Assembly (NCBI RefSeq): GCF_003285545.1 | Contig: NZ_QLNV01000003.1 | Coordinates: 310,001-374,000, forward strand | Source: Sinomicrobium soli | Lineage (GTDB): Bacteria > Bacteroidota > Bacteroidia > Flavobacteriales > Flavobacteriaceae | DNA: 64,000 nucleotides | Reading direction: 5' to 3' | Part shown: positions 1 through 64,000 of the stretch, in pieces | How positions within the stretch are numbered: position 1 is the stretch's first letter | Layout: each line of letters begins with the position of its first letter | The notes under the pieces: generated by a model | What the model was told of the DNA's origin: nothing | What the model saw: the letters and a program-made list of their open reading frames with translations, nothing else | The model's database searches: none | Position numbers and translations under genes: made by a program

Positions 1-1
1 C

Positions 2-646
2 ATATCCGACGTGATGATGCCCTTTAAGGACGGTATGGATCTGTGTACTACACTGAAAAAACATATCAGCACCAGCCATATTCCCATTATACTGCTTACC
101 GCCAAAAGCAATCCGGAAAGTATAAACACGGGCTTCGAAGAAGGGGCCGATGCCTATATGACGAAACCCTTTCATCCGAAGATCCTCAGGACAAGGGTCA
201 GGAACCTGTTGCAAAACCGGCTTAAACTGCAATCGTATTTTCTGGGGAATGCGGCTAACGACCCTTCCGGTACCGGAACCATCCCTTCAAAAGGCCTTAC
301 CCGGGAAAAACAGTTCCTGAAAAAGATGGAAGACCTGATCCTGGGGCAATCGGAAAACAGCAAGGTCAATACTGCTTTCCTGGTTGCGGAAATAGGCATG
401 AGCCGTACGTCCCTGTACCGCAAGATAAAGGCGCTCACCGGGCAGAATATCAACGAATTCATCCGCGATGTAAAACTACAAAGAGCCGCAATGCTCATCC
501 GGAATGGAAATTATTCCGTCAGCGAGGCTTCCTATGAGGTGGGTTTTAACAGTTTAAAATATTTCAGGAAGGTCTTCAAGGAAAAATACGGGACCACCCC
601 GGTTAAATTCAGGTCGGGAGAATTGCCGGAAAATGAGGAGGTGTGA
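2..646 (+). CDS. Hybrid two-component regulator, C-terminal part (receiver plus AraC-type HTH); 5' end outside window
   Basis: The reading frame enters from the left edge, so only the last ~215 residues are seen. The first residues contain S-D-V-M-M-P, the phosphoacceptor Asp segment of a response-regulator receiver, followed by I-P-I-I-L-L-T-A-K and the conserved K-P-F. After a linker, an AraC-type helix-turn-helix domain occupies about the last 100 residues (M-S-R-T-S-L-Y-R-K near the first recognition helix, then V-S-E-A-S-Y-E-V-G-F-N-S in the second). This order is that of Bacteroidota hybrid two-component systems, which sense degradation products in the periplasm and activate nearby polysaccharide utilisation genes. 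The target locus should lie left of the window; nothing on the right resembles one. The protein closely parallels the complete regulator at 36141-40232. Family assignment is firm; the ligand is unknown. Confidence 0.93.
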   Translation: MSDVMMPFKDGMDLCTTLKKHISTSHIPIILLTAKSNPESINTGFEEGADAYMTKPFHPKILRTRVRNLLQNRLKLQSYFLGNAANDPSGTGTIPSKGLTREKQFLKKMEDLILGQSENSKVNTAFLVAEIGMSRTSLYRKIKALTGQNINEFIRDVKLQRAAMLIRNGNYSVSEASYEVGFNSLKYFRKVFKEKYGTTPVKFRSGELPENEEV

Positions 647-698
647 TAATGTGATAATGTGATAATGTGTCAATGTGCCAATGAGAGAATGTGTTAAT
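643..698 (+). repeat. Seven-unit octamer tandem repeat overlapping the stop codon
   Basis: Seven consecutive 8-base units run without gaps: GTGATAAT three times, then GTGTCAAT, GTGCCAAT, GAGAGAAT and GTGTTAAT. The first unit contains the TGA stop of the regulator gene. The right-hand units are more diverged than the left-hand ones, the pattern expected of slippage expansion. No function is evident. Confidence 0.8.
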
Positions 699-746
699 GG
701 GAGGATGTTGTGGTCTGGGTGAATATCGGGCAAACCTGCGACTGCT

Positions 747-1220
747 CTACCGCGTTCCGTGATAGGTGGCAAGGGTCATTCCGAGAACCATGACACAGGA
801 GAGGAAAATACCGATGGTATTGGCCCAGAATGCCTGTTTGTAAGGCATTCTGAAAAGATAGGAAGCAATAGTCCCGGCATATACCCCCGTTCCCGGAACA
901 GGAAGCATCACAAAGATCAATATGCCCCAGAAGCCGAACCTGTTCACATTAGACCCCGCTCCCACCTTGACACGACGGGCTACCTTGATAGCGGTCTTCT
1001 TGTAGAATTTCCATTTCAGCAGATAGTGGTTCAGATGATCCAGGAAGAAGGCCATTACCGGGAACACCATCACATTTGCGGCAAAGCAGACAACAAATGA
1101 TATGTAGACGTTCACATGGTTAAAAATCGCATAAGGTATTCCCACTTTCGCCTCTCCGAAAGGGGATATACTCCATAATGCGGCTATCAATATATCTGCT
1201 ATCACAGTATTTTTTCGCAA
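747..1220 (-). CDS. Small membrane protein of the putative small multidrug export family (COG2426-like)
   Basis: About 157 residues with four hydrophobic segments. The motif F-G-E-A-K-V-G-I-P-Y-A near residue 22 and the segment M-L-P-V-P-G-T-G-V-Y-A-G near residue 105 are typical of the small multi-drug export family (Pfam Sm_multidrug_ex), integral inner-membrane proteins whose substrates are poorly defined. The first codon of this frame is TTG (complement of CAA at 1218-1220); no ATG lies between it and the conserved N-terminal segment. The start is therefore TTG, or a GTG five codons later. It is a single gene facing away from the cluster that begins at 1776. Transport function is inferred from the family only. 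Confidence 0.8.
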   Translation of the reverse strand: MRKNTVIADILIAALWSISPFGEAKVGIPYAIFNHVNVYISFVVCFAANVMVFPVMAFFLDHLNHYLLKWKFYKKTAIKVARRVKVGAGSNVNRFGFWGILIFVMLPVPGTGVYAGTIASYLFRMPYKQAFWANTIGIFLSCVMVLGMTLATYHGTR

Positions 1221-1360
1221 AAATAGAAATTATACATCTCCATAGGTAAACAGGGTTTATCATTTATGGGAGTTTTAACATTTTTCCCGAAAGAGAAAGG
1301 GAAGGCCATGCAACGGGTAAGTGTATGATCCGGCAGATCAAAACAGCTTACTGACCCGGA

Positions 1361-1388
1361 AAAATACCCTCAACAGGGTATTTTTTTA
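1361..1388 (+). terminator. Intrinsic-terminator-like hairpin with no gene in front of it
   Basis: AAAATACCC (1361-1369) pairs perfectly with GGGTATTTT (1376-1384) around a six-base loop and is followed by more T residues, giving a classic intrinsic terminator in plus orientation. The nearest upstream coding sequence (747-1220) points the other way. The hairpin would therefore end a short non-coding transcript, or act as a leader attenuator ahead of the gene at 1776. The remainder of 1221-1775 shows no convincing coding sequence. Confidence 0.55.
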
Positions 1389-1714
1389 TAAAGCATCATT
1401 CTTTAGGTTTGCTTTCGGAATAATCACAGAAATCAATAACCTCCGGCAAAGTCTTCGGGACTTCAACCGGGAAAACCGACAAAACAATTATAGGAAACAC
1501 AACTACTAACCTCAAACGACATCTCAATCAAATGAAGAGAAACCATCTTTTACCGGAACCCGGGTTCACCGGATTCTGCATATGATACCTCTCCCAGACT
1601 CCTTATTATCATGTTCCCGCCTGTCCCGGTTACCGGGAGTAGTACCGCCCGTTCCTGGGTCCGACTGACAAAGCTGTGACCGGTTATGAGTTATGAGTTC
1701 AGAATTCAGAGTAT

Positions 1715-1775
1715 ATCTAACCTGTAACCATAAACCAAACTAACAACTAAGAACCACAAACTAATAAACCAAATT
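1715..1775 (+). repeat. CTAA-rich repeated leader directly before a start codon
   Basis: The ~60 bases before the ATG at 1776 are built of degenerate repeats of the type AACTAA(C/G)A, ending a few bases before the start codon. The same composition and placement recur before the genes starting at 4813 and 28807 (minus strand), and near 26815-26875. The sequence is almost free of G and should be unstructured, which could favour ribosome access in an organism that does not rely on Shine-Dalgarno pairing. That role is inference. Confidence 0.5.
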
Positions 1776-3683
1776 ATGAAGAGGATCATTACCCTGTTAA
1801 CTTTTCTGATCACTGTTGTTTCGGGCTATTCACAGGAAGCCACCGTGTATATAGCCCGGAATAACGGTTTTGCCGGATCAGGAGCCCCTGCTCATATTTT
1901 TCACGAGTACGCTTATCTCGGAAAGCTAAAGCAAAAAAAGGATTATATCGAAATAAAGGTCCAGCCCGGTGAAAACAAGTTCGCCCTGGTATCCAATCTC
2001 GGGTTTGCCCGGGGCATCATAATAGATGCCCGGCCTTCTGCGGAATACTATATCAATATCAACCTGGCCAAGGGAGACCCGATAGCTGATGTCTCCAACG
2101 ATCCCTCCCTCAGGAAGAAAGTGATGGACAGGGTCCGTAAAAACGAGCTGCTCACCCCTCCGGAAGAGGAAAAATCCGAATATCAGTCCAGGTTCCGCGA
2201 CAAACTGGCCAAAACCTATACGAAACATACGACAAATACTTCAGACACACAACTGGCTTCCACCCCTTCCGGCCTGGGTGCGCTCAGTAATATGGTTGCA
2301 GCATCGGCACTTGCAGCTACACTGGATACAGTGGCAGCCGATACTTCCGCCGTAGCCACACTGGATACGGTGATCGATTACAACAGCATGAACAAAAGGG
2401 AGATCGCCCGCCGCGAGATCCTCAGGGTCAAGGCAGAAAGCGGGTATTTAAGCGAATATGAGGCCGCTCCCGTTGCCGGGTATTCGGCTACCGTGGTCCC
2501 GGAAGGCGGCAGGACCCGTATCGATAAGGTGTCGCACGAAGCGCTCTCCGGGCTTAAATACCGCAGGAGTTCGCTCTATACCCTGATGATCGACGATTCG
2601 GATATCGAGCATTACCAGGTGATCAAGGACGCCTTCGGAAATACGGAATTGTCGGAAAAGTTCAACAACCACAATATAGGCCCCTACCTCATTCCGGGTT
2701 CGGGCGGACTGGATGACCAGACCATCCATATCGAGAACTATCTCAACAGCAATAATGTGGCCAGGGAACTCATCGCCAAATGGTTCAACCGTTCTGAAAA
2801 AGGAACCTTTGACATGGACCTGGTGGCCGAACGCGGCCAGTACAATGCTTCCGACCTCAATGTCAAAATCGCCATGCAGACCCAGAGGGGGCAGGCCCTT
2901 TTAAAGGATGCCGGGGAAGAACTGATAGGCAACACCTTTATCATCGTTTACGACTACCAGTATACCAATAAACAGGACCAGGCCGAAAAAAGGGGCGGGT
3001 TTCTGTCCGCACTTTCCACCGTGGCCTCCGTGGTGCCCGGGGGAGAAAACGTAAGCTATATCGCCCAGGGCGCCAAAATGGCTTCTGATGTTGTGGGAAA
3101 AGGGTACTTTGTACGCACCACCTCCTACCTCTATCAACTGGTATGGGACGAGCAGACCGCCAATACCTTCTACGGCCAGTACTGGATGGATGAAGACAGC
3201 TACGACCCTGCAAAGAAGGAGGCTTTTGACCACGCTACCGCTTTCAGGCTCAAATACGTGGGCAGTGAGGTATCGCGCAACAACCTGCAGTCTACCATTT
3301 TCAGCTCCAAAAACAACGAACAACTGATCGAAATTGCCACCACCAGGGCGGTGGATAAGAATATCGGGAAACTGCAACGCACTTTTGAAGAGTTCAGGGT
3401 AAAAACCCCGCTGCTCAGCGGCGACCCCATAAGTGCAAAGATCGGGCTTAAGGAAGATCTTGAAAAAGGCGACAAGTTCGAGGTTCTCGAACAGATCCTC
3501 AACGAAGACGGTTCTACCGCCTACGAGCGTGTAGGTATCATTGCGGTAGACAAGAAACACATATGGGACAATACCTACCTGGCCGACGAGGCAGACGGCG
3601 CAACCTCTTCCGAAAACTATACGCTCTTCAAAGGCAAATCGGGCAAATACGCCTCGGGTATGCTGATCAGACAAATAAATTAA
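1776..3683 (+). CDS. Large secreted protein of unknown function, first gene of the DUF6175-type cluster
   Basis: 635 residues with a signal peptide (M-K-R-I-I-T-L-L-T-F-L-I-T-V-V-S-G-Y-S-Q). Residues ~22-110 resemble a DUF2846-like beta domain (A-T-V-Y-I-A-R at its start, then a G-E-N-K-F-A-L segment). A low-complexity Ala/Thr/Asp stretch at ~150-205 separates this from a larger C-terminal region. That region contains the conserved-looking string L-I-A-K-W-F-N-R near residue 335 and E-E-L-I-G-N-T-F near 380. No catalytic motif or further membrane segment is visible. Five more genes for exported proteins follow on the same strand. Export is well supported; the molecular role is unknown. Scaffold or surface-complex component is only a guess from context. 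Confidence 0.85.
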   Translation: MKRIITLLTFLITVVSGYSQEATVYIARNNGFAGSGAPAHIFHEYAYLGKLKQKKDYIEIKVQPGENKFALVSNLGFARGIIIDARPSAEYYININLAKGDPIADVSNDPSLRKKVMDRVRKNELLTPPEEEKSEYQSRFRDKLAKTYTKHTTNTSDTQLASTPSGLGALSNMVAASALAATLDTVAADTSAVATLDTVIDYNSMNKREIARREILRVKAESGYLSEYEAAPVAGYSATVVPEGGRTRIDKVSHEALSGLKYRRSSLYTLMIDDSDIEHYQVIKDAFGNTELSEKFNNHNIGPYLIPGSGGLDDQTIHIENYLNSNNVARELIAKWFNRSEKGTFDMDLVAERGQYNASDLNVKIAMQTQRGQALLKDAGEELIGNTFIIVYDYQYTNKQDQAEKRGGFLSALSTVASVVPGGENVSYIAQGAKMASDVVGKGYFVRTTSYLYQLVWDEQTANTFYGQYWMDEDSYDPAKKEAFDHATAFRLKYVGSEVSRNNLQSTIFSSKNNEQLIEIATTRAVDKNIGKLQRTFEEFRVKTPLLSGDPISAKIGLKEDLEKGDKFEVLEQILNEDGSTAYERVGIIAVDKKHIWDNTYLADEADGATSSENYTLFKGKSGKYASGMLIRQIN

Positions 3684-3691
3684 TAAACAGA

Positions 3692-3946
3692 ATGTTTATG
3701 AAAAATTTCCACAAAACAATAGCACTGGCGATCACCCCGATGGTATTCTCCTCCTGTGCAGCGCTTTTTACTCCCGGCGGGGTATACCAGAAATCAAAAG
3801 CATCGTCTGCAAGAGTACCGGTTTCCTCAGAAAGGATGGCAGAGCACAGCATACCGGCCGCACTTCCCGGGCATCAGCCCGGACCCGGCCGCACACCCGG
3901 TACACAACTGATTTACACCTATTCAGCATTGCAGATATTACCATAA
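3692..3946 (+). CDS. Small lipoprotein, about 84 residues
   Basis: Starts 8 bases after the preceding stop; ATG at 3692, or a second in-frame ATG two codons later at 3698. The N-terminus is a lipoprotein signal with the lipobox V-F-S-S-C (Cys 22 from the first ATG), so the mature protein is only about 60 residues. It contains a Pro/Gly-rich tail (G-H-Q-P-G-P-G-R-T-P-G). No family was recognised. Its tight position between two exported proteins, same strand, makes it a likely real member of the operon rather than a chance frame. An accessory lipoprotein of the cluster's envelope assembly is plausible but unproven. Confidence 0.6.
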   Translation: MFMKNFHKTIALAITPMVFSSCAALFTPGGVYQKSKASSARVPVSSERMAEHSIPAALPGHQPGPGRTPGTQLIYTYSALQILP

Positions 3947-3960
3947 AAAAGAGAACTGTT

Positions 3961-4497
3961 ATGACAAGAACTTTACTTCAATCTGTACTATTATTATTGT
4001 TCCTGTTTGCGGCCCCGGAACTTATGGCCCAGAAGCGCGCCAAGAGGCTGGCCGACGAAGACACGAAGAACTGGAGGTATGAGATCCAGTGTGTCAATGT
4101 AGGCCGGCAGGGGTCGTACCTGATCAAGGTCTATTCCTTTTCCCGTAAAAAACACATTCCGGCAGAGCAATCCAAGAAAAATGCCGTTCACGGTATCATT
4201 TTCAAGGGTATCCCGGCCGGGGAAAGGGGCTGTGTATCCCAGCCACCACTGGCACGCAATGCCAATGTGGAACAGGAAAAAAGGGAGTACTTCGACGACT
4301 TCTTTGCCGAGGGCGGCAAATACATGAAATTCGTCAGCCTTACCACAGACGGCGCCGTAGCCGCCACAGACCGCTTCCGCGTAGGGAGAAACGGAAAAGA
4401 GTACAAAATAGGGGTCGTGGTCACGGTAAACATCGACCTGCTCCGCAAGGAACTCGAAAGTGCAGGGATCATACGGGGGCTGTCTTCCGGGTTTTAG
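3961..4497 (+). CDS. Secreted protein of unknown function, paralogue of the lipoprotein at 4813-5292
   Basis: 178 residues with a signal peptide ending near A-P-E-L-M-A-Q. The mature part shares a pattern with the product of 4813-5292: Y-E-I-Q-C-V-N-V, then N-A-V-x-x-I-I-F-K-G-I-P-A-G, a Cys, Y-F-D-D-F-F, G-G-K-Y-M-K-F and a final V-D-L-L-R-K segment. Both keep two Cys residues (in the Q/E-C-V segment and after the F-K-G-I segment), which could form a disulfide. The arrangement vaguely recalls LPP20/FlgT-type alpha-beta envelope domains, but this is not a confident family call. Function unknown. Confidence 0.8.
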   Translation: MTRTLLQSVLLLLFLFAAPELMAQKRAKRLADEDTKNWRYEIQCVNVGRQGSYLIKVYSFSRKKHIPAEQSKKNAVHGIIFKGIPAGERGCVSQPPLARNANVEQEKREYFDDFFAEGGKYMKFVSLTTDGAVAATDRFRVGRNGKEYKIGVVVTVNIDLLRKELESAGIIRGLSSGF

Positions 4498-4767
4498 AGG
4501 GATAAGATGGTGGAAGCCGGAAGATGGAAGCGCGGGGGCTGTCTTCCGAAGTCGAACTTGTCATTCCGGCAGCCTCTCCCGAGCATCAGGATAGGAGAAC
4601 CCCGAAGGGCTCAACGCGGTTAAATCTCTTTTGAGCCGTTATGCTGTCGGAGGTTCTTTGGGCCGGGTTGGAGATTCCCTGCCTGCCGGCAGGCAGGTTC
4701 ACTCCGCTGCGCTGCGTTCTGAATGACAGGGGAATGTCATCCCGAGCGCAGTCGAGGGATCTCCGGC
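4498..4767. repeat. Intergenic region made of dispersed-repeat material with a 20-bp palindrome
   Basis: This gap holds no gene. It contains GTCATTCC near 4559 and GAATGAC near 4723, the same complementary ends as the tandem repeats at 62823-63152, and a perfect palindrome CCTGCCTGCCGGCAGGCAGG at 4678-4697. A segment TGTCATCCCGAGCGCAGTCG follows near 4737. Such imperfect inverted repeats are common between genes in Bacteroidota. Transcribed, the block would form strong hairpins between the third and fourth genes of the cluster and could lower or terminate read-through. Confidence 0.6.
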
Positions 4768-4812
4768 CAACGAACTAACAACTAACAACTAATAAACTAA
4801 CAAACTATTAAA
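4768..4812 (+). repeat. CTAA-rich repeated leader directly before a start codon
   Basis: Tandem degenerate units such as AACTAACAACTAATAAACT fill the ~45 bases before the ATG at 4813. The composition and position match the leader at 1715-1775. Confidence 0.5.
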
Positions 4813-5292
4813 ATGAAGCAAAGAATACTGTTCCAACTGCTCTGTGCCTCCGCAGTGGTCTGTGTCCTCTCCTGCAGGAGTGTGGAGAGCATCTCGGGCT
4901 ATTACCGGTACGATACCGAATGCGTTACCGTAAACCCGGACGGCACCCATATTGTAAAAACCAGGGGTACGGGGCTGGACCTGCGCCAGGCTACCGAAAA
5001 TGCCCTGGTCAATGCCGTAAACGACGTGCTGTTCAAAGGCATCAGGAACGGCAACAGCGACTGCAACCAGTCTCCCCTTATCTCCGACCCCAATGCCAGG
5101 GAGACCTATAAGGGCTACTTCCGGGAATTCTATGGTGAAAACGGGGATTACAGACAATTCATCACCCTGACCGGAGACAAGCTCCCCCGCAAAAAACTGA
5201 AAAACAAGGGAAAAACAGCATTTGAATTCCTGGCCGCCATCGATGTGGAAAGATTGCGGAACCATTTGCAAAACGATCACATAATACGATAA
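4813..5292 (+). CDS. Lipoprotein of unknown function, paralogue of the protein at 3961-4497
   Basis: 159 residues; lipoprotein signal with lipobox V-L-S-C (Cys 21). After it comes Y-D-T-E-C-V-T-V, then A-T-E-N-A-L-V-N-A-V-N-D-V-L-F-K-G-I, a Cys, G-Y-F-R-E-F-Y and G-D-Y-R-Q-F. These positions align one for one with the neighbour encoded at 3961. The helix with repeated Ala/Asn followed by V-L-F-K-G-I resembles the core of LPP20/FlgT-like envelope proteins, which form outer-membrane-associated rings. This is a distant resemblance only. The stop codon lies two bases before the next start, so translation of the two is probably coupled. Confidence 0.82.
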   Translation: MKQRILFQLLCASAVVCVLSCRSVESISGYYRYDTECVTVNPDGTHIVKTRGTGLDLRQATENALVNAVNDVLFKGIRNGNSDCNQSPLISDPNARETYKGYFREFYGENGDYRQFITLTGDKLPRKKLKNKGKTAFEFLAAIDVERLRNHLQNDHIIR

Positions 5293-5294
5293 TC

Positions 5295-6257
5295 ATGAAG
5301 AAAATACTATCCACTGCCCTCGGGGTCCTGACCGTTCTCCTCGCCCATTCCCAGGCCAAGAAACCTACCCTTATGGTCGTGCCCAGCGACAACTGGTGTA
5401 TCAGCCGCGGGTACAGCCTGGAATTTGACAACCAGGGGGCGCTCGAGGTCATTCCCGACTACAAGCGGGCCTTCCAGGAAAGTGCCGATCTGCTGCTCGT
5501 GGTAAGCAAGCTCAACGGGCTTATGGCCGAAAGGGGATTCCCCCTCAAGAACATGGAAACCGTCATCAAGAGCAGGGAACTGAACAGTGCCCTCGATGCC
5601 GCCAGGAGTTCAAAATCGTCCGGGGCCGATGTGGCCGAAAGTCCCGTAGACCAGATACTCGACCAGGCCAAGGCCGATATTGTCCTGCAACTCACCTGGT
5701 CGGTAAACCAGACCGGCCCGAAAAAATCGGTCACCTTTAACCTGCAGGGGCTGGATGCCTATTCCAACAAACAGGTGGCCACCGCTGCCGGTACCGGGGC
5801 TCCTTCCTTCTCTGCCGAACTGCCCGTACTGCTCGAAGAGGCCGTACAATCCTATATCGGCCCTTTTGCCAATACCCTGCAGGATCACTTTGACGACCTG
5901 TTCGAGAACGGCCGTGAGGTGACCATCAGGATCAAGCGCTGGGACGACTGGCAGGACGACCTGGAAACCACCTTTGGCCCCGATGCCGAAGAGCTCGGGT
6001 TTATCATAGAAGACTGGATGGCCGACAATACGGTCCAGGGACGGTTCTCCACCACCGATGCCACCGAAAACACCATGCTGTTCGAGCAGGTACGCATCCC
6101 GATGTTCTTTGAGCGCAACGGACGCCAGAGAGCCATGGACACCCGGAGGTTTGCCAGTGAGCTGAGCAAATTCCTCCAGGGGGCTCCCTACAACATAGAA
6201 AACAAATTAACCACCAGGGGCCTGGGTGAAGCCACGATTTTTCTGGGCAGCAAATAA
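5295..6257 (+). CDS. Secreted DUF6175-type protein
   Basis: 320 residues with signal peptide (M-K-K-I-L-S-T-A-L-G-V-L-T-V-L-L-A-H-S-Q). The mature N-terminus K-K-P-T-L-M-V-V-P-S-D-N-W-C, followed by V-I-P-D-Y-K-R-A-F, G-L-M-A-E-R-G-F-P-L-K and A-K-A-D-I-V-L-Q-L-T-W, is the pattern I associate with DUF6175, a conserved Bacteroidota family without assigned function. The pattern of a candidate nucleotide- or peptide-free alpha-beta fold ending in D-A-Y-S-N-K-Q-V recalls CsgG-like proteins, in which a lipoprotein assembles in the outer membrane. The C-terminal ~110 residues are acidic and aromatic. It starts two bases after the preceding gene and is followed 12 bases later by the next. Confidence 0.8.
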   Translation: MKKILSTALGVLTVLLAHSQAKKPTLMVVPSDNWCISRGYSLEFDNQGALEVIPDYKRAFQESADLLLVVSKLNGLMAERGFPLKNMETVIKSRELNSALDAARSSKSSGADVAESPVDQILDQAKADIVLQLTWSVNQTGPKKSVTFNLQGLDAYSNKQVATAAGTGAPSFSAELPVLLEEAVQSYIGPFANTLQDHFDDLFENGREVTIRIKRWDDWQDDLETTFGPDAEELGFIIEDWMADNTVQGRFSTTDATENTMLFEQVRIPMFFERNGRQRAMDTRRFASELSKFLQGAPYNIENKLTTRGLGEATIFLGSK

Positions 6258-6269
6258 AACACCAAGATC

Positions 6270-7253
6270 ATGAAAAAATACGCTATACATCTGTTATTTT
6301 GTTCCGCCTGTATCTTATTTATGCACTTTTCCCATGCACAGAACACCATGGGAAAACTGGATGATACAGGGCGTATCGCTATTGCCGCCTATGTCTCCGA
6401 CCAGGTAGATTACCTGCCGCCATCAGCGGCAAACCAGCTTCAGAGCCGCCTTGCACAGGTGGTAACGGCCAATGGCCTGGGAGACTCGGGCGGGTATTTT
6501 CCGAGGTTTATCATTACACCCAACATTTCTGTGCTGGACAAGCACGTAGTGACCGCCGCCCCGCCCAAGGTATTGCTCACCCTGGAAGTTGCCATTTTTG
6601 TCGGCGACGGTATCAGCGGGAAGAAGTTCGGGCAGACCGCCATTACCGTTAAAGGCGTCGGAAAAACCGAGACCAAGGCCTATATTGCAGCGCTCAGGAA
6701 CATACGGGCGGATGCCCCGCAGGTGAATGCCCTTCTGGCCAATGCCAAAAACCGTATCCTGGAATACTACAATACGGAATGCGATTTTATACTGAAGGAA
6801 GCCGAAGCCCTCGCCGGGCAGAACAGGTACGACGAAGCGCTGGCACAGCTCATGTCTGTTCCGGAAACCGCCCGGGATTGCTACAACCAGGCCCTCGACA
6901 TGACCGCCCCGTTGTACAGACAAAAGATCGATTACGACTGTAAGGTACTGCTCAACCAGGCCAGAAATACGTGGAATGCCGGGCAGGACTATAATGCCGC
7001 TACGGAAGCCGCGGCATACCTCAACCAGATAGACCCGAATGCAGCCTGTTACGGAGAAGTAAGGACCTTTGCCGGCGAAGTCAGGAGAAGAGTGGAGCAG
7101 GTGGATAACAGGGAATGGAATTTTATCCTCAAACAGGAAGACAACCGTACACAGGTAGATATGCAGGGACTGAAATCATACCGGGAGATCTCCCTCGAAC
7201 GTGCCAGGAACCAGCCGCAACATATGTCCTATAACATCAGGGACTGGTGGTAA
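6270..7253 (+). CDS. Secreted protein with CsgG/FlgT-like N-terminal part, last gene of the cluster
   Basis: 327 residues with signal peptide ending near S-H-A-Q. Residues ~28-150 read like a CsgG/FlgT-type domain: G-R-I-A-I-A-A-Y-V-S-D, a Q-L-Q-S-R-L-A-Q-V-V helix, G-Y-F-P-R-F-I-I-T-P, then a beta-strand set ending T-E-T-K-A-Y-I-A-A-L-R-N-I. The rest is helical and TPR-like (C-D-F-I-L-K-E-A-E-A-L-A, Y-D-E-A-L-A-Q-L, Y-N-A-A-T-E-A-A-A-Y-L), with several Cys residues. Such a combination suits a periplasmic or outer-membrane adaptor. Strand, spacing and a terminator 17 bases after the stop support it as the end of the operon. The fold assignment is inference. Confidence 0.8.
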   Translation: MKKYAIHLLFCSACILFMHFSHAQNTMGKLDDTGRIAIAAYVSDQVDYLPPSAANQLQSRLAQVVTANGLGDSGGYFPRFIITPNISVLDKHVVTAAPPKVLLTLEVAIFVGDGISGKKFGQTAITVKGVGKTETKAYIAALRNIRADAPQVNALLANAKNRILEYYNTECDFILKEAEALAGQNRYDEALAQLMSVPETARDCYNQALDMTAPLYRQKIDYDCKVLLNQARNTWNAGQDYNAATEAAAYLNQIDPNAACYGEVRTFAGEVRRRVEQVDNREWNFILKQEDNRTQVDMQGLKSYREISLERARNQPQHMSYNIRDWW

Positions 7254-7269
7254 CACCTGTCCCTTACAA

Positions 7270-7315
7270 GGTCCGGCCACAGGTATTCGATAGGGAGGCC
7301 GGACCATTTGTTTTA
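7270..7315 (+). terminator. Intrinsic terminator after the DUF6175-type cluster
   Basis: GGTCCGGCC (7270-7278) pairs perfectly with GGCCGGACC (7297-7305), loop 18 bases, followed by ATTTGTTTTAC. It lies just after the stop of the last cluster gene and before the metallophosphoesterase gene. Confidence 0.7.
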
Positions 7316-7404
7316 CACTTCACAACTATAGAAAAAATAGTATATTTTACTTTAAATTAATATCCGGGTTGCCGTTTTTTCCTTTTTTTGTAAAAAACTC
7401 ACCC

Positions 7405-8982
7405 ATGAAAAAAACAGCATTGCTCACCCTCGGAGCACTGGGCCTCTGCATGACATTATCGGCTCAGGTCAAAGGTTATGTCTATGAGGACAGCAACCGC
7501 AACGGTAAGAAAGAACGTTCGGAAAAGGGTATCCCCGAAGTTTCCGTAACCAACGGTATCGAGGTGGTACAAACCGATGCCAAAGGATATTATGAACTCC
7601 CGGAAAACGACGACCAGATCATTGCCGTCGTCAAACCCTCCGGTTACACCCTGCCGCTAAACGACAAGAACTTACCGCAATTCTACCGTATTCACAAACC
7701 CGGGGGGTCACCGGACCTGAAATACAAGGGAGTGGCCCCTACCGGCAAGCTGCCCCGGCATGTGAACTTTCCGCTGTATGCTTCAGACGAAGCTGAAGCG
7801 TTCACCGCCCTGGTTTTCGGGGACCCCCAGGCATACAACAAGGAGGAAATCGATTATTTCTACCGGGGTATCGTGGCCGAGGTAGAAGGCATAGAAAACA
7901 TTCCCCTGGGAATAAGCCTGGGCGATCTCGTAGGCAATGACCTCGACCTGTTTGCCCCCTACGCGGAAGCCATATCCAGAATAGGCATTCCGTGGTATAA
8001 CGTAATGGGAAATCACGATATGGATTTTGATGCCGGAGAAGACCGCCATTCTGATGAAACTTACGAGTCCGCCTTCGGCCCGAACAACTACGCGTTCAAT
8101 TACGGAAAAGTTCACTTTATCATTCTCGACGATATATTGTACCCCGACCCCAGGGACGGTAAGGGATACTGGGGAGGGTTTCGAAAAGACCAGCTCGACT
8201 TTGTAGAGAACGACCTGAAATACGTTCCCAAAGACCACCTTATCGTACTGGCCTTCCACATCCCGCTCAGCGAGCCCGGAGGCGATGCTTTCCGCGATGA
8301 GGACCGGCAGCGGTTATTCGACATCCTGGCAGATTTTCCCCACACCCTGTCACTGTCGGCCCATACCCACCTGCAGAAACAGGACTTTTTCGGTAAGGAA
8401 GACGGCTGGACCGGAACAAAACCACATCACAGCTATAATGTCGGTACCACTTCGGGCGACTGGTATTCAGGGAAACTCAATGACAAGGGCATACCGGTCT
8501 CCACCATGAGGGACGGTACCCCGAAAGGGTATGCTTTCATACATTTTAACGGCAATGAGTACACTCTGGATTACAAGGTGGCCGGCGCTCCCGATACACA
8601 TCAAATGAATATTTTTGCCCCGAAAGTGGTAGCCAAAGGACGGAAAACATCTGCCGGGATATATGTAAACTATTTTATGGGCAGTGAAAACGACACCGTA
8701 GAATACCGCATCGGCCAGGGCAGGTGGAGACCCATGAAATATGTTCAGGAACCCGATCCTTCTTATGTACAGCAGGTATACGAATGGGACACCACCGGGG
8801 AACTCTTTCCCGGAAGGCGGTCGTCCAACCCGGTGATCAGCACCCACCTATGGCGGGGAAGCATCCCTACCAACCTGGATACCGGAATACACAAAATAGA
8901 AGTAAGGGTAAAAGATATACACGGCAGAACCCATAAGGGAGAAAGCAGCTATGAGCTTGCCGAACCTGTCGGGCAGGACTGA
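7405..8982 (+). CDS. Secreted calcineurin-like metallophosphoesterase with flanking MetallophosN/C-type domains
   Basis: About 525 residues. The ATG at 7405 is preferred over an in-frame one at 7369 because it starts directly with a signal peptide (M-K-K-T-A-L-L-T-L-G-A-L-G-L-C-M-T-L-S-A-Q). Residues ~22-110 form a SdrD/CarboxypepD-like beta domain with K-G-Y-V-Y-E-D-S-N-R-N-G. The catalytic domain carries the dinuclear metal motifs in order: G-D-P-Q (~136), G-D-L-V-G-N-D (~172), G-N-H-D (~201), A-F-H-I-P-L (~282) and S-A-H-T-H (~317). The last ~150 residues form a C-terminal beta domain. This three-part arrangement is typical of Bacteroidota exported phosphoesterases; the substrate (phosphomonoester or diester) cannot be read from sequence. 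It has its own upstream region after the terminator at 7270. Confidence 0.93.
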   Translation: MKKTALLTLGALGLCMTLSAQVKGYVYEDSNRNGKKERSEKGIPEVSVTNGIEVVQTDAKGYYELPENDDQIIAVVKPSGYTLPLNDKNLPQFYRIHKPGGSPDLKYKGVAPTGKLPRHVNFPLYASDEAEAFTALVFGDPQAYNKEEIDYFYRGIVAEVEGIENIPLGISLGDLVGNDLDLFAPYAEAISRIGIPWYNVMGNHDMDFDAGEDRHSDETYESAFGPNNYAFNYGKVHFIILDDILYPDPRDGKGYWGGFRKDQLDFVENDLKYVPKDHLIVLAFHIPLSEPGGDAFRDEDRQRLFDILADFPHTLSLSAHTHLQKQDFFGKEDGWTGTKPHHSYNVGTTSGDWYSGKLNDKGIPVSTMRDGTPKGYAFIHFNGNEYTLDYKVAGAPDTHQMNIFAPKVVAKGRKTSAGIYVNYFMGSENDTVEYRIGQGRWRPMKYVQEPDPSYVQQVYEWDTTGELFPGRRSSNPVISTHLWRGSIPTNLDTGIHKIEVRVKDIHGRTHKGESSYELAEPVGQD

Positions 8983-8989
8983 TAAATAG

Positions 8990-9051
8990 GTTATTGGGTT
9001 ATTAGGTTGGGTTATTCAGGCAATAGCTCAATAACCTAATAACCCAATAAC
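8990..9051. repeat. Perfect 19-bp inverted repeat of GGTTATT-type units
   Basis: GTTATTGGGTTATTAGGTT (8990-9008) is exactly complementary to AACCTAATAACCCAATAAC (9033-9051) with a 24-base loop. It stands 7 bases after the stop of the phosphoesterase gene but has no T tract after it. A related structure with the same TTATTRGGTTA units lies at 28213-28266, so this is a dispersed element rather than a dedicated terminator. Confidence 0.75.
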
Positions 9052-9147
9052 TTCACAACCTAATACCCCCAAATTCTAAAATTATCTTAAAAATAACGTT
9101 CCGAAAATAAAGTTTATACAAATTGCATCGATTTCCCTGTTCCGTTC

Positions 9148-9178
9148 TTGTGATGAAAAAGAAGTTTATGTAGTTTTG
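9148..9178 (+). promoter_or_regulatory. Bacteroidota-type promoter for the efflux cluster
   Basis: TTG at 9148-9150 and TAGTTTTG at 9171-9178 match the -33 TTG and -7 TAnnTTTG elements with 20 bases between them. A transcription start 5-8 bases further on would fall at ~9183-9186, right at the ATG at 9187, implying a very short or absent leader. Confidence 0.5.
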
Positions 9179-9186
9179 AAGCCGAT

Positions 9187-9609
9187 ATGAAATTACTGCT
9201 TAAACTTTTTGTATCGCTATATATCATACTCCTGGGTGCGGGTTCCCATTCGCATGCCCAGGCAGTTCCTTCACTCCCCTGTTCCATCACCGCATCCGAC
9301 CATGCCGCCAGGTATAGTAATTTCAGCCATACGGACCAGGCCTTTCATTGCGTACTGAGAACTTTTTCTTCCAGGGAGCATCATCACAATCACAAGACCG
9401 AGGAGAGAGATCTCGAAGAAGAATACAGCGAGCTCATCTCCCTGAAAAAGCATTCGGAAGGAGAGCATCCTCTCGTTCCGCTGTACTACGCCCTGCTTAC
9501 CGGTTTCTTCCTGCCCTATACAAGGCACCGCGTAGCTTCCGGAAAACACTTTTCCGTTTATAAAACCCATTTTCCACTGTATATCAAATTCAGGGTATTC
9601 AGGATCTGA
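9187..9609 (+). CDS. Small secreted His-rich protein of unknown function leading the RND efflux cluster
   Basis: 140 residues starting with a signal peptide (M-K-L-L-L-K-L-F-V-S-L-Y-I-I-L-L-G-A-G-S-H-S-H-A-Q). Residues ~60-67 read R-E-H-H-H-N-H-K, a His-rich patch able to bind metal, followed by a charged helix with D-L-E-E-E-Y. A hydrophobic segment lies around L-V-P-L-Y-Y-A-L-L-T-G-F-F and the C-terminus ends F-R-V-F-R-I. No family with known function was recognised. It precedes the adaptor gene by ~160 bases on the same strand. A metal-sensing or accessory role in efflux is speculative. Confidence 0.65.
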   Translation: MKLLLKLFVSLYIILLGAGSHSHAQAVPSLPCSITASDHAARYSNFSHTDQAFHCVLRTFSSREHHHNHKTEERDLEEEYSELISLKKHSEGEHPLVPLYYALLTGFFLPYTRHRVASGKHFSVYKTHFPLYIKFRVFRI

Positions 9610-9770
9610 TTGAAACCCTGTAACCAGTACAGGCCCTTTCCGGGCCCTATATTCCATTTCACTTTATTATCAGGCCCGCAGAAGGTTTAGGTATGATATG
9701 GACATTCAGCGCCATAGATACATATTCCTTCCCGGGGTGCCATTAACTCAAAATCTAATTAAACATTGTG

Positions 9771-10853
9771 ATGAAGAACACTCTCACGCTCACGGGGCTG
9801 TGCGCCCTGCTGTGCCTCACCGGTTGTAATTCTGAAAAGAAGCACGAAAAAGAAGAAGTAAAGTACCTGGTCACCACTCCCCTGAAAAAGGATACCCTGA
9901 CCACACAAGACTATGTATCACAGATCCAGTCGTTCCGGCATATCGAATTACGGGCACAGGAAAAAGGGTACCTGCAGGACATCTATGTGGACGAGGGGCA
10001 ATCCGTAAAAAAGGGACAGTTGCTGTTCCGTATCATGCCCAACCTGTACAATGCGGAACTGCAAAAGGCAAAAGCCGAAGCCGATCTTGCGGAGATCGAG
10101 TACCTGAACACCAAGAAACTGGCAGACAGCGATGTGGTGGCCCCCAACGAACTGGCCATGGCCAGGGCCAGGCTGGACAAAGCAAAGGCAGAAATGGAGC
10201 TCTCCAGGGTACACCTGCAGTTTACCGAGATCAGGGCGCCCTACGACGGGATCATCGACCGTTTTCATGTCAGGCAGGGCAGTTATCTCGAAGAAGGGGA
10301 ACTGCTCTGCAACCTGTCAGACAACAGCAAGATGTGGGTATACTACAACGTTCCCGAAGCCGAATACCTCGACTATATGTCAAAGGCCAGGCCGGACGAA
10401 CCCACTGCCGTAAATCTCCTGATGGCCAACAACCGCCTTTTCGAAAATCCCGGGATCGTGGAAACCATAGAGGCCGATTTCGACAACGAGACCGGGAATA
10501 TTCCTTTCCGGGCCACCTTCCCCAACCCCAAAGGCCTGCTGCGGCATGGCGAAACGGGAAGTATCCTGATGAAGGTACCTTATAAAGACGCCGTGATCAT
10601 ACCGCAGAAAGCCACCTTTGAGATCCTGAGCAAAAAGTTTGTTTTCGTCGTAGGCGACGACGGTCTTGTAAAGCAGAGGGAGATCACCGTTAAGGCAGAA
10701 TTGCCACACCTGTTTGTTGTGGATACCGGCCTGTCTGTAAACGACAAGATATTGCTGGAAGGCATACGCATGGTGAAAAACGGTGAAAAGATCGCCTATC
10801 AAATGGAGAAGCCAAAAGAGGTGATAGCGAGCCTGGATATGTATGCAGAGTAA
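9771..10853 (+). CDS. RND efflux periplasmic adaptor (membrane fusion protein), lipoprotein
   Basis: 360 residues from the ATG at 9771; the preceding codon is GTG and an alternative start. The N-terminus is a lipoprotein signal with lipobox C-L-T-G-C (Cys 19), anchoring the protein to the inner membrane. The next parts are the usual ones for the HlyD/AcrA family: lipoyl-like halves (R-A-Q-E-K-G-Y-L-Q-D-I-Y-V-D-E-G-Q-S-V and A-P-Y-D-G-I-I-D), separated by a short alpha-helical hairpin with K-A-K-A-E-A-D-L-A-E, then beta-barrel and membrane-proximal domains. It links the pump encoded 25 bases downstream to the outer-membrane channel. Substrate is unknown; drug, bile-salt-like or solvent efflux is typical for this HAE1-type set. 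Confidence 0.93.
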   Translation: MKNTLTLTGLCALLCLTGCNSEKKHEKEEVKYLVTTPLKKDTLTTQDYVSQIQSFRHIELRAQEKGYLQDIYVDEGQSVKKGQLLFRIMPNLYNAELQKAKAEADLAEIEYLNTKKLADSDVVAPNELAMARARLDKAKAEMELSRVHLQFTEIRAPYDGIIDRFHVRQGSYLEEGELLCNLSDNSKMWVYYNVPEAEYLDYMSKARPDEPTAVNLLMANNRLFENPGIVETIEADFDNETGNIPFRATFPNPKGLLRHGETGSILMKVPYKDAVIIPQKATFEILSKKFVFVVGDDGLVKQREITVKAELPHLFVVDTGLSVNDKILLEGIRMVKNGEKIAYQMEKPKEVIASLDMYAE

Positions 10854-10878
10854 TTAAAACCCATAAAAACAGCGTAAA

Positions 10879-13800
10879 ATGTTTGCCAAATTTATTAAGA
10901 GACCGGTATTGGCCATTGTCATATCGGTAGTGATTGTTTTTGTCGGTTTACTGGCCATAAAACAGCTTCCCATATCGCAGTTTCCGCAAATAGCCCCCAC
11001 CACGGTCAATATCTTTATAGCCTATCCCGGGGCCAGTGCGGATGTACTGGTAAAATCGACCCTTATCCCCCTGGAAACCTCCATCAACGGCGTTCAGGGC
11101 ATGCGGTATATCGCTTCGGATGCTACCAGTGCCGGGGAAGGGACCCTTCGTATCATTTTCGAACCGGGTACCGACCCCAACCAGGCGGTAGTCCGCGTCA
11201 AGACCCGGGTAGACCAGGTGATGCCGCTGCTACCGGAACTCGTGCAGCGGGAAGGTGTCGTGATCACGCCGGTACAGCCCAGTATGCTGATGTATGTGAA
11301 CCTATACAGTAAGGAAAAACACAACGACGAGAAGTTTCTCTACAACTATGCATACACCAAAATAGTACCTGAAATACAGCGTATCAACGGTATCGCCAGT
11401 GCACAGATACTCGGGAGCCGGAAATACGCGATGAGGGTCTGGCTGAAACCCGATCGTATGAGGGCCTATAAGGTCTCTGCCGAAGAGGTGCTGGAGGCCA
11501 TGGACGAGCAAAGCATCATCGCACGCCCGGGGCGGCTGGGCCGAAGTTCGGGGAAAAAGCCCCAGGCCCTCGAATACGTTCTCGTATACCAGGGAAGGTA
11601 TAACGAACCCGAAGATTATAAGAACATCATTATCCGGGCCAAGGAAGACGGTGAAATATTAAAGCTCAGGGACGTGGCCGATGTGGAACTGGGGAGTGAG
11701 TTCTTTGATATTTACTCCAACCTCGACGGCAACCCCTCAGCCTCCATCGTCCTGAAGCAGACCTTCGGAAGTAACGGTAGTGATGTGATCAAAGCCGTCA
11801 AGACCAAACTGAAGGAACTGGAAGAAGACCTGCCCCCCGGGGTGGATTACCAGATAGGTTATGATGTATCCAACTTCCTCGATGCCTCTATAGACCAGGT
11901 ATTGCACACGCTGAGAGATGCCTTTATCCTGGTAGCCATTGTCGTATTCCTCTTTCTGGGAGACTGGCGCTCTACCATTATTCCCATTATAGCCGTGCCC
12001 GTATCCCTGATAGGTACCTTCTTTATCATGCAGCTGTTCGGGCTTTCCATCAACCTGATCACCTTGTTTGCCCTGGTACTGGCCATCGGTATTGTGGTGG
12101 ACAATGCCATTGTAGTGGTAGAAGGGGTTCACGTCAAGATGGAAGAGGAGAACCTGTCGCCCTATAAGGCTTCCTATGCCGTATTGGGAGAAATCGGGGG
12201 AGCTATCGTGGCCATTACACTGGTCATGGTATCGGTATTTATCCCCATTTCGTTCATGACCGGGCCCGTAGGGGTCTTTTACCGCCAGTTCTCGATCACC
12301 ATGGCAGGAGCCATTATCCTGTCTGCGGTGGTCGCCCTTACCCTTACCCCGGTACTGTGCGCCATGCTGCTGAAAAACAAGCACGGAAAAGCCGGGAGAA
12401 GGTCCCCGGTAGACCGGTTTATCGACTGGTTCAACAGCAGGTTTGACGTTCTCACCGGGAAGTATGTCAATGTGCTGAAACTGATCGTGAACCGGAGAGT
12501 CATCACCTTCGGGATGCTTATAGCTTTCTGCGTCGGGATCTTTCTTACCAACCAGGTACTGCCGGCCGGGTTTATCCCGAATGAAGACCAGGGCATGATC
12601 TATGCCATTATACAAACCCCTCCCGGAGCCACACTGGAACGCACCAATGAAGTAGCCCGGAAACTGCAGAAGATCTGTGAAGAGACAGAAGGGGTGCAGT
12701 CGGTATCTTCACTGGCAGGGTATGAGATCATGACCGAAGGGCGGGGTTCCAATGCCGGGACCTGTCTCATTAACCTGAAACCCTGGGCAGAACGGGAACA
12801 CAGCGTTCACGAGATCATGGAAGAACTGGAAGAAGAGACCAGGGACCTCGGGGCCATTATAGAATATTTCGAACCCCCGGCCGTACCCGGTTTCGGATCT
12901 TCGGGAGGTTTCTCCATGCGCCTGCTCGACAAGACCAACGGCACCGATTTCCACGAATTTGAAAAAGTCAACGACCAGTTTATGGACGCACTGAGACAAC
13001 GTAAGGAGATCACCGGGCTGTTTACCTTCTTTGCGGCAAATTACCCGCAGTACGAACTGAAGATCAACAACAAGGCCGCCATGCAGAAAGGAGTCTCCAT
13101 CGGCAAGGCTATGGAAAACCTCAATATACTGATCGGCAGTACCTATGAACAGGGATTTATTAAATACGGCAGGTTTTTTAAAGTCTATACCCAGGCAGCA
13201 CCGGAATACCGGGGGATGCCTTCCGACCTGGAAAAGCTCTATGTCAAGAATGAAGAGGGGGACATGGTGCCCTATTCTGCCTTTATGACCATGGAAAAGA
13301 AACTGGGGCCCAACGAGATCACCCGGTACAACCTGTATAATTCGGCCGCTATCAGGGGGCTTCCGGCAGCCGGGTTTACCTCGGGAGATGCCATCAATGC
13401 TATTAAAGAGGTAGCTGCACAAACGCTCCCGAGGGGGTATGACATCGCCTGGGAAGGACTTTCCTACGACGAGGCATCCCGCGGAAGCGAGTCTGTATAC
13501 ATCTTTGCCATCGTGCTTGTTTTCGTATACCTGGTACTCGCCGCCCAGTATGAAAGCCTTATGCTGCCCCTGGCGGTGATCCTTTCACTACCCGTGGGTG
13601 TTTTCGGTTCGTTCCTGCTCTTGAAAATGATGGGGCTGGCAAACGATGTCTACGCCCAGATCGGGGTGATCATGCTGGTCGGCCTCTTAGGTAAGAACGC
13701 GGTACTGATCGTAGAGTTTGCAGTCCAGAAACGGCGACAGGGAGCCTCCATTATAGAGGCAGCCATCGAAGGGGCCAGGGTAAGGTTCAGGCCCATACTG

Positions 13801-14121
13801 ATGACGTCGTTTGCTTTCGTTGCCGGGCTTATCCCGCTGGTCGTGGCCACAGGGGCAGGCGCCATAGGGAACAGGACCATAGGCGGTTCGGCCCTGGGAG
13901 GAATGCTGATAGGTACCATACTCGGGGTATTGGTCATTCCGGGCCTGTACTATGTCTTTGCAAAAATGTCGGACGGCAGGGAACTGATCAGGGACGAGGA
14001 TACCGAACCGGTTTCGGAAGAATTTATGAGGATCAGCGAGGGCGAAAGCAAACTGCAGGCCAGGATCAACAAGATGAACAAGCTTTTGAAAAAATTAATG
14101 AAAAGATCAGACGATGAATAA
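10879..14121 (+). CDS. RND efflux pump permease, HAE1 (AcrB-like) family
   Basis: 1080 residues, the usual length. The N-terminus F-I-K-R-P-V-L-A-I-V-I-S, a docking region with Y-P-G-A-S-A, the TM4 segment with G-I-V-V-D-N-A-I-V-V-V-E and the TM10 segment G-K-N-A-V-L-I-V-E-F-A are family hallmarks. It uses proton motive force to export substrates with the adaptor (upstream) and TolC-like channel (overlapping downstream). The Lys of TM10 that takes part in the AcrB proton relay is kept. The TM4 acidic pair, D-D in AcrB, is D-N here (residues 408-409), a notable difference. The final ~75 residues are charged and helical. The stop overlaps the next start by eight bases. Confidence 0.95.
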   Translation: MFAKFIKRPVLAIVISVVIVFVGLLAIKQLPISQFPQIAPTTVNIFIAYPGASADVLVKSTLIPLETSINGVQGMRYIASDATSAGEGTLRIIFEPGTDPNQAVVRVKTRVDQVMPLLPELVQREGVVITPVQPSMLMYVNLYSKEKHNDEKFLYNYAYTKIVPEIQRINGIASAQILGSRKYAMRVWLKPDRMRAYKVSAEEVLEAMDEQSIIARPGRLGRSSGKKPQALEYVLVYQGRYNEPEDYKNIIIRAKEDGEILKLRDVADVELGSEFFDIYSNLDGNPSASIVLKQTFGSNGSDVIKAVKTKLKELEEDLPPGVDYQIGYDVSNFLDASIDQVLHTLRDAFILVAIVVFLFLGDWRSTIIPIIAVPVSLIGTFFIMQLFGLSINLITLFALVLAIGIVVDNAIVVVEGVHVKMEEENLSPYKASYAVLGEIGGAIVAITLVMVSVFIPISFMTGPVGVFYRQFSITMAGAIILSAVVALTLTPVLCAMLLKNKHGKAGRRSPVDRFIDWFNSRFDVLTGKYVNVLKLIVNRRVITFGMLIAFCVGIFLTNQVLPAGFIPNEDQGMIYAIIQTPPGATLERTNEVARKLQKICEETEGVQSVSSLAGYEIMTEGRGSNAGTCLINLKPWAEREHSVHEIMEELEEETRDLGAIIEYFEPPAVPGFGSSGGFSMRLLDKTNGTDFHEFEKVNDQFMDALRQRKEITGLFTFFAANYPQYELKINNKAAMQKGVSIGKAMENLNILIGSTYEQGFIKYGRFFKVYTQAAPEYRGMPSDLEKLYVKNEEGDMVPYSAFMTMEKKLGPNEITRYNLYNSAAIRGLPAAGFTSGDAINAIKEVAAQTLPRGYDIAWEGLSYDEASRGSESVYIFAIVLVFVYLVLAAQYESLMLPLAVILSLPVGVFGSFLLLKMMGLANDVYAQIGVIMLVGLLGKNAVLIVEFAVQKRRQGASIIEAAIEGARVRFRPILMTSFAFVAGLIPLVVATGAGAIGNRTIGGSALGGMLIGTILGVLVIPGLYYVFAKMSDGRELIRDEDTEPVSEEFMRISEGESKLQARINKMNKLLKKLMKRSDDE

Positions 14122-15643
14122 AAATCATACAGTTGGCAACTCCGGGACCGGTCCGGGCGACATCAGGCGGAACAAGCAAAAAACCGTATCGAAGCAGGTG
14201 TCGGCGCATTTCAGGGCTCACCCGGTGATCAGAACAGCCCTGATCGGTTTTGCACTGGCCACGCTGCATTCCTGTGTGCCCACGCTGGAAACCGTACAGG
14301 AAGACACTACCGTACCGGTGGCGTATGCACAACAACGGGCAGATACTTTGAATGCAGCGAAGATAAGGTGGAAAGACTATTTTTCAGACCCGTACCTGGA
14401 CAGCCTGATCGCCACGGCACTAAAAAACAACCAGGAACTGAACATTACCCTCCAGGAGCTGGAAATTGCCAAAAGCGAAGTCAGGGCACGAAAAGGGGAA
14501 TACCTCCCCTTTATAGGACTCGGCGGGGGCGCCGGACTGGACAAAAAAGCCCGGTATACCAGCCTGGGGGCCAGTGAGGCCACTACCGACATAAAGCCCG
14601 GAAAGGAAATGCCGGAACCCCTTCCCGATTATATTATCGGGGCCCGTGCCACCTGGGAACTGGATATCTGGAACAAACTCCACAACGCCAAAAAGGCCGC
14701 CGTGAGCAGGTACCTGTCTTCGGTAGAGGGCAAGAATTTTGTGGTGACCAACCTGATCGCCGAGATCGCAGATTCCTATTACGAATTGCTTGCACTCGAC
14801 AACCAGCTGGAGATCGTAAGGCAGAATATCGACATACAGACCAATGCCCTCAGGATCGTAAAACTGCAAAAAGAAGCCGCGAGGGTTACCGAGCTGGCTG
14901 TTCAGAAGTTTGAGGCCGAAGTGCTGCATACGCGCAGCCTGGAATACGACCTCCGGCAAAAGATAACGGAAACCGAAAACCGCATCAATTTCCTGGCCGG
15001 GCGTTATCCGCAGCCCGTAAAGCGAAATGCAGAAACCTTTTCCAGACTGGATATCGATGACATACATTCCGGGTTGCCCGCCGACCTGCTTGAAAACCGC
15101 CCCGACATCCGGCAGGCGGAACTGGAACTGGCTGCTTCCAGACTGGATGTAAAGGTAGCCCGGGCAAGGTTCTATCCGTCGCTCGGGATTTCCGCAAGTA
15201 TCGGGTACCAGGCCTTTAACCCGAAATACCTGCTCCGTACTCCCGAATCCCTGTTGTATTCGGTGGCAGGGGATATTACGGCCCCGCTGATCAACAGGAA
15301 TGAGATCAAGGCCACTTATTACAGCGCCAATGCCCGGCAGATACAGGCCGTTTACAATTACGAACGCACCCTGCTTACGGCCTATATTGAAGTGGCGAAT
15401 CAGCTGGCCAAGATCGATAATATCGGGCGGAGTTACGAACTGAAATCGAAAGAGGTAGAGGCACTTAACAAGTCCATAGATATTTCAAACACCCTTTTCA
15501 AATCGGCCAGGGCCGATTATATGGAGGTATTGATGACACAAAGGGACGCCCTGGAATCACGGTTCGAACTCGTGGAAACCAAAATGCAGCAGATGAGTGC
15601 AATGGTAGATGTTTACCGGGCACTGGGCGGAGGGTGGCAATAA
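14114..15643 (+). CDS. TolC/NodT-family outer-membrane efflux lipoprotein
   Basis: 509 residues from the first ATG, which overlaps the pump gene by eight bases. The lipobox A-T-L-H-S-C comes only at ~residue 54, so the true start may be further in, for example the GTG just before I-R-T-A-L-I-G-F. The mature protein has the two OEP repeats of the family: W-K-D-Y-F-S-D-P-Y-L-D-S-L-I at its start, the strand segment A-T-W-E-L-D-I-W-N-K-L, then L-P-A-D-L-L-E-N-R-P-D-I-R-Q-A-E, the signature preceding the second repeat. It forms the channel through which the RND pump expels substrate. A strong terminator follows 28 bases after the stop, closing the operon. Confidence 0.93.
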   Translation: MNKNHTVGNSGTGPGDIRRNKQKTVSKQVSAHFRAHPVIRTALIGFALATLHSCVPTLETVQEDTTVPVAYAQQRADTLNAAKIRWKDYFSDPYLDSLIATALKNNQELNITLQELEIAKSEVRARKGEYLPFIGLGGGAGLDKKARYTSLGASEATTDIKPGKEMPEPLPDYIIGARATWELDIWNKLHNAKKAAVSRYLSSVEGKNFVVTNLIAEIADSYYELLALDNQLEIVRQNIDIQTNALRIVKLQKEAARVTELAVQKFEAEVLHTRSLEYDLRQKITETENRINFLAGRYPQPVKRNAETFSRLDIDDIHSGLPADLLENRPDIRQAELELAASRLDVKVARARFYPSLGISASIGYQAFNPKYLLRTPESLLYSVAGDITAPLINRNEIKATYYSANARQIQAVYNYERTLLTAYIEVANQLAKIDNIGRSYELKSKEVEALNKSIDISNTLFKSARADYMEVLMTQRDALESRFELVETKMQQMSAMVDVYRALGGGWQ

Positions 15644-15671
15644 CAGAGACCTTCTTTTGTTACTGATATAT

Positions 15672-15703
15672 AACCTCCCGGACCGAAGTTCCGGGAGGTT
15701 TAT
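15672..15703 (+). terminator. Intrinsic terminator of the RND efflux operon
   Basis: AACCTCCCGGA (15672-15682) pairs perfectly over 11 bases with TCCGGGAGGTT (15690-15700), loop of seven. T-rich sequence follows; it also reads as a stem on the minus strand for the convergent gene ending at 15731. Confidence 0.75.
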
Positions 15704-15730
15704 TAGTATTCCTGAACTCCCCGAATACCA

Positions 15731-16270
15731 TCACCCGGCAAATACCTTATCCGGGCTTTTCTCTTCCAGTATCGCCACAAAAGTCTGGAATTCCTCCTCC
15801 GAGCTGAAATATTCCATATCAAACCGCGCTTTCAGTCCATCGGTAAAGGCTACCTCCAGTACAGCGCCGTCCTGAATGCCGGCCCGGTATTTCGGCTGCC
15901 TTTGCAGGCTTATCATAGATATGGTGGTATAAGACCTGGTAGTGCGCATACCACCCGTTCCCTTAACGTGATTAAATGTGATCCCTTCATTATCCAGTAC
16001 GATAATACCCCCGTGCATGTTATTTACCTTAATCGTCATGAACGATCTGCAGGTATACCACAACAGCAACAACCCCGCCAGGATAAAAATGCCGTTAGTC
16101 AATGGAAAAAGAAGGTCTATCACCAGATACTTTATACGGATGTCCTCCATCCTGTTAAAGAGCGAATAACCTATCAGTCCCAACCCGAGTACTCCGGAAA
16201 TTATGGCCAAATAATTGGAAACCAGCCCCATTTTATAAGAGAATTCTCTTTTTTCTACGGTGATCATCAT
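15731..16270 (-). CDS. Membrane protein of unknown function with a PH-like cytoplasmic domain
   Basis: 179 residues. Two transmembrane helices (N-Y-L-A-I-I-S-G-V-L-G-L-G-L-I-G-Y and L-T-N-G-I-F-I-L-A-G-L-L-L-L-W-Y) are followed by a ~100-residue soluble part with alternating beta strands (G-G-I-I-V-L-D-N-E-G-I-T-F, R-S-Y-T-T-I-S-M-I-S-L) and a C-terminal helix containing E-E-E-F-Q-T-F-V. This layout resembles bacterial pleckstrin-homology (bPH-like) membrane proteins, but I do not assign it firmly. It is a single gene between convergent and divergent neighbours. Confidence 0.75.
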   Translation of the reverse strand: MMITVEKREFSYKMGLVSNYLAIISGVLGLGLIGYSLFNRMEDIRIKYLVIDLLFPLTNGIFILAGLLLLWYTCRSFMTIKVNNMHGGIIVLDNEGITFNHVKGTGGMRTTRSYTTISMISLQRQPKYRAGIQDGAVLEVAFTDGLKARFDMEYFSSEEEFQTFVAILEEKSPDKVFAG

Positions 16271-16590
16271 GTTCGGGTTAACGGTAAAACCTCTTTTATC
16301 AATTCGCAGTTCCTGCCTTAAAAAAGACAGGGGAATTTAAAGATTAAAATCCGGAAATATCATCCTGACCAGGGTATTTTGTTCACAGGCCCCGGTTCCT
16401 GCATAGTGATAAACCTCATCTTTTCCCGTAGCCCGTCGTTCTCCGCGCTTTACCCGTGATACAGTACACTACGGGATAGTCGTAAAAGATTAAAGCATTA
16501 AATTTACCGGCAATTTTAGGACACTGCCTGAAAAGTGTTTTTTAAATTCGCAGATATTCATTTTTTTTTGACGATCATAACCTTTCTATT
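16271..16590. other. Intergenic region, divergent promoters expected
   Basis: Upstream of both the minus-strand membrane protein and the plus-strand oxidase. I see no gene, terminator or clear TAnnTTTG promoter in it; an AT-rich stretch with a run of nine T residues lies just before 16570. Confidence 0.4.
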
Positions 16591-17745
16591 ATGGCTTTTC
16601 CCTTTGACACCAGGTACCCTTCAATAGAGATACTCCGGGAGCGTGCAAAACAACGTATGCCCGGTTTTGCCTTCGAATACCTCGACGGCGGATGCAACGA
16701 GAATATCAATATGGTGCGCAACACCGCGGAGATCCGTGAAGTACAGTTCAGGCCCCGGTACCTGAAAAATTACAGCCATGCCCGTTTGCACACCGAACTC
16801 ATGGGCATATCCTACGATGCGCCGTTCGGGATATCCCCCATAGGCCTCCAGGGGCTTATGTGGCCCAATGCGCCGGAGATCCTGGCCAAAGCCTCCCTGA
16901 AGCACAATATTCCCTTTATCCTGAGTACCGTAACCACCACCAGTATAGAACGGGCCAGCGAGCTCACCGAAGGCAGGGCGTGGTTTCAGCTCTATCATCC
17001 TACCGAAGACTGGCTCCGGGACGACATCATTCAAAGGGCCGAAGCCGCACAGTGCCCCGTGCTGGTAGTCTTGTGCGATGTGCCTACCTTCGGATACCGC
17101 TCCAAGGAGATCAGGAACGGACTGGCCATGCCGCCGCAGGTCAATTTCCGCAATGTACTGCAGGTACTGGGCAAACCCGCCTGGGCCCTGCAGACCCTGA
17201 AACACGGAGCCCCCAACTTTGCCACCATGCAGAAGTACATGGAAAAAGGCATGAGCATAAAACAGCTCGGGAAATGGATGGATGCCACCTTTTCCGGAAC
17301 ATTGAATACCGAAAAGATAAAACCCATACGCGATATGTGGAAGGGCAAACTGGTACTCAAAGGTGTGGCTTCCTGCGAAGATGCCGAAGAAGCCATACGG
17401 CTGGGGTTTGACGGTATTATTGTTTCCAACCACGGCGGGCGCCAGCTCGATGCCGGGGAATCTACCATAAAGCCCCTGACAGAGATCGTCAAGAGATACC
17501 GGGACCAGATCACCGTGATGCTGGACAGCGGCATACGTACCGGTCCCGATATAGCCCGGGTACTGGGCAGCGGTGCCGAATTCGGGTTTCTCGGAAGGTC
17601 GTTCATGTACGGTGTGGGTGCCCTCGGCAGCAAGGGAGGCGACCATACCATCGCCATGCTGAAAATGCAGTTGCAGCAGGTTCTGGAACAGCTGTGTTGT
17701 GAAAACATACACGACCTCCGGAAATATATCGTGAAAAAGGGATAG
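16591..17745 (+). CDS. FMN-dependent alpha-hydroxy-acid dehydrogenase/oxidase (L-lactate dehydrogenase-like)
   Basis: 384 residues, matching the family. The N-terminal R-M-P-G-F-A-F-E-Y-L-D-G-G is the usual entry to the TIM barrel. Active-site and flavin residues are present: W-F-Q-L-Y (substrate Tyr), Lys 257 in L-K-G-V-A-S, the catalytic His 281 in S-N-H-G-G-R-Q-L-D, L-D-S-G-I-R-T-G and G-R-S-F-M-Y-G for the FMN phosphate. It oxidises an L-2-hydroxy acid such as lactate to the 2-oxo acid and passes electrons to quinone or oxygen. No membrane segment or transport gene lies next to it, so the substrate is not fixed by context. Single-gene unit. Confidence 0.9.
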   Translation: MAFPFDTRYPSIEILRERAKQRMPGFAFEYLDGGCNENINMVRNTAEIREVQFRPRYLKNYSHARLHTELMGISYDAPFGISPIGLQGLMWPNAPEILAKASLKHNIPFILSTVTTTSIERASELTEGRAWFQLYHPTEDWLRDDIIQRAEAAQCPVLVVLCDVPTFGYRSKEIRNGLAMPPQVNFRNVLQVLGKPAWALQTLKHGAPNFATMQKYMEKGMSIKQLGKWMDATFSGTLNTEKIKPIRDMWKGKLVLKGVASCEDAEEAIRLGFDGIIVSNHGGRQLDAGESTIKPLTEIVKRYRDQITVMLDSGIRTGPDIARVLGSGAEFGFLGRSFMYGVGALGSKGGDHTIAMLKMQLQQVLEQLCCENIHDLRKYIVKKG

Positions 17746-17842
17746 GGCAGATTTGGTTGCTGGTTACAGGTTTGGGCACTTTCCTAAATCTTTCCCAATT
17801 CCGGTAATACCTTTACCGCCGTAATTTGCCTAAATTAGCACT

Positions 17843-18514
17843 ATGAAGATTCTGATCATCGAAGACGAGAAAGAACTGGTCGGGGTGATGCAAACCGCGC
17901 TGGAAAAGGAAAACTACCTCGTGGAATCGGCTTCCGACTTTCACAGTGCCCTGGACAAGATCGTAGGTTACGAGTACGACTGCATACTCCTCGACCTGAT
18001 GCTGCCCGGCGGGGACGGGCTGGACCTGTTGTCCGAAATAAAAAAGCTGAAGAAAAAGGATGCCGTGATCATTATCTCGGCCCGTGATGCCGTAGACGAC
18101 AAGGTCCTGGGGCTCGATCTCGGGGCCGATGATTACCTCGCAAAGCCTTTTCACCTGGCCGAGCTCAACGCCCGGGTAAAATCGGCCATACGGCGGAGGA
18201 AACAGCACGGGGAGCAACATATTACCTGGCGCAATATCCTGGTAGATCCCGAAAACAGGACGGTTCGTGTAGACCGGCAGGAACTGGCCCTCAACCGGAA
18301 AGAATTTGACCTGCTCTATTATTTCGTGACCAATCCCGAACGCCTCATCACCAAAACCTCTATTGCCGAATACGTCTGGGGCGACCATACCGACCAGGCC
18401 GACAGCCTCGATTTTGTGTATTCACAGATCAAGAACCTCCGGAAAAAACTCGGAAATGCAGGAGCTGATGCCGATATACAGGCAGTGTACGGTGTAGGGT
18501 ATAAAATGATATGA
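17843..18514 (+). CDS. OmpR/PhoB-family response regulator
   Basis: 223 residues. The receiver domain has the acidic pair E-D-E near residue 8, the phosphoacceptor Asp in I-L-L-D-L-M-L-P (~51) and the conserved Lys in L-A-K-P-F-H (~102). The C-terminal winged helix (L-A-L-N-R-K-E-F-D-L-L-Y through G-V-G-Y-K-M-I) is complete. It is co-transcribed with the histidine kinase, whose ATG overlaps this stop by four bases. It would bind DNA in response to the kinase signal; targets are unknown, and no obvious regulated transporter lies adjacent. Confidence 0.95.
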   Translation: MKILIIEDEKELVGVMQTALEKENYLVESASDFHSALDKIVGYEYDCILLDLMLPGGDGLDLLSEIKKLKKKDAVIIISARDAVDDKVLGLDLGADDYLAKPFHLAELNARVKSAIRRRKQHGEQHITWRNILVDPENRTVRVDRQELALNRKEFDLLYYFVTNPERLITKTSIAEYVWGDHTDQADSLDFVYSQIKNLRKKLGNAGADADIQAVYGVGYKMI

Positions 18515-19785
18515 CCATGAAAAAGCGTTCGCTCAAGAATTATACCCTCCGGTACCTCGTAGTGGCCATCCTGGCCGTGATCGCCCTGTGGGCAGCGCTC
18601 TTTTACTGGTATATCATCGAAGAAGTATACGACAATATAGACGACGGGCTCAAGGACAGCAAACTGCGTATCACCCGCGAGATCAAGGCCAGCCCCGAGC
18701 TGCTGGAAACCGGGCAGTACGGTATTGCCCAGTTTCGCTTTACTCCCCTCCCGGGCGGGGATTATTCCAAAAAAACACATATCTACAACTCCATGATGTA
18801 TATGCCCTATGACGATGACGATGAGCCGGTACGGGTATTACAATCCATTTTTAAGGAAAACGGGCAGTATTACCAGCTGGAGATCTATACGTCTACCGTA
18901 GAAGAAGACGAACTCCTCGAAGACCTGCTCACGGCGCTGGTGGTGCTGTACCTGGCGCTGGTAGGCAGTATTATTCTCATCAATCATTTTATCCTCAGAA
19001 AAGCCTGGACCCCTTTCTATCGCCTGCTCCGGCAGCTACAGGGCTATCGTATAGGCAGCGGCCAGGAACTCGAAAAACCGTATGGTGATGTCAGGGAATT
19101 TGACGAACTGTATGGCGAACTCCGGGCCATGACCCGGAGAAACGAGACCATTTACACCCAGCAAAAGCAGTTTATAGCCAATGCTTCGCACGAATTACAG
19201 ACCCCGCTGGCCATTGCGGCCAACAAGCTGGAACTTATCATGGGCGAAGGTGACCTGTCTGAAGACCAGCTGGTCAGGATCAACGACGTAAACCAGACCC
19301 TGCATCGGATGAAACGGCTCAACCGTTCGCTGCTTACCCTGTCGCGAATAGATAACCGGCAGTTTCAGGCTTCCGAAACCGTTGTATTCAACGACCTGGT
19401 GCAGGAGTCCCTTGCCGACCTGCAAATACTCAGCTCCCATAAAAACATCCTGGTCTCTACGGAAAACAACGGCAGCTTCACGATGGAGATGAACCGTGAC
19501 CTGGCCGTGATACTGCTCAATAATCTCCTTAAAAATGCCATGGTGCACAATCCCGAAAAAGGCACGGTAAACATTCGTATTTCCGATAAGGAGCTCTCCA
19601 TATATAACTCCGGTGAAACGCCCCTGGACCCGCAGAAGATCTTCCGCCGGTTTTACAAGGACGAACAAAACCCGAATTCTACCGGGCTGGGACTGGCCAT
19701 TGTACAATCTATCGTCAGCCTGTACCCTCCCCTGTCCGTTTCATACCGCTTCGACCGGGGGCACTGTTTCCTGCTGCACAAATAA
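18511..19785 (+). CDS. Membrane sensor histidine kinase
   Basis: 424 residues, ATGA overlap with the response regulator. Two transmembrane helices (residues ~14-34 and ~143-163) bracket a ~105-residue periplasmic sensor region rich in Asp and Glu. A HAMP-like linker leads to the H-box F-I-A-N-A-S-H-E-L-Q-T-P-L, the N-box L-L-N-N-L-L-K-N-A-M-V-H-N and a G-box S-T-G-L-G-L-A-I-V. It autophosphorylates on the H-box His and transfers phosphate to the partner regulator. The strongly acidic patch Y-D-D-D-D-E-P in the sensor could bind cations, but that is inference. The catalytic core is shorter than usual between N- and G-boxes. Confidence 0.94.
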   Translation: MTMKKRSLKNYTLRYLVVAILAVIALWAALFYWYIIEEVYDNIDDGLKDSKLRITREIKASPELLETGQYGIAQFRFTPLPGGDYSKKTHIYNSMMYMPYDDDDEPVRVLQSIFKENGQYYQLEIYTSTVEEDELLEDLLTALVVLYLALVGSIILINHFILRKAWTPFYRLLRQLQGYRIGSGQELEKPYGDVREFDELYGELRAMTRRNETIYTQQKQFIANASHELQTPLAIAANKLELIMGEGDLSEDQLVRINDVNQTLHRMKRLNRSLLTLSRIDNRQFQASETVVFNDLVQESLADLQILSSHKNILVSTENNGSFTMEMNRDLAVILLNNLLKNAMVHNPEKGTVNIRISDKELSIYNSGETPLDPQKIFRRFYKDEQNPNSTGLGLAIVQSIVSLYPPLSVSYRFDRGHCFLLHK

Positions 19786-19805
19786 GACAGGATATTCCGG
19801 GTTAT

Positions 19806-21620
19806 CTATCCTGCAAGAGATCCGGATTTCCCATTCCGTTCCAGACGTTGCATTATAGTTTCCGGAGTATCTCCGGGGCTTCCGCCCAGCTTTTTGCGCA
19901 CCCTGTTCCAGGTAACCCGTATGGTGGCGGCAGATACTCCCAGTACCAGGGCCATTTCCTTATGTTCAAGTTCCAGCCTCAGCAGCATAAGATAGCGAAG
20001 TTCGGCATCGGTCAGCGCAGGATAGCCTGATTTGATACGTTCTTTGAATTCCGGAAAAACCGTATCAAAAGAATTCCGGAAATCCATCCAGTCCTCATCA
20101 GTCAGTATCCTGGCCTTTTTCAATTTGCACATGGTGGCATCCAGTGTCCGCTGTTCTTCGGCATGGAGCAACTTCAACTGTTCCAGTTCTTCTGTGATCC
20201 TGTTTATCCATGTATTCTTCTCATTCATCTGCCGTACAAACCTGTCAATGTCTTCTCTTGCCTTCCGAAGTTCCGCTTCCGTTTTTTCCTTCTTCAGGTC
20301 CGTTACACGCTGCCGTTCCAGCATCACCTCCTTTTCCTTCCGCCTTCGTAAACGCACCATATAGTAAAGGGTAAACCCTATAACGGCAAACAGGAATACG
20401 GCGAATATCAGAATTCCGTACCGCAGGCGCAAACGGGTGCTTTCCCTTTGTTGCAGGGCTATCCTGCTTTCGTGTTCCCGAAGTTGTAACTGGTTTTCAG
20501 TCAGTTTTATAAGGGCCGAATTATACGTATCCGTTTCCAGCTTTTCCGCAGTGGTAAGGCTATCGTGATAGGCCAGTGCCTTCCGGTAATCGGGTAGCCG
20601 GGTATAGTAGGTGTAGAGAGTCCGGTAATACTCTTTCTTTGATATTTCAAAACGTTGCTGATCTCCGAAACGGAAGAGTTCGGGATTGGGCAGGTACTCC
20701 CTGCTGCGACGTATGAAATCACGGGCCTGCGGCATGGAGTCCAGGGCCATGTACAGTGCCGCCAACCGCAGACAGGCTTCAATGGGGATCTCCGGGTAGT
20801 CATAAGTATGGCGGTTGAGCCTGTAATAATCGTTATAGTACGTATAGGCCCGGTCGTAATCCTCTTTCCTGAAAAAGACCTGTCCCAGGTTTCCGGAAGT
20901 AATCCCGACCCATACCGAATCCTTGTAACGCAGGGCCTTACGCAGGGCCGTGTCGAGGTATATACGGGCACTGTCCAACCGGCTTTGCTTCAGGTAAGCC
21001 ATGCCCAGGGTATTGTAACGCTGCATGTCGAGGTTGGCATTAAAACGCGGAAGTGCTACAGACTGTTTCATAAACCGGATCACCTCATCGTAGTTTTTGA
21101 AAAAATAATAATCCAGCGCCAGGTCGTGCAGGTATTTTCCTATATTGGGTACGTTTTCGAGCCCTATACGCTCAAAGATCTCCTGGGCTTTCAGCAGGTT
21201 CCCGAAAGCTTCCCCGTACCGTTCCAGTACAAATTCGTTCTGCCCTATATAATGAAGGCAGACCGCGTGGTACAGAGGGCTGTGCTCCGGGGGATAATCC
21301 CTGATAATTTCCCGGAATACCTCCAGGCGCTTTTCCGCATTCTGCTCCGCATACGTCCTTGCTGTTTTCCGTACGAATTCAAGTTCCTTTTTCAGCAACT
21401 CGTCTCCGGAGGTTTCCGCAAAATCTTCTGCCTGCTTCAGGAAACGACGAAACTCTTCTTTGTCGTTCAGCCTGCCGTTCTCCAGCAAGCGATTGACATA
21501 GCGTATCCTTTCACCGGAAGTAGACAATACGGGAATACTGTCCGGGTCTGCCTTCCTGTCCCGGGCATGGGCGATAAAAACGATAATAATACTTATGAAG
21601 AGCAGGGGGATTTTTTTCAT
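19806..21620 (-). CDS. Membrane-anchored TPR protein with C-terminal LuxR-like helix-turn-helix
   Basis: 604 residues. A signal peptide precedes ~330 residues of tetratricopeptide repeats (for example N-T-L-G-M-A-Y-L-K-Q-S-R-L-D-S-A and G-N-L-G-Q-V-F-F-R-K-E-D-Y-D-R-A). One transmembrane helix follows (Y-G-I-L-I-F-A-V-F-L-F-A-V-I-G-F, ~400-420), then a long coiled coil rich in Glu/Lys/Arg. A C-terminal HTH ends it: L-T-D-A-E-L-R-Y-L-M-L-L-R-L, M-A-L-V-L-G-V-S-A-A-T-I-R-V-T-W-N-R-V-R-K-K-L. The layout places the repeats in the periplasm and the DNA-binding part in the cytosol, a Bacteroidota-type one-component regulator. Targets may be the two minus-strand genes behind it (beta-barrel, type IX-secreted protein), which is inference. 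Confidence 0.88.
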   Translation of the reverse strand: MKKIPLLFISIIIVFIAHARDRKADPDSIPVLSTSGERIRYVNRLLENGRLNDKEEFRRFLKQAEDFAETSGDELLKKELEFVRKTARTYAEQNAEKRLEVFREIIRDYPPEHSPLYHAVCLHYIGQNEFVLERYGEAFGNLLKAQEIFERIGLENVPNIGKYLHDLALDYYFFKNYDEVIRFMKQSVALPRFNANLDMQRYNTLGMAYLKQSRLDSARIYLDTALRKALRYKDSVWVGITSGNLGQVFFRKEDYDRAYTYYNDYYRLNRHTYDYPEIPIEACLRLAALYMALDSMPQARDFIRRSREYLPNPELFRFGDQQRFEISKKEYYRTLYTYYTRLPDYRKALAYHDSLTTAEKLETDTYNSALIKLTENQLQLREHESRIALQQRESTRLRLRYGILIFAVFLFAVIGFTLYYMVRLRRRKEKEVMLERQRVTDLKKEKTEAELRKAREDIDRFVRQMNEKNTWINRITEELEQLKLLHAEEQRTLDATMCKLKKARILTDEDWMDFRNSFDTVFPEFKERIKSGYPALTDAELRYLMLLRLELEHKEMALVLGVSAATIRVTWNRVRKKLGGSPGDTPETIMQRLERNGKSGSLAG

Positions 21621-21786
21621 GGTCTGCCACTTACAGGATTAAAGCATATCTGTTCAGCCAGTTACCTTATCCTTATACGGTCTGAATTTCTTTTTAATGA
21701 TAAAAATCCCTACAATTTAAGAGATTTATCTCTAAAAAATCGCATCCGGCCATTATTTCTGGCTGTCCATGAAACAAAATCCTGCT

Positions 21787-22659
21787 TTACCACATAAACC
21801 CGTACCGCAGTTTTATACCATATCCTATAGTTCGTATGTTACCATCAGCCCCCGTATTGGCCGCCGAGAACGCCGAAACCATACCGAAGTCAGGCGGGGA
21901 AGCCGCATCATAAGATATCACAGACCCCGAAGCGTCCCCTTTGCGCAGGTCATTGAGCCCGTAGTCCAGGTACACCCCCAAGTAAAGGCAGTGCTCCCCG
22001 CCCAAGGGCTGGCGGATGCCTGTTTCCAGTAACAGGCTGTAAGAGGTATCCAGCTCCAGGTCCTGTATGGAAGCTGTGCCCGGACCCTGGTCGCCATACC
22101 CCATAAAGGCAGGGCCGTGCAACTCCACATCCCATTCCGGGTAATAACCACTGGTGGCAAGGCGGTCGTAGGTACTGCTGTACCCGGCTTCCGACAACAG
22201 CCCGATCCCTATCCCGGCCGAAGCGTAAAAACGGGTCACGGCACCACTGCTGCTGTACTGCAGCCGCAACGGGACCTGTATATACTTCGCATGCTGTTGT
22301 TCCCGGTACCCCTCCAGGGTATAGCGGAATTCCAGGGCATCGCCTTCCTCGTCTGTGGCTTCATAGCCATCGGAAAGCCGGGCATAGCTTACCGAAGAAC
22401 GGTATTCCCGGTAGTTCACCCCGGTGTGAAGGCTCCAGTTTGCATTAAACCTATACCCGTATGCCACCCCGATACCTGCCCCGTCACGGGCATGATAAAC
22501 ACCTCCCGGGCCGGCATCATACCGCAAAGACTGAAAAGGGCCTGATACCGAGGCAGACACCTCATGATGCTGGGCATTCAGGCCACCCACACACAAAAGG
22601 CAGAGGAACAGGTAGAAAGGGATGGACCGTTGTTTTCGGGGATAAGCGATATTTCTCAT
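21787..22659 (-). CDS. Outer-membrane beta-barrel protein of unknown function
   Basis: 290 residues with signal peptide ending G-G-L-N-A-Q. The mature part is a run of alternating amphipathic strands with many Tyr/Gly residues (G-I-G-V-A-Y-G-Y-R-F-N-A-N-W-S-L-H-T-G-V-N-Y, Y-I-Q-V-P-L-R-L-Q-Y, A-S-A-G-I-G-I-G-L-L) and ends in a strand closing with Y-G-F-M-W, the shape of an 8- to 10-stranded PorT/OmpW-like barrel. A terminator separates it from the type IX-secreted protein upstream. No specific substrate or complex is evident. Confidence 0.8.
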   Translation of the reverse strand: MRNIAYPRKQRSIPFYLFLCLLCVGGLNAQHHEVSASVSGPFQSLRYDAGPGGVYHARDGAGIGVAYGYRFNANWSLHTGVNYREYRSSVSYARLSDGYEATDEEGDALEFRYTLEGYREQQHAKYIQVPLRLQYSSSGAVTRFYASAGIGIGLLSEAGYSSTYDRLATSGYYPEWDVELHGPAFMGYGDQGPGTASIQDLELDTSYSLLLETGIRQPLGGEHCLYLGVYLDYGLNDLRKGDASGSVISYDAASPPDFGMVSAFSAANTGADGNIRTIGYGIKLRYGFMW

Positions 22660-22686
22660 GATCTGATGCTGTTGTGCTATGTGATT

Positions 22687-22766
22687 AAAAAGGCTCCCGG
22701 GAGCGTCAGTTGTATATTCCGGAACAAGAAACCTATTTCCGATTTGTTGCTCCGGGGGCCTTTTTT
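22687..22766 (-). terminator. Terminator after the type IX-secreted protein gene
   Basis: On the minus strand a GC-rich arm (complement of 22749-22760) pairs, with a couple of mismatches, with the complement of 22692-22704 and is followed by a T run (complement of AAAAA at 22687-22691). It is also T-flanked in the other direction. It falls between the stop of the large gene (22776) and the start of the barrel gene (22659). Confidence 0.6.
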
Positions 22767-22775
22767 AAAATGGTT

Positions 22776-25700
22776 TTATTCTACAATGATCTTAAAGGTC
22801 TTATTACGCTGCCCGGTTTGCAGGCGTACCAGGTAGACCCCGGGAAACCGTGGAAGCGATATTGCTGTTTCCTTTTCACTATGGGTAGTGTGCAGTACCT
22901 GTTGCCCGCTACCGTTGTATACCGTTATCGACACCCCCGACGAAAGTTCGGCCTCCGGCACATCGGCCAGGACGTGCAACAACTCGCCCGAAAGCACAGG
23001 ATTGGGCCAGGCTTTCATCTCTGCGGCGGCTGCAGGGGTGACCTGCCCTTCGCAGGTACTCAGTACCTCGCCGCTGTCGGTAGTCATTCGTACGCTATAT
23101 GAAGCCATGGGATCCAGGCGGTCGGAACGGGTATCCCCGGCAGAATAATACTGGCCCTCACCTATCTTGTTGCCGTCTCTGAACCACTCGTATGTTACAA
23201 ACCGGTATCCTCCGTTAGTCGCCGGGTTGTTGTTTACCAGTAATACATTGCCGAACTTCTCTTCCACGATATCCCCGAAGGCAAACATACGCTCTACCGT
23301 AACCCGGTAATAACGGGTGGTACTGCCATCCTGAGAGGTCACGGCCACTTCCCGGCTGTACCTGCCGGCGGTAGGTGTCTCTATGGTAAACCGGGCCGAA
23401 GGGCTTACCACAGCCCCGGGATCTTCCGTTTGGACAACCACGTCTACCTGGGAGGCAAAACTGCTGCAATCCATGACATAGCCGGTTTCGGGACCGGGAC
23501 CGGAAAAACGTTCGCCGTTGAGTTCTATAGAGGCTACTTCGGCATTGGCACTGCCTATCTGCAACTGTCTCCTTACCGGGGTGGCGGGATGGTAGTTATC
23601 ATTACCCTCCTGGGCCGCAGTAATGGCAATGGTACCCGAATGGTGCAGGATCACCCGCCCGTCTTCGCTTACCGTGGCCGGGGCAGACGAGCCCTCGTAA
23701 GTATAACTATAGCGTACCGAAAGCCCGGAACTCGCCGTAGCCTGAAGCTGAAAATCACTGTTGGTCTCCAGCAGTTTGTCCGGAAGCGGGGCAAAGGTAA
23801 TGTCCTGCAGTGCCTTTTCAACGGTCAGCTCAGCCCTTAAGCCCAGGGTGTTATAATTGGCCCGGGTGACCAGAGCTTCTACCGTATATACGCCGGCATC
23901 GGTCTGTCCGTTGCCCGTATACGTGACCGTTGCTTCTGCAGGGGTTCCCGATACGTAAAGGGAGTGAGCCGTACCGTCGTAGGTAAAAGTGCCGTCTTTA
24001 AAGGTTATTCCTTCGAAATCCGCCGGGGTGATCTCTAAAGCGGCACCTGTAAAAGTGATCTCGTAATTAGCGCCGGCAGACAGGTCTCCCCGGGTAATGG
24101 CATAGCTTCCCGCGTCTTCGCCCGGTTCACGGGTCAATGTGCCGGAGAGCAGGTTTTTATCGTCACTGCCCTGCCAGCCACCGGTAGTGTAGGTCAGTTC
24201 CGGGTCGGCTTCACCATAGACCTTGGTTTTATTATCGGCGGTGACTACTAATCCGGCTTTGGCTATGGTCAGCGATTGTACTACGGCGGGAGCTGCATCA
24301 TAAACATCATTGCCCGGCTGGCTTGCCGTGACCGCTACTGTTCCAGCCTTGTGGAGGGTGAGTATATTCCCCGAAACGGATGCCGTGGAAGGATCGCTGC
24401 TGGCATAGTTTACATCCAGACCGGACGAGGCTGTTGCGGTTAACGCAAATGGGGCATCGCCGTAAGTGCTCCCGGTCAATACGTCGAAAGTAATGACCTG
24501 GCTCCCTTTGGGACGGGCCTGTACCACGGTGGTCTGTCCTCCCTCATTTCCTACATGATCCACTGCCGAGATCCGGTAGTAATGGACTGTGCCATTGGTA
24601 AGCCCCCTATCTGTAAACGATGTTTGTGGTGCGTTTACTGTTTCCAGCAAGTTATCCTGCCCGGCTGCCGTACCACCATAAACTTTATAACCCGCCAGAT
24701 CGCTGTCTGTATTGGCAGCCCAGTGCAGTACAACCTCCCCATCTCCGTACGTCGCCTCAAGTCCTAAAGGAACTTCGGGGGGCAATGCATCGACCAGTAT
24801 ACCGGAGGTATTTTCTACAGCATGCAGGGTAAGGCCGGCATTGTTCCCGGCTTCATCCCGGATAATACCATTATTAAGGGATAAGACGCTGCCTGCATCA
24901 ATACCATCCGTGTCTTCTTCCCCGGCCTGCACCGTATAGCCGAACGCCAGGCTATGAGAACCACTGCCACCCCTATAGTTCGCCCGACGGGTAGTACTGC
25001 CAATGATAATATCAATATAAGGGGTATCTCCACCGGTGTTTACAATTACCGGATCATCGTAGTGAACGGTAAAGCTGAGAAGATCCCCTATGCTATAGTA
25101 ACCGTCGGGTGGCACGCTAACAGAAGTTATGGCAGGCGCGGTACCATCGTAGGTAAAACTTAACGTATTGGAAGCGGTGTTGCCATCATTTTCCTGATTA
25201 ACGGCTGCATCTGCAGGTACCTGAACAGTTACCCCGCCATCGGAGACAGGTATTACCAGAAATGTATATTTTCTATTATCGCTGGTCTGCAGGTTGCTTA
25301 CGGCAGCATTGGTTACCACCATATCACCGGCAGTAAATCCGGTAACCTCCTGGTCATATACCGCGGTCACGGAAAACTGTTCACTAATTACCTGAGGGCT
25401 GTCCGTACTCAGGATTACCGACGGTTTTGGTACAACGACCTCGAGTGTAAAATAAGTGAGGCAATCTTCCGGATCATCATTATAATGAACCGAAATGATA
25501 CTTGTTCCTATTCCCTGTATTTCTAATTTATCCCCTGAGACGGTTGCTACCGGGGTATTACTGCTTTCATAGGTTACATTCCTTGTTAAATTTCCCGGAG
25601 ATTCTCCCAGAGACCCCCCGTCAGGTGTAAAGGATTCCAACCGGATTTCCCGGGCCGGAGCATAATTAACAGTGTAGGTTTTGTCATATCCAAGGACAGG

Positions 25701-25814
25701 ATTAGAAAAGTGAACTTGTGAATCCCTGCACGATTGTGCATAAAGACCGGAACCGGATAAACATATTAACAGTAATGTGATAATACTTCTGAATACTATT
25801 TTGCGGTATGTCAT
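22776..25814 (-). CDS. Large secreted multi-domain adhesin-like protein with type IX secretion C-terminal signal
   Basis: 1012 residues. Signal peptide ends G-L-Y-A-Q. In order: Ig-like beta domains (~25-340), a fibronectin type III domain (~345-440, with A-Y-K-V-Y-type strand and Y-Y-R-I-S-A-V-D), then MBG-type repeats (~440-680, T-Y-G-D-A-P and V-Y-G-E-A-D-P-E-L-T-Y). A cadherin-like beta-sandwich (~755-850) and a C-terminal type IX sorting domain follow (W-P-N-P-V-L-S-G, then Y-L-V-R-L-Q-T-G and K-I-I-V-E at the end). Type IX substrates cross the outer membrane and are released or fixed to the cell surface. The domain set suggests an adhesive or structural role; there is no enzyme motif. 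It is preceded by ~650 bases without a gene. Confidence 0.88.
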   Translation of the reverse strand: MTYRKIVFRSIITLLLICLSGSGLYAQSCRDSQVHFSNPVLGYDKTYTVNYAPAREIRLESFTPDGGSLGESPGNLTRNVTYESSNTPVATVSGDKLEIQGIGTSIISVHYNDDPEDCLTYFTLEVVVPKPSVILSTDSPQVISEQFSVTAVYDQEVTGFTAGDMVVTNAAVSNLQTSDNRKYTFLVIPVSDGGVTVQVPADAAVNQENDGNTASNTLSFTYDGTAPAITSVSVPPDGYYSIGDLLSFTVHYDDPVIVNTGGDTPYIDIIIGSTTRRANYRGGSGSHSLAFGYTVQAGEEDTDGIDAGSVLSLNNGIIRDEAGNNAGLTLHAVENTSGILVDALPPEVPLGLEATYGDGEVVLHWAANTDSDLAGYKVYGGTAAGQDNLLETVNAPQTSFTDRGLTNGTVHYYRISAVDHVGNEGGQTTVVQARPKGSQVITFDVLTGSTYGDAPFALTATASSGLDVNYASSDPSTASVSGNILTLHKAGTVAVTASQPGNDVYDAAPAVVQSLTIAKAGLVVTADNKTKVYGEADPELTYTTGGWQGSDDKNLLSGTLTREPGEDAGSYAITRGDLSAGANYEITFTGAALEITPADFEGITFKDGTFTYDGTAHSLYVSGTPAEATVTYTGNGQTDAGVYTVEALVTRANYNTLGLRAELTVEKALQDITFAPLPDKLLETNSDFQLQATASSGLSVRYSYTYEGSSAPATVSEDGRVILHHSGTIAITAAQEGNDNYHPATPVRRQLQIGSANAEVASIELNGERFSGPGPETGYVMDCSSFASQVDVVVQTEDPGAVVSPSARFTIETPTAGRYSREVAVTSQDGSTTRYYRVTVERMFAFGDIVEEKFGNVLLVNNNPATNGGYRFVTYEWFRDGNKIGEGQYYSAGDTRSDRLDPMASYSVRMTTDSGEVLSTCEGQVTPAAAAEMKAWPNPVLSGELLHVLADVPEAELSSGVSITVYNGSGQQVLHTTHSEKETAISLPRFPGVYLVRLQTGQRNKTFKIIVE

Positions 25815-26462
25815 CGATCTATATTTAGCGCTCTTAGCAGTTACTTATCTCCTGATGTCAGGGATATCGGTAACTTCATTTCAAGGATTTATATGATATG
25901 GATCGGTCCCGTTAAAATCCGTATCATTTTCCAACACCTGCAATGATAAAAAAACACAAGGTACATTCGGTGATCAATAGCGTAACAAAAGCGTAACAAC
26001 TGGCTGTTTTACCGGTTATTACATACTGAAAGTCAACAGATTAATCATTATACGGGTTTTTCGGACTGTTATTTTGCCGGTGTTTTCAGGGAATTCTTTT
26101 GGAGGAAGGACATGTTGTGAAGTTGCAAATATTGCTGAACAGGAAAAAATATCAATATCCGGAATATTCCCGGTCAGAATACATGATATCGGGCAATATG
26201 CCAATAGCAGGACCGGCTCCATATTCCAGGAAAAACCAACTGAAAATATTAATCCCCAATATTCATACAGGATATTATCCCCCGAATCGGCGATATTCAG
26301 TTGTACCCGCTTCCCTTTATCGGTAACGAAGCAATGTTCGCTGAACTCCTGAATAGGTTGCGTAAAACGTGCTATAACATGTTTATCAGGAAGATATATA
26401 ATACATCTATTTTTATTTCATAGTATTTTTCCTATATTTACCTACCTAAAAATCAAACAACC
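25815..26462. other. Long intergenic region without a supported gene
   Basis: Upstream of both the large minus-strand gene and the small HTH gene. The sequence is AT-rich and carries only short open frames with no start context or recognisable domain. I see no promoter matching TAnnTTTG with confidence, although a TATTTTTCC-type string lies at ~26425. It could hold divergent promoters. Confidence 0.4.
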
Positions 26463-26717
26463 ATGAAAAATAAACTACAAACAGATTATTTCTTAAACCA
26501 TCCTCTCGAGGAGATCTTCGAAGAACTGAAAAAGCTGCACCCCGAAATTCCGGAAGAGATCATTGTGCTCGACGGCCCGGATATCATACGGATCTTCGGG
26601 ATAAACAGTGAGATGCTGAACTACCTGCACTATTCCGGGCAGATTACTTATTTTACACTGAACGAACGGCATTATTATTCCTGGGAAAGTGTTTTTAAAA
26701 AGCTCAGAAAACGATGA
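26463..26717 (+). CDS. Small protein with an excisionase/MerR-like helix-turn-helix
   Basis: 84 residues, no signal peptide. After an acidic helix (E-E-I-F-E-E-L-K-K-L), residues ~44-80 read D-I-I-R-I-F-G-I-N-S-E-M-L-N-Y-L-H-Y-S-G-Q-I-T-Y, then Y-Y-S-W-E-S-V-F-K-K-L. This is the pattern of HTH_17-type domains (helix, turn, helix, wing, then the Y-Y-x-x-x-D/E-V string) seen in excisionase-like DNA-binding proteins and small Bacteroidota regulators. It stands alone with no integrase or mobile-element genes nearby, so a recombination role is unsupported. A small transcription factor is the more likely reading. Confidence 0.65.
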   Translation: MKNKLQTDYFLNHPLEEIFEELKKLHPEIPEEIIVLDGPDIIRIFGINSEMLNYLHYSGQITYFTLNERHYYSWESVFKKLRKR

Positions 26718-26723
26718 AAAACG

Positions 26724-26875
26724 GTCAGAAGCCGGAAGCCCGAAGCCTGGGCTTCCGACTCCCAACCATTTCGTCGTTTGCAAACTACCGATGGTTCGTG
26801 GTTCTGATAATAAAACCAAGAATTAAGAACCATGCCCAGACTAAGAACTACCAACTAAGAACTAAAAAACTCCAT
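26724..26875. repeat. Dispersed intergenic repeat, copy A
   Basis: Contains GGGCTTCCGACTCCCAACC, a CGTTTGCAAACTACCGATGG string and then CTAA-rich units. The copy at 28808-28945 shares the same elements (CGGCTTCGGACTCCCGAC, CGTTTACAAACTAACGAT) with ~75-80% identity by eye, though its CTAA-rich part lies on the opposite strand and side. Confidence 0.5.
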
Positions 26876-26934
26876 TCCCATTTCTTTCCCAATTCATGTC
26901 TCAGTTTTGTACTGTAATTTAAAAAGCAGATATT

Positions 26935-27387
26935 ATGAAACTCAAAAAAAATGTATTCGGACTACTGGCTGTTGTGGCCACTTTATTGTTTACCGCACAA
27001 GCCGGAGCACAGGAAACGGTAATCCCGAAATCGGAACTGCCCCAACCTGCCCGGGAATTCCTGCAGGCCAATTTTAAGGAGCAGAAAGTGATTCAGGTAG
27101 TAAAAGATGTAGACTACCTGGTCAAAACCGATTACGAGGTACTGCTGGACAATGCCATGAAGCTGGAATTCGACGGTAAGGGGAACTGGAAAGAGATCGA
27201 CGGGAACCACAATACCATACCGGAAGCCCTGATCCCCGAAAAGATCGCTGCTTACGTAAAACAGAACTTCCCTACCCAGGCCGTAAACAAGATAGAGAAG
27301 GGTACTACAAAATACGAGGTAGAACTCGCCAACGACCTCGACCTGGAATTTACCCTGGACGGGGATTTTTTAAGGATTGACGATTAA
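26935..27387 (+). CDS. Secreted PepSY-like (DUF2874-type) protein
   Basis: 150 residues with signal peptide ending A-G-A-Q. Two PepSY-like units: the first has I-P-K-S-E-L-P-Q-P-A-R-E-F-L, Y-E-V-L-L-D-N-A-M-K-L-E-F-D and G-N-W-K-E-I-D-G; the second has I-A-A-Y-V-K-Q-N-F-P and Y-E-V-E-L-A-N-D-L-D-L-E-F. These are the repeats of the Bacteroidota PepSY_like family, periplasmic or surface proteins without a settled function, compared structurally to beta-lactamase-inhibitor protein. The next gene, 20 bases on, is a lipoprotein of the same family, so both probably act together. No protease gene lies next to them. Confidence 0.88.
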   Translation: MKLKKNVFGLLAVVATLLFTAQAGAQETVIPKSELPQPAREFLQANFKEQKVIQVVKDVDYLVKTDYEVLLDNAMKLEFDGKGNWKEIDGNHNTIPEALIPEKIAAYVKQNFPTQAVNKIEKGTTKYEVELANDLDLEFTLDGDFLRIDD

Positions 27388-27407
27388 ATACAAATAATTT
27401 CACACTG

Positions 27408-27872
27408 ATGAAACAGCACTTTTTAAAAGGAATGGCCATAATAGGAATGGTATGTGCCTTCATAGCCTGCAGTAATGATGACGACAATAACGACCTCATC
27501 ATCGATACCGGTGACCTTCCTGAGGCGGGTACGGCCCTGCTTGCAACCTACTTCGAGGGGGCAACCGTAACCCGTGTGGAACTGAAAAACAGGGCTGATG
27601 CCGATGGCACCCTGTATGAAGTGAGCCTGAGCAACGGCTTTGAAATAGACCTCGACGCCGACGGTAACTGGACCGATATAGACGGCAATAACCGGCAGGT
27701 ACCGGATGGCCTGGTACCGGAAGCCATACTGGCCTATACCCGGGAACACTATCCTTCACCGGTATTTATCGAGGGGATCGATAAGGAGGTAAGCGGCTAT
27801 GAGGTAGACCTCTCCAATAATACAGACCTGCTGTTTGATACGGATGGTAATTTTATACGGACCGCCAATTAA
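27408..27872 (+). CDS. PepSY-like lipoprotein
   Basis: 154 residues. Lipobox F-I-A-C (Cys 21) follows a hydrophobic signal, then a short acidic linker (S-N-D-D-D-N-N-D). The body repeats the neighbour's pattern: Y-E-V-S-L-S-N-G-F-E-I-D-L-D-A-D-G-N-W-T, I-D-G-N-N, then L-A-Y-T-R-E-H-Y-P and Y-E-V-D-L-S-N-N-T-D-L-L-F. It is transcribed 20 bases behind the secreted paralogue and ends the pair before a strong palindromic terminator. The acidic loops could bind cations. Function unknown. Confidence 0.85.
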   Translation: MKQHFLKGMAIIGMVCAFIACSNDDDNNDLIIDTGDLPEAGTALLATYFEGATVTRVELKNRADADGTLYEVSLSNGFEIDLDADGNWTDIDGNNRQVPDGLVPEAILAYTREHYPSPVFIEGIDKEVSGYEVDLSNNTDLLFDTDGNFIRTAN

Positions 27873-27906
27873 TTCCCTTTCCGGAATTAATACTCAAACC
27901 TCTCCT

Positions 27907-27955
27907 GCCACGGATACGCATATACCGGTATATGCGTATCCGTGGCAACATTTTT
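27907..27955 (+). terminator. 40-bp perfect palindrome acting as likely terminator of the PepSY pair
   Basis: The 20 bases from 27907 (GCCACGGATACGCATATACC) are followed immediately by their exact reverse complement, with no loop bases, then AACATTTTTG. It lies 35 bases after the stop codon. Confidence 0.7.
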
Positions 27956-28191
27956 GCCCGGTAAGCACTAAATAATGACTAATTTCACTGCCTGAAAACC
28001 AGGCTCCCGGAACTGAAAAAATACCGACTCAGGAGCACCATTCGCCCCGGGCTACAGGGACGCAGACAACGACTGGCGGGTAAATATGAAAAAAGTCAGG
28101 ACTCCAAAAGCGGATTTTATTGTAGAGGTCAACTAAACCACTGCGGCCAGCAAGTCCGGAGGTTTAAAAAGACGATGGAATTGCCGTGGTT

Positions 28192-28266
28192 ATTAGTTAT
28201 TAGGTTATTGGATTATTAGGTTACTAAGTTATTGCGTGTTGACTAAATAACTGAGTAACCCAATAA
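28192..28266. repeat. Inverted repeat of GGTTATT-type units, second copy
   Basis: TTATTAGGTTACTAAGTTATT (28213-28233) pairs with AATAACTGAGTAACCCAATAA (28246-28266) with two mismatches. Extra units of the same kind precede the left arm. It resembles the element at 8990-9051. The surrounding gap (27956-28330) has no supported gene. Confidence 0.65.
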
Positions 28267-28330
28267 CTGAGCTTCCGGACTGGGTATGACCGGCTTTACA
28301 AAAACGGGGGCAGGGCTGCCCGCGACCTGT

Positions 28331-28807
28331 TTACTCGTAAACAATATTGTGTTTTTCGGCATACCGGACAAACCTGTCCCGTATTTTTGCCCATTGGCGG
28401 TGGTTATACACACAGGCCACCTTCTGTTCGGTATCAAAGACGAGTGTCTTTCGCGCCAGTGCCTTGCTCACGGTTTTTACTTTTACCCCGGAGATATGGG
28501 TAAGTACCTGGTCTTCCGCCTTGTATTTATCGGCAAAATCGGCTACTGCAGTGATAAACCCGTAAAATTCGCGTGCAGTACCCTTAAAATATTCTACTTC
28601 GTACGCCCCGCTATCCCAGTCGTCATAATGGCGCTGGTACCCCCACAGGGCAAAAGTCTCATCGGGGTCATCTCCCTCGACCAGCCTGTAATGCGACATA
28701 TAGGTTTCCGTGGTATTCTCCGAAAAGATCTCTTCGAGTTTATAGGTCTGTGCCAGCAAACCCGACGTGATCAGGCAGGCCATTAAGGCGGAAATATATT
28801 GTTTCAT
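28331..28807 (-). CDS. Secreted protein of unknown function
   Basis: 158 residues with signal peptide ending G-L-L-A-Q. The mature part has Y-K-L-E-E-I-F-S-E-N-T-T-E-T-Y-M-S-H-Y, a D-D-P-D-E-T-F-A-L-W-G-Y segment and Y-E-V-E-Y-F-K-G-T, then a Lys/Arg-rich C-terminal helix. No domain was recognised and no Cys pair or metal motif is apparent. A CTAA-rich leader of the same type as at 1715 and 4768 sits directly before the start codon. Its neighbours on both sides face the opposite way, so it is a single gene. Confidence 0.7.
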   Translation of the reverse strand: MKQYISALMACLITSGLLAQTYKLEEIFSENTTETYMSHYRLVEGDDPDETFALWGYQRHYDDWDSGAYEVEYFKGTAREFYGFITAVADFADKYKAEDQVLTHISGVKVKTVSKALARKTLVFDTEQKVACVYNHRQWAKIRDRFVRYAEKHNIVYE

Positions 28808-28945
28808 TAGTTTATTAGTTTTTAGTTCTTAGTTCGTAGTTGGTAGTTTGAGATCAAACTTCCGGCTTCGGACTCCCGACTTTCTGCCATCTCTTCGTTT
28901 ACAAACTAACGATTGTTTTTTGAGATCTGAAGCCCGGGTTTCCGG
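28808..28945. repeat. Dispersed intergenic repeat, copy B, including a minus-strand CTAA-rich leader
   Basis: Bases 28808-28850, read on the minus strand, form the degenerate CTAA-type leader of the gene starting at 28807. The following ~95 bases share CGTTTACAAACTAACGAT and CGGCTTCGGACTCCCGAC with copy A at 26724. Confidence 0.5.
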
Positions 28946-29135
28946 AAATCATTATTTGTTTTCACGGATATTATCAAAGACCATTCCAGTTTATGACACT
29001 TTGCTACATTCAAGAGATCCCAATAATATTTTTAACCTGCTGTATATAGCATAAAATACAATAAAATATCCGCTATCATTACCATTTTCAAGGTGATTTT
29101 TCATTTTCATATAACCGATGTTATAAACAATATCT

Positions 29136-29143
29136 TAAGTTTG
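29136..29143 (+). promoter_or_regulatory. Possible -7 promoter element before lgt
   Basis: TAAGTTTG matches TAnnTTTG. There is no clear TTG at the expected upstream distance, so this is a half-match; a start at ~29150 would leave a leader of ~43 bases. Confidence 0.35.
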
Positions 29144-29192
29144 CAGGTATTATGAATATGGTTTATATCCATTGTAATCCGGAAAGGACACC

Positions 29193-30029
29193 ATGAATGA
29201 TCACCTTATATACTGGAATGTCGATCCCGTTATATTCCAGCTGACAGAAACATTTCCCATAAAGTATTACGGGTTACTGTTTGTCGCCGGTATCATTACG
29301 GGATTTTATATCGTCAGGAACATTTATAAAAAGGAAAATATCCCCGTAGAAAAACTGGACAGCTTATTGTCCTATATTATTATAGGAACACTTGCAGGGG
29401 CAAGGCTGGGACATTGCCTGTTTTACCAGCCCGATTATTTCCTGAGCCATCCGCTGGAAATGTTCCTGCCGATCCAGAATGTAGACGGTTCCTACAGATT
29501 TATCGGCTACCAGGGCCTGGCCAGTCACGGGGGAGCGATCGGTGTGCTGACCGCCATCATTATATATTGCAGGAAACACAAGGCAAACCTGCTATGGGTC
29601 CTGGACAAAGTGGCCATTGCCATTCCTGTGGCCGGGGCATTTATACGGTTGGGCAACTTTATGAATTCAGAAATCTACGGGAAACCCACGAACGGGAATT
29701 GGGGGGTAGTCTTTGTGCAGGATGATATGATCCCCAGGCATCCCACACAACTTTACGAGGCATTCTCTTATCTTTTTATCTTCATAGTGCTGTATGCCGT
29801 ATATCATTCCCGGAAGATTACAGTCCGAAACGGGCAACTGTTCGGGCTTTTTCTTATCCTTTTATTTTCAGCGAGGTTTATCATCGAGTTTTTTAAGGAA
29901 AACCAGGTAGGTTTTGAAGATCAGATGACCCTGAATATGGGGCAGATCCTGAGCATCCCTTTTATAATTGCCGGGGTGCTGTTTATGGTCTGGCGACCGA
30001 AAAACAGGAATTTTACATCAGCAGCATAG
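29193..30029 (+). CDS. lgt: Prolipoprotein diacylglyceryl transferase
   Basis: 278 residues with about seven transmembrane helices. Lgt adds diacylglycerol from phosphatidylglycerol to the lipobox Cys of prolipoproteins at the inner membrane, the first step of lipoprotein maturation. Family motifs are present: Y-G-L-L-F-V-A-G near the N-terminus, A-S-H-G-G-A-I-G with the conserved His, and the signature F-I-R-L-G-N-F-M-N-S-E-I-Y-G. A late H-P-T-Q-L-Y-E-A segment is also conserved. The many lipoproteins in this window depend on this step. It is a single gene with a hairpin terminator behind it. Confidence 0.95.
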   Translation: MNDHLIYWNVDPVIFQLTETFPIKYYGLLFVAGIITGFYIVRNIYKKENIPVEKLDSLLSYIIIGTLAGARLGHCLFYQPDYFLSHPLEMFLPIQNVDGSYRFIGYQGLASHGGAIGVLTAIIIYCRKHKANLLWVLDKVAIAIPVAGAFIRLGNFMNSEIYGKPTNGNWGVVFVQDDMIPRHPTQLYEAFSYLFIFIVLYAVYHSRKITVRNGQLFGLFLILLFSARFIIEFFKENQVGFEDQMTLNMGQILSIPFIIAGVLFMVWRPKNRNFTSAA

Positions 30030-30051
30030 CTGTGACGAAGGGTTTATATTA

Positions 30052-30116
30052 TAAAAAAGCAAAGACAAACTCCGTAAAACCGGGGTGTAACCCGAAACAG
30101 AGTCTGTGCTTTGCTT
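30052..30116. terminator. Bidirectional terminator between lgt and the glycosaminoglycan locus
   Basis: AAGCAAAGACAAACTC (30057-30072) pairs with GAGTCTGTGCTTTGCTT (30100-30116) with one mismatch and one bulge, with a small inner CCGGGG/CCCG stem. On the minus strand the stem is followed by a run of T (complement of 30053-30058), ending the SusCD operon; on the plus strand it closes lgt. Confidence 0.65.
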
Positions 30117-30236
30117 CACATAACAAACTAACTCAAATTGTAAAATGTAATCCCTGTATCACCTGATGTACAGTGCCGTGAGTACATTGTAATATCTCAG
30201 TTAATAACCGTTTAACGATATGGGACGGGAAAAGTA

Positions 30237-31166
30237 CTATTCGGTAACGGTTATGGTAAATTCCTGCATTTTTTCCTTATGCCCGTACACCGTAGTGTTA
30301 TTTCCTACCAGGGTTACGGTATACGTACCTGGCTGGGTATAAGTATGTTCAAAAGAACTTAACGCAGTGGAATAGTTTTTCAGGTCTTCCCCGGTATCCG
30401 GCGATACGGCCGTAAGATTCAGGGGCCTCGTGATCAGCCAGTCTTCATTGACTATATTATCACTGTTCCCTCTCATTCTCCAATAGCCATTACCTGAATC
30501 CCAGTACCATTTCGCCCCATTCCAGGCTTCTACAATGCCCTGTACATCAACAGGCAGAAAACCCGGAGTCTCTTCCGTAGCTATAGTCAGGGGGGCGGGT
30601 GCCCCTTCCACGTCCGTTTCTATCAGCAGATCGTTAAAATACCACTCGGCCCCACGGTCCTGGATATTATCTGAAAAGTACCGGAATCCGAAATATATGG
30701 TATTGCCATCGGCCAGATCGGTAATATCAACCACACCGGAGCTTTGAAACTCAAAATCATACCGTGTGGAAATATCGAACCTGTCGGTGATCTCTGTCCA
30801 TGTGGCATGGTTTACGGCTTCTGCCGTGCCCGAACCGTCGTAGTCCCCGGAATACCATACCGTAAGTGTCCCGGTGGCATTGGAACCCAGTCCCCATTTC
30901 TGGGAGTTTTCAAAAGACATGGTCACCGTACCCTCGGCATTGGTCCTGTCTTTGTGTTCGTACTGGTGCCCGAATTCGCCGGAATAGAACTTCAGGAAAT
31001 CGGGAGTGTGATCCACGGTAAAGACAACCGGTTCGCCTGCCTTGACCTCAAAAGCGGAAGGGGTTACGGTAAAGCGGGGAGTTTCTACCTCTTCCATATC
31101 TTCACAGCCCTGAACCCAAAAGGTTAGCACGAAGAGATATATTGCTATCTGTATAAACTTTTTCAT
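30237..31166 (-). CDS. DUF5017-type surface lipoprotein of the glycosaminoglycan locus
   Basis: 309 residues. Lipobox V-Q-G-C (Cys 21). Residues ~30-120 form a PKD-like beta sandwich; the middle holds a DUF5017-type segment with Y-F-G-F-R-Y-F-S-D-N and E-W-Y-F-N-D-L, and the C-terminus another PKD-like stretch ending Y-T-V-T-L-V-G-N-N-T and F-T-I-T-V-T-E. Such proteins sit next to SusD on the cell surface and bind glycan, filling the place of SusE/SusF. It is the last gene of the minus-strand operon, 33 bases after SusD. Glycan binding is inferred from family and position. Confidence 0.83.
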   Translation of the reverse strand: MKKFIQIAIYLFVLTFWVQGCEDMEEVETPRFTVTPSAFEVKAGEPVVFTVDHTPDFLKFYSGEFGHQYEHKDRTNAEGTVTMSFENSQKWGLGSNATGTLTVWYSGDYDGSGTAEAVNHATWTEITDRFDISTRYDFEFQSSGVVDITDLADGNTIYFGFRYFSDNIQDRGAEWYFNDLLIETDVEGAPAPLTIATEETPGFLPVDVQGIVEAWNGAKWYWDSGNGYWRMRGNSDNIVNEDWLITRPLNLTAVSPDTGEDLKNYSTALSSFEHTYTQPGTYTVTLVGNNTTVYGHKEKMQEFTITVTE

Positions 31167-31199
31167 TGTTTTGGTTTTTTCGGATGATTTTCCTGCATG

Positions 31200-32789
31200 T
31201 TACCAGTTCGGATTTTGTTTTATCAGATCGTTGGCCCCGATCTCCTGTTCCGGGATGGGGAGCAGCTGGTGTTTATTGTCTTCATAATTATTGTAGGCAT
31301 CGAAATAGTAATTGAGCCCGTTCAGGCTGTTGGTGCGGCTTTCCGGGTCGCCTGTACCGTACAGGGGCCAGTCGGTATTTTCAGAATTGTCGGCCGCCTG
31401 CATGGCCGCCATGGTCTCGTCTACCTTTTCCTGAAAGATCCCCCACCGGATCAGGTCGTATCGCCTGAACCCTTCAAAACACAGTTCCAGTCTTCTCTCT
31501 TCCTGTATGAGTTCCTTGCTGATGGTTTCCAGGGGTGTGGCATGAGCACGCTCCCTCACCTCGTTTACGGCATTAAGGGCCAGTTCAGATCCGGGGTTCA
31601 GTTCATTCTCTGCTTCGGCATACATCAGCAACACATCAGAAAACCGGACCACCGGCCAATGATGCGGACCGTAGCTTCCGGTCCCTCCATCTTCCAGTAA
31701 CCGGCGGTATTTGGAAGCGGGATACTGAAACTGGTTGAACATCGTGGCAAACTCGCAATCATTATTGGTCGGGATATAAAAGGGAGAGGTATTCCACAAC
31801 CCCCGTTCATCGGTGGGGTCGTTCCTGTAAGCGCTGGTCAGGCTTATGGTTGCGGAGACCAGCCCATACCCCCTGTTATGGCAGGCTTCATCATCCACTT
31901 TCATTCCCATGGCCGAACCGAGTTTGCTGGACTGGTTCTGGTCCTGGTTACCGTAATAAAAGGCGATCTGGAACAGGACTTCCCTGGTATCATATTCCTC
32001 CTTTGCCAGTTTGTTGAACACATCTTCATAGCTGGAATTCAGTTCGAAATATTCGTTATCCATTACTTTTTTGGCCCAGTCCCTGGCTTTGGTATAATAA
32101 TCGCCGTCATTGGTAAAAGGAGACCCGGCCCTGTACAGGCATACCCTGGCCAGCAGGGCCTGTGCAGCTTCTTTGCTGGCCCGGCCGGGGGTTGCCTCCT
32201 GTATGGACGGCAGATGGGCTTCGGCATATTCGAGGTCGGCAATGATCTTGTCGTATACCTCTACCCCTTTTGTTCTGGGAAGCAACTGCTTTAAAGTAGT
32301 TTCGTCGGGCACCGGGATACCTTCCACCCCACCGAAATTCTTCTGAAGATCAAAGTACAGATAAGCTCTTACAAATCGTGCCTCGGCAGTATAGGCCTCT
32401 TTTACCGATTCGCTCAGGGCGGCGGAGTTCTGTAATTCCACCATCATGACATTTGCAGCATTAACACCTTCGTACAGCAGGGTCCATGCGGAGAGCACAT
32501 CTCCCTGGCTGCTGGTAAAGCTGTTTTCCAGGATAGATCGGTTTTCTGTGCGGTTCTCAAAGGCCTCATCGGTCCCGGCAGAAGGATACATCGCATTGAT
32601 CACAGATTCCCGGTATGCCCTTACAATACGGCTGTATATCCCCATAAGTCCTGCCAGGGCCCCGGCTTCGCTCTGGTACAGTGTTCCCGACCCGATACCG
32701 TCCTGGGGCGGGATATCGAGTTTATCATCGCAACCCGGAATAAATAACAAACTGAATATGGTGGTGAGTAATAAAACTTTCGCTTTCAT
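31200..32789 (-). CDS. SusD/RagB-family glycan-binding lipoprotein
   Basis: 529 residues, typical length. Lipobox I-P-G-C (Cys 20) follows the signal. The N-terminal SusD-like TPR part has L-A-G-L-M-G-I-Y-S-R-I-V-R-A and A-E-A-R-F-V-R-A-Y-L-Y-F-D-L; the C-terminal RagB part has Y-A-E-A-E-N-E-L-N-P and L-C-F-E-G-F-R-R-Y-D-L-I-R-W-G, ending with the usual L-L-P-I-P-E-Q-E-I. It caps the SusC channel encoded 10 bases upstream and delivers oligosaccharide. By locus content the ligand should be a chondroitin/dermatan/hyaluronan-type oligosaccharide. Confidence 0.95.
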   Translation of the reverse strand: MKAKVLLLTTIFSLLFIPGCDDKLDIPPQDGIGSGTLYQSEAGALAGLMGIYSRIVRAYRESVINAMYPSAGTDEAFENRTENRSILENSFTSSQGDVLSAWTLLYEGVNAANVMMVELQNSAALSESVKEAYTAEARFVRAYLYFDLQKNFGGVEGIPVPDETTLKQLLPRTKGVEVYDKIIADLEYAEAHLPSIQEATPGRASKEAAQALLARVCLYRAGSPFTNDGDYYTKARDWAKKVMDNEYFELNSSYEDVFNKLAKEEYDTREVLFQIAFYYGNQDQNQSSKLGSAMGMKVDDEACHNRGYGLVSATISLTSAYRNDPTDERGLWNTSPFYIPTNNDCEFATMFNQFQYPASKYRRLLEDGGTGSYGPHHWPVVRFSDVLLMYAEAENELNPGSELALNAVNEVRERAHATPLETISKELIQEERRLELCFEGFRRYDLIRWGIFQEKVDETMAAMQAADNSENTDWPLYGTGDPESRTNSLNGLNYYFDAYNNYEDNKHQLLPIPEQEIGANDLIKQNPNW

Positions 32790-32799
32790 AATGCTTTTT

Positions 32800-35700
32800 T
32801 TAGAATGTTAGGTTCAAACCAAAACTTACCGTCTTGTTTATCGGGTATGAAGAATAGTCTACTCCCGGCATAATGGCGGAACTGTTTACCGAAACCTCGG
32901 GGTCAAAGCCGCTGTAGTTGGTCCAGGTGATCAGGTTCTGGGCCGCCATGTATACTTCAAGCCGGGTAAGGCTCAGCTTTTCCAGTATCTCTTTGGGAAA
33001 AAGGTACGACAGGTTTACGGTTTTCAACCGGAGGTAAGACCCGTCTTCCACCACTCTTGAGGATACGTCTTCAAAACCCCGTCCGCCAGACCTGAACATA
33101 TCAGTATCCTGGTTGGTAAGTGTCCAGCGGTCTGTCACGGTGGCAAACTGGTTCTGGCTGGGATATGCCATTTCTTCAAAAATAAGCCTGTTGGCATTGA
33201 GCACATCATTGCCATAAGACCACTGGAAAAAGGCGCTCAGCTGGAAATTCTTATAAGTAAACGTATTCCCGAATCCTCCGTAGTGTTTTGGCAATCCGTT
33301 ACCTATGACGGTTTTGTCGTCTGAAGTTATTTTTCCGTCGCCGTTCAGGTCTCTGTACTTTTCATCCCCCGGCTGCCGGACAGAGCTTCCCCCGTCGTAA
33401 TCGGGTACTCCCGCCTTTAAAATATGGGTGGCATCATCCGGATTGTAATCTACAAAATCTTCCGGCCGGTATACTCCGTCCGACAGGTAACCGAACATAT
33501 TCCCCAATGACTTCCCTTCTTCTACAATAAACTGGTTGGAGGCATACCGCCAGTAGTAATTGGGGTTCCCGAAAATGGGTTTTCCTTCGGGCAGCCACAT
33601 CACCTTGTTCTGGTTGAATGAAATATTAAAGTTGGTGGTCCAGGTAAAGTTTTTGGTCGACACGTTTACGGTGCTCAATGTGAATTCCATTCCGCGGTTT
33701 CTGACACTTCCGCTGTTTTTCCATACCGTACTGATCCCTAATGACGGGGGGGTATCGGCATTGATCAGCAGTTTGTCCGTAGTTTTTTCGTAGAGCTCTG
33801 CGGCCAGTGATATCCTGTCGTCAAAAAGCCCCAGGTCTATCCCTGCATTGTACTGGGAAGTGGTTTCCCATTCGAGATCGGGATTGGCCCCCGCAGACGT
33901 GGGCCGCTGCCCGAGCACCTCGGTCCCGTCGATAAAATAGGAAGCCAGGTCGGAATTATAGAGGTCAAACCGGGCATCGCCCGGAATACGGTCGTTTCCG
34001 GTTTTACCGTATCCGGCCTTGAGCTTTAACTGGGAGATAAAGTCTATGCTCTTTATAAACTCTTCTTCTTCGGCCTTCCACGATACGGCCAGCGATGGGA
34101 AATACCCGATATTATGTCCGGGTGCAAAATTCGAAGACCCGTCTCTCCGGATAGAAGCCGTAAGCAGGTATTTGTTGTTATAGGCATAGTTAAACCTGGC
34201 CAGCAACGACTCTATACGGGAACGGGAACTGCCGTTAATATCGTCTGTACTGGCTGCGGTACCCTCGTCCAGGGAATTGATGCCCAGGGTTTCAGCATAC
34301 TGTGGGATCTGTATGGACCGCAGAAAGGTCCTGCTGTTCTTTCTGCTGTTCAGCGAGTAGCCTACCATAAGGTTAATGTCGTGCTTATCGTCAAATATCT
34401 TGCGGTAGGTCAATGTGTTTACCGTAGACAGGGTCATGTAATTCACATAATCCATCGTTCCGTTTATACCATTGATCGGGTTGATCAACCTTCCGTAAAC
34501 GGTATTGCTGTTATTAAAAACACCTGTCTGCCGGGAATCCTTATTATAGCTTCCCCTGGCTTCGAAAGTGAGCTCCGGGCTTATCTTGTAACGCAAGGAT
34601 AAATTGGAAATAAACTGATTGGTCTCCCTTTTACGGTATTCGTTTTCAAGCGATACGATGGGATGCCAGTTATAGATATTGTTCACATCGAATTCGTCGA
34701 TATTGATACCGTACAACGGATTGGAATCTCCGTAATCCCTGAATTTATTGACTACCGGGGTATAGGTGATCACATTTCTAAGGAAGGAATAGGAAGAGGT
34801 TCCCTGCGTATCCAGTCCGCTCAATACCGTATTCGCATAGATCACCCCGAGGGTCATATCCAGCTTATCATTGATCTTGTGCCGCAGATTCAGCCTTCCG
34901 TTGATCTTTTTATATTCCGAACGCAGTAAAGTTCCCTCGTCGGTCAGGCTGTTGACCGAGGCGTCGAGTTTGGTGGTCTCGCCACCACTTGCAATTTTTA
35001 CGGTATGCAATTTGGAATAAGCTGTCCTGAATGCATCGTCCTGCCAGTTGGCCGTAGGGGAGTTCCGGTAATCCTCCGCATTTCCCACAACGGTACCCTC
35101 GTCGTCCACAAAAAACCGCAATGAGGTAGAAGCCGGATTGAGTTCATCAGACAGTTTTACAAACTCGTATGCCGAAAGTATATCGATCTTTCTGGCGACA
35201 TTTTTGATATCAAGCCGGGTTTCATAAGAAACCGTAGTTTTCCCCGACTTAGCCTGGGTGGTGGTGATCAGCACAACCCCATTGGCACCCCGGGCCCCGT
35301 AAATGGCTGTTGCCGAAGCATCTTTCAGGATGTCTATACTTTGAATATCGGAGGGGTTCAGGATACCGGGATTAAAATTTTCGACGATAAAACCATCCAG
35401 TACATAGAGCGGGGAGTTGTCCCCGTTTACCGTATTCCCTCCCCTGATGGTAATTTTTGCACCGGCACCGGGCTCGCCGCTACCCGATTCTACCTGGACT
35501 CCGGAGACCCGGCCCGCCAGGGCCTGATCGAAATTTGCCACCGGGGCCTCGTTCAACTGGTCCATTTTTACAGAAGCCACGGAGCCGGTAAGGTCTTTTT
35601 TCTTTACCGTGCCATACCCGACGACCACAACATCGTCCAGTTGCTGAAAATCGGGAGACAGGCCGATACTTATTTCTGTCCGGTCTCCTACGACCTCTTC

Positions 35701-35979
35701 CGAGGTTTTATACCCCATATAACTTATGGCAAGCGTAGAACCGGGAGTTACAGTTATGGAATAACGGCCATCAAAATCGGTAGTTACTCCGTTCCGGGTT
35801 CCCTTCTCGAGCACATTGGCTCCCGGAAGCGGGGCGCCTACCTCATCCGTAATGGTACCCGTTACGGTTTTTACCTGGGCATGAGCAGAAAAACCACAAC
35901 ATACCGATAGTAACAACAACACCATATATAAGGTATTGTTTTTTGATCTTGCTGAAAACAGCTCAAACTGGTTTCTCAT
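32800..35979 (-). CDS. SusC/RagA-family TonB-dependent outer-membrane transporter
   Basis: 1059 residues. After the signal peptide there is a carboxypeptidase-regulatory-like domain (V-T-G-T-I-T-D-E-V-G-A-P-L-P-G-A-N-V), then the plug with D-D-V-V-V-V-G-Y-G-T and the SusC signature I-L-K-D-A-S-A-T-A-I-Y-G-A-R-G-A-N-G-V. A 22-stranded barrel follows to the C-terminal F-G-L-N-L-T-F. It lacks the STN domain found in the paralogue at 55691, consistent with control by the hybrid two-component regulator upstream rather than by a sigma/anti-sigma pair. It imports oligosaccharides with energy from TonB. Confidence 0.96.
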   Translation of the reverse strand: MRNQFELFSARSKNNTLYMVLLLLSVCCGFSAHAQVKTVTGTITDEVGAPLPGANVLEKGTRNGVTTDFDGRYSITVTPGSTLAISYMGYKTSEEVVGDRTEISIGLSPDFQQLDDVVVVGYGTVKKKDLTGSVASVKMDQLNEAPVANFDQALAGRVSGVQVESGSGEPGAGAKITIRGGNTVNGDNSPLYVLDGFIVENFNPGILNPSDIQSIDILKDASATAIYGARGANGVVLITTTQAKSGKTTVSYETRLDIKNVARKIDILSAYEFVKLSDELNPASTSLRFFVDDEGTVVGNAEDYRNSPTANWQDDAFRTAYSKLHTVKIASGGETTKLDASVNSLTDEGTLLRSEYKKINGRLNLRHKINDKLDMTLGVIYANTVLSGLDTQGTSSYSFLRNVITYTPVVNKFRDYGDSNPLYGINIDEFDVNNIYNWHPIVSLENEYRKRETNQFISNLSLRYKISPELTFEARGSYNKDSRQTGVFNNSNTVYGRLINPINGINGTMDYVNYMTLSTVNTLTYRKIFDDKHDINLMVGYSLNSRKNSRTFLRSIQIPQYAETLGINSLDEGTAASTDDINGSSRSRIESLLARFNYAYNNKYLLTASIRRDGSSNFAPGHNIGYFPSLAVSWKAEEEEFIKSIDFISQLKLKAGYGKTGNDRIPGDARFDLYNSDLASYFIDGTEVLGQRPTSAGANPDLEWETTSQYNAGIDLGLFDDRISLAAELYEKTTDKLLINADTPPSLGISTVWKNSGSVRNRGMEFTLSTVNVSTKNFTWTTNFNISFNQNKVMWLPEGKPIFGNPNYYWRYASNQFIVEEGKSLGNMFGYLSDGVYRPEDFVDYNPDDATHILKAGVPDYDGGSSVRQPGDEKYRDLNGDGKITSDDKTVIGNGLPKHYGGFGNTFTYKNFQLSAFFQWSYGNDVLNANRLIFEEMAYPSQNQFATVTDRWTLTNQDTDMFRSGGRGFEDVSSRVVEDGSYLRLKTVNLSYLFPKEILEKLSLTRLEVYMAAQNLITWTNYSGFDPEVSVNSSAIMPGVDYSSYPINKTVSFGLNLTF

Positions 35980-36140
35980 GTTGGTGATAAATTAAGTTTC
36001 GATTGTCATTGAATTCTTCATGGTAAACTTATAAATCCACGTGATCAACAAGAGGGGGGTATATGCTTACTTAAAGGTGGGTAACTGTTCATTTATCGCC
36101 CTTTGCCCATGAATACCTCCTGCCGTGAAAGAAAATTACA

Positions 36141-39100
36141 CTATTTGGTATTCCGGTACTCCGAGGGAAGTTTGTTAAACTGTTTCTGGAATGATGTCCT
36201 GAAATTCTTCATATCGTTAAATCCGAGATCAAAAGCGATCTCGGCAATGGTCATCTGTGTCTGTTCCATAAGTTGCGCCGCACGCTTCAGCTTTATGGTC
36301 CGGATAAACTCCGAGGTAGACTGCCCGGTAAGCGACTTGAGCTTACGATAGAGCACGGAACGGCTCATGCCCATGGCCCCGATAAATTCCTGTATGGTAA
36401 ACGCTGTGTTTGAGATATTGTCTTCTACGAGGTCTATGGCCTTTTTAAGGAATACCTCATCCGCCGAGGTTACGGTGAGTTCGGCAGGTTGCAGAATAAG
36501 GTCTTTCCTGAACTTTTCGATGAGTTTTTTCCTGGAGGTAAGCAGGTTTGCCACCCTTACCTCCAGGATATCGGCATCAAACGGTTTGGTAATATAGGCA
36601 TCGGCCCCGGTCCGGTAGCCGGCTTTCTGATATTCCTGCGATGTTTTGGCCGTAAGGAGAATAACCGGAATATGACTGGTCCGGATATCGGACTTGATCG
36701 TATCGCACAATTCCATACCGTCCATTTCAGGCATCATGACATCACTGATAATAAGGTCTATATCGGTACTTTGGGCAATTTTAACAGCCTTTTTCCCGTC
36801 GGGGGCCTCAAGCAGGTTGTATTTCCCGGCAAATACAGATGTAATAAAAGCCCTTACATCGGGATTATCTTCCACGATCAATACGGAAGCCAGCGCTCCG
36901 TCTGCTTCTCCTGCCTTCTTATCTGCGTCAATATCCAGTGTACTGATTTCCTTCTCGATATACACCGACCTCTCCCGCCTGTAAGCATCTTCCGCACCGG
37001 ACGGAAGATTGCCGGTCTGTATCTGCTCGTCCCGCAGGTGCTCTCTTCCCAGGGGCAAGATGATCCTGAAACGGCTTCCTTCGTTTTTCCTGCTCTTTAC
37101 CTTTATCTTCCCGTGGTGCAGTTCTACCAGGTTCTTGGTCAGCGCCAGCCCGATCCCGGTACCGGAATGATCGCCCAGCTGGTAATAACGGTCAAAAACA
37201 AACCGGATATTCTTTTCCGGGATGCCCCTGCCGTTATCCGTTACTTCTATTCTGACATATTCTTTTGTCTTTTTTGTCGTTGCAGAAAGCCTGAGTGATA
37301 TCCGGCCTCCGTCCGGAGTAAATTTAAAGGCATTGGACAACAGGTTGAATATGACTTTCTTGAGCTGTGTCTTATCAAACCACACCCGGATATCTTCATC
37401 GGTAGTGGAAAAGGTATACGCAATTCCCTTTATTTCGGCCAGCTCGTCAAAAGCCAGCTTAATGTGCTGTACAAAAGGTACTATATTGTTTTCCGAGGCC
37501 CGGAGGTGCAATTTTCCGGACTCGTTCTTCCTGAAATCCAGCAACTGGTTGATCAGTTCCATGAGCACACTGGCATTCCGGTACATCACCTCAAGCTGCT
37601 TCCTGATGTGGAGATCGGTGTTTTCCCTTTTCAGCAAACGCTCCAGGGGCCCGATAATCAGGGTAAGCGGGGTCCGGAAATCATGTGATATATTGGTAAA
37701 CAGCTGGAGTTTCATGCGGTTTACCTCCTCGATCCTCTCCTTCTCCAGGCGTTCCTGTTTGAGTTCGTTCCGCTCCCGGATACGTACCAGGGCATATCTT
37801 CTGACCTGGAATATTGCTCCCACGGCGATCAGGGCATAAACCAGGTATGCCCACCAGGTAAACCACGGTGCGGGAAGTACTTTTATGGCAATGGATGCCC
37901 CTGCTTCATTCCATACCCCGTCATTATTAGAGGCTTTCACCTTAAAAAGATACGTACCATCGTCGAGGTTGGTATAGGTTGCCGAGGTCCTGTTGCCTAC
38001 ATAATTCCAGTCCGTATCAAACCCTTCAAGCGTATAGGCATACTGGTTTTTACCCGGCTGCGAATAGTTCAGGGCAATAAAATCCAGGTTTATGACATTC
38101 TGGTTGTATTTAAGCCTGATCTCCCGTACCGAATCGGTAACATTGAGAAAAGGTTTGTTATTTACCTGTACCGATGTGATGGAAACCGGGGGCACAAAGG
38201 TGTTCTTCCTGATATCTTCCGGGTTGAACACCGTAAGTCCGTTGACCCCTCCGAAAAACAGTTCTCCCTCAGTATTCCCGAGATAGGCTCCAAAGTTGAA
38301 TTCGTTACTCTGCAAACCGTCGAACTCATCGAAATTCTCCATTTCCAGGGTTTCCGGGTCCAGTCTGCACAAACCCCTATTGGTACTGAGCCAGATATTA
38401 TTGTCCTTATCCGGCACTATTCCGTAAACGATATCGTTGGGCAGCCCTTCTACCGTACCGTACTTTACGGAGGTCATGGTCGCAGGGTCATAGCAGTACA
38501 ACCCGTCTCCCTCGGTTCCGATCCAGATATCGCCGTTTTCCCCTTTGTAGGCACAAAGTACAGCCCTTGAAGCATGTGTATTGCCCCGGTTTCCGCGGTA
38601 GCTGACCGCTTTGACCTTCCGGGTTCGGGTATCGATCTCACACAACCCCTTATTGCCTCCTATCAACAGCATATTTTTATCCGGGGTATGCGATATGGTA
38701 TATATTATTTTACCGGTGATGTCTTCTGTTTCCGGAATTCTGATAATGGCACCGGAAGCCCTGTCAAGTACATTGACCCCGCTACCTGAAGTCCCGATCC
38801 AGATATTCCCCCCGTGATCTTCCAGCAGTGAGATGATCCTGTTGTCGCTTATGCTGTTTTCGTCGCCGGGGATATTTTTATAGACATGAAAACGAAACGG
38901 TTTTTCGGAAGGGTCGAGAAAATTAAGCCCCCCGTCATGTGTTCCTATCCAGAAATGGCCGTTGTGATCCCGGATCATGGCTTTTATATTATTGGCACTT
39001 AAACTATTCGCATCGTCCCCGTCGTGAGTATAATAGGTAAAAGTTCCCGTAGCCCTGTCATAGACATTGATCCCCCCTCCCTCAGTACCGATCCATAAAT

Positions 39101-40232
39101 TCTGGCCGGAATCCTCTACGATGGCGCTGACCACATTGTAATTCAGCTTCCTGTTGTTGGTGCCGGAAGCAAAATGCCTGAACACATCATAACTCCGGTC
39201 GTAATAGCTGACTCCCCCGGCATAGGTGCCTATCCAGATATCATTTTTTATATCTTCAAAGATCACATACACCGAGTTCTGCCCAAGACTGGTTGGGGTA
39301 TTTTCATCATGCACATAATGAGATAGAATATCTTTGTGATCATTCAATACATACAGTCCCTTATAAGTTCCTATCCACAGATTTCCCCTGTAATCTTCAC
39401 AGATACTCCTCACTTCGGTAATATGACGATGACCTTCCGGTCCAATGGTGTGAAACAGTTCAAAACGGTCTGTTGCCTTGTTCAGCAGGGCCAGACCGTT
39501 CTTAAATCCGAGCCATATGTTTTTTTCGTTGTCTTCGTAAAGCACAGACAGGTTATTTTTATTGAGCTCTTTTTGTGAATTATCCGGGTAATCGTAATAT
39601 TTTACGCGCCGACTGCTTACATCATACACCCCGATATTCTCTGTAGTTTTGATCCATAACCGGTTATCACCGGTCTTTAACAGGGCCCTGGTAGGGTTCC
39701 GGAACAGGGCTTCACGTGTACCCGGCATCTCATCCTCAAAACGGCCCGTACGGGTATTGAATTTCTTCAGCCCGGAGCTGCTCCCTATCCAGAGATGTTC
39801 CTCATCTGCCTGGGCAATGCTCCATATCTCATTGTCCCCGAAGCCTGAGGTGCCCTGATCGAAGTAGAATCTTTTAAAGGTATTGGTTTCGGGAATGTAT
39901 TTATTCAATCCATCGGTAGTTCCCACCCAGAGACCGGCATGAGGGTCTTCATAAATAACCTTGACCAGGCTGTGACTCAGGCTTGCCGGATCCTGGGAGC
40001 TGTGCCTGAAGGTCCTGAATGTTCTTCCGTCGTATTTATTAAGTCCGTCGCGTGTACCGAACCACAGGAATCCCTTACGGTCCTGCCCGATACACAGCAC
40101 CGAGCTTTGAGACAAGCCCTCCGTAAGAGATAAGTGCTTAAACTTAAGTTGTTTGTGATCTTTTTTCTGCCCGGAGAGGATGGAGACCATCCCCAGGCAT
40201 GCAAAGAGTAATACGATATGCTTCAATTTCAT
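36141..40232 (-). CDS. Hybrid two-component sensor/regulator of the glycosaminoglycan locus
   Basis: About 1363 residues from the ATG at 40232, which begins a signal peptide (an ATG four codons earlier is possible). Order: ~14 periplasmic propeller (Reg_prop) repeats such as W-F-G-T-R-D-G-L-N-K-Y and W-I-G-T-E-G-G-G-I-N-V-Y (~30-690), a Y_Y_Y domain (~715-785), a transmembrane helix (~800-815), histidine kinase with N-I-S-H-D-F-R-T-P-L-T (~847) and ATPase G-T-G-I-G-L-A-L, a receiver with I-S-D-V-M-M-P-E-M-D-G (~1162), and an AraC HTH (~1270-1363). It senses a disaccharide product and activates both arms of the locus. The gene reads towards SusC and is divergent to the GH88 operon. Confidence 0.95.
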   Translation of the reverse strand: MKLKHIVLLFACLGMVSILSGQKKDHKQLKFKHLSLTEGLSQSSVLCIGQDRKGFLWFGTRDGLNKYDGRTFRTFRHSSQDPASLSHSLVKVIYEDPHAGLWVGTTDGLNKYIPETNTFKRFYFDQGTSGFGDNEIWSIAQADEEHLWIGSSSGLKKFNTRTGRFEDEMPGTREALFRNPTRALLKTGDNRLWIKTTENIGVYDVSSRRVKYYDYPDNSQKELNKNNLSVLYEDNEKNIWLGFKNGLALLNKATDRFELFHTIGPEGHRHITEVRSICEDYRGNLWIGTYKGLYVLNDHKDILSHYVHDENTPTSLGQNSVYVIFEDIKNDIWIGTYAGGVSYYDRSYDVFRHFASGTNNRKLNYNVVSAIVEDSGQNLWIGTEGGGINVYDRATGTFTYYTHDGDDANSLSANNIKAMIRDHNGHFWIGTHDGGLNFLDPSEKPFRFHVYKNIPGDENSISDNRIISLLEDHGGNIWIGTSGSGVNVLDRASGAIIRIPETEDITGKIIYTISHTPDKNMLLIGGNKGLCEIDTRTRKVKAVSYRGNRGNTHASRAVLCAYKGENGDIWIGTEGDGLYCYDPATMTSVKYGTVEGLPNDIVYGIVPDKDNNIWLSTNRGLCRLDPETLEMENFDEFDGLQSNEFNFGAYLGNTEGELFFGGVNGLTVFNPEDIRKNTFVPPVSITSVQVNNKPFLNVTDSVREIRLKYNQNVINLDFIALNYSQPGKNQYAYTLEGFDTDWNYVGNRTSATYTNLDDGTYLFKVKASNNDGVWNEAGASIAIKVLPAPWFTWWAYLVYALIAVGAIFQVRRYALVRIRERNELKQERLEKERIEEVNRMKLQLFTNISHDFRTPLTLIIGPLERLLKRENTDLHIRKQLEVMYRNASVLMELINQLLDFRKNESGKLHLRASENNIVPFVQHIKLAFDELAEIKGIAYTFSTTDEDIRVWFDKTQLKKVIFNLLSNAFKFTPDGGRISLRLSATTKKTKEYVRIEVTDNGRGIPEKNIRFVFDRYYQLGDHSGTGIGLALTKNLVELHHGKIKVKSRKNEGSRFRIILPLGREHLRDEQIQTGNLPSGAEDAYRRERSVYIEKEISTLDIDADKKAGEADGALASVLIVEDNPDVRAFITSVFAGKYNLLEAPDGKKAVKIAQSTDIDLIISDVMMPEMDGMELCDTIKSDIRTSHIPVILLTAKTSQEYQKAGYRTGADAYITKPFDADILEVRVANLLTSRKKLIEKFRKDLILQPAELTVTSADEVFLKKAIDLVEDNISNTAFTIQEFIGAMGMSRSVLYRKLKSLTGQSTSEFIRTIKLKRAAQLMEQTQMTIAEIAFDLGFNDMKNFRTSFQKQFNKLPSEYRNTK

Positions 40233-40244
40233 TTCTTCGAACAA

Positions 40245-40554
40245 TCTTTAAAAACATGTATTCAAGTCCATTTCCCATCCTGCAAAAACCGAACTTGTCC
40301 CAAATCTTTTTCAACAGCTTATAAAATTATCATTTTTACCCCGTTTTCTGATGTAACCGGCCATAAACAGACCAGTTTTGCCAGCCTGAAAGAACAGATA
40401 CCCCCTCATCATAGCCTTTGCAAAACGTACTTTTACCATTCCTGTTCAAACCTTGAAAGCCGCACTTTTTTTGACGGACCGGGTACAAAAAAGCCTGGAA
40501 CGGGAAATATTTGCCGTAGTATCTAAACCTAATATCTATAAAATACGTTTTTTA
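40245..40554. other. Divergent control region of the glycosaminoglycan locus
   Basis: About 310 bases between the regulator and GH88 starts. I see no gene or terminator. The DNA-binding site of the regulator is expected here or in the 161-base gap 35980-36140 before SusC, but no repeat shared by both is obvious by eye. Confidence 0.4.
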
Positions 40555-41859
40555 ATGGAATCAGCACCATCCAACATCAATAAGGGAAACACCGGAAAGA
40601 TAATTTTCACGACAGGACGATTACTCCTGGCCTGTATATTCATAAGTCTGACCTCCTGCAAAAAAACAGTAAAGGACAAAAATACGGAAAACCGGGAGAC
40701 TGTTTACCGGCCGGATGCAGATTTGAACCTGGATAAACTGATAGCGGATTGTGAAGGGCAGTTGGAGATCTCGGTACCCAAACTGACCGATCTCAGCAAG
40801 CATCCGCGCCTTATAGAAACAGACTCCGCAGCATGGCAGGAAGTTCCCAACAACAGGCTGGTATGGACCTCGGGGTTCTACCCGGGGATCCTCTGGTATA
40901 TGTACGACCTTACCGGAGATAAAAAGTGGAAAAAGGAAGCTGTAAAACGTACCGAGGTGTTTGAAGGCTTCAAGACCATTACCGAACATCACGATATCGG
41001 TTTTATGATGTTTCCCGCCTACGGAAACGGTTATGAAATAGGAGACAAAAAGGAGTACCGGGATATCCTGCTGACCTCTGCGGCCTCGCTGGCCACACGC
41101 TATAACCCTCATGTGGGCACCATCCGGTCATGGTCCAACAAAATGCATCCCCGATGGAAACAGCATATTACCATTATAGACAATATGCTGAACCTCGAAC
41201 TATTATTCTGGGCGGCCAGACACGGGGGAGACCGGAAATTTTACGACATTGCCGTAAAACACGCCGAAACCACGATGAAAAATCATTTCAGGAACGACTA
41301 TACTTCCTGGCATGTACTCGAATACGATTCGATAAGCGGAGAGGTGTTGCACAGAAACACCAAACAGGGGTATGCCGATAACAGCAGGTGGTCCAGGGGA
41401 CAGGCCTGGGGGGTTTACGGATATACCATGGTATACAAGGAAACCCGGGACAAAAAATTCCTGGACTTCGCGCAGAAGATCACGGACAAATACCTCTCGC
41501 TGCTTCCTGAAGATTATGTTCCCTGCTGGGACTTTGACGTAGCCGGCGATCCGGAAGAAGAGAAGGATGCTTCAGCGGCTGCCATTGTGGCCTCTGCCCT
41601 GCTGGACCTCAGCACCCTGGCAGAAGATAAAAAAGACCGGCAACGGTATTACAAGGCCGCCCTGAAAATGCTAAAATCTCTGGGATCGGAAAAATACTCC
41701 GCCGTAGGAAAAGCAGACTCCTTTCTGCTTCATTCCACCGGGGCCAAATCGCTCGGGCACGAAATAGACGTAGCACTGATTTACGCCGATTATTACTATA
41801 TTGAAGCACTGGCCCGGCTCAAAAGGATGAAGGCTAACGATCAACTCCCGGAACTATGA
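40555..41859 (+). CDS. Glycoside hydrolase family 88 unsaturated glucuronyl hydrolase (lipoprotein)
   Basis: 434 residues from the ATG at 40555; an in-frame ATG at 40453 would add an unlikely stretch before the signal. Lipobox S-L-T-S-C gives Cys 35. The two catalytic Asp residues of the family are visible: Asp 147 in H-H-D-I-G-F-M and Asp 209 in I-I-D-N-M-L-N-L. The segment G-Y-A-D-N-S-R-W-S-R-G-Q-A-W-G-V-Y-G is also a family signature. It hydrates and cleaves the 4,5-unsaturated uronic acid from disaccharides made by the lyase encoded two genes on, giving a hexosamine and a keto-sugar. The ATG of the sulfatase gene overlaps its stop by four bases. Confidence 0.95.
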   Translation: MESAPSNINKGNTGKIIFTTGRLLLACIFISLTSCKKTVKDKNTENRETVYRPDADLNLDKLIADCEGQLEISVPKLTDLSKHPRLIETDSAAWQEVPNNRLVWTSGFYPGILWYMYDLTGDKKWKKEAVKRTEVFEGFKTITEHHDIGFMMFPAYGNGYEIGDKKEYRDILLTSAASLATRYNPHVGTIRSWSNKMHPRWKQHITIIDNMLNLELLFWAARHGGDRKFYDIAVKHAETTMKNHFRNDYTSWHVLEYDSISGEVLHRNTKQGYADNSRWSRGQAWGVYGYTMVYKETRDKKFLDFAQKITDKYLSLLPEDYVPCWDFDVAGDPEEEKDASAAAIVASALLDLSTLAEDKKDRQRYYKAALKMLKSLGSEKYSAVGKADSFLLHSTGAKSLGHEIDVALIYADYYYIEALARLKRMKANDQLPEL

Positions 41860-43385
41860 GGCATCTTGTAACACATATCATTACGGCGGTTTCCGCAATT
41901 GTCTTTACCGGCTGCCTGCAGCAGCCCGGAAAGGAAGCCGCCGCCGCGGGGGGCTTGAAAAAACCGAACCTGCTGTTTATATTCCCCGACCAGCTCAGAA
42001 ATGCCTCCATAGGTATTAACGGCGAAGACCCCGTATATACCCCCAACATCGACCGGGTAGCCAGGGAGGGAATGATATTGTCCAACGCCATAAGCAGCTA
42101 TCCGCTATGCAGCCCTTACCGGGGTATGATCATGACCGGCAAACTGCCGTATAACAATTCGGTACTGACCAACAGCAATTCGGCCCGGTACCGGTACGAT
42201 AACTCCTGGCAGAAAGACGATGTCAGTTTTTCCGATGTGCTGGTGAAAAACGGTTATGACGCCGCCTATGTAGGTAAACTTCACCTGACTTCCCCACCAC
42301 CCGTTAAGGGAAAAGATACGGTGATCTGGGATGCCTATACCCCGAAAGAGGAACGGCACGGTTTTAATTTCTGGTATTCTTACGGCGCTTTTGACGAGCA
42401 TAACAACCCGCACTACTGGATCAATGAGGCCGCAGAGAACGAGGTGACCCATGTGAATGAATGGTCGCCGAAACACGAGGCCGAAGTGATCATCAGCTAC
42501 CTGAAGAACAACGATAAAAAAACCAGGAACGACGACAAGCCTTTTGCCCTTTTCTGGTCGGTAAACCCACCACATCCGCCATACCAGTACGTTCCGGAAG
42601 AATATCTCGCGCCCTATAAAAACAAAAGCCCGGATTCCCTGCTGGTAAGAGATAATGTAGATTTGCAAACCGACGCCGGGGCCCTGGCATTTCACAAGGG
42701 AGCTACCCGGAAAAGAACCTTCCTGGCCAAAGAACACATACGGAATTACTTTGCCATGATCACCGGGGTAGACGAACAGATAGGACGGGTTTTAAAAGCC
42801 CTGAAAGAACAGGGACTGGATGAGAACACCATTGTGGTGATTACCTCAGACCACGGGGAAATGATGGGAAGCCACGGTCTGATGTCCAAAAATATATGGT
42901 ATGAAGAAGCGATAAACATTCCCTTTATCATCCGGTGGCCGGAAAAAATAGCAGGTGGCGGGAAAAACAACGTACTGCTGGGGCCCACCGATGTTATGCC
43001 TACGCTATTACAGATGCTGGGCGCCACCAGGGGGATACCCGAAGACCTGGACGGCCGGGACCTGTCGTCCGTTATTCTCGAGAACAAGGGCAGAAAACCG
43101 GAGGCCGTGCCCTATTACTATATCGAAGAAGGCCGGCCTGCATCAGGTCACCGGGGGATCAGAACGGAAAGGTATACTTACGTCATTACATTAGATGACG
43201 ATCAGACCGAACGAAGGATCATGTTTGATAATGAAGCGGACCCTTTCCAGATGAACAATATTGCCGGGCAGGATACGGATGCGGAAAAAAGATTGTACCA
43301 CATGCTGATGCAATTACTGAAAGACCGGAAGGACCCGTGGCTGGAACGCTATAACGAACTCCCCATCAATAAAAATGACATCTAA
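41856..43385 (+). CDS. S1-family sulfatase (formylglycine type), lipoprotein
   Basis: 509 residues. Lipobox F-T-G-C (Cys 20). The sulfatase signature C-S-P-Y-R-G with Cys 85 marks the residue converted to formylglycine; metal ligands are in F-P-D-Q-L-R and T-S-D-H-G-E-M-M-G-S-H-G, and Lys/His residues in V-G-K-L-H-L-T. It removes sulfate esters from oligosaccharides. With GH88 and a family 8 lyase a chondroitin/dermatan-type sulfate is the likely substrate, but the position (2-O, 4-O or 6-O) cannot be told from sequence. Activation needs an anaerobic or other formylglycine-generating enzyme, which is not encoded in this window. Confidence 0.93.
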   Translation: MRHLVTHIITAVSAIVFTGCLQQPGKEAAAAGGLKKPNLLFIFPDQLRNASIGINGEDPVYTPNIDRVAREGMILSNAISSYPLCSPYRGMIMTGKLPYNNSVLTNSNSARYRYDNSWQKDDVSFSDVLVKNGYDAAYVGKLHLTSPPPVKGKDTVIWDAYTPKEERHGFNFWYSYGAFDEHNNPHYWINEAAENEVTHVNEWSPKHEAEVIISYLKNNDKKTRNDDKPFALFWSVNPPHPPYQYVPEEYLAPYKNKSPDSLLVRDNVDLQTDAGALAFHKGATRKRTFLAKEHIRNYFAMITGVDEQIGRVLKALKEQGLDENTIVVITSDHGEMMGSHGLMSKNIWYEEAINIPFIIRWPEKIAGGGKNNVLLGPTDVMPTLLQMLGATRGIPEDLDGRDLSSVILENKGRKPEAVPYYYIEEGRPASGHRGIRTERYTYVITLDDDQTERRIMFDNEADPFQMNNIAGQDTDAEKRLYHMLMQLLKDRKDPWLERYNELPINKNDI

Positions 43386-43399
43386 TATCACCATAAGTC

Positions 43400-46300
43400 A
43401 TGGTTAAACCCCTATCCCAACCAAATATATACAGCATGATGACCTATCTGTTTTCACATATTCCCGGCCCCCTTCTTGCTGCCGTTTTATTTTCGCTGTA
43501 CCCCTGCAAAAACTTCTCCCAGGAACACTACTCCCCGGCTGTAGAATCTTTTGAAGCCGGAAATGTTTTAGAATTTTACGACACATCAGGTAACAGCCGG
43601 ATTTCCGTCAGTGAAACACACCGGAGATTCGGGACCTCATCGCTACGGTGGGAATGGACGGGTGAGAGTACAGTGGGAACCGCTCATTTCAGGGTACTTT
43701 CGCATGACGAGAGCCCACTGGCCTACGGCCATCATTTCCCGGCAAGCCCTACCCTGGCCATGTCTGTGTACAACGAAACCCCACAGGATGGCAGCATCAC
43801 CGTTTCTTTTGAAAAAAAAGGAGCAAAAGAAGTGTGGTTCAGCATTCCGTTATCTTTTAAGGGGTGGAGACGTATATGGGTGCCCTTCTATGAAATGCAG
43901 GGGAACACTCCCGAAAAGGGGGCCCCGGTAGCTTATGACTACTTCAGGGTCAGTTCGGCATCTGAAAAGGGAAAACTCTTTTTTGACGATATTATCTTTT
44001 CGCAATACCAGGACGACCGGCACCAGTACCCGGACATGATCGTTCCTTTTATCAAGGCAGACCAGGACCTGGCCAGGGACCACTGGTTGCCGTTGATAAG
44101 CAACTACCGGCGTATTCAGGAAATGGAAGCCCCGCCCGTTTCCCTGGCCACGCGAATGGACCTGAAAAAGTTTGAGGAGCGCATAGACCAGGACCTGGCC
44201 ATAGATCAAAAATACAAGGTTTATATCAAGACCCTCCGCGAGATGTTCGGAGCCCTGGGGATTACCGGTAATGGCACAACGGTACTGGGCCCTCCCCTGA
44301 CATTCAAGGAAGAGCAGGAATATTACGACGAAACACAACAGGGGGCAAGAGTGCATAACGACGTAAAGGAACTGGGCAGGGTATTGAAAAAACTGGCCGG
44401 TTTTCACGACAGGGCCAACCCGGCGGAACAGCAGGAGATCGAAGCCATGTTCCTGGCCGGAACAAGGTATTACCTCGACCAGGGATGGCAGGCCGGGGCC
44501 AACGGGGGTACACGGCATCATATAGGGTACAACGTCAAGGAACTGGCCGAGGCTTTTTTTATCATGCGCCGTTTCTTATACGAACACCAGTTGCTGAACG
44601 AGGTCGGGGCCAGCCTGCACTGGTTGTTTAACCTGGGGATGATCCTGGACGACGAAAGTAATTTTCACGTCAACATCGACTATCTCAACACCCAGTCTTA
44701 TTACCACCTGATGCTTATTTTTCTATTTGAGGCACAGGAAAAACAGGCGGCCCTGCTCAGCGCATATTCCAGGTATATCTCCATTACCCTGGCACAGCAA
44801 AAGGAAGAATGGGGCTTTAAGGCAGACGGCACTTCCTGGCATCACAACGGGCACTACCCGGCCTACGGGATCGGGGCCTTCAAAACCGTGCCCAAAGTTA
44901 TCAGCACGCTGGCCCGAACACGGTTTCGTATCGATACCAGGGGGCATGAGAACTTTAAGAAAGCATTTCTCACTTCTCGTATATACAGCCAGCTCTATAA
45001 CTGGGGCTTTGGCAATGCCGGTCGCCATCCCCTGGAAAACAACGGCATAGCCTCTCTTAAAGAAGAGTTCCTGCTTATGGCCTATGCCGGGAACCCCGAA
45101 GGGAACTCCAAAATTGACCGGGATGTTGCAGCGGCATACCTCCGCCTGTGGGGAAAGGACGATGTTTTGAATTCCTCCGTTTTTTCCGGTGTAAACGGGA
45201 TACAGAAAGAAGACCTGTCCGGTTATTATACCCTGCCCTATGCTGCTACGGCCATTCACAGGCGCAACGACTGGGCCGCCCTGATCAAGGGATACAGCAA
45301 ATATGTCTGGGCTTCCGAGATCTATGTCGATGAGAACAGGTACGGCCGGTACCCCGCCAACGGTACGGTTGAGTTGCTGAACCGGCAGGGGGAGGAAGGC
45401 AGTGGCTTCCGCCAGGAGGGCTGGGACTGGAACCGCTATCCCGGGGCTACCGTTGTCTACCTGCCGTTAAAGGAACTGGAAGCAAAGATGCCGCTGATCA
45501 TGTTCCGCTCCGACGAAACCTTTGCTGGAGCCACAAGCCTGGAAGGAAACGGTATCTTCGGAATGATCCTGAACGAAGGCAAGGGCTCCAATGCAGACGG
45601 CCCCGAAACCAAGGTAGGGTATCCCGGGAGACTGAAAGCGAGAAAATCGGTCTTCTCTTTTGGAGAGAAACTCATTTGTATAGGCACGGATATTTCGAGC
45701 ATGGATACTGAAAATCCCGTACAGACCAATATATTTCAGTCTTATCTCACTGATACGGGAACACCGCTGTATTCCTCAGCGGGAGCTATTAAAAAATTTC
45801 CGTATAGCACAACACTGACACCCCGGCAGGAAGACCCTTCCTGGCTGGTTGATCCTTATGGTAACGGTTATTATATACTATCGGGTACCCCGGTGCAGGT
45901 CAAAAAGGAAAAACAGCATTCGTATCACAATAAATACTCGGTCAATACCGGAAAAATGAACCCCAAGGGAAAGGGAGCAAAAGAAACAGAAGGCAACTAT
46001 GCCAGCGCATGGATAGACCACGGAAAAGCTCCCGGGCACGCTTCTTACCAATATATCATTTATCCGTTCCTGAAAGAGGAAGACCGGAAGCATTTTGAAC
46101 GAAAGATAAAACAGGATGACTCCTACATGATAATGCGGGCCGATAGCACGGCCCATATTGCCCGGGATAACACAACCCATACCACGGGATACGTGGTTTT
46201 CGAAGCCAACCGGGACCTGCAGAACGGTATGCTGAAGCATACCTCAGCCCCTGCACTGGTCATGATCGGTCAAAAGCAGGACAATATCCTCACCATCAGT

Positions 46301-46516
46301 GCCGTTCAGCCCGACCTGAACTTCCCGGAATACCAGAAAGGCAGGTTCCGGAATTACAGCACCCCGGTAACACTTACCATAACCCTGAAAGGGAGATGGA
46401 ATACCACCCCATCCGGTTCCGGTTTTATCCGGTCTGTAGTACACAACGGCAATGATACCGAAATAACCCTGGACTGTATAGACGGGCTCCCCAGGGAATT
46501 TAATGTGAACAGATGA
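43400..46516 (+). CDS. Polysaccharide lyase family 8 chondroitin-sulfate-ABC-type lyase
   Basis: 1038 residues from 43400; in-frame ATGs at 43436 and 43439 begin the signal peptide directly and may be the true start. The N-terminal ~200 residues form a carbohydrate-binding-like beta sandwich (Lyase_N), followed by an alpha/alpha toroid and a C-terminal beta part. In W-H-H-N-G-H-Y-P-A-Y, His 482 and Tyr 489 have the same seven-residue spacing as catalytic His 501 and Tyr 508 of Proteus chondroitinase ABC I. An Arg in A-G-R-H-P-L-E-N-N and a Glu in the later N-R-Y-G-R-Y segment complete the set. It cleaves glycosaminoglycan by beta-elimination to unsaturated disaccharides, feeding the GH88. Confidence 0.94.
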   Translation: MVKPLSQPNIYSMMTYLFSHIPGPLLAAVLFSLYPCKNFSQEHYSPAVESFEAGNVLEFYDTSGNSRISVSETHRRFGTSSLRWEWTGESTVGTAHFRVLSHDESPLAYGHHFPASPTLAMSVYNETPQDGSITVSFEKKGAKEVWFSIPLSFKGWRRIWVPFYEMQGNTPEKGAPVAYDYFRVSSASEKGKLFFDDIIFSQYQDDRHQYPDMIVPFIKADQDLARDHWLPLISNYRRIQEMEAPPVSLATRMDLKKFEERIDQDLAIDQKYKVYIKTLREMFGALGITGNGTTVLGPPLTFKEEQEYYDETQQGARVHNDVKELGRVLKKLAGFHDRANPAEQQEIEAMFLAGTRYYLDQGWQAGANGGTRHHIGYNVKELAEAFFIMRRFLYEHQLLNEVGASLHWLFNLGMILDDESNFHVNIDYLNTQSYYHLMLIFLFEAQEKQAALLSAYSRYISITLAQQKEEWGFKADGTSWHHNGHYPAYGIGAFKTVPKVISTLARTRFRIDTRGHENFKKAFLTSRIYSQLYNWGFGNAGRHPLENNGIASLKEEFLLMAYAGNPEGNSKIDRDVAAAYLRLWGKDDVLNSSVFSGVNGIQKEDLSGYYTLPYAATAIHRRNDWAALIKGYSKYVWASEIYVDENRYGRYPANGTVELLNRQGEEGSGFRQEGWDWNRYPGATVVYLPLKELEAKMPLIMFRSDETFAGATSLEGNGIFGMILNEGKGSNADGPETKVGYPGRLKARKSVFSFGEKLICIGTDISSMDTENPVQTNIFQSYLTDTGTPLYSSAGAIKKFPYSTTLTPRQEDPSWLVDPYGNGYYILSGTPVQVKKEKQHSYHNKYSVNTGKMNPKGKGAKETEGNYASAWIDHGKAPGHASYQYIIYPFLKEEDRKHFERKIKQDDSYMIMRADSTAHIARDNTTHTTGYVVFEANRDLQNGMLKHTSAPALVMIGQKQDNILTISAVQPDLNFPEYQKGRFRNYSTPVTLTITLKGRWNTTPSGSGFIRSVVHNGNDTEITLDCIDGLPREFNVNR

Positions 46517-46632
46517 AAATGTATGACAAAAATCACACGACGTACCGCTTTCCGGATCGGTAGCCGCAGGCAATTCCGGGCTGAACATACCTGAATAAGG
46601 TTGCCCGTTTTCAGGTTAACTCCAAATCGTGA

Positions 46633-47856
46633 CTAAAACAAGGTATATCCCAGGATGAATTCAATCTTCTGATAATCGCTGTTCCAGGACAGATAATCTC
46701 CGAGGACCTCCCTGGCGGTCTGAAACCGTATTTCCACACTGTACCTGTCGCGGAACTTATATCCCAGGCCAAGGGCCAGATTCTGACGGCCTTCGACTTC
46801 GAGAGTGTTGTAAACGGAATCGTCGGCCCTTTTAAATTCCAGGGATCCATCCATTTTAATATCCGTGATATAAAAGGCATTTACAAATAGCCTGGACTGA
46901 TCGTTGAGAAAAAAATAATGCCGGATCCCGAGCGGGATCTCCAGGGAAGTATACTCCATTTCGGCCCGTAATATCCCCCCTGATACATTGCTGGTTTCCT
47001 GGGTCTTGTCTGCCTTATACTCCTGGTAAGTGGGTTCCAGCACCAAAGCCCATTTGTTTTTGTTGAACGGCAGGACAAATTCTGCCTCCAGTCCCAGCGC
47101 AAAACCGGTCCGGCTGCCGAAATCCATCTTTCCGTTTGACAATGCCCCGTTGTCCATACGCAATGAACCACTGAAAATACGGGGCCTTACAGACAAGTTG
47201 AAATCCACTCCCTTCCGGTGCTTGTCGTAATTCACAAAACCGGCGTCCATACAGGTATTATACCGGGTAAAGAGAGGGATCAGTTCCGGTTTCTTATACC
47301 TCAGGGTATTGATACGCTCCATTTTTATGGTATTACACTTCAGCCCGTTCCACAACTGCCTGCGGAATTCGTAATTTGTTCCAATATTTCCCCCGGGGGC
47401 ACGATACTTTTTATAAACCAGGGGAACCATCTCTCCGCCATCCATACGGTAATAATACCTGATCATATTTCCATCCGCATACCGGTACAAAGATGCTTTT
47501 CCTTCTACCAGTACCTTCAGAAAAAGCTGTTCTTCCCCGAAAACGGGTTCCCTGCTTTCGGAAAGGGCATCCAGTTTATCGGCAGACCGGTCTATTTTTA
47601 CGGTACTTCTCACGTATTTGTACGTACTGCCAATACCGAATTCCTTCACCTGTTCCATACCGGCATGAACGACTTCCCCGTTCTGGCTCCTCCTGTACAT
47701 AAAGCCGGAAGGCGTATTGCGCCAGTCCATATTTTTTATATAACATTCATTTTTTTTACCCGTGTTATCGATAAAATAACCTTCTTCGAACCTGATCTGG
47801 GAATAACAGGAAAAGGACAGTATCGCAAAAAGGAGGAATAGTAACTGTTCTTTCAC
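46633..47856 (-). CDS. Secreted outer-membrane beta-barrel protein of unknown function
   Basis: 407 residues with signal peptide ending F-S-C-Y-S-Q. The N-terminal half begins I-R-F-E-E-G-Y-F-I-D-N-T-G-K-K and reads as a soluble beta domain with many charged residues. The C-terminal ~190 residues have barrel-like strands (F-A-L-G-L-E-A-E-F-V-L-P-F, W-A-L-V-L-E-P-T-Y-Q-E-Y, L-E-I-P-L-G-I-R-H-Y-F-F) ending F-I-L-G-Y-T-L-F, a typical terminal strand. It converges on the lyase gene and seems unrelated to the glycosaminoglycan locus. No family function known to me. Confidence 0.8.
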   Translation of the reverse strand: MKEQLLFLLFAILSFSCYSQIRFEEGYFIDNTGKKNECYIKNMDWRNTPSGFMYRRSQNGEVVHAGMEQVKEFGIGSTYKYVRSTVKIDRSADKLDALSESREPVFGEEQLFLKVLVEGKASLYRYADGNMIRYYYRMDGGEMVPLVYKKYRAPGGNIGTNYEFRRQLWNGLKCNTIKMERINTLRYKKPELIPLFTRYNTCMDAGFVNYDKHRKGVDFNLSVRPRIFSGSLRMDNGALSNGKMDFGSRTGFALGLEAEFVLPFNKNKWALVLEPTYQEYKADKTQETSNVSGGILRAEMEYTSLEIPLGIRHYFFLNDQSRLFVNAFYITDIKMDGSLEFKRADDSVYNTLEVEGRQNLALGLGYKFRDRYSVEIRFQTAREVLGDYLSWNSDYQKIEFILGYTLF

Positions 47857-47940
47857 AGTGCGTTTTTTTGGTTAGTAATACAACGGTGCTCCCGGCGTAC
47901 TGAAAACAAACACCGGCAGGAACTTTTCGTTTAAAAATAT

Positions 47941-47967
47941 CCCTATAAAAAACGGGACTATGTCCCG
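47941..47967 (-). terminator. Terminator-like hairpin upstream of a minus-strand gene
   Basis: On the minus strand ACGGGACATAGTCCCGT is followed by TTTTTATAGGG. It sits about 90 bases before the start at 47856 with no supported gene in front, so it would be a leader attenuator or end a short transcript. Bases 47968-48300 carry no gene I can support and are AT-rich. Confidence 0.5.
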
Positions 47968-48324
47968 TATGTTCTCAAACAGAAAAAAAAGACCACAGCT
48001 TGTTCTCTTTTGGCAGGTTTTCAGGGACACTCCAAATATATCGATATTTTTTAATTATCCCTCCCGGAAATTCCCGATGCCTCAAAATGAAGGAGTTTTT
48101 CAAAAAATAGTATGATTTTGTATTGATGCTATGGCTTTGACGGCAAAACAAGGATAAAATATAAAAAATAACGATGTTTTTTATGAATCTACCGGGAAAA
48201 TACAGTTTAAAATCACTCAAAAACATTTACTTCTCCTATAAGCCGCATGACCAGGCAATAAACCCGAATGCACCACAATCACAAAGCCGGTAAACCTTTC
48301 TTTCACAATTCCCTCACAACCATT

Positions 48325-48332
48325 TATTTTTG
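48325..48332 (+). promoter_or_regulatory. Possible promoter -7 element of the ECF sigma gene
   Basis: TATTTTTG matches TAnnTTTG; no TTG stands at the ideal upstream position. A start near 48340 leaves ~60 bases before the ATG at 48398 and excludes the in-frame ATG at 48341 as the usual start. Confidence 0.4.
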
Positions 48333-48397
48333 TTATATTTATGTTATCTTTTTGGCAAAAAGGCCTATTCCTTTCACCCCGGGGAAATACAAAGAAT

Positions 48398-49012
48398 ATG
48401 GAAGATAAGGAGATATACGGGAAATTTCCGCCCTCGGTGCTCTGGCAGCTAAAAAAGGGCGACGAACGTGCGTTCGACAGGCTGTATCACGCCTATAAGG
48501 GGCAATTGTACGGGAACCTTCTCAAAATCGTAAAATCGGAAGAAACTGCCCAAGAATTGTTGCAGAAAGTCTTTATACGGGTCTGGCAAAAACGCTGTGA
48601 TATAGACCCCGAAAACAATGTGGAAGCCTACCTCTTCCGTATTGCCGGTAATATGGCCATAGATTTTTTCCGGAAAGCAGCATACGACCGCAAACTCGAG
48701 GCCGAACTCATCGCCACCTCCACGACCAATTACACCCATATAGAAGAAGGCCTCTTCCATCGCGAAACTACCGAATCCCTGTCTTACGCCATAGAAACCC
48801 TGCCCCCGAAACGCCGACGGATATTCGAACTGGTAAAACTGGAAGGGAAAAGCTATGAAGAAGTGAGCCGTATACTAAACATCTCCACCTCCACGGTCAA
48901 CGACCATATTGTAAAAGCAACCCGCACCGTAAAGGAATATCTTATTCTTAAAGGAGATCTGGCAGGCATGATCCTTGTCTTACTGTTTATAGAAGGATTA
49001 CCCCGGCTATGA
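48398..49012 (+). CDS. ECF-type RNA polymerase sigma factor (Bacteroidota FecI/SigZ-like)
   Basis: 204 residues from the ATG at 48398. Region 2 (G-D-E-R-A-F-D-R-L-Y, then E-L-L-Q-K-V-F-I-R-V-W-Q-K-R) and region 4 (L-P-P-K-R-R-R-I-F-E-L-V-K-L-E-G-K-S-Y-E-E, I-S-T-S-T-V-N-D-H-I-V-K-A) are complete. The C-terminus is hydrophobic (M-I-L-V-L-L-F-I-E-G-L). Such sigma factors are normally followed by a FecR anti-sigma and a SusC with an STN domain. Here those two genes are found ~10 kb away on the opposite strand (59378-60457 and 55691-59110), at the head of the operon whose last gene converges on this one. It is the best local partner for that FecR. Confidence 0.93.
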   Translation: MEDKEIYGKFPPSVLWQLKKGDERAFDRLYHAYKGQLYGNLLKIVKSEETAQELLQKVFIRVWQKRCDIDPENNVEAYLFRIAGNMAIDFFRKAAYDRKLEAELIATSTTNYTHIEEGLFHRETTESLSYAIETLPPKRRRIFELVKLEGKSYEEVSRILNISTSTVNDHIVKATRTVKEYLILKGDLAGMILVLLFIEGLPRL

Positions 49013-49039
49013 ACAGGAGGGTGTACCGTAATGCCGGCC

Positions 49040-50437
49040 TTAATCCGCTACCCGCTCAAACCATACATTCCTTGCCCGCGGCACACTGATATAAAACCCG
49101 GTCAGTTTCCCGTCTTTGTCACGCTCAAACCTCACCTTCTGAGTTTTACCCCGCGAAAATGTATCCGTACCCGACGGTGTCAGTTTCCTCTTTTGGTGAG
49201 ACTGTGCAGTCATAATCAACGTAGTATCGCCGGCCAGCGTTGCCACCCACTTCCCTCCGCAGGCGGCACTGGCATACCGGCCGGTAAATTCTGCCAGCTC
49301 ATCCCTGCCAATACGATAGGGCGTACGCCCGTCCGCTTCCCGGTCGGCAGCATCCGGCGGCGGTGTGCCGAGAAATAGCGACGCTATCCGGTTTCCCGTT
49401 CCGGTGGTGGATAAACTGCCGTCATTGGAAAGGTACACAATAGATAATTCCTGCCCGGGAAAATAAGCCATCCACGCACGGTACCCCGCCGTGGCCCCAC
49501 TGTGGTTTACCGAACGGTACCCGTTGTATTCATTGACAAATACACCCCCCGCATAAGCAATGGTGTCTCCGTTGTTCAGCACCCCGCGTTCGGTCCGCAG
49601 CCGGAGCAGGGCTGCACCGCCCAGCGGACTGTTTTTCCAGCTGGTATTCCATCTATCCAGGTCGGCAGTGGTGGTCAGCAATGCAGCATGCCCATACGTA
49701 TTTTCAAAAGGCATAATGGTCTCATACCCGTCATCACCCTTGTTATAAGCTGTGGCCCGGTGAGGTACTATTTTCCGGAAATCGGTACGCCACGACGTGG
49801 CTTCCATTCCCAGGGGATTAAAAATACGTTCCTGTGTAAAATCAGCCAGCGTTTGTCCTGACACCCGTTCCACGATCTGTGTTAGCAGCGTGTAGTTTGA
49901 GTTACTATACAGGTATTCCGCACCGGGGGTATAATTGAGGGTAGGTTGCCTGACGATATACTCCAGTGCCAGGGCATTGGTATACTCCCGCGTACCCCTG
50001 GGCCAGCCGCCAAGCCCGGCCAATACCCCCCAATCCTTAAGCCCGCTGGTGTGGTTGAGCAGGTGCCTCACGGTAATGGTCTTTCCATAATCCGGCAATT
50101 CGGGAATATACTGCCGGACATCATCGTCCAGCCCTACTTTCCCTTCCTGTACGAGCAGGAGTACAGCTGTGGCTGTAAATTGCTTGGAAACCGAACCCGC
50201 CTCAAAGCGCGTACTATCGGTTACGGGCACACCCAGTTCCATATTGGCCAACCCCTTATGTTTGTGATAAATGACCTCGCCGTGACGGCTCACGGTCACC
50301 GAAATGCCGGGTGTTTGCTGATCGACCGAAACAAACAATTCATCCATCTTACTGAGGGTATCCCGCAGTGTCTGCGCTGCGGAAAGCAGTGGAGCCCACC
50401 ACAATAATCCAAGCAACAGGGTATATTTCATTTTCAT
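49040..50437 (-). CDS. Secreted serine hydrolase of the class C beta-lactamase / DD-peptidase family
   Basis: 465 residues with signal peptide ending L-L-S-A-A-Q. The catalytic S-V-S-K (Ser 82, Lys 85) and Y-S-N (Tyr 177) motifs are present, and the H-S-G-A-T-A-G segment stands in the place of the third (K/H-x-G) motif. A ~90-residue C-terminal domain follows. Members hydrolyse D-amino-acid peptides, peptidoglycan stem peptides or esters. The ATG overlaps the epimerase stop by four bases, so both are translated together. Context favours a D-amino-acid peptidase over antibiotic resistance. Confidence 0.9.
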   Translation of the reverse strand: MKMKYTLLLGLLWWAPLLSAAQTLRDTLSKMDELFVSVDQQTPGISVTVSRHGEVIYHKHKGLANMELGVPVTDSTRFEAGSVSKQFTATAVLLLVQEGKVGLDDDVRQYIPELPDYGKTITVRHLLNHTSGLKDWGVLAGLGGWPRGTREYTNALALEYIVRQPTLNYTPGAEYLYSNSNYTLLTQIVERVSGQTLADFTQERIFNPLGMEATSWRTDFRKIVPHRATAYNKGDDGYETIMPFENTYGHAALLTTTADLDRWNTSWKNSPLGGAALLRLRTERGVLNNGDTIAYAGGVFVNEYNGYRSVNHSGATAGYRAWMAYFPGQELSIVYLSNDGSLSTTGTGNRIASLFLGTPPPDAADREADGRTPYRIGRDELAEFTGRYASAACGGKWVATLAGDTTLIMTAQSHQKRKLTPSGTDTFSRGKTQKVRFERDKDGKLTGFYISVPRARNVWFERVAD

Positions 50438-51468
50438 AATAAAAACAGATTGTTATTCTCTTTTGTTAAACCGATACCCGGCGTACCGGGCAGTACAAGC
50501 CGGCCGTCCGAAAGTGTTACCCCGGTATACGGGTTATTCGCCGTATCCAGGTGACCATCCAGATCCACCCAATCAGCCAGCGCTCCGAGTTGTGCAGCAG
50601 CCGAAATTGCACAGGACGTTTCTGTCATACACCCCAGCATCACTCTCATTCCCAATGCTTTTGCCGATACAGCCAGCTTAAACCCCTCCCGGAGCCCGGT
50701 ACACTTCATCAGCTTGATATTGATGCCGTGATAGGTAGAAGAAGCCGTTCTGATATCCGTCAGCCGTTGTACGGCTTCATCGCCAACGGTGGGCAGCGGA
50801 CTCCGTTCGGTAAGCCAGGTGTTACCGGCCACATCATCCCTCGGCATGGGTTGTTCAATAAATACGGCACCTTGTTCTTTGAGCCAGTATACCAGGTCCA
50901 GTGCTTCTTCTTTGTTTTTCCATCCCTGGTTGGCATCCACAAAAAAAGGCTGCTGCGTCACAGACCGGATGGCTGTGATCATGGCCCGGTCATTATCCGT
51001 ACCCAATTTGATCTTCAAATAACGAAACCCACTGAGTTCACCGGCCCTTTCGGCCATCCTTTCGGGCGTATCCAGACCAATGGTCATGGACGTGCAGGGC
51101 CGTACGGCAGGCAAACCGAAATAACGGTGTACCGGCAGGCGGAGCAGCTTGCCCACCAGATCATGCAGGGCAATATCCACTGCAGTTTTTGCGGCTGCAT
51201 TGCCCGGAGCAATGGCATCCACATATTGCAAGATGCTTTCGGTATCAAAAGGGTCTGTAAAACCGGAGAGGTCTACCGCGCTGAGGAATTTTGTTGCAGA
51301 CTCCACAGATTCCCCATACAAAGGGGGCATCGAGGCCTCGCCATAGCCATGAACACCGTCAAGAGAAAGCCGGGTGAGCATTAGCGGAGCACGGTCGCGG
51401 GAGCCCCGGGAAATCCGGAATACACGGTTCAACCGCAGGTCATAAGGCTGAAATGAAAGTTTGAGCAT
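50434..51468 (-). CDS. Dipeptide epimerase (enolase superfamily, L-Ala-D/L-Glu-epimerase-like)
   Basis: 344 residues, no signal peptide, hence cytoplasmic. The barrel carries the catalytic Lys pair K-I-K (Lys 154) and Lys 252 in N-I-K-L, with metal ligands Asp 178 (D-A-N-Q-G-W), Glu 205 (I-E-Q-P) and Asp 230 (G-D-E-A). The D-x-D at 302-304 (D-L-D-G) at the end of the eighth strand, which holds the dipeptide ammonium group, is the hallmark of dipeptide epimerases. It inverts the C-terminal-side residue of a dipeptide, for example L-Ala-D-Glu to L-Ala-L-Glu in murein recycling; related Bacteroidota enzymes act on other dipeptides. Exact specificity is not readable. It lies between two serine hydrolase genes. 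Confidence 0.93.
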   Translation of the reverse strand: MLKLSFQPYDLRLNRVFRISRGSRDRAPLMLTRLSLDGVHGYGEASMPPLYGESVESATKFLSAVDLSGFTDPFDTESILQYVDAIAPGNAAAKTAVDIALHDLVGKLLRLPVHRYFGLPAVRPCTSMTIGLDTPERMAERAGELSGFRYLKIKLGTDNDRAMITAIRSVTQQPFFVDANQGWKNKEEALDLVYWLKEQGAVFIEQPMPRDDVAGNTWLTERSPLPTVGDEAVQRLTDIRTASSTYHGINIKLMKCTGLREGFKLAVSAKALGMRVMLGCMTETSCAISAAAQLGALADWVDLDGHLDTANNPYTGVTLSDGRLVLPGTPGIGLTKENNNLFLL

Positions 51469-51479
51469 AACGTATATGT

Positions 51480-52622
51480 TTAAAATAAATCTTCATCAGG
51501 CCATTCTACCGGTGCCGCTACAATATCTTCCAGCAACCCTTCCAGGTCAGTCGCATCTCCATTGACCATAATCGCAGCACATATTCCCGATCCCGTGCGC
51601 ATCCAGTGACTTCTGCTCCCCGGAAACGAGCCTCCGTGATACCACGTGCTTCCGTTTACAAAGAAACCAAGGGCATAGCGCTGATAACCGAACGGCGGTG
51701 TCGTCATGGTCTGGACGGTTGTACTTTCCAGTATATCCGGCACAGTGGAAATACCATCCACATGAACCAACAACCGCACCAGGTCCGATGCCGTGGCAAT
51801 CCAGCCACCGTTGGCGTCGCGCCTTTCGAAATTGTAGTTGTAGGCATTGCTGCTGTGATACCGGGATTCGTCCGGTTTCTGGTCTCCCAGGGTATTTCCC
51901 CCGATCTCCATCGTAGTGATACCGATCGGTTCCAGAATTTCTTCCCGTACATACTGCTCGTAGCTCTTCTGCGTAAGCTTTTCGATAACGCGCCCCAATA
52001 TCATAAACCCGACATTGGAATACGCATAGCTGGTACCCGGCGGATTGCTCAGGGGGACATTGTCTATGATGTAAGAAATCAATTCCTGAGCGTTGAGCTG
52101 GTTCTGCTGCATGGTCGGGTCGCTATTGTTATTGGACCATCCGCCCACATGATGCGACAGGCAGTGCTTTACGGTAAGGGCAGCAACATGCTGCGGGTAC
52201 GGTGGTGTACCAAAATCATTCCCCAGGATACCGCCATCGCCAAAAATCCTGTCGTCCAGGTCAAGCTTCCCTTCTTCCAGCAACTTCATGATCGCTATGG
52301 ATGTGATACTTTTCGAAACACTGGATATCCGCGACCGGGTATCCACGGTCATCAGGTCGCCACTTTCGCTATCGGCAAAACCGTAGGCCCCGGCAAATAC
52401 CAGTTTACCATCACGGGTAATGGCCAGCGTAGCCCCGGGAACAGCGTTTTTACTCATATACCGGTAGACCATATCATCTATCTGTTCAAGTCCGCCCTCT
52501 TCAGACGGCGGGGGTTTGACAAGGCCTTCTTTAGAACAGGCACCGAAGCCAACAATAAGGACAAAGGCCATCAACATGGTGCCCATCCTGCTTTTCAATC
52601 TATTCGTACTAAACATAAACAT
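51480..52622 (-). CDS. Lipoprotein serine hydrolase of the beta-lactamase / DD-peptidase family
   Basis: 380 residues. Lipobox F-G-A-C (Cys 29 from the first ATG; later ATGs at residues 3 and 13 are possible starts). The motifs S-V-S-K (Ser 101, Lys 104) and Y-S-N (Tyr 201) are in place, with W-Y-H-G-G-S-F-P-G near the C-terminus as the third motif. It is a membrane- or surface-anchored relative of the hydrolase at 49040, with which it shares the fold but little else by eye. It would trim peptides with D-residues before or after import by the SusCD pair of this operon. Confidence 0.9.
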   Translation of the reverse strand: MFMFSTNRLKSRMGTMLMAFVLIVGFGACSKEGLVKPPPSEEGGLEQIDDMVYRYMSKNAVPGATLAITRDGKLVFAGAYGFADSESGDLMTVDTRSRISSVSKSITSIAIMKLLEEGKLDLDDRIFGDGGILGNDFGTPPYPQHVAALTVKHCLSHHVGGWSNNNSDPTMQQNQLNAQELISYIIDNVPLSNPPGTSYAYSNVGFMILGRVIEKLTQKSYEQYVREEILEPIGITTMEIGGNTLGDQKPDESRYHSSNAYNYNFERRDANGGWIATASDLVRLLVHVDGISTVPDILESTTVQTMTTPPFGYQRYALGFFVNGSTWYHGGSFPGSRSHWMRTGSGICAAIMVNGDATDLEGLLEDIVAAPVEWPDEDLF

Positions 52623-52652
52623 CTATCTTTTCTGTTACTTTGATTTTATTAT

Positions 52653-54215
52653 CTATTCCGGCCAGAATTCGTTTATATTCAACGCATGATTGCCCAGTTC
52701 CCCTTCGAAATACACCGATGGGTCGACAGTACTGGTAAACCGTATGCGGTCTCCGGTACGGCTCATTGAAAACTGCGTCACCATCAGGAAATTGTCAATG
52801 ATTTCCGGCGCCCGGGTGGCATTGCCATTGCCGTTTTGATAAATAAACGCAAACGGTTGTACGCGCCCTTCGTAGTCCACCCGCCATTGGAAGCGGATTT
52901 GCCCCAAAAACCGACCGCCCGAAGACGAATAGTACTGGTTCACCACCTGTACATCCTGGAAATTGAAATCCGGATTGAAATAAAACAGCATTTTGTGCAA
53001 TTGCCGGCCGGCCAGACTCTCGATATACGCCTTGCCTTCCTGCCACCGTGCCTGGAATGCGGCCGACTGCTGAGGAGCATCAGGGTCGATATACAGGGTA
53101 GTAAAATAGCCTCCATCGCCATCCGAAAACAGTTCATGCATGGCCGGAGACGACGGAAATGGCCGTATAGAACCGTTTGCGCTCAACGTAGCCAGCGGAC
53201 CGATAAGGTATGAATCCGGATCATCTGTACGGAACAACCCACCAAGCTGCACTTCGGGCCGTGCGGGTGTGGCAATATCGGGATCTACCCAGTCTACTTT
53301 AAACGAATGTGCTTCCAGGTAATCGCCCAATATGGGATGGAAGTTCGCGCGTTGTGCGGTACCGTTTCCGTTGGCTTCCACAAATTCGAATGTCCCGACA
53401 CCTTCGGCATCCAGTTCCAAACGGTAGGTCCACTGCGCATACGGTGATGCGGTAAGGCTATTCCCTCCGCCGCCATAGTACTGTGCCGTTACCCGTACCA
53501 GGTCGTCCTCATCAAAATAAATATAGAGACTCTGCAACCGGCGTGAACCATCGGCATACGCCGCCAGATTGGCGGCAGATTCTTCGATACGCTGCCGGAT
53601 GTCAGCAGGCAGATCAGGGTTCAGCGGGTCGATATAGATGCTGTTGAAATAACTATCCGGCCCCAATTGCTCATACAACGGATACCCGTCACTGGGCGGC
53701 CCTGTCAGCGAAATGGAAATACCCAGCCGCTTATAGTTTTCGCTTACCTTAACCTGGTCGTTCCCTACCAGTTCCAAAACCACGGTAACCACACCAGATC
53801 CCGCAGGGAAATCCAATATGTCAATGCCAAGCCGTGCAGTACTGTTATTGGCTTCAAAAACAAAGCTGCCATTGTCGGGCAATGCGTAATGCATCCCTTC
53901 GACAGCCGTAGTTTCCTCCGGAACAACACGGTATTGAAGGGTCTGGTCGGCATCCAGCTGCTTCCCGATCAGGTTTACCTGGAATGTGTGTTCACCGCTA
54001 CCTTTTTCATAGGCCCCCAATATAGGATAGGTTTTATCCGGTGCATTACTCTCCCAGGTCGCCGTATCGAACTCGATCATGGCCTCGGTGAACAGGAAAT
54101 CGTCCGTATAGTCTTTGAAACAGGAGGACAGGATAGATAAGGTCAGCATCATGGCGATCATCGTCCCGATGCGTTTGATGGTTTGTATATATACTGAAAT
54201 CATTTGCTTTACCAT
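52653..54215 (-). CDS. Surface lipoprotein with internal duplication, SusE-position protein of the peptide locus
   Basis: 520 residues. Lipobox L-S-S-C follows a signal preceded by a short charged segment; several in-frame ATGs make the exact start uncertain. The N-terminal ~140 residues resemble a DUF4843-type beta domain (Q-Y-R-V-V-P-E-E-T-T-A-V-E-G). The rest contains two related ~170-residue units, each with F-x-x-x-Y-I-D-P, then an aromatic strand (L-Y-I-Y-F-D / M-L-F-Y-F-N) and V-x-x-Q-Y-Y-x-x-x-G-G, and ending with F-V-E-A-N-G-N-G-T / F-I-Y-Q-N-G-N-G-N. It sits 17 bases after SusD. Binding of peptide or glycan at the surface is inferred from position. Confidence 0.8.
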   Translation of the reverse strand: MVKQMISVYIQTIKRIGTMIAMMLTLSILSSCFKDYTDDFLFTEAMIEFDTATWESNAPDKTYPILGAYEKGSGEHTFQVNLIGKQLDADQTLQYRVVPEETTAVEGMHYALPDNGSFVFEANNSTARLGIDILDFPAGSGVVTVVLELVGNDQVKVSENYKRLGISISLTGPPSDGYPLYEQLGPDSYFNSIYIDPLNPDLPADIRQRIEESAANLAAYADGSRRLQSLYIYFDEDDLVRVTAQYYGGGGNSLTASPYAQWTYRLELDAEGVGTFEFVEANGNGTAQRANFHPILGDYLEAHSFKVDWVDPDIATPARPEVQLGGLFRTDDPDSYLIGPLATLSANGSIRPFPSSPAMHELFSDGDGGYFTTLYIDPDAPQQSAAFQARWQEGKAYIESLAGRQLHKMLFYFNPDFNFQDVQVVNQYYSSSGGRFLGQIRFQWRVDYEGRVQPFAFIYQNGNGNATRAPEIIDNFLMVTQFSMSRTGDRIRFTSTVDPSVYFEGELGNHALNINEFWPE

Positions 54216-54232
54216 TTATTGCGTCATGAAAC

Positions 54233-55678
54233 TTAATAACCGAAATTCTGTTGGAGGTTGCCATTACGTTCAACCTCCGAGTACGGTATGGGCGCCAATA
54301 TCCGGTATTCATCAAACCGGACGTCCCCTATGGGTTTGATGATATCCATCCCCAGCCTCTTGAGGTCGAAAAACCGGTGTCCTTCAAATGCCAGTTCCAA
54401 CCGGCGCTGCAGCAGAATTTCGTCAATCAGACCCTGGCCGGAAAGTGTTTCCGGTACAGGGTTGAGCCCGGCACGTTCACGGATACGGTTGACATCCTGC
54501 CGGGCCTGCTCATCCATCCCGGACCGGGCATAAGCCTCGGCCCTGTTCAAATACACTTCGGATACCCGGATAACGGGTACATTGTCGTGGTTGATGGCAC
54601 TCCGGCTCAGGAACTTTGTAATTTCAGTCCGGTTGGCATTCCTGCCCAGTCCGTTCATAAAAAGCCCCCGGCGTACATCATCTGCCGGATACAGCTCATA
54701 CAGCTCATCACCCACCACCACATTGCCGCGATTGGAGAACGATGTGGAACTTAATGTTTGCCTGCTCGTAAAAGTAACCCGCAACGATTCATTTACCGGG
54801 TTGCTGTGGTCGCCCAGATGGAAGACGACCTCAAAGATGGACTCCGGCAGCTTCATTTGCCGCCACCCGGCAATATAATTGTCATGCCCCATAAACCGGC
54901 CCCCGCTCAATTCCAGCGCTTTATCCGCTTCGGTAATGACCCGCTCAAAATCTTCATTATAGAGCGCTACCCTGGAGAATAAGGATGCTGCCGCAGCGGC
55001 AGACCCATAATATTCCGGGTCCGAACCATCTACCGTTTTCCCTTCCAGCAGGTTGAATGCCATTTCCAGGTCATCATAGATCAATTCGTATATCTGCTCT
55101 ATATCCGCCCGCGAAGGATAGGTTACCTGGTCGGTTCCCAGCACCGGTTCCACCAACAAAGGCACGCTGCCATAGTCAACCTCATCGATACGCGATTTGG
55201 GGTCATAGCCATAGATGCGGGACAAATTGTGGTAGTACAATGCCCTCAGGAAATATGCCTGCCCGGCAATAGTTTCCTCAAACTCCTCACTTACCCCCAC
55301 GGGAGGTTCTTCCAGCACATGGAGAATATTGTTGATCTCATTGATGGCAGCATAACTGCTTCCCCAGATTCCCATATGGGCCCCCGGCTGGTTCCTGTAC
55401 TGCCCATACAGCGCCGTCGGATTGTTGGTATGTTCGGTATTGTCGGCCAGTAACTCCGGTATGGCGACAAGGTCCCTGCCATACTGGCTGGTTTGGCGCA
55501 GATAGGCATAAACCGAATTAATGGCAGCCTGGATGGCCTCGGGGCTCTCCAATGCCTCCCTTGAATCGATGGACTGTTTGGGGGTCACATCCAATACGCT
55601 ATCGCATGCCGAAAACAGCATGCTGCCAGTCAGCCCGATTGCGATTATTGATTGTTTGATATATGTATATGTCTTCAT
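54233..55678 (-). CDS. SusD/RagB-family lipoprotein of the peptide locus
   Basis: 481 residues; lipobox L-F-S-A-C (Cys 25). TPR-like N-terminal part with A-I-Q-A-A-I-N-S-V-Y-A-Y-L-R and A-Y-F-L-R-A-L-Y-Y-H-N-L-S-R-I-Y-G; C-terminal RagB part with V-Y-L-N-R-A-E-A-Y-A-R and L-A-F-E-G-H-R-F-F-D-L-K-R, ending P-I-P-Y-S-E-V-E-R-N. It pairs with the SusC encoded 12 bases upstream. The accompanying peptidases and epimerase suggest a peptide-binding RagB-type protein rather than a glycan binder. Confidence 0.95.
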   Translation of the reverse strand: MKTYTYIKQSIIAIGLTGSMLFSACDSVLDVTPKQSIDSREALESPEAIQAAINSVYAYLRQTSQYGRDLVAIPELLADNTEHTNNPTALYGQYRNQPGAHMGIWGSSYAAINEINNILHVLEEPPVGVSEEFEETIAGQAYFLRALYYHNLSRIYGYDPKSRIDEVDYGSVPLLVEPVLGTDQVTYPSRADIEQIYELIYDDLEMAFNLLEGKTVDGSDPEYYGSAAAAASLFSRVALYNEDFERVITEADKALELSGGRFMGHDNYIAGWRQMKLPESIFEVVFHLGDHSNPVNESLRVTFTSRQTLSSTSFSNRGNVVVGDELYELYPADDVRRGLFMNGLGRNANRTEITKFLSRSAINHDNVPVIRVSEVYLNRAEAYARSGMDEQARQDVNRIRERAGLNPVPETLSGQGLIDEILLQRRLELAFEGHRFFDLKRLGMDIIKPIGDVRFDEYRILAPIPYSEVERNGNLQQNFGY

Positions 55679-55690
55679 TTCGAATTCGTA

Positions 55691-58600
55691 TTAAAATCCA
55701 ACTTGTATACCTGCCGTAAAACTCATGGTCTGCGGTACAATGCCCCGGTTACTTGACACCGATCCGTCCACAGCAAACTCCGGATCATAGCCTATCCATT
55801 TGGTCCAGGTATACAGGTTTACCGCCGTCACATAAACCCGTAAGCGGTCCAGTTTCAGTGTATCCAGCAGGTTAGGCTGAAATTGATAAGCCAGTGTTAC
55901 CTCCCGCAGCCGGACAAACGATGCGTCGTGCAGAAACTGGGTGGAGGTACTGCTTCTCGAACTGCTGTTCCGCTCAGCTCCTCCGGCAATGGGGCGGGCC
56001 ACATAGGTCACCTGTCCGGGGGTCGTCCACCGCGCGTCGTACAATTCCTGAAGGGTATTCCTGCCCGGGTTGCTCATAATATTGTACCAGTCCTGGTACA
56101 TGCTGTTGGCCATATACCGGCCCATATCAAAATGGAACAATGTGCTTAGTTCAAACCCCTTATACGAAAAGGTATTGGTCAACCCGCCAAAATAGTCGGA
56201 CTGCCAGCCTTTCTTTGTGGGCACATTATCTTCGGCGGTCGGCAAGTAGGTGATATTGCCATCCTTGTCATACCACATGGAACGTCCGTTGGTCGCATTG
56301 ACCCCGGCATACCGGGGCCGATACCATATTTTCAGCGGAGACCCTACACGAATGGTATTGGCAATATAATCCAGCCCGTCATACAACTCCATAACCTCGT
56401 TCCGCAAAAATGCAATGTTGAAGTTGGTGGACCATTTAAATCCATCGTCCGAGGTTATGTTGACCGTATTGAGGTCTATTTCCAAACCTTTATTGACCAC
56501 CCGTCCCAAATTGTCGTCTACGTTGCTGAAGCCACTGGTTTCGGGGAGCGGCTTATTCAGCAACAGCTGTTCGCTATTGCGATGGAAGACTTCCACGGTT
56601 CCCGAAATCCGGTTGGCGAACATCCCGAAATCCAACCCGATATTGGTAGAAACATTACGCTCCCAGCCCAGTTCGGGATTGGCCAGGGTCTGCAATCGGA
56701 GTGCTGCATTTTCGTTGTACCGGGTACCTCCCTGGTAGAATCCCCGGGACGATACATTATTGATCTGGTCGTTGCCTACCACGCCATATCCGGCACGGAG
56801 TTTCAGCTGGTTGACCCAAGCGGCGGCTTTCAAAAACCGTTCCTGTGCCATATCCCATCCGGCCGAGATACCCGGGAAGAAACCAAACCGATTGTTCGAA
56901 CCGAAACGTGACGAGCCGTCGTAACGCGCCACAGCCGATACAAAAAGCTTGTTCCGGTAATCGTAGTTTACCTGGCCGAAAAAACCCAGGCGGCGGCTAC
57001 CGCTCCACGAACCGGTTACGGAGTAGGGTTCGGCTGCCGACTGGTTGGTACGGAACTGATAGGTAGGAAAGTTGTTGGCACGGGACGATTCGTGTTCCCG
57101 TACATCACTCCGGTATTCGGCACCCACCAACGCGGTAATGCCATGGTCGTCGTTGATTGTGGTGTGATAACTTAAAGTCTGGTTGGTCGTAAAATTCACA
57201 TTTTCGGTATTTTCGTCAATGAGGTACCCGTTCCACGGTGCACCGTTGGGCGTACGCGGATCACGGTAATAATCCGCCCGGATATAGCGGTAATCGATAC
57301 CGTAGAACGATTTGAAGGTCAGGTTGTCCAGTATCTTATAAGAAACACTTAAATTGCCGATCAGCGACCGCTGACGTACAATATTGTCATCTACCGTAGC
57401 CGCCTGTATGGGGTTAAAGCCCGTACCAGGCATTCCCTCGTATGCATTAAAGGTATCATCAGCATTGTAAATGGGTATTGTAGGCGGCATTAAAGCCGCT
57501 GTAAATTGCGGCGATGCAGCCCCCGAAGTATCTCCCCAGGAACCGGTATTGCCGTTTTGGGTGATCAGGCTGAGGTTGACTCCCGCATCAACGCTTAGCC
57601 CGGGAACAACCTCATGATTCAGCCGCATTTTAAAATTACCGCGCTCAAAATCAACATTTGTCACATTCCCTTCGTGCTTATTGTAAGCTCCCGACAAGTA
57701 AAAATTAGACTTATCCGTACCACCGGACATATTGAACTCCACATTTCGTACCGTACCGGGTTTAAACGCCGCACCTTGCCAGTCATAGGTAGGCAGGCCG
57801 GCAATTTCCTCGTCTGTCAGGTCGGGCCTCACTCCCAGATCGGTCAGTGCCTGTGACAGGGCGACATTTGGGCTCAAACCCGGATCATTGTTCAGCAGCG
57901 CTTCCCGGCGCAACGCCACAGCGTCGGAGCTGCTCAATACGTCCATATGTTTCATCGGGGCGGATACCCCCTCGTAATAGTTGAAGTTGACACGGGTTTT
58001 TCCGGCCTTTCCTTTTTTCGTAGTGATCAATACCACGCCATTGGCGGCCTGTGCACCGTATATGGCCGCCGAGGCGGCATCTTTCAATACTTCGATCGAT
58101 TCGATATCGTTGGGATTGATATAGGCCAGTACATTGGTGGATGTACGACCACTGGGTGCATCACTATTCAGCTGCACACCATCCACAATATACATGGGCT
58201 CGGTGCCCGCATTGATGGATCCGATACCCCGGATATTGACCCGAACGGCTCCGCCCGGCACACCAGTGGAGGTTTGTACCAGTACACCGGCCGCCCGCCC
58301 TTGTATCGCTTTGTCAAGTGATTGGATGGGCATATTCTGGATATCCTCTCCGCTTACAGAGGCCATAGCACCGGTGATGCTTCGCCGTTGCTGTGTGCCA
58401 TAACCCGTAACCACCACCTCATCCAGCTCCGAAATATCCTCCTCCATGGTAACATTGAGGATGGTGTCCTGAACCGTAACTTCCAGGGGCTTCATTCCCA
58501 TATACCTGAAAACAAGAATTTCGTCATCTTTTGCGGCAATAGTATATTTACCGTCAAAATCAGTGGTGGTCCCTTGTGTTGTCCCTTTTACCAATACGGT

Positions 58601-59110
58601 TACGCCCGGAACGGGGACCCCGTCTGTATCGGTCACCACCCCCGTTACCTGTAGCTGCTGCAAGGGATACTCCTGCTCCGTTTCCGGATCAGGGGCCTTT
58701 TCAGACGCCGGGGCTTTACGGATAATAATCTCGCTGTCCATGGCCCTGTATTCGTATGCACGGGGAATAAGCAGGGTGTCCAGGACACGTTTGAGGGATT
58801 GCTGCTTTACATTAAGCGTAATGCGCTCAGGTTCCTCAGTGATAAGGCCACTGTACATCATGGGTATACCTGAGGTTTTCTGAAGGGCATCCAGGGCATC
58901 TTTCAGGGATACGTTCTGTACGGTAAGGCTTATCGGACGTTCCAGAAGAGGTTGTCCGCTCACACGCTTGGCGGGCAGTGTAAAGGCACTGCAATAGAGT
59001 ATGCAACTTATAATAAATGTCCAACGCATAATCCTGATAATTAAAAGCAGCCATTGTTGCCAAAACGGACACCAAAAGCCTGCTTCTTTTAAGAAGTGCT
59101 TTTTTTTCAT
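55691..59110 (-). CDS. SusC/RagA-family TonB-dependent transporter with STN signalling domain
   Basis: 1139 residues. A long N-terminal segment with one hydrophobic helix (signal anchor) leads to an STN domain (I-S-L-T-V-Q-N-V-S-L-K-D-A-L-D-A-L, ~80-150), which contacts a FecR-type anti-sigma factor across the periplasm. A carboxypeptidase-regulatory-like domain (V-T-G-V-V-T-D-T-D-G-V-P-V-P-G-V) and plug (E-V-V-V-T-G-Y-G-T-Q, E-V-L-K-D-A-A-S-A-A-I-Y-G-A) follow, then the barrel ending F-T-A-G-I-Q-V-G-F. Start codon: first ATG, though later ATGs before the hydrophobic helix are possible. FecR lies directly upstream on the same strand. Confidence 0.95.
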   Translation of the reverse strand: MKKKHFLKEAGFWCPFWQQWLLLIIRIMRWTFIISCILYCSAFTLPAKRVSGQPLLERPISLTVQNVSLKDALDALQKTSGIPMMYSGLITEEPERITLNVKQQSLKRVLDTLLIPRAYEYRAMDSEIIIRKAPASEKAPDPETEQEYPLQQLQVTGVVTDTDGVPVPGVTVLVKGTTQGTTTDFDGKYTIAAKDDEILVFRYMGMKPLEVTVQDTILNVTMEEDISELDEVVVTGYGTQQRRSITGAMASVSGEDIQNMPIQSLDKAIQGRAAGVLVQTSTGVPGGAVRVNIRGIGSINAGTEPMYIVDGVQLNSDAPSGRTSTNVLAYINPNDIESIEVLKDAASAAIYGAQAANGVVLITTKKGKAGKTRVNFNYYEGVSAPMKHMDVLSSSDAVALRREALLNNDPGLSPNVALSQALTDLGVRPDLTDEEIAGLPTYDWQGAAFKPGTVRNVEFNMSGGTDKSNFYLSGAYNKHEGNVTNVDFERGNFKMRLNHEVVPGLSVDAGVNLSLITQNGNTGSWGDTSGAASPQFTAALMPPTIPIYNADDTFNAYEGMPGTGFNPIQAATVDDNIVRQRSLIGNLSVSYKILDNLTFKSFYGIDYRYIRADYYRDPRTPNGAPWNGYLIDENTENVNFTTNQTLSYHTTINDDHGITALVGAEYRSDVREHESSRANNFPTYQFRTNQSAAEPYSVTGSWSGSRRLGFFGQVNYDYRNKLFVSAVARYDGSSRFGSNNRFGFFPGISAGWDMAQERFLKAAAWVNQLKLRAGYGVVGNDQINNVSSRGFYQGGTRYNENAALRLQTLANPELGWERNVSTNIGLDFGMFANRISGTVEVFHRNSEQLLLNKPLPETSGFSNVDDNLGRVVNKGLEIDLNTVNITSDDGFKWSTNFNIAFLRNEVMELYDGLDYIANTIRVGSPLKIWYRPRYAGVNATNGRSMWYDKDGNITYLPTAEDNVPTKKGWQSDYFGGLTNTFSYKGFELSTLFHFDMGRYMANSMYQDWYNIMSNPGRNTLQELYDARWTTPGQVTYVARPIAGGAERNSSSRSSTSTQFLHDASFVRLREVTLAYQFQPNLLDTLKLDRLRVYVTAVNLYTWTKWIGYDPEFAVDGSVSSNRGIVPQTMSFTAGIQVGF

Positions 59111-59193
59111 ATTTTTATGGTGTTAAACACCGGCGGCTGTATATGGTTTTCCAGGCCTGTGATATGCTGCCGGTTCAGTTTATAATCCTGATC

Positions 59194-59222
59194 TCTCCCC
59201 GTTGCCACGGGGAGGGATTTTT
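59194..59222. other. Stem-loop between FecR and SusC genes
   Basis: CTCCCCG (59195-59201) pairs with CGGGGAG (59208-59214), loop TTGCCA, followed by GGATTTTTC on the plus strand. On the minus strand, the direction of transcription, there is no T run after it, so it is more likely an mRNA processing or stability element between anti-sigma and transporter than a terminator. Confidence 0.45.
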
Positions 59223-59377
59223 CATTTATCTGATGATTTTTATTCTGGATCTGATCTGCGGTAGACAGGATGGCGGGAATTCTGAAGTTTCGCATTCCAC
59301 CGGCCGGTTGTAAAAGAGTTCTGGTTTCATAGTGTTCTGGTTGTTAATTTTATTTTTTTACATCTGTATTCTTACGG

Positions 59378-60457
59378 TCACATTGCCCCGCATCCATTTC
59401 CCTTAAAATAGACGGTATTCTCCTCTTTCCGTATGGTGGCATTGACCGTAAGGGCTACCTTTTCCAGGAAGTGGTACACATCGTCTTCCGGTTTTTTGGT
59501 ACCGTAAAAGGTACAGTTTACGAGCCTGCCTTCCGTTTTCAGGGCCAGGCCGTATTCCCTGGCCATGTCGGAAAGGATATTTTCAACGGGAGTACCCCGG
59601 TATTCAAAAATGCCTTCCCTTCTGGACTGCATTGCAGATGCATCGGGGGCCTCTTCCCTGACCAGGGATTTCGTTTCCGCATCAAACACGGCCCGCTGAT
59701 CGGAATTTAACAATACCTCTGCCCCTTCCTGCTGTTTCTCATCTGCCACTACCCGTACTCTTCCGGTAACGACAGTAACCGACAGATCTTTTTCATAAGC
59801 CTGTATATTAAAAGAAGTTCCCAATACCGTGGTACTCACTTCTCCCGTACGGATAACAAACGGGTGGTCTTTATCCGGGGACACTTCAAAAAAAGCCTCG
59901 CCCGTAAGGGTAACTTCCCGCTGTGCTCCCCGAAAGGCGTCCGGGTATCTCAGCGAACTTTCCGGCCCCAGCCATATCATGGAACCATCGGCCAGCTGAA
60001 ACTGCTGCCGCTGGCCGCTTTGAGTATTGACATATTGTATTTCTACCGGGTCTATCCAGTTGTGGAATGTGTCCCGGTATCCCCATCCCAGTCCTGCGAA
60101 AACCGCGATAGCCGCAGCGGCCGCTATCTGCGGCCAAAGCTTACGTAACCCCCTACTCTTCCTGTCTGTCCTTACGGTTTTTTGTATTTCACGATGTATT
60201 TTTTCAAAGAGCGCTTTTCCCCTGGGGCTATGTTCAAAACCAGGATTTACCGGCCGGGCGAGTTGTTCTTCTATAAGTGCATACAATCTCTCCCGGTCTT
60301 CTGTCCCGAAATATTGCAAAAGCTGCCGTATTTCCTGTGGAGAACAGCGATTATCCAGGTAACGAAGGAATATTTCTCTGAGCTGGTTTCTATGTTCCAA
60401 TTGTAAAAGGTTTTTCTCTGCTGTTTTATAGTAATACGAGCAGAAAAAGAAGTACAT
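59378..60457 (-). CDS. FecR-family anti-sigma factor
   Basis: 359 residues as an ATG-started frame. The first ~19 residues (M-Y-F-F-F-C-S-Y-Y-Y) look atypical, and a TTG at 60400 beginning L-E-H-R-N-Q-L-R-E would give a normal FecR start. Cytosolic sigma-binding part first, then one transmembrane helix (I-A-A-A-A-A-I-A-V-F-A-G-L-G), then the periplasmic FecR domain (G-S-M-I-W-L-G-P-E-S-S-L-R-Y-P, G-E-A-F-F-E-V, F-V-I-R-T) and a DUF4974 C-terminal domain with G-T-P-V-E-N-I-L-S. It relays the signal from the STN-bearing SusC to an ECF sigma factor. No sigma gene is directly upstream; the only one nearby is at 48398. Confidence 0.92.
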   Translation of the reverse strand: MYFFFCSYYYKTAEKNLLQLEHRNQLREIFLRYLDNRCSPQEIRQLLQYFGTEDRERLYALIEEQLARPVNPGFEHSPRGKALFEKIHREIQKTVRTDRKSRGLRKLWPQIAAAAAIAVFAGLGWGYRDTFHNWIDPVEIQYVNTQSGQRQQFQLADGSMIWLGPESSLRYPDAFRGAQREVTLTGEAFFEVSPDKDHPFVIRTGEVSTTVLGTSFNIQAYEKDLSVTVVTGRVRVVADEKQQEGAEVLLNSDQRAVFDAETKSLVREEAPDASAMQSRREGIFEYRGTPVENILSDMAREYGLALKTEGRLVNCTFYGTKKPEDDVYHFLEKVALTVNATIRKEENTVYFKGNGCGAM

Positions 60458-60567
60458 CTGCTCTGAAAGTGTTTTTTTTTACAAAACAGATCAAATAGTT
60501 GCAATTATTGTTTTGTACGCCAGAGCAGGGACCAGAATCTTATGCTCTCGCAGACCTCTCTCATACC

Positions 60568-60613
60568 AAAAAATACGGGAGCATTCCGGAATATGAGACC
60601 CGGAACACTCCCG
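60568..60613 (-). terminator. Intrinsic terminator of the btuB gene
   Basis: On the minus strand CGGGAGTGTTCCGG and CCGGAATGCTCCCG form a 14-base stem with one mismatch, followed by TATTTTTT. It lies 37 bases after the stop of the receptor gene. Confidence 0.75.
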
Positions 60614-60649
60614 CTATAATACCCCGGAATCCCGGGTTTTTTACTTTCT

Positions 60650-62482
60650 CTAAAACGAAAGACTGAAGCCCAGTCTTACATTTCTTCCCCGGGTGGTATA
60701 CCCGGCCAGTTCTACATAATCTTCATTGAAGATATTACTGATATTCGCAAACAACTTCATTCGATGGCTGAGGATATGATGGCTCAGGTACAGGTCGAAC
60801 AGGGAAAAGCTGTTCATGACTATTCCCCCGGCGTCTGTGCGGTCGCTGAGATACTGGTAGCTTACCGAAGCAAAGGTATGCTCACACACATCAAAACCCG
60901 CAGTAGCATTGACCTTGTGTTTAGGGATACGCAGCGCTACCTGGTCACGGTTTTCCGTAAAGGTGTAATTGGCATCCAGCTGCAAAAAGTCTACGGGCTT
61001 TACGGAAAATTCAGCTTCTGTGCCGTTTACGGTATAGCGTTCATTTATATTGACATACCCCTCGGTTCCGTAAAATATGAAGTTTTTCTCTCTCCGGTTA
61101 AAGTAAAGCGCACTTAACCGCAACGTCCCGGTCTTCCATTCCACCCCGCCTTCCAGGGTACGGTCTTCTTCGGGTTCCAGGTCAGGATTGGCCCCGAACT
61201 GCCCGTACAACTGCGACAGGTTCGGAGCTATGTATGACGTACTGAACGACCCCAGGGCTTTGAGATAACTCTCTTCTTTCAGTAACAGGGTATAAGAAGG
61301 GTTCAGATTGTAGGTGAAATGCGTACCGTATTCGCTGTGGTTATTCAGCCTCGCTCCGGCGTTCATATTAAATCCGAAACCGGACACCCATACGACATTG
61401 GCATAAGGATCGGTGATGGTAAAGTCCTGGTCCGTATCAAATTCCGCATCATTCCGGATATAATTGATCCCCAATACGGTATAAAACCTGTCGTTGAAAT
61501 TATACTTGTTATAGATATCTGCCACCAGGCTACCGGCATCATAAACCGCAGGATAATCGGATACGATCTCCCTTTCTATCTTGTGATACGCCACACTGGC
61601 CTGTACACTACCCCTCCCGTAAGTAAACCCGGGGGCTATGCCGGTACGGTATTGTTTGCTGATACTGCGATCGTCCGTATCGATAAAACTACCATCCATC
61701 GCATACCCGTCCATATCTGCCTTATACTTGTCGTAATTGCCGAATACATCTACGGAAAACCGGTCTGTTGCCTGGTATCCCACTTTTACATTGGTGTTAA
61801 AACGGGAAAAGGCATCTCTTTCGGTACCGGAAGAGGCCACGGAAAGTCCGTCGGCATACTGCTGTGCAAAACCGGCCTGGTAGCTCACTTTGCCCGAACG
61901 TCCGCCCACGGCTATGCTGTTGGAAAAATCAGAGGGATTATATTTCCGGTCATCCCGGGACTGGTTGGTCCCTATACTCGAACGGAATGTGGCCGACAAG
62001 GGGTTGTCTGAAGCCTTCCTGGTAGTAATATTAATAACCGCCGTAGCAGCGGCATTACCGTAAAGGGTACTGGCTGCGCCCTTCACGATCTCTATGGAAG
62101 CGATCTGGCTGATATCGACCAGCCGGAGGTCGAAATCGGCAGCGGGGGCAGAAGGATCGGATACCTGGACCCCGTCTATAAGCACCAGTACCTGCCTGTT
62201 AGACCCGCCGCGGATATAGTACCCGAGGTTCTGCCCTGCATTACTGCGGCTCCCGCCGATCTCGATACCACTTTTGGTATTGATCACCTCGGCCAGGCTT
62301 TTACCCTGGTTCTTTTCGAGTTCTTCTGCCGTGATCCTGATCACGGTTTTTCCCGAATGTTCCCGCTTTAGTTCGAAACGGGAATCGGTAACCACCACCT
62401 CGTCCAGTTGTTGCAGCTCCTGGGCCCTTCCCAGTGTGCATAATGCCAGCATGGCAGCGAAAGAAATTGTTTTTTTCTTCAT
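60650..62482 (-). CDS. btuB: Vitamin B12 TonB-dependent outer-membrane receptor
   Basis: About 610 residues from the ATG at 62482, which begins a signal peptide (M-K-K-K-T-I-S-F-A-A-M-L-A-L). The frame continues upstream without a stop, but that part overlaps the riboswitch and is not coding. The plug has Q-L-D-E-V-V-V-T-D-S-R-F (TonB box region), I-E-I-G-G-S-R-S-N-A-G and V-L-V-L-I-D-G-V-Q-V-S-D-P; the barrel ends N-V-R-L-G-F-S-L-S-F. The cobalamin riboswitch in its leader identifies the substrate as a corrinoid. No btuFCD genes lie alongside. Sequence alone without the riboswitch would only say TonB-dependent receptor. Confidence 0.92.
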   Translation of the reverse strand: MKKKTISFAAMLALCTLGRAQELQQLDEVVVTDSRFELKREHSGKTVIRITAEELEKNQGKSLAEVINTKSGIEIGGSRSNAGQNLGYYIRGGSNRQVLVLIDGVQVSDPSAPAADFDLRLVDISQIASIEIVKGAASTLYGNAAATAVINITTRKASDNPLSATFRSSIGTNQSRDDRKYNPSDFSNSIAVGGRSGKVSYQAGFAQQYADGLSVASSGTERDAFSRFNTNVKVGYQATDRFSVDVFGNYDKYKADMDGYAMDGSFIDTDDRSISKQYRTGIAPGFTYGRGSVQASVAYHKIEREIVSDYPAVYDAGSLVADIYNKYNFNDRFYTVLGINYIRNDAEFDTDQDFTITDPYANVVWVSGFGFNMNAGARLNNHSEYGTHFTYNLNPSYTLLLKEESYLKALGSFSTSYIAPNLSQLYGQFGANPDLEPEEDRTLEGGVEWKTGTLRLSALYFNRREKNFIFYGTEGYVNINERYTVNGTEAEFSVKPVDFLQLDANYTFTENRDQVALRIPKHKVNATAGFDVCEHTFASVSYQYLSDRTDAGGIVMNSFSLFDLYLSHHILSHRMKLFANISNIFNEDYVELAGYTTRGRNVRLGFSLSF

Positions 62483-62493
62483 TGTTCTTGTGT

Positions 62494-62540
62494 AATAAAA
62501 ACGGGAATACAGCGGTAGCACCGCCAAACTTTTTTTCCCG
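62494..62540 (-). terminator. Expression-platform terminator between cobalamin riboswitch and btuB
   Basis: On the minus strand CGGGAA (complement of 62535-62540) pairs with TTCCCG (complement of 62502-62507), with an inner GCGGT/ACCGC stem, followed by TTTTTATT. It lies between the B12 box and the ATG, so ligand binding probably ends transcription here. Confidence 0.7.
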
Positions 62541-62559
62541 AAAGTCTGACTTTGATTCT

Positions 62560-62752
62560 CGACCTGGCAGGTCTCCTGGCTTACGTCCTGTTGCAGGCCT
62601 TCCCGTTCCTGACGGAACAGTGGCAACGCAGTGGTAACAACAGGCATCCCCGTATTTCCCCATAATCACGGGAAGGGACAAAGTTTACAGTTGCGGGTAC
62701 AGCCCGGGTTTTACACCCGGTTCCCTTTTCATCGGCAAAGCCGAACCAGATT
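62560..62752 (-). ncRNA. Cobalamin riboswitch controlling btuB
   Basis: On the minus strand the conserved B12 box GCCAGGAGACCTGCC (complement of 62566-62580) is preceded by the usual elements: GGGAACCGGGTGTAAAACCCGG, a pseudoknot-partner CCCGCAACTGTAAAC region and GGGGATGCC. All parts are in the normal order. High B12 should lower receptor synthesis through the terminator downstream. Confidence 0.95.
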
Positions 62753-62822
62753 CTGCCGCGAATATACGAACTAATCCCGATAAGCCGGTGGCTCCGATAC
62801 ATTCCGCCGGAAGTCGGGAATT

Positions 62823-63152
62823 GTCATTCAGATCGTAGAGAAGAATCTCCCCCCACGATCAAAGGAACTTCAATAGCATTCCCCAAAAACCGGAGATTCC
62901 TCCTATCGTCGGAATGACACTACCCCTGTCATTCAGACCGTAGGGAAGAATCTCCCCCCACGATCAAAGGAACTTCAATAGCATTCCCAAAAACCGGAGA
63001 TTCCTCCTATCGTCGGAATGACACTACCCCTGTCATTCAGACCGTAGGGAAGAATCTCCGCCCCGGCACAAAGGAGCTTCAACAGCACAACGGCAAAAAA
63101 GAGATTCCTCCCCGACCGAAAAGGCCGGGACAGGCTCTATCGTCGGAATGAC
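62823..63152. repeat. Three tandem copies of a ~105-bp repeat with complementary ends
   Basis: Copies start at 62823, 62928 and 63032. Each begins GTCATTCAGA(C/T)CGTAG and ends GTCGGAATGAC, and contains AGAATCTCC and GGAGATTCC halves, so each can fold into a long hairpin. Copies 1 and 2 are almost identical; copy 3 is diverged in its middle. It fills the space between two B12-controlled genes and encodes nothing. Confidence 0.85.
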
Positions 63153-63284
63153 AACTAAAAAACCACAGCCCTGCAATTCCACATTTGTTATTTAATGATA
63201 TAAAACAGGCATTTACCCCATTATTACGGGGATATTGGCTACATTTGTCCTGTTCATACATACTATTTCCCGTTATAAGTGGGG

Positions 63285-63445
63285 GAGCACCGGGTATTCC
63301 GGGCTTTCCCTTAAAAAGGAACCGTGTGAGAATCACGGGCTGACGCGCAACTGTAAGTAACATAAAGTTGCTGCCGCACCACAATCCATTGTCCGTAAGG
63401 ATGAGAAGGATGGCAGTAATGTTACAAGCCAGGAGACTTGCTTAT
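63285..63445 (+). ncRNA. Cobalamin riboswitch controlling metE
   Basis: AGGAACCGTGTGAGAATCACGG with GCGCAACTGTAAG follows the first helices, and the B12 box GCCAGGAGACTTGC stands at 63428-63441, with GGATGAGAAGGATGGCAG between. This order is that of cobalamin riboswitches. It has no T-rich terminator before the gene. Confidence 0.93.
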
Positions 63446-63455
63446 AATGCAGAGA

Positions 63456-63582
63456 CGTATGCTTTCGCGGTTTTGAAGCAGTAGTCGGGATATTTCGGCA
63501 GGCATGGTCCGTGTGGTTACACAGCGGAATGCTGCCTTTATACGGCCATATCCTCTCTTCTACGATCCTTCCAAAGCATACG
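63456..63582 (+). other. Additional structured leader between cobalamin riboswitch and metE
   Basis: CGTATGCTTT (63456-63465) is exactly complementary to AAAGCATACG (63573-63582). Enclosed are further complementary pairs: GGATAT with ATATCC, GGCAGGCAT with ATGCTGCC, and TGTG-GTTA-CACA at the tip. Together they form one nested, branched hairpin of ~127 bases. Part may be the expression platform. Confidence 0.5.
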
Positions 63583-63642
63583 GAAAAATAGTTGGTAAGG
63601 AACATTAATGTAATTGATGTTTAACTTAATGCTATTTTAAAA

Positions 63643-64000
63643 ATGCAAAAAAACAATTTGGGCTACCCGCGTATCGGTGCCCGGCGTGAACTGAAAAAGG
63701 CCTGCGAGCAGTACTGGTCCGGAAAAACCGGCCGGGACGAACTGCTCGATGTGGCAGAAAGACTGCGCAGAGAAAACTGGAAAGTACAGCAGGAAGCGGG
63801 TATTGACCTGATCCCGTGCAACGACTTCAGTTTTTACGACCAGGTACTGGACATGTCGCTTACCCTGGGAGCCATCCCGAAAAGGTATAACGCCGTACTG
63901 ACACAGAATAAGGAAAACACCGAACTGGACCTCTATTTTGCCATGGCAAGGGGATACCAGAAAGGCGGACTGGACATCACCGCCATGGAAATGACCAAGT
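63643..64000 (+). CDS. metE: Cobalamin-independent methionine synthase, N-terminal part (3' end outside window)
   Basis: 119 codons visible, open to the right edge. The N-terminus reads L-G-Y-P-R-I-G-A-R-R-E-L-K-K-A-C-E-Q-Y-W, then I-P-C-N-D-F-S-F-Y-D-Q-V-L-D and Y-F-A-M-A-R-G, the start of the N-terminal MetE barrel. The enzyme transfers the methyl group from methyltetrahydrofolate triglutamate to homocysteine without B12. The cobalamin riboswitch upstream turns it down when B12 is available, a common logic where a B12-dependent MetH is also present. The full length is not visible. Confidence 0.95.
   Translation, partial: MQKNNLGYPRIGARRELKKACEQYWSGKTGRDELLDVAERLRRENWKVQQEAGIDLIPCNDFSFYDQVLDMSLTLGAIPKRYNAVLTQNKENTELDLYFAMARGYQKGGLDITAMEMTK

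Follow-up and report, generated by a model that had tools for sequence, protein, structure and literature searches.

A SusCD locus of Sinomicrobium soli, most likely for D-amino-acid peptides, with a cargo and a regulatory frame joined by recombination at the susC TonB box

A murein-type SusCD locus of a Urechidicola symbiont is described as carrying SusCD pairs, an L-Ala-D/L-Glu epimerase, a DD-carboxypeptidase, MurQ, and AmpG on one contig (PMC10199937). The susC shufflons of Bacteroides fragilis move alternative susC/D pairs behind one expression site (PMC5729914). In the exchange of polysaccharide utilization loci (PULs), different loci fill one chromosomal slot between conserved genes, and recombination was inferred at the flanking core genes (PMC8845570). 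None of the titles and abstract openings listed in our literature search described a TonB-box exchange that retains the sigma/FecR/STN frame. Here, we analyzed a locus of Sinomicrobium soli within a stretch of 64,000 nucleotides, hereafter called the window.

Positions 49040-60457 of the window encode, all on the minus strand, FecR, an STN-like SusC, SusD, a repeat lipoprotein, an S12 hydrolase, an epimerase, and a second S12 hydrolase (Table 1). The seven genes and their order, as listed in the initial annotation, were confirmed by the open frames and by Pfam and NCBIfam matches. The tight spacing claimed there was found from SusC onward (intergenic gaps of 12, 17, 30, 11, and -4 nt) and fails for FecR, because FecR and SusC are 267 nt apart. 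SusC matched TIGR04056 (831 bits); its STN match stayed below the cut-off (PF07660, E 9.7e-5, 22.5 bits vs. a cut-off of 28.4). A SusC of the RagA/SusC family is followed by SusD, as in SusCD uptake loci. FecR matched both PF04773 and PF16344 above their cut-offs, and the sigma and FecR genes required for ECF sigma/FecR/STN signalling are present, each above its cut-off. The ECF sigma factor gene, absent from the initial annotation, brackets the operon together with fecR. No Pfam match to a carbohydrate-active enzyme or glycosidase was obtained among the seven genes, in agreement with the annotation, and the gene content is thus not that of a PUL.

Table 1 Features of the locus and its flanks (positions in the window; L023 and L110 are loci of the congener genome G755).
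Feature	Position	Strand	Evidence and remarks
Outer-membrane barrel protein, flank outside operon	46633..47856	-	71% in L110; PF13568
ECF sigma factor	48341..49012	+	TIGR02985 131 bits, cut-off 126; convergent with operon; one frame end
S12 serine hydrolase 2	49040..50437	-	PF00144 227 bits; SxxK 82, YSN 177, HSG 312
Dipeptide epimerase, L-Ala-D/L-Glu type	50434..51468	-	best PDB 3iji, 382 bits; MR_MLE_N + MR_MLE_C
S12 serine hydrolase 1	51480..52622	-	PF00144 201 bits; SxxK 101, YSN 201, HGG 329
Lipoprotein, DUF4843-like N-terminal part + two domain copies	52653..54215	-	PF16132 35.0 bits, cut-off 34.5
SusD	54233..55678	-	PF07980 122 bits (cut-off 23.1), PF14322 60 bits
SusC, whole gene	55691..59110	-	TIGR04056 831 bits, cut-off 368
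susC 3' part, plug + barrel, exchangeable cargo	55691..58438	-	DNA 49030-58438 76% identical to L023
Junction zone	58400..58438	-	encodes stretch ending in TonB box DEVVVTGYG; cargo match and frame match overlap
susC 5' part: signal, STN, CarboxypepD_reg; frame	58400..59110	-	DNA 58400-62787 75.8% identical to L110
FecR anti-sigma factor, other frame end	59378..60457	-	PF04773 76 bits; 73% orthologue in G755 frame
BtuB-like receptor, flank outside operon	60650..62647	-	87% in L110; TIGR01779 210 bits, below cut-off 600

A PDB search gave 3iji, 3ijl, and 3ijq as the nearest solved structures of the epimerase, 3iji being the best (382 bits). We take these to be entries of the L-Ala-D/L-Glu epimerase of Bacteroides thetaiotaomicron; the literature search found no paper on a dipeptide epimerase of that species. 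The residues R24, K152, K154, D178, E205, D230, K252, D302, and D304 are present, and the last two form the D-x-D that had been noticed earlier. Those from K152 to D304 presumably represent the catalytic lysines, the metal ligands, and the DxD of the enolase superfamily, so that the sequence features of an L-Ala-D/L-Glu epimerase were found. R24 aligned with an arginine in 3iji and 1jpd, for which we assume a role in Glu binding. The NCBIfam epimerase models scored below their cut-offs (PRK15129, 140 vs. 343 bits; NF041118, 113 vs. 500; DgcA, 208 vs. 400).

Subsequently, the neighbours of related epimerases were compared. An NlpC/P60-type gene lies directly upstream of the epimerase in 53 of 79 wider related loci, a name taken from one scanned member that the cluster's 56 genes in 54 loci match by phmmer, and SusC directly follows the epimerase in 13 of the 79. 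Other scanned neighbours include, for example, NamZ, GHL10, an S66 LD-carboxypeptidase, and an MFS permease. The window epimerase falls in a clade (support 97/100) in which S12 genes occur in 11/12, SusC in 10/12, and NlpC in 0/12 loci; it belongs, then, to a clade tied to SusCD and S12 genes and not to NlpC. It has no N-terminal extension, and extensions of at least 20 residues occur in 0/12 members of its clade vs. 41/53 NlpC-linked epimerases. The clade comprises 13 rows, 12 of them distinct (L013 and L033 are identical in sequence); the long branch L191 was excluded from the counts, L100 was dropped beforehand as no epimerase frame was found, and the tree labels of the window, L009, L011-L015, and L023 were assigned by hand.

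Both hydrolases carry the SxxK, YxN, and HxG motifs and matched PF00144 above the cut-off, as expected of S12 enzymes. Judged by eye, the N-terminus is lipoprotein-like in hydrolase 1 and signal-peptide-like in hydrolase 2. Their listed PDB relatives are a mixture of D-peptidase, D-aminopeptidase, ClbP, and esterases; the S12 family includes esterases, and the substrate is not readable from an S12 sequence. The domain duplication that the initial annotation had seen in the lipoprotein was borne out by a local self-alignment score of 114, where 200 shuffles gave 46 at most, with two copies of a unit of approximately 150-190 residues. Structure prediction gave a pLDDT of 53 for the whole protein and 71 for the repeat alone, and the single repeat showed a weakly lipocalin-like fold. 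The repeat model had no Foldseek match at E <= 0.001 and a best Z of 7.8, too little for assigning a function.

Outside the window, the full set was observed in the congener G755 (L023) and in Parapedobacter composti (L027), where the six genes other than FecR were 58-86% identical to those of the window. The initial annotation had made its claim depend on the gene set being conserved together, and the unit was kept in both loci. Hereafter, the ECF sigma factor, FecR, and the STN/N-terminal part of SusC are termed the frame, and the genes from the SusC plug/barrel through hydrolase 2 the cargo. The cargo is common to five genomes, three of which have the epimerase, and across these five, FecR and the SusC N-terminal part occur in at least three unrelated-looking versions. 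The lipoprotein was matched only in the window genome among 395 genomes of its order (E <= 1e-10) and in 2/6 genomes of the genus (E <= 1e-5); the gene set is therefore rare in this sample. The window's genome also holds a paralogous SusCD/lipoprotein locus, L024, with a SusD of 48% identity, a gamma-glutamyltranspeptidase, and two FGase-family proteins.

Judged from two congeners and more distant relatives, recombination between cargo and frame has taken place at the susC TonB box. In G755, the window-type frame carries a different cargo (L110), whereas the window-type cargo sits on another frame (L023); in the window's genome, G000, the latter frame is found with a third cargo. Residues 1-140 of the window SusC were 78% identical to the L110 SusC and 24% to that of L023, whereas residues 241-1139 were 31% and 87% identical, respectively. 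The sigma gene has an 86% identical orthologue at the same position in L110. The DNA matches to L023 and L110 meet at 58400-58438 (approximately 39 bp) and between 48987 and 49030; stray sharing amounts to 127 bases at 70% with L110 inside the cargo (57996-58120) and 39 bases at 85% with L023 inside the frame (58537-58575). Among eight orthologous frames compared, the cargo was kept in six and not kept in two. Reciprocal-best FecR pairs below 60% were excluded (L124, 58% with barrel 43%; L127, 50% and 55%; L129, 49% and 48%; L123, 45% and 23%), L117 and L139 were dropped as FecR without SusC, and the FecR matches fetched were all but 1 of 39 in G000 and all but 1 of 19 in G755. When the two frames were sought in four other congeners, 0/18 fetched FecR loci (of 126 FecR matches) were orthologous; these 18 were picked mostly by frame length, and L204 was cut by a contig end. 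The exchange of cargo between regulators had not been visible to the initial annotation from the window sequence alone. The repeats did not bear out a susC shufflon: the 11 inverted pairs in 48000-62700 have arms of 14-24 nt and none lies at either junction. Only one repeat reaches the junction, a direct repeat of 25 nt (88% alike) that it shares with the BtuB-like gene. A promoter scan gave 15 sites vs. 14.5 in shuffles, indicating no excess.

Both G000 and G755 are multi-contig drafts with numerous SusC genes, and the exchange might accordingly be an assembly artefact in one of them. This is very improbable. A near-identical repeat of the 251 bp at the junction is absent from G000, where the next best match reaches 68% over 146 bases and further shared stretches span 36-67 bases at 75-86%. 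In addition, the SusC frames concerned are intact, the pattern holds for four loci in two genomes, and in P. composti there is yet another FecR, with a sigma gene of its own upstream. The low N-terminal identity could also reflect fast divergence of STN and FecR instead of recombination, since in control sister-locus SusCs residues 1-140 were 44-63% identical while the barrel was 79-88% identical, with FecR at 40-54%. We give this hardly any credence, as the window's N-terminal part matches L110 at 78%, with sigma, FecR, and both flanks matching there as well, while the barrel stands at 31%.

As for the substrate, the cargo may serve other D-Glu or gamma-glutamyl peptides (nonribosomal, cyclic of the microcystin kind, or gamma-glutamyl compounds), the epimerase rescuing a D-Glu dipeptide. 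Such peptides come into consideration because in Parapedobacter SGR-10 and G835 the cargo has no epimerase, and an M81 (MlrC-like) metallopeptidase (PF07364, PF07171) comes after it; mlr gene clusters unite an S12 hydrolase (MlrB) with MlrC, and the enzymes of the paralogous L024 point the same way. We regard this as unlikely: the MlrC model scores only 108 of 999 bits (L185), and wider kin of the epimerase adjoin NlpC/P60 genes. Among the seven window genes, Pfam found no MlrC-type M81 protein, a mark of the microcystin (mlr) pathway. Still less probable is that the substrate is a different dipeptide from Ala-Glu, for instance D-Ala-D-Ala freed by carboxypeptidases. That proposal draws on distant loci with hydrolase-1 homologues, namely L187, which unites SusCD, S12, an M19 dipeptidase, an enolase-superfamily protein, and DUF819; L191, which unites a D-Ala-D-Ala ligase, an epimerase closest to 3q45, SusCD, S12, M19, and OPT; and L189, also with a D-Ala-D-Ala ligase. 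Against it, the window epimerase matches 3iji better (382 bits) than 3q45 (84 bits), and it retains the R24 aligned with the arginine of 3iji and 1jpd.

The initial annotation's proposal of a SusCD locus for D-amino-acid peptides, not glycans, is supported by comparison, through the epimerase type, the neighbours of its relatives, and the conserved set; the peptides are most likely stem-peptide pieces. Its support is partial: neither an action of the hydrolases on muropeptides nor an origin of the peptides in other cells is borne out by the sequences. We consider it fairly probable that the locus is a two-part machine, with a cargo for D-residue peptides, most likely stem-peptide pieces with L-Ala-D-Glu, and a frame acting as a transport-sensing switch. 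We infer the substrate, where in the cell each step takes place, the carrier across the inner membrane, and the regulation as follows. SusCD would import short D-residue peptides, most likely stem-peptide pieces containing L-Ala-D-Glu, which the S12 hydrolases would trim on the cell surface and within the periplasm. The dipeptide would then cross the inner membrane, possibly by DUF819, a candidate carrier from related loci with none beside the window cargo or in the fetched stretches around its other copies (L023, L027, L185, L186, and L200). In the cytoplasm, the epimerase would convert L-Ala-D-Glu to L-Ala-L-Glu for ordinary dipeptidases, and the frame (ECF sigma, FecR, and the STN/N-terminal extension of SusC) would sense transport and turn the operon on. 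No NlpC, LD-carboxypeptidase, or dipeptidase was found within the operon, which counts against this explanation; cutting of stem peptides by the window locus itself is not supported, because no NlpC adjoins. Also weighing against it are the lack of DUF819 around the other cargo copies, the esterases within the S12 family, the epimerase scores below the NCBIfam cut-offs, the two cargo relatives that have no epimerase, and the draft state of both congener genomes.

More broadly, we suggest tentatively, and with more doubt than confidence, that recurrent TonB-box recombination in Bacteroidota re-plugs cargo into another sigma/anti-sigma/STN switch, letting substrate range evolve independently of regulation, and that the D-Glu peptide cargo is among those that move. 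The exchange can be pictured as a nutrient module that sits behind one switch here and behind another in a sister species, as if re-plugged. If these proposals are true, a SusCD system is named that serves D-Glu peptides and not glycans, DUF819 is suggested as the carrier of D-Glu dipeptides in sister loci, the signalling and substrate halves of a TonB-dependent receptor are exchangeable in nature at a defined point, and STN/TonB-box chimeras are predicted to re-route induction.

Compared with known systems, the window shares with the Urechidicola symbiont locus a SusCD with an L-Ala-D/L-Glu-type epimerase; unlike the window, the latter has glycoside hydrolases and amino-sugar genes, and the accessible part of its report mentions neither an S12-epimerase-S12 set nor a sigma/FecR bracket (PMC10199937). 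The NlpC/P60-epimerase loci of Bacteroidota (e.g., L035, L080, and L089) have an epimerase of the same family but differ in the upstream NlpC-type gene and the mostly extended epimerase (41/53), and the maps of these three show no sigma/FecR match. Like FecIRA-type cell-surface signalling, the window has a sigma factor and an anti-sigma factor, along with an STN-like part whose match stays below the cut-off, whereas here the genes for sigma and FecR stand at the two opposite ends of the operon and it is the ligand-binding part that has been exchanged. In the B. fragilis shufflons, inverted repeats overlap the susC start (PMC5729914); here no long inverted repeats were found in 48000-62700, and the junction, located at the TonB box, involves loci that lie on different contigs. 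The exchange resembles PUL exchange in that differing loci occupy one slot between conserved genes, and differs from it in that one breakpoint lies inside susC and the signalling domain is kept (PMC8845570).

All seven genes that the initial annotation had placed in the operon, namely FecR, SusC, SusD, a repeat lipoprotein, an S12 hydrolase (hydrolase 1), an epimerase, and hydrolase 2, were open and in the order given, as judged by frames and Pfam/NCBIfam. Spacings from SusC through hydrolase 2 were 12, 17, 30, 11, and -4 nt, and FecR and SusC were 267 nt apart. An ECF sigma gene sits on the other strand just past the last gene, so that the operon lies between sigma and fecR. The lipoprotein begins with a DUF4843-like part, followed by its duplicated domain. 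The left neighbour, with hybrid two-component regulator, GH88-like, sulfatase, and PL8 lyase genes, is an ordinary glycosaminoglycan-type locus.

Positions of the features discussed
Feature	Location	Strand	Remark
ECF sigma gene	window 48341-49012	opposite to operon	27 nt past last gene's end
Cargo DNA match	window 49030-58438		
Frame DNA matches	window 58400-62787; 48316-48987		
SusC	window 55691-59110		
Left neighbour	window 36141-46516		
Hydrolase-DUF819 fusion	L009:10197-12794		
M81 (MlrC-like) metallopeptidase	L185:12876-14519; L186:12907-14502		downstream of epimerase-less cargo
M14 carboxypeptidase genes	L032:914-4734		
D-Ala-D-Ala ligase loci	L191:1770-4025; L189:711-1754		
Paralogous SusCD locus	L024:2965-19001 (G000:C38)		

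Comparison with a congener (G755) and Parapedobacter composti separated the operon into a cargo (SusC plug/barrel through hydrolase 2) and a frame (sigma, FecR, and the SusC N-terminal part). In the cargo copies of these genomes (L023 and L027, respectively), SusD, the lipoprotein, both hydrolases, and the epimerase were 58-86% identical to those of the window, and FecR just 31% in both. Within SusC, residues 1-140 were 24% and 20% identical to L023 and L027, respectively, and residues 241-1139 were 87% and 79% identical. Another place in G755, L110, reunites the window's flanks, sigma (86%), FecR (73%), and SusC start with a different cargo (SusC barrel 31% and SusD 25-26% to the window), including a Peptidase_Mx1 protein and two DUF4302 proteins. 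The cargo and frame DNA matches overlap by 39 bp, a coding stretch ending in DEVVVTG, a sequence that an excerpt of PMC7782687 identifies as a SusC Ton box. The G755 frame holding the window-type cargo also has an S. soli orthologue, L115 (FecR 72%), which holds a third cargo of DUF4843, PKD-like, and thioredoxin-like proteins. The susC of L115-type frames has about 36 bases at 86% in common with the junction stretch, a likeness that should suffice for short-homology recombination; the junction has no near-identical repeat elsewhere in the S. soli genome.

When 17 FecR-SusC pairs of G755 were compared with 37 of S. soli, eight orthologous frames (reciprocal-best FecR of at least 60%) were obtained. 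Exchange is not the rule among them, since barrels were 80-94% identical in six and 27-28% in two, the L110 and L115 frames, both of which involve the window's cargo. At the sister locus described below, orthologous SusCs were 44-63% identical over residues 1-140 and 79-88% in the barrels, with FecRs at 40-54%. The divergence of the cargo between the congeners (SusC barrel 87%) resembles that of other shared loci (80-94%), suggesting that the cargo was already present in their ancestor and later moved between frames. Its G+C content was above that of the frame in both genomes (0.52 vs 0.47-0.49; 0.46 vs 0.40), and the two other cargos were not richer than their frames. From the order that includes P. 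composti, 400 genomes were searched for hydrolase 1; 25 had a match at E <= 1e-80, three of these at 68-70% identity. Of the three, SGR-10 and G835 carry the cargo without the epimerase, followed by an M81 protein. Their FecRs are 65% alike and show 41-42% identity to that of P. composti; as they differ from those of S. soli and G755 (26-31%), the cargo is carried by at least three frames, with P. composti and SGR-10 perhaps sharing one.

The top PDB match of the epimerase was 3iji (382 bits; runner-up 131 bits), which we take to be the L-Ala-D/L-Glu epimerase of B. thetaiotaomicron. Its lysines, metal ligands, and DxD are as expected for the enzyme, and the score was below the NCBIfam equivalog cut-offs. 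Both hydrolases have S12 motifs; because their PDB relatives mix peptidases and esterases (alkaline D-peptidase, PBP-related protein, D-aminopeptidase, ClbP, esterases), the substrate is not readable from sequence. By eye, the N-terminus is lipoprotein-like in hydrolase 1, plain signal-peptide-like in hydrolase 2, and neither in the epimerase.

A contig scan for epimerase relatives gave a recognisable gene in 79 of the best 80 loci among the matches listed. One gene cluster, named NlpC/P60 peptidase with SH3 domains from one scanned member, lay directly upstream in 53 of the 79, and SusC was near in 17 of those 53. Further neighbours, one example each identified, were NamZ, GHL10, S66 LD-carboxypeptidase, an MFS permease, and a SIS-domain protein. 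An 89-row tree placed the window epimerase inside a supported group (97/100). Its clade, counted without the long branch L191, had 13 rows (12 distinct), with S12 nearby in 11, SusC in 10, and NlpC in none of the 12. By longest-frame starts, an N-terminal extension of at least 20 residues occurred in 0/12 of this clade vs 41/53 NlpC-linked epimerases, and 34 of the 41 extended ones (L029-L106 set) had RRx[FL] within the first 25 residues. This twin-arginine-like motif would put these epimerases outside the cytoplasm. That the extension is absent in one group and common in the other suggests to us, on the starts so predicted, that an exported enzyme gave way to a cytoplasmic one. At one locus (L032), two M14 carboxypeptidase genes lie beside a window-clade epimerase, in place of S12 or NlpC.

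The sister locus in S. soli, L009, contains sigma, FecR, SusC, SusD, an epimerase (61%), and a single 865-residue frame in which a lipoprotein-like S12 hydrolase is continuous with DUF819; in L012, L014, L015, and L048 they are encoded by two adjoining genes. The epimerase occurred at E <= 1e-80 in 6 of 397 family genomes, always within such SusCD-S12 loci. DUF819 follows the hydrolase in five of eight loci (L009, L011-L015, L048, L199) and was absent from the fetched stretch of the congener's L199; none adjoined the window operon or other cargo copies in the fetched stretches. In excerpts of PMC8396727, DUF819 is a CPA/AT-type family whose N-terminus lies outside, an orientation compatible with fusion behind a periplasmic hydrolase. 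An M15 peptidase-DUF819 pair is reported from Neisseria meningitidis (PMC12671195). Two more distant loci with hydrolase-1 homologues add to this pattern: L187 (SusCD, S12, M19 dipeptidase, enolase-superfamily protein, DUF819) and L191 (D-Ala-D-Ala ligase, epimerase closest to 3q45, SusCD, S12, M19, OPT). D-Ala-D-Ala ligase near dipeptide epimerase, SusCD, S12, M19 dipeptidase, and OPT transporter genes was seen in both L191 and L189, possibly a D-Ala-D-Ala uptake locus. A paralogous SusCD/DUF4843-type lipoprotein locus in S. soli (L024) includes a gamma-glutamyltranspeptidase, together with two proteins of the FGase family.

Uptake of peptidoglycan-derived D-Glu peptides and their epimerisation in the cytoplasm is the reading best supported; we infer the substrate, the bonds cleaved by the hydrolases, and the carrier. 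In the literature searched on the subject, we found no description of an exchange that breaks at the TonB box and leaves the sigma/FecR/STN frame in place. Excerpts of earlier reports already describe murein-type SusCD loci (PMC10199937), susC shufflons (PMC5729914), and PUL exchange between core genes (PMC8845570). In the window SusC, the STN match (96-132) lies ahead of the CarboxypepD_reg part (154-234), whereas the excerpt of PMC7782687 states that an NTE precedes STN in all such SusCs.
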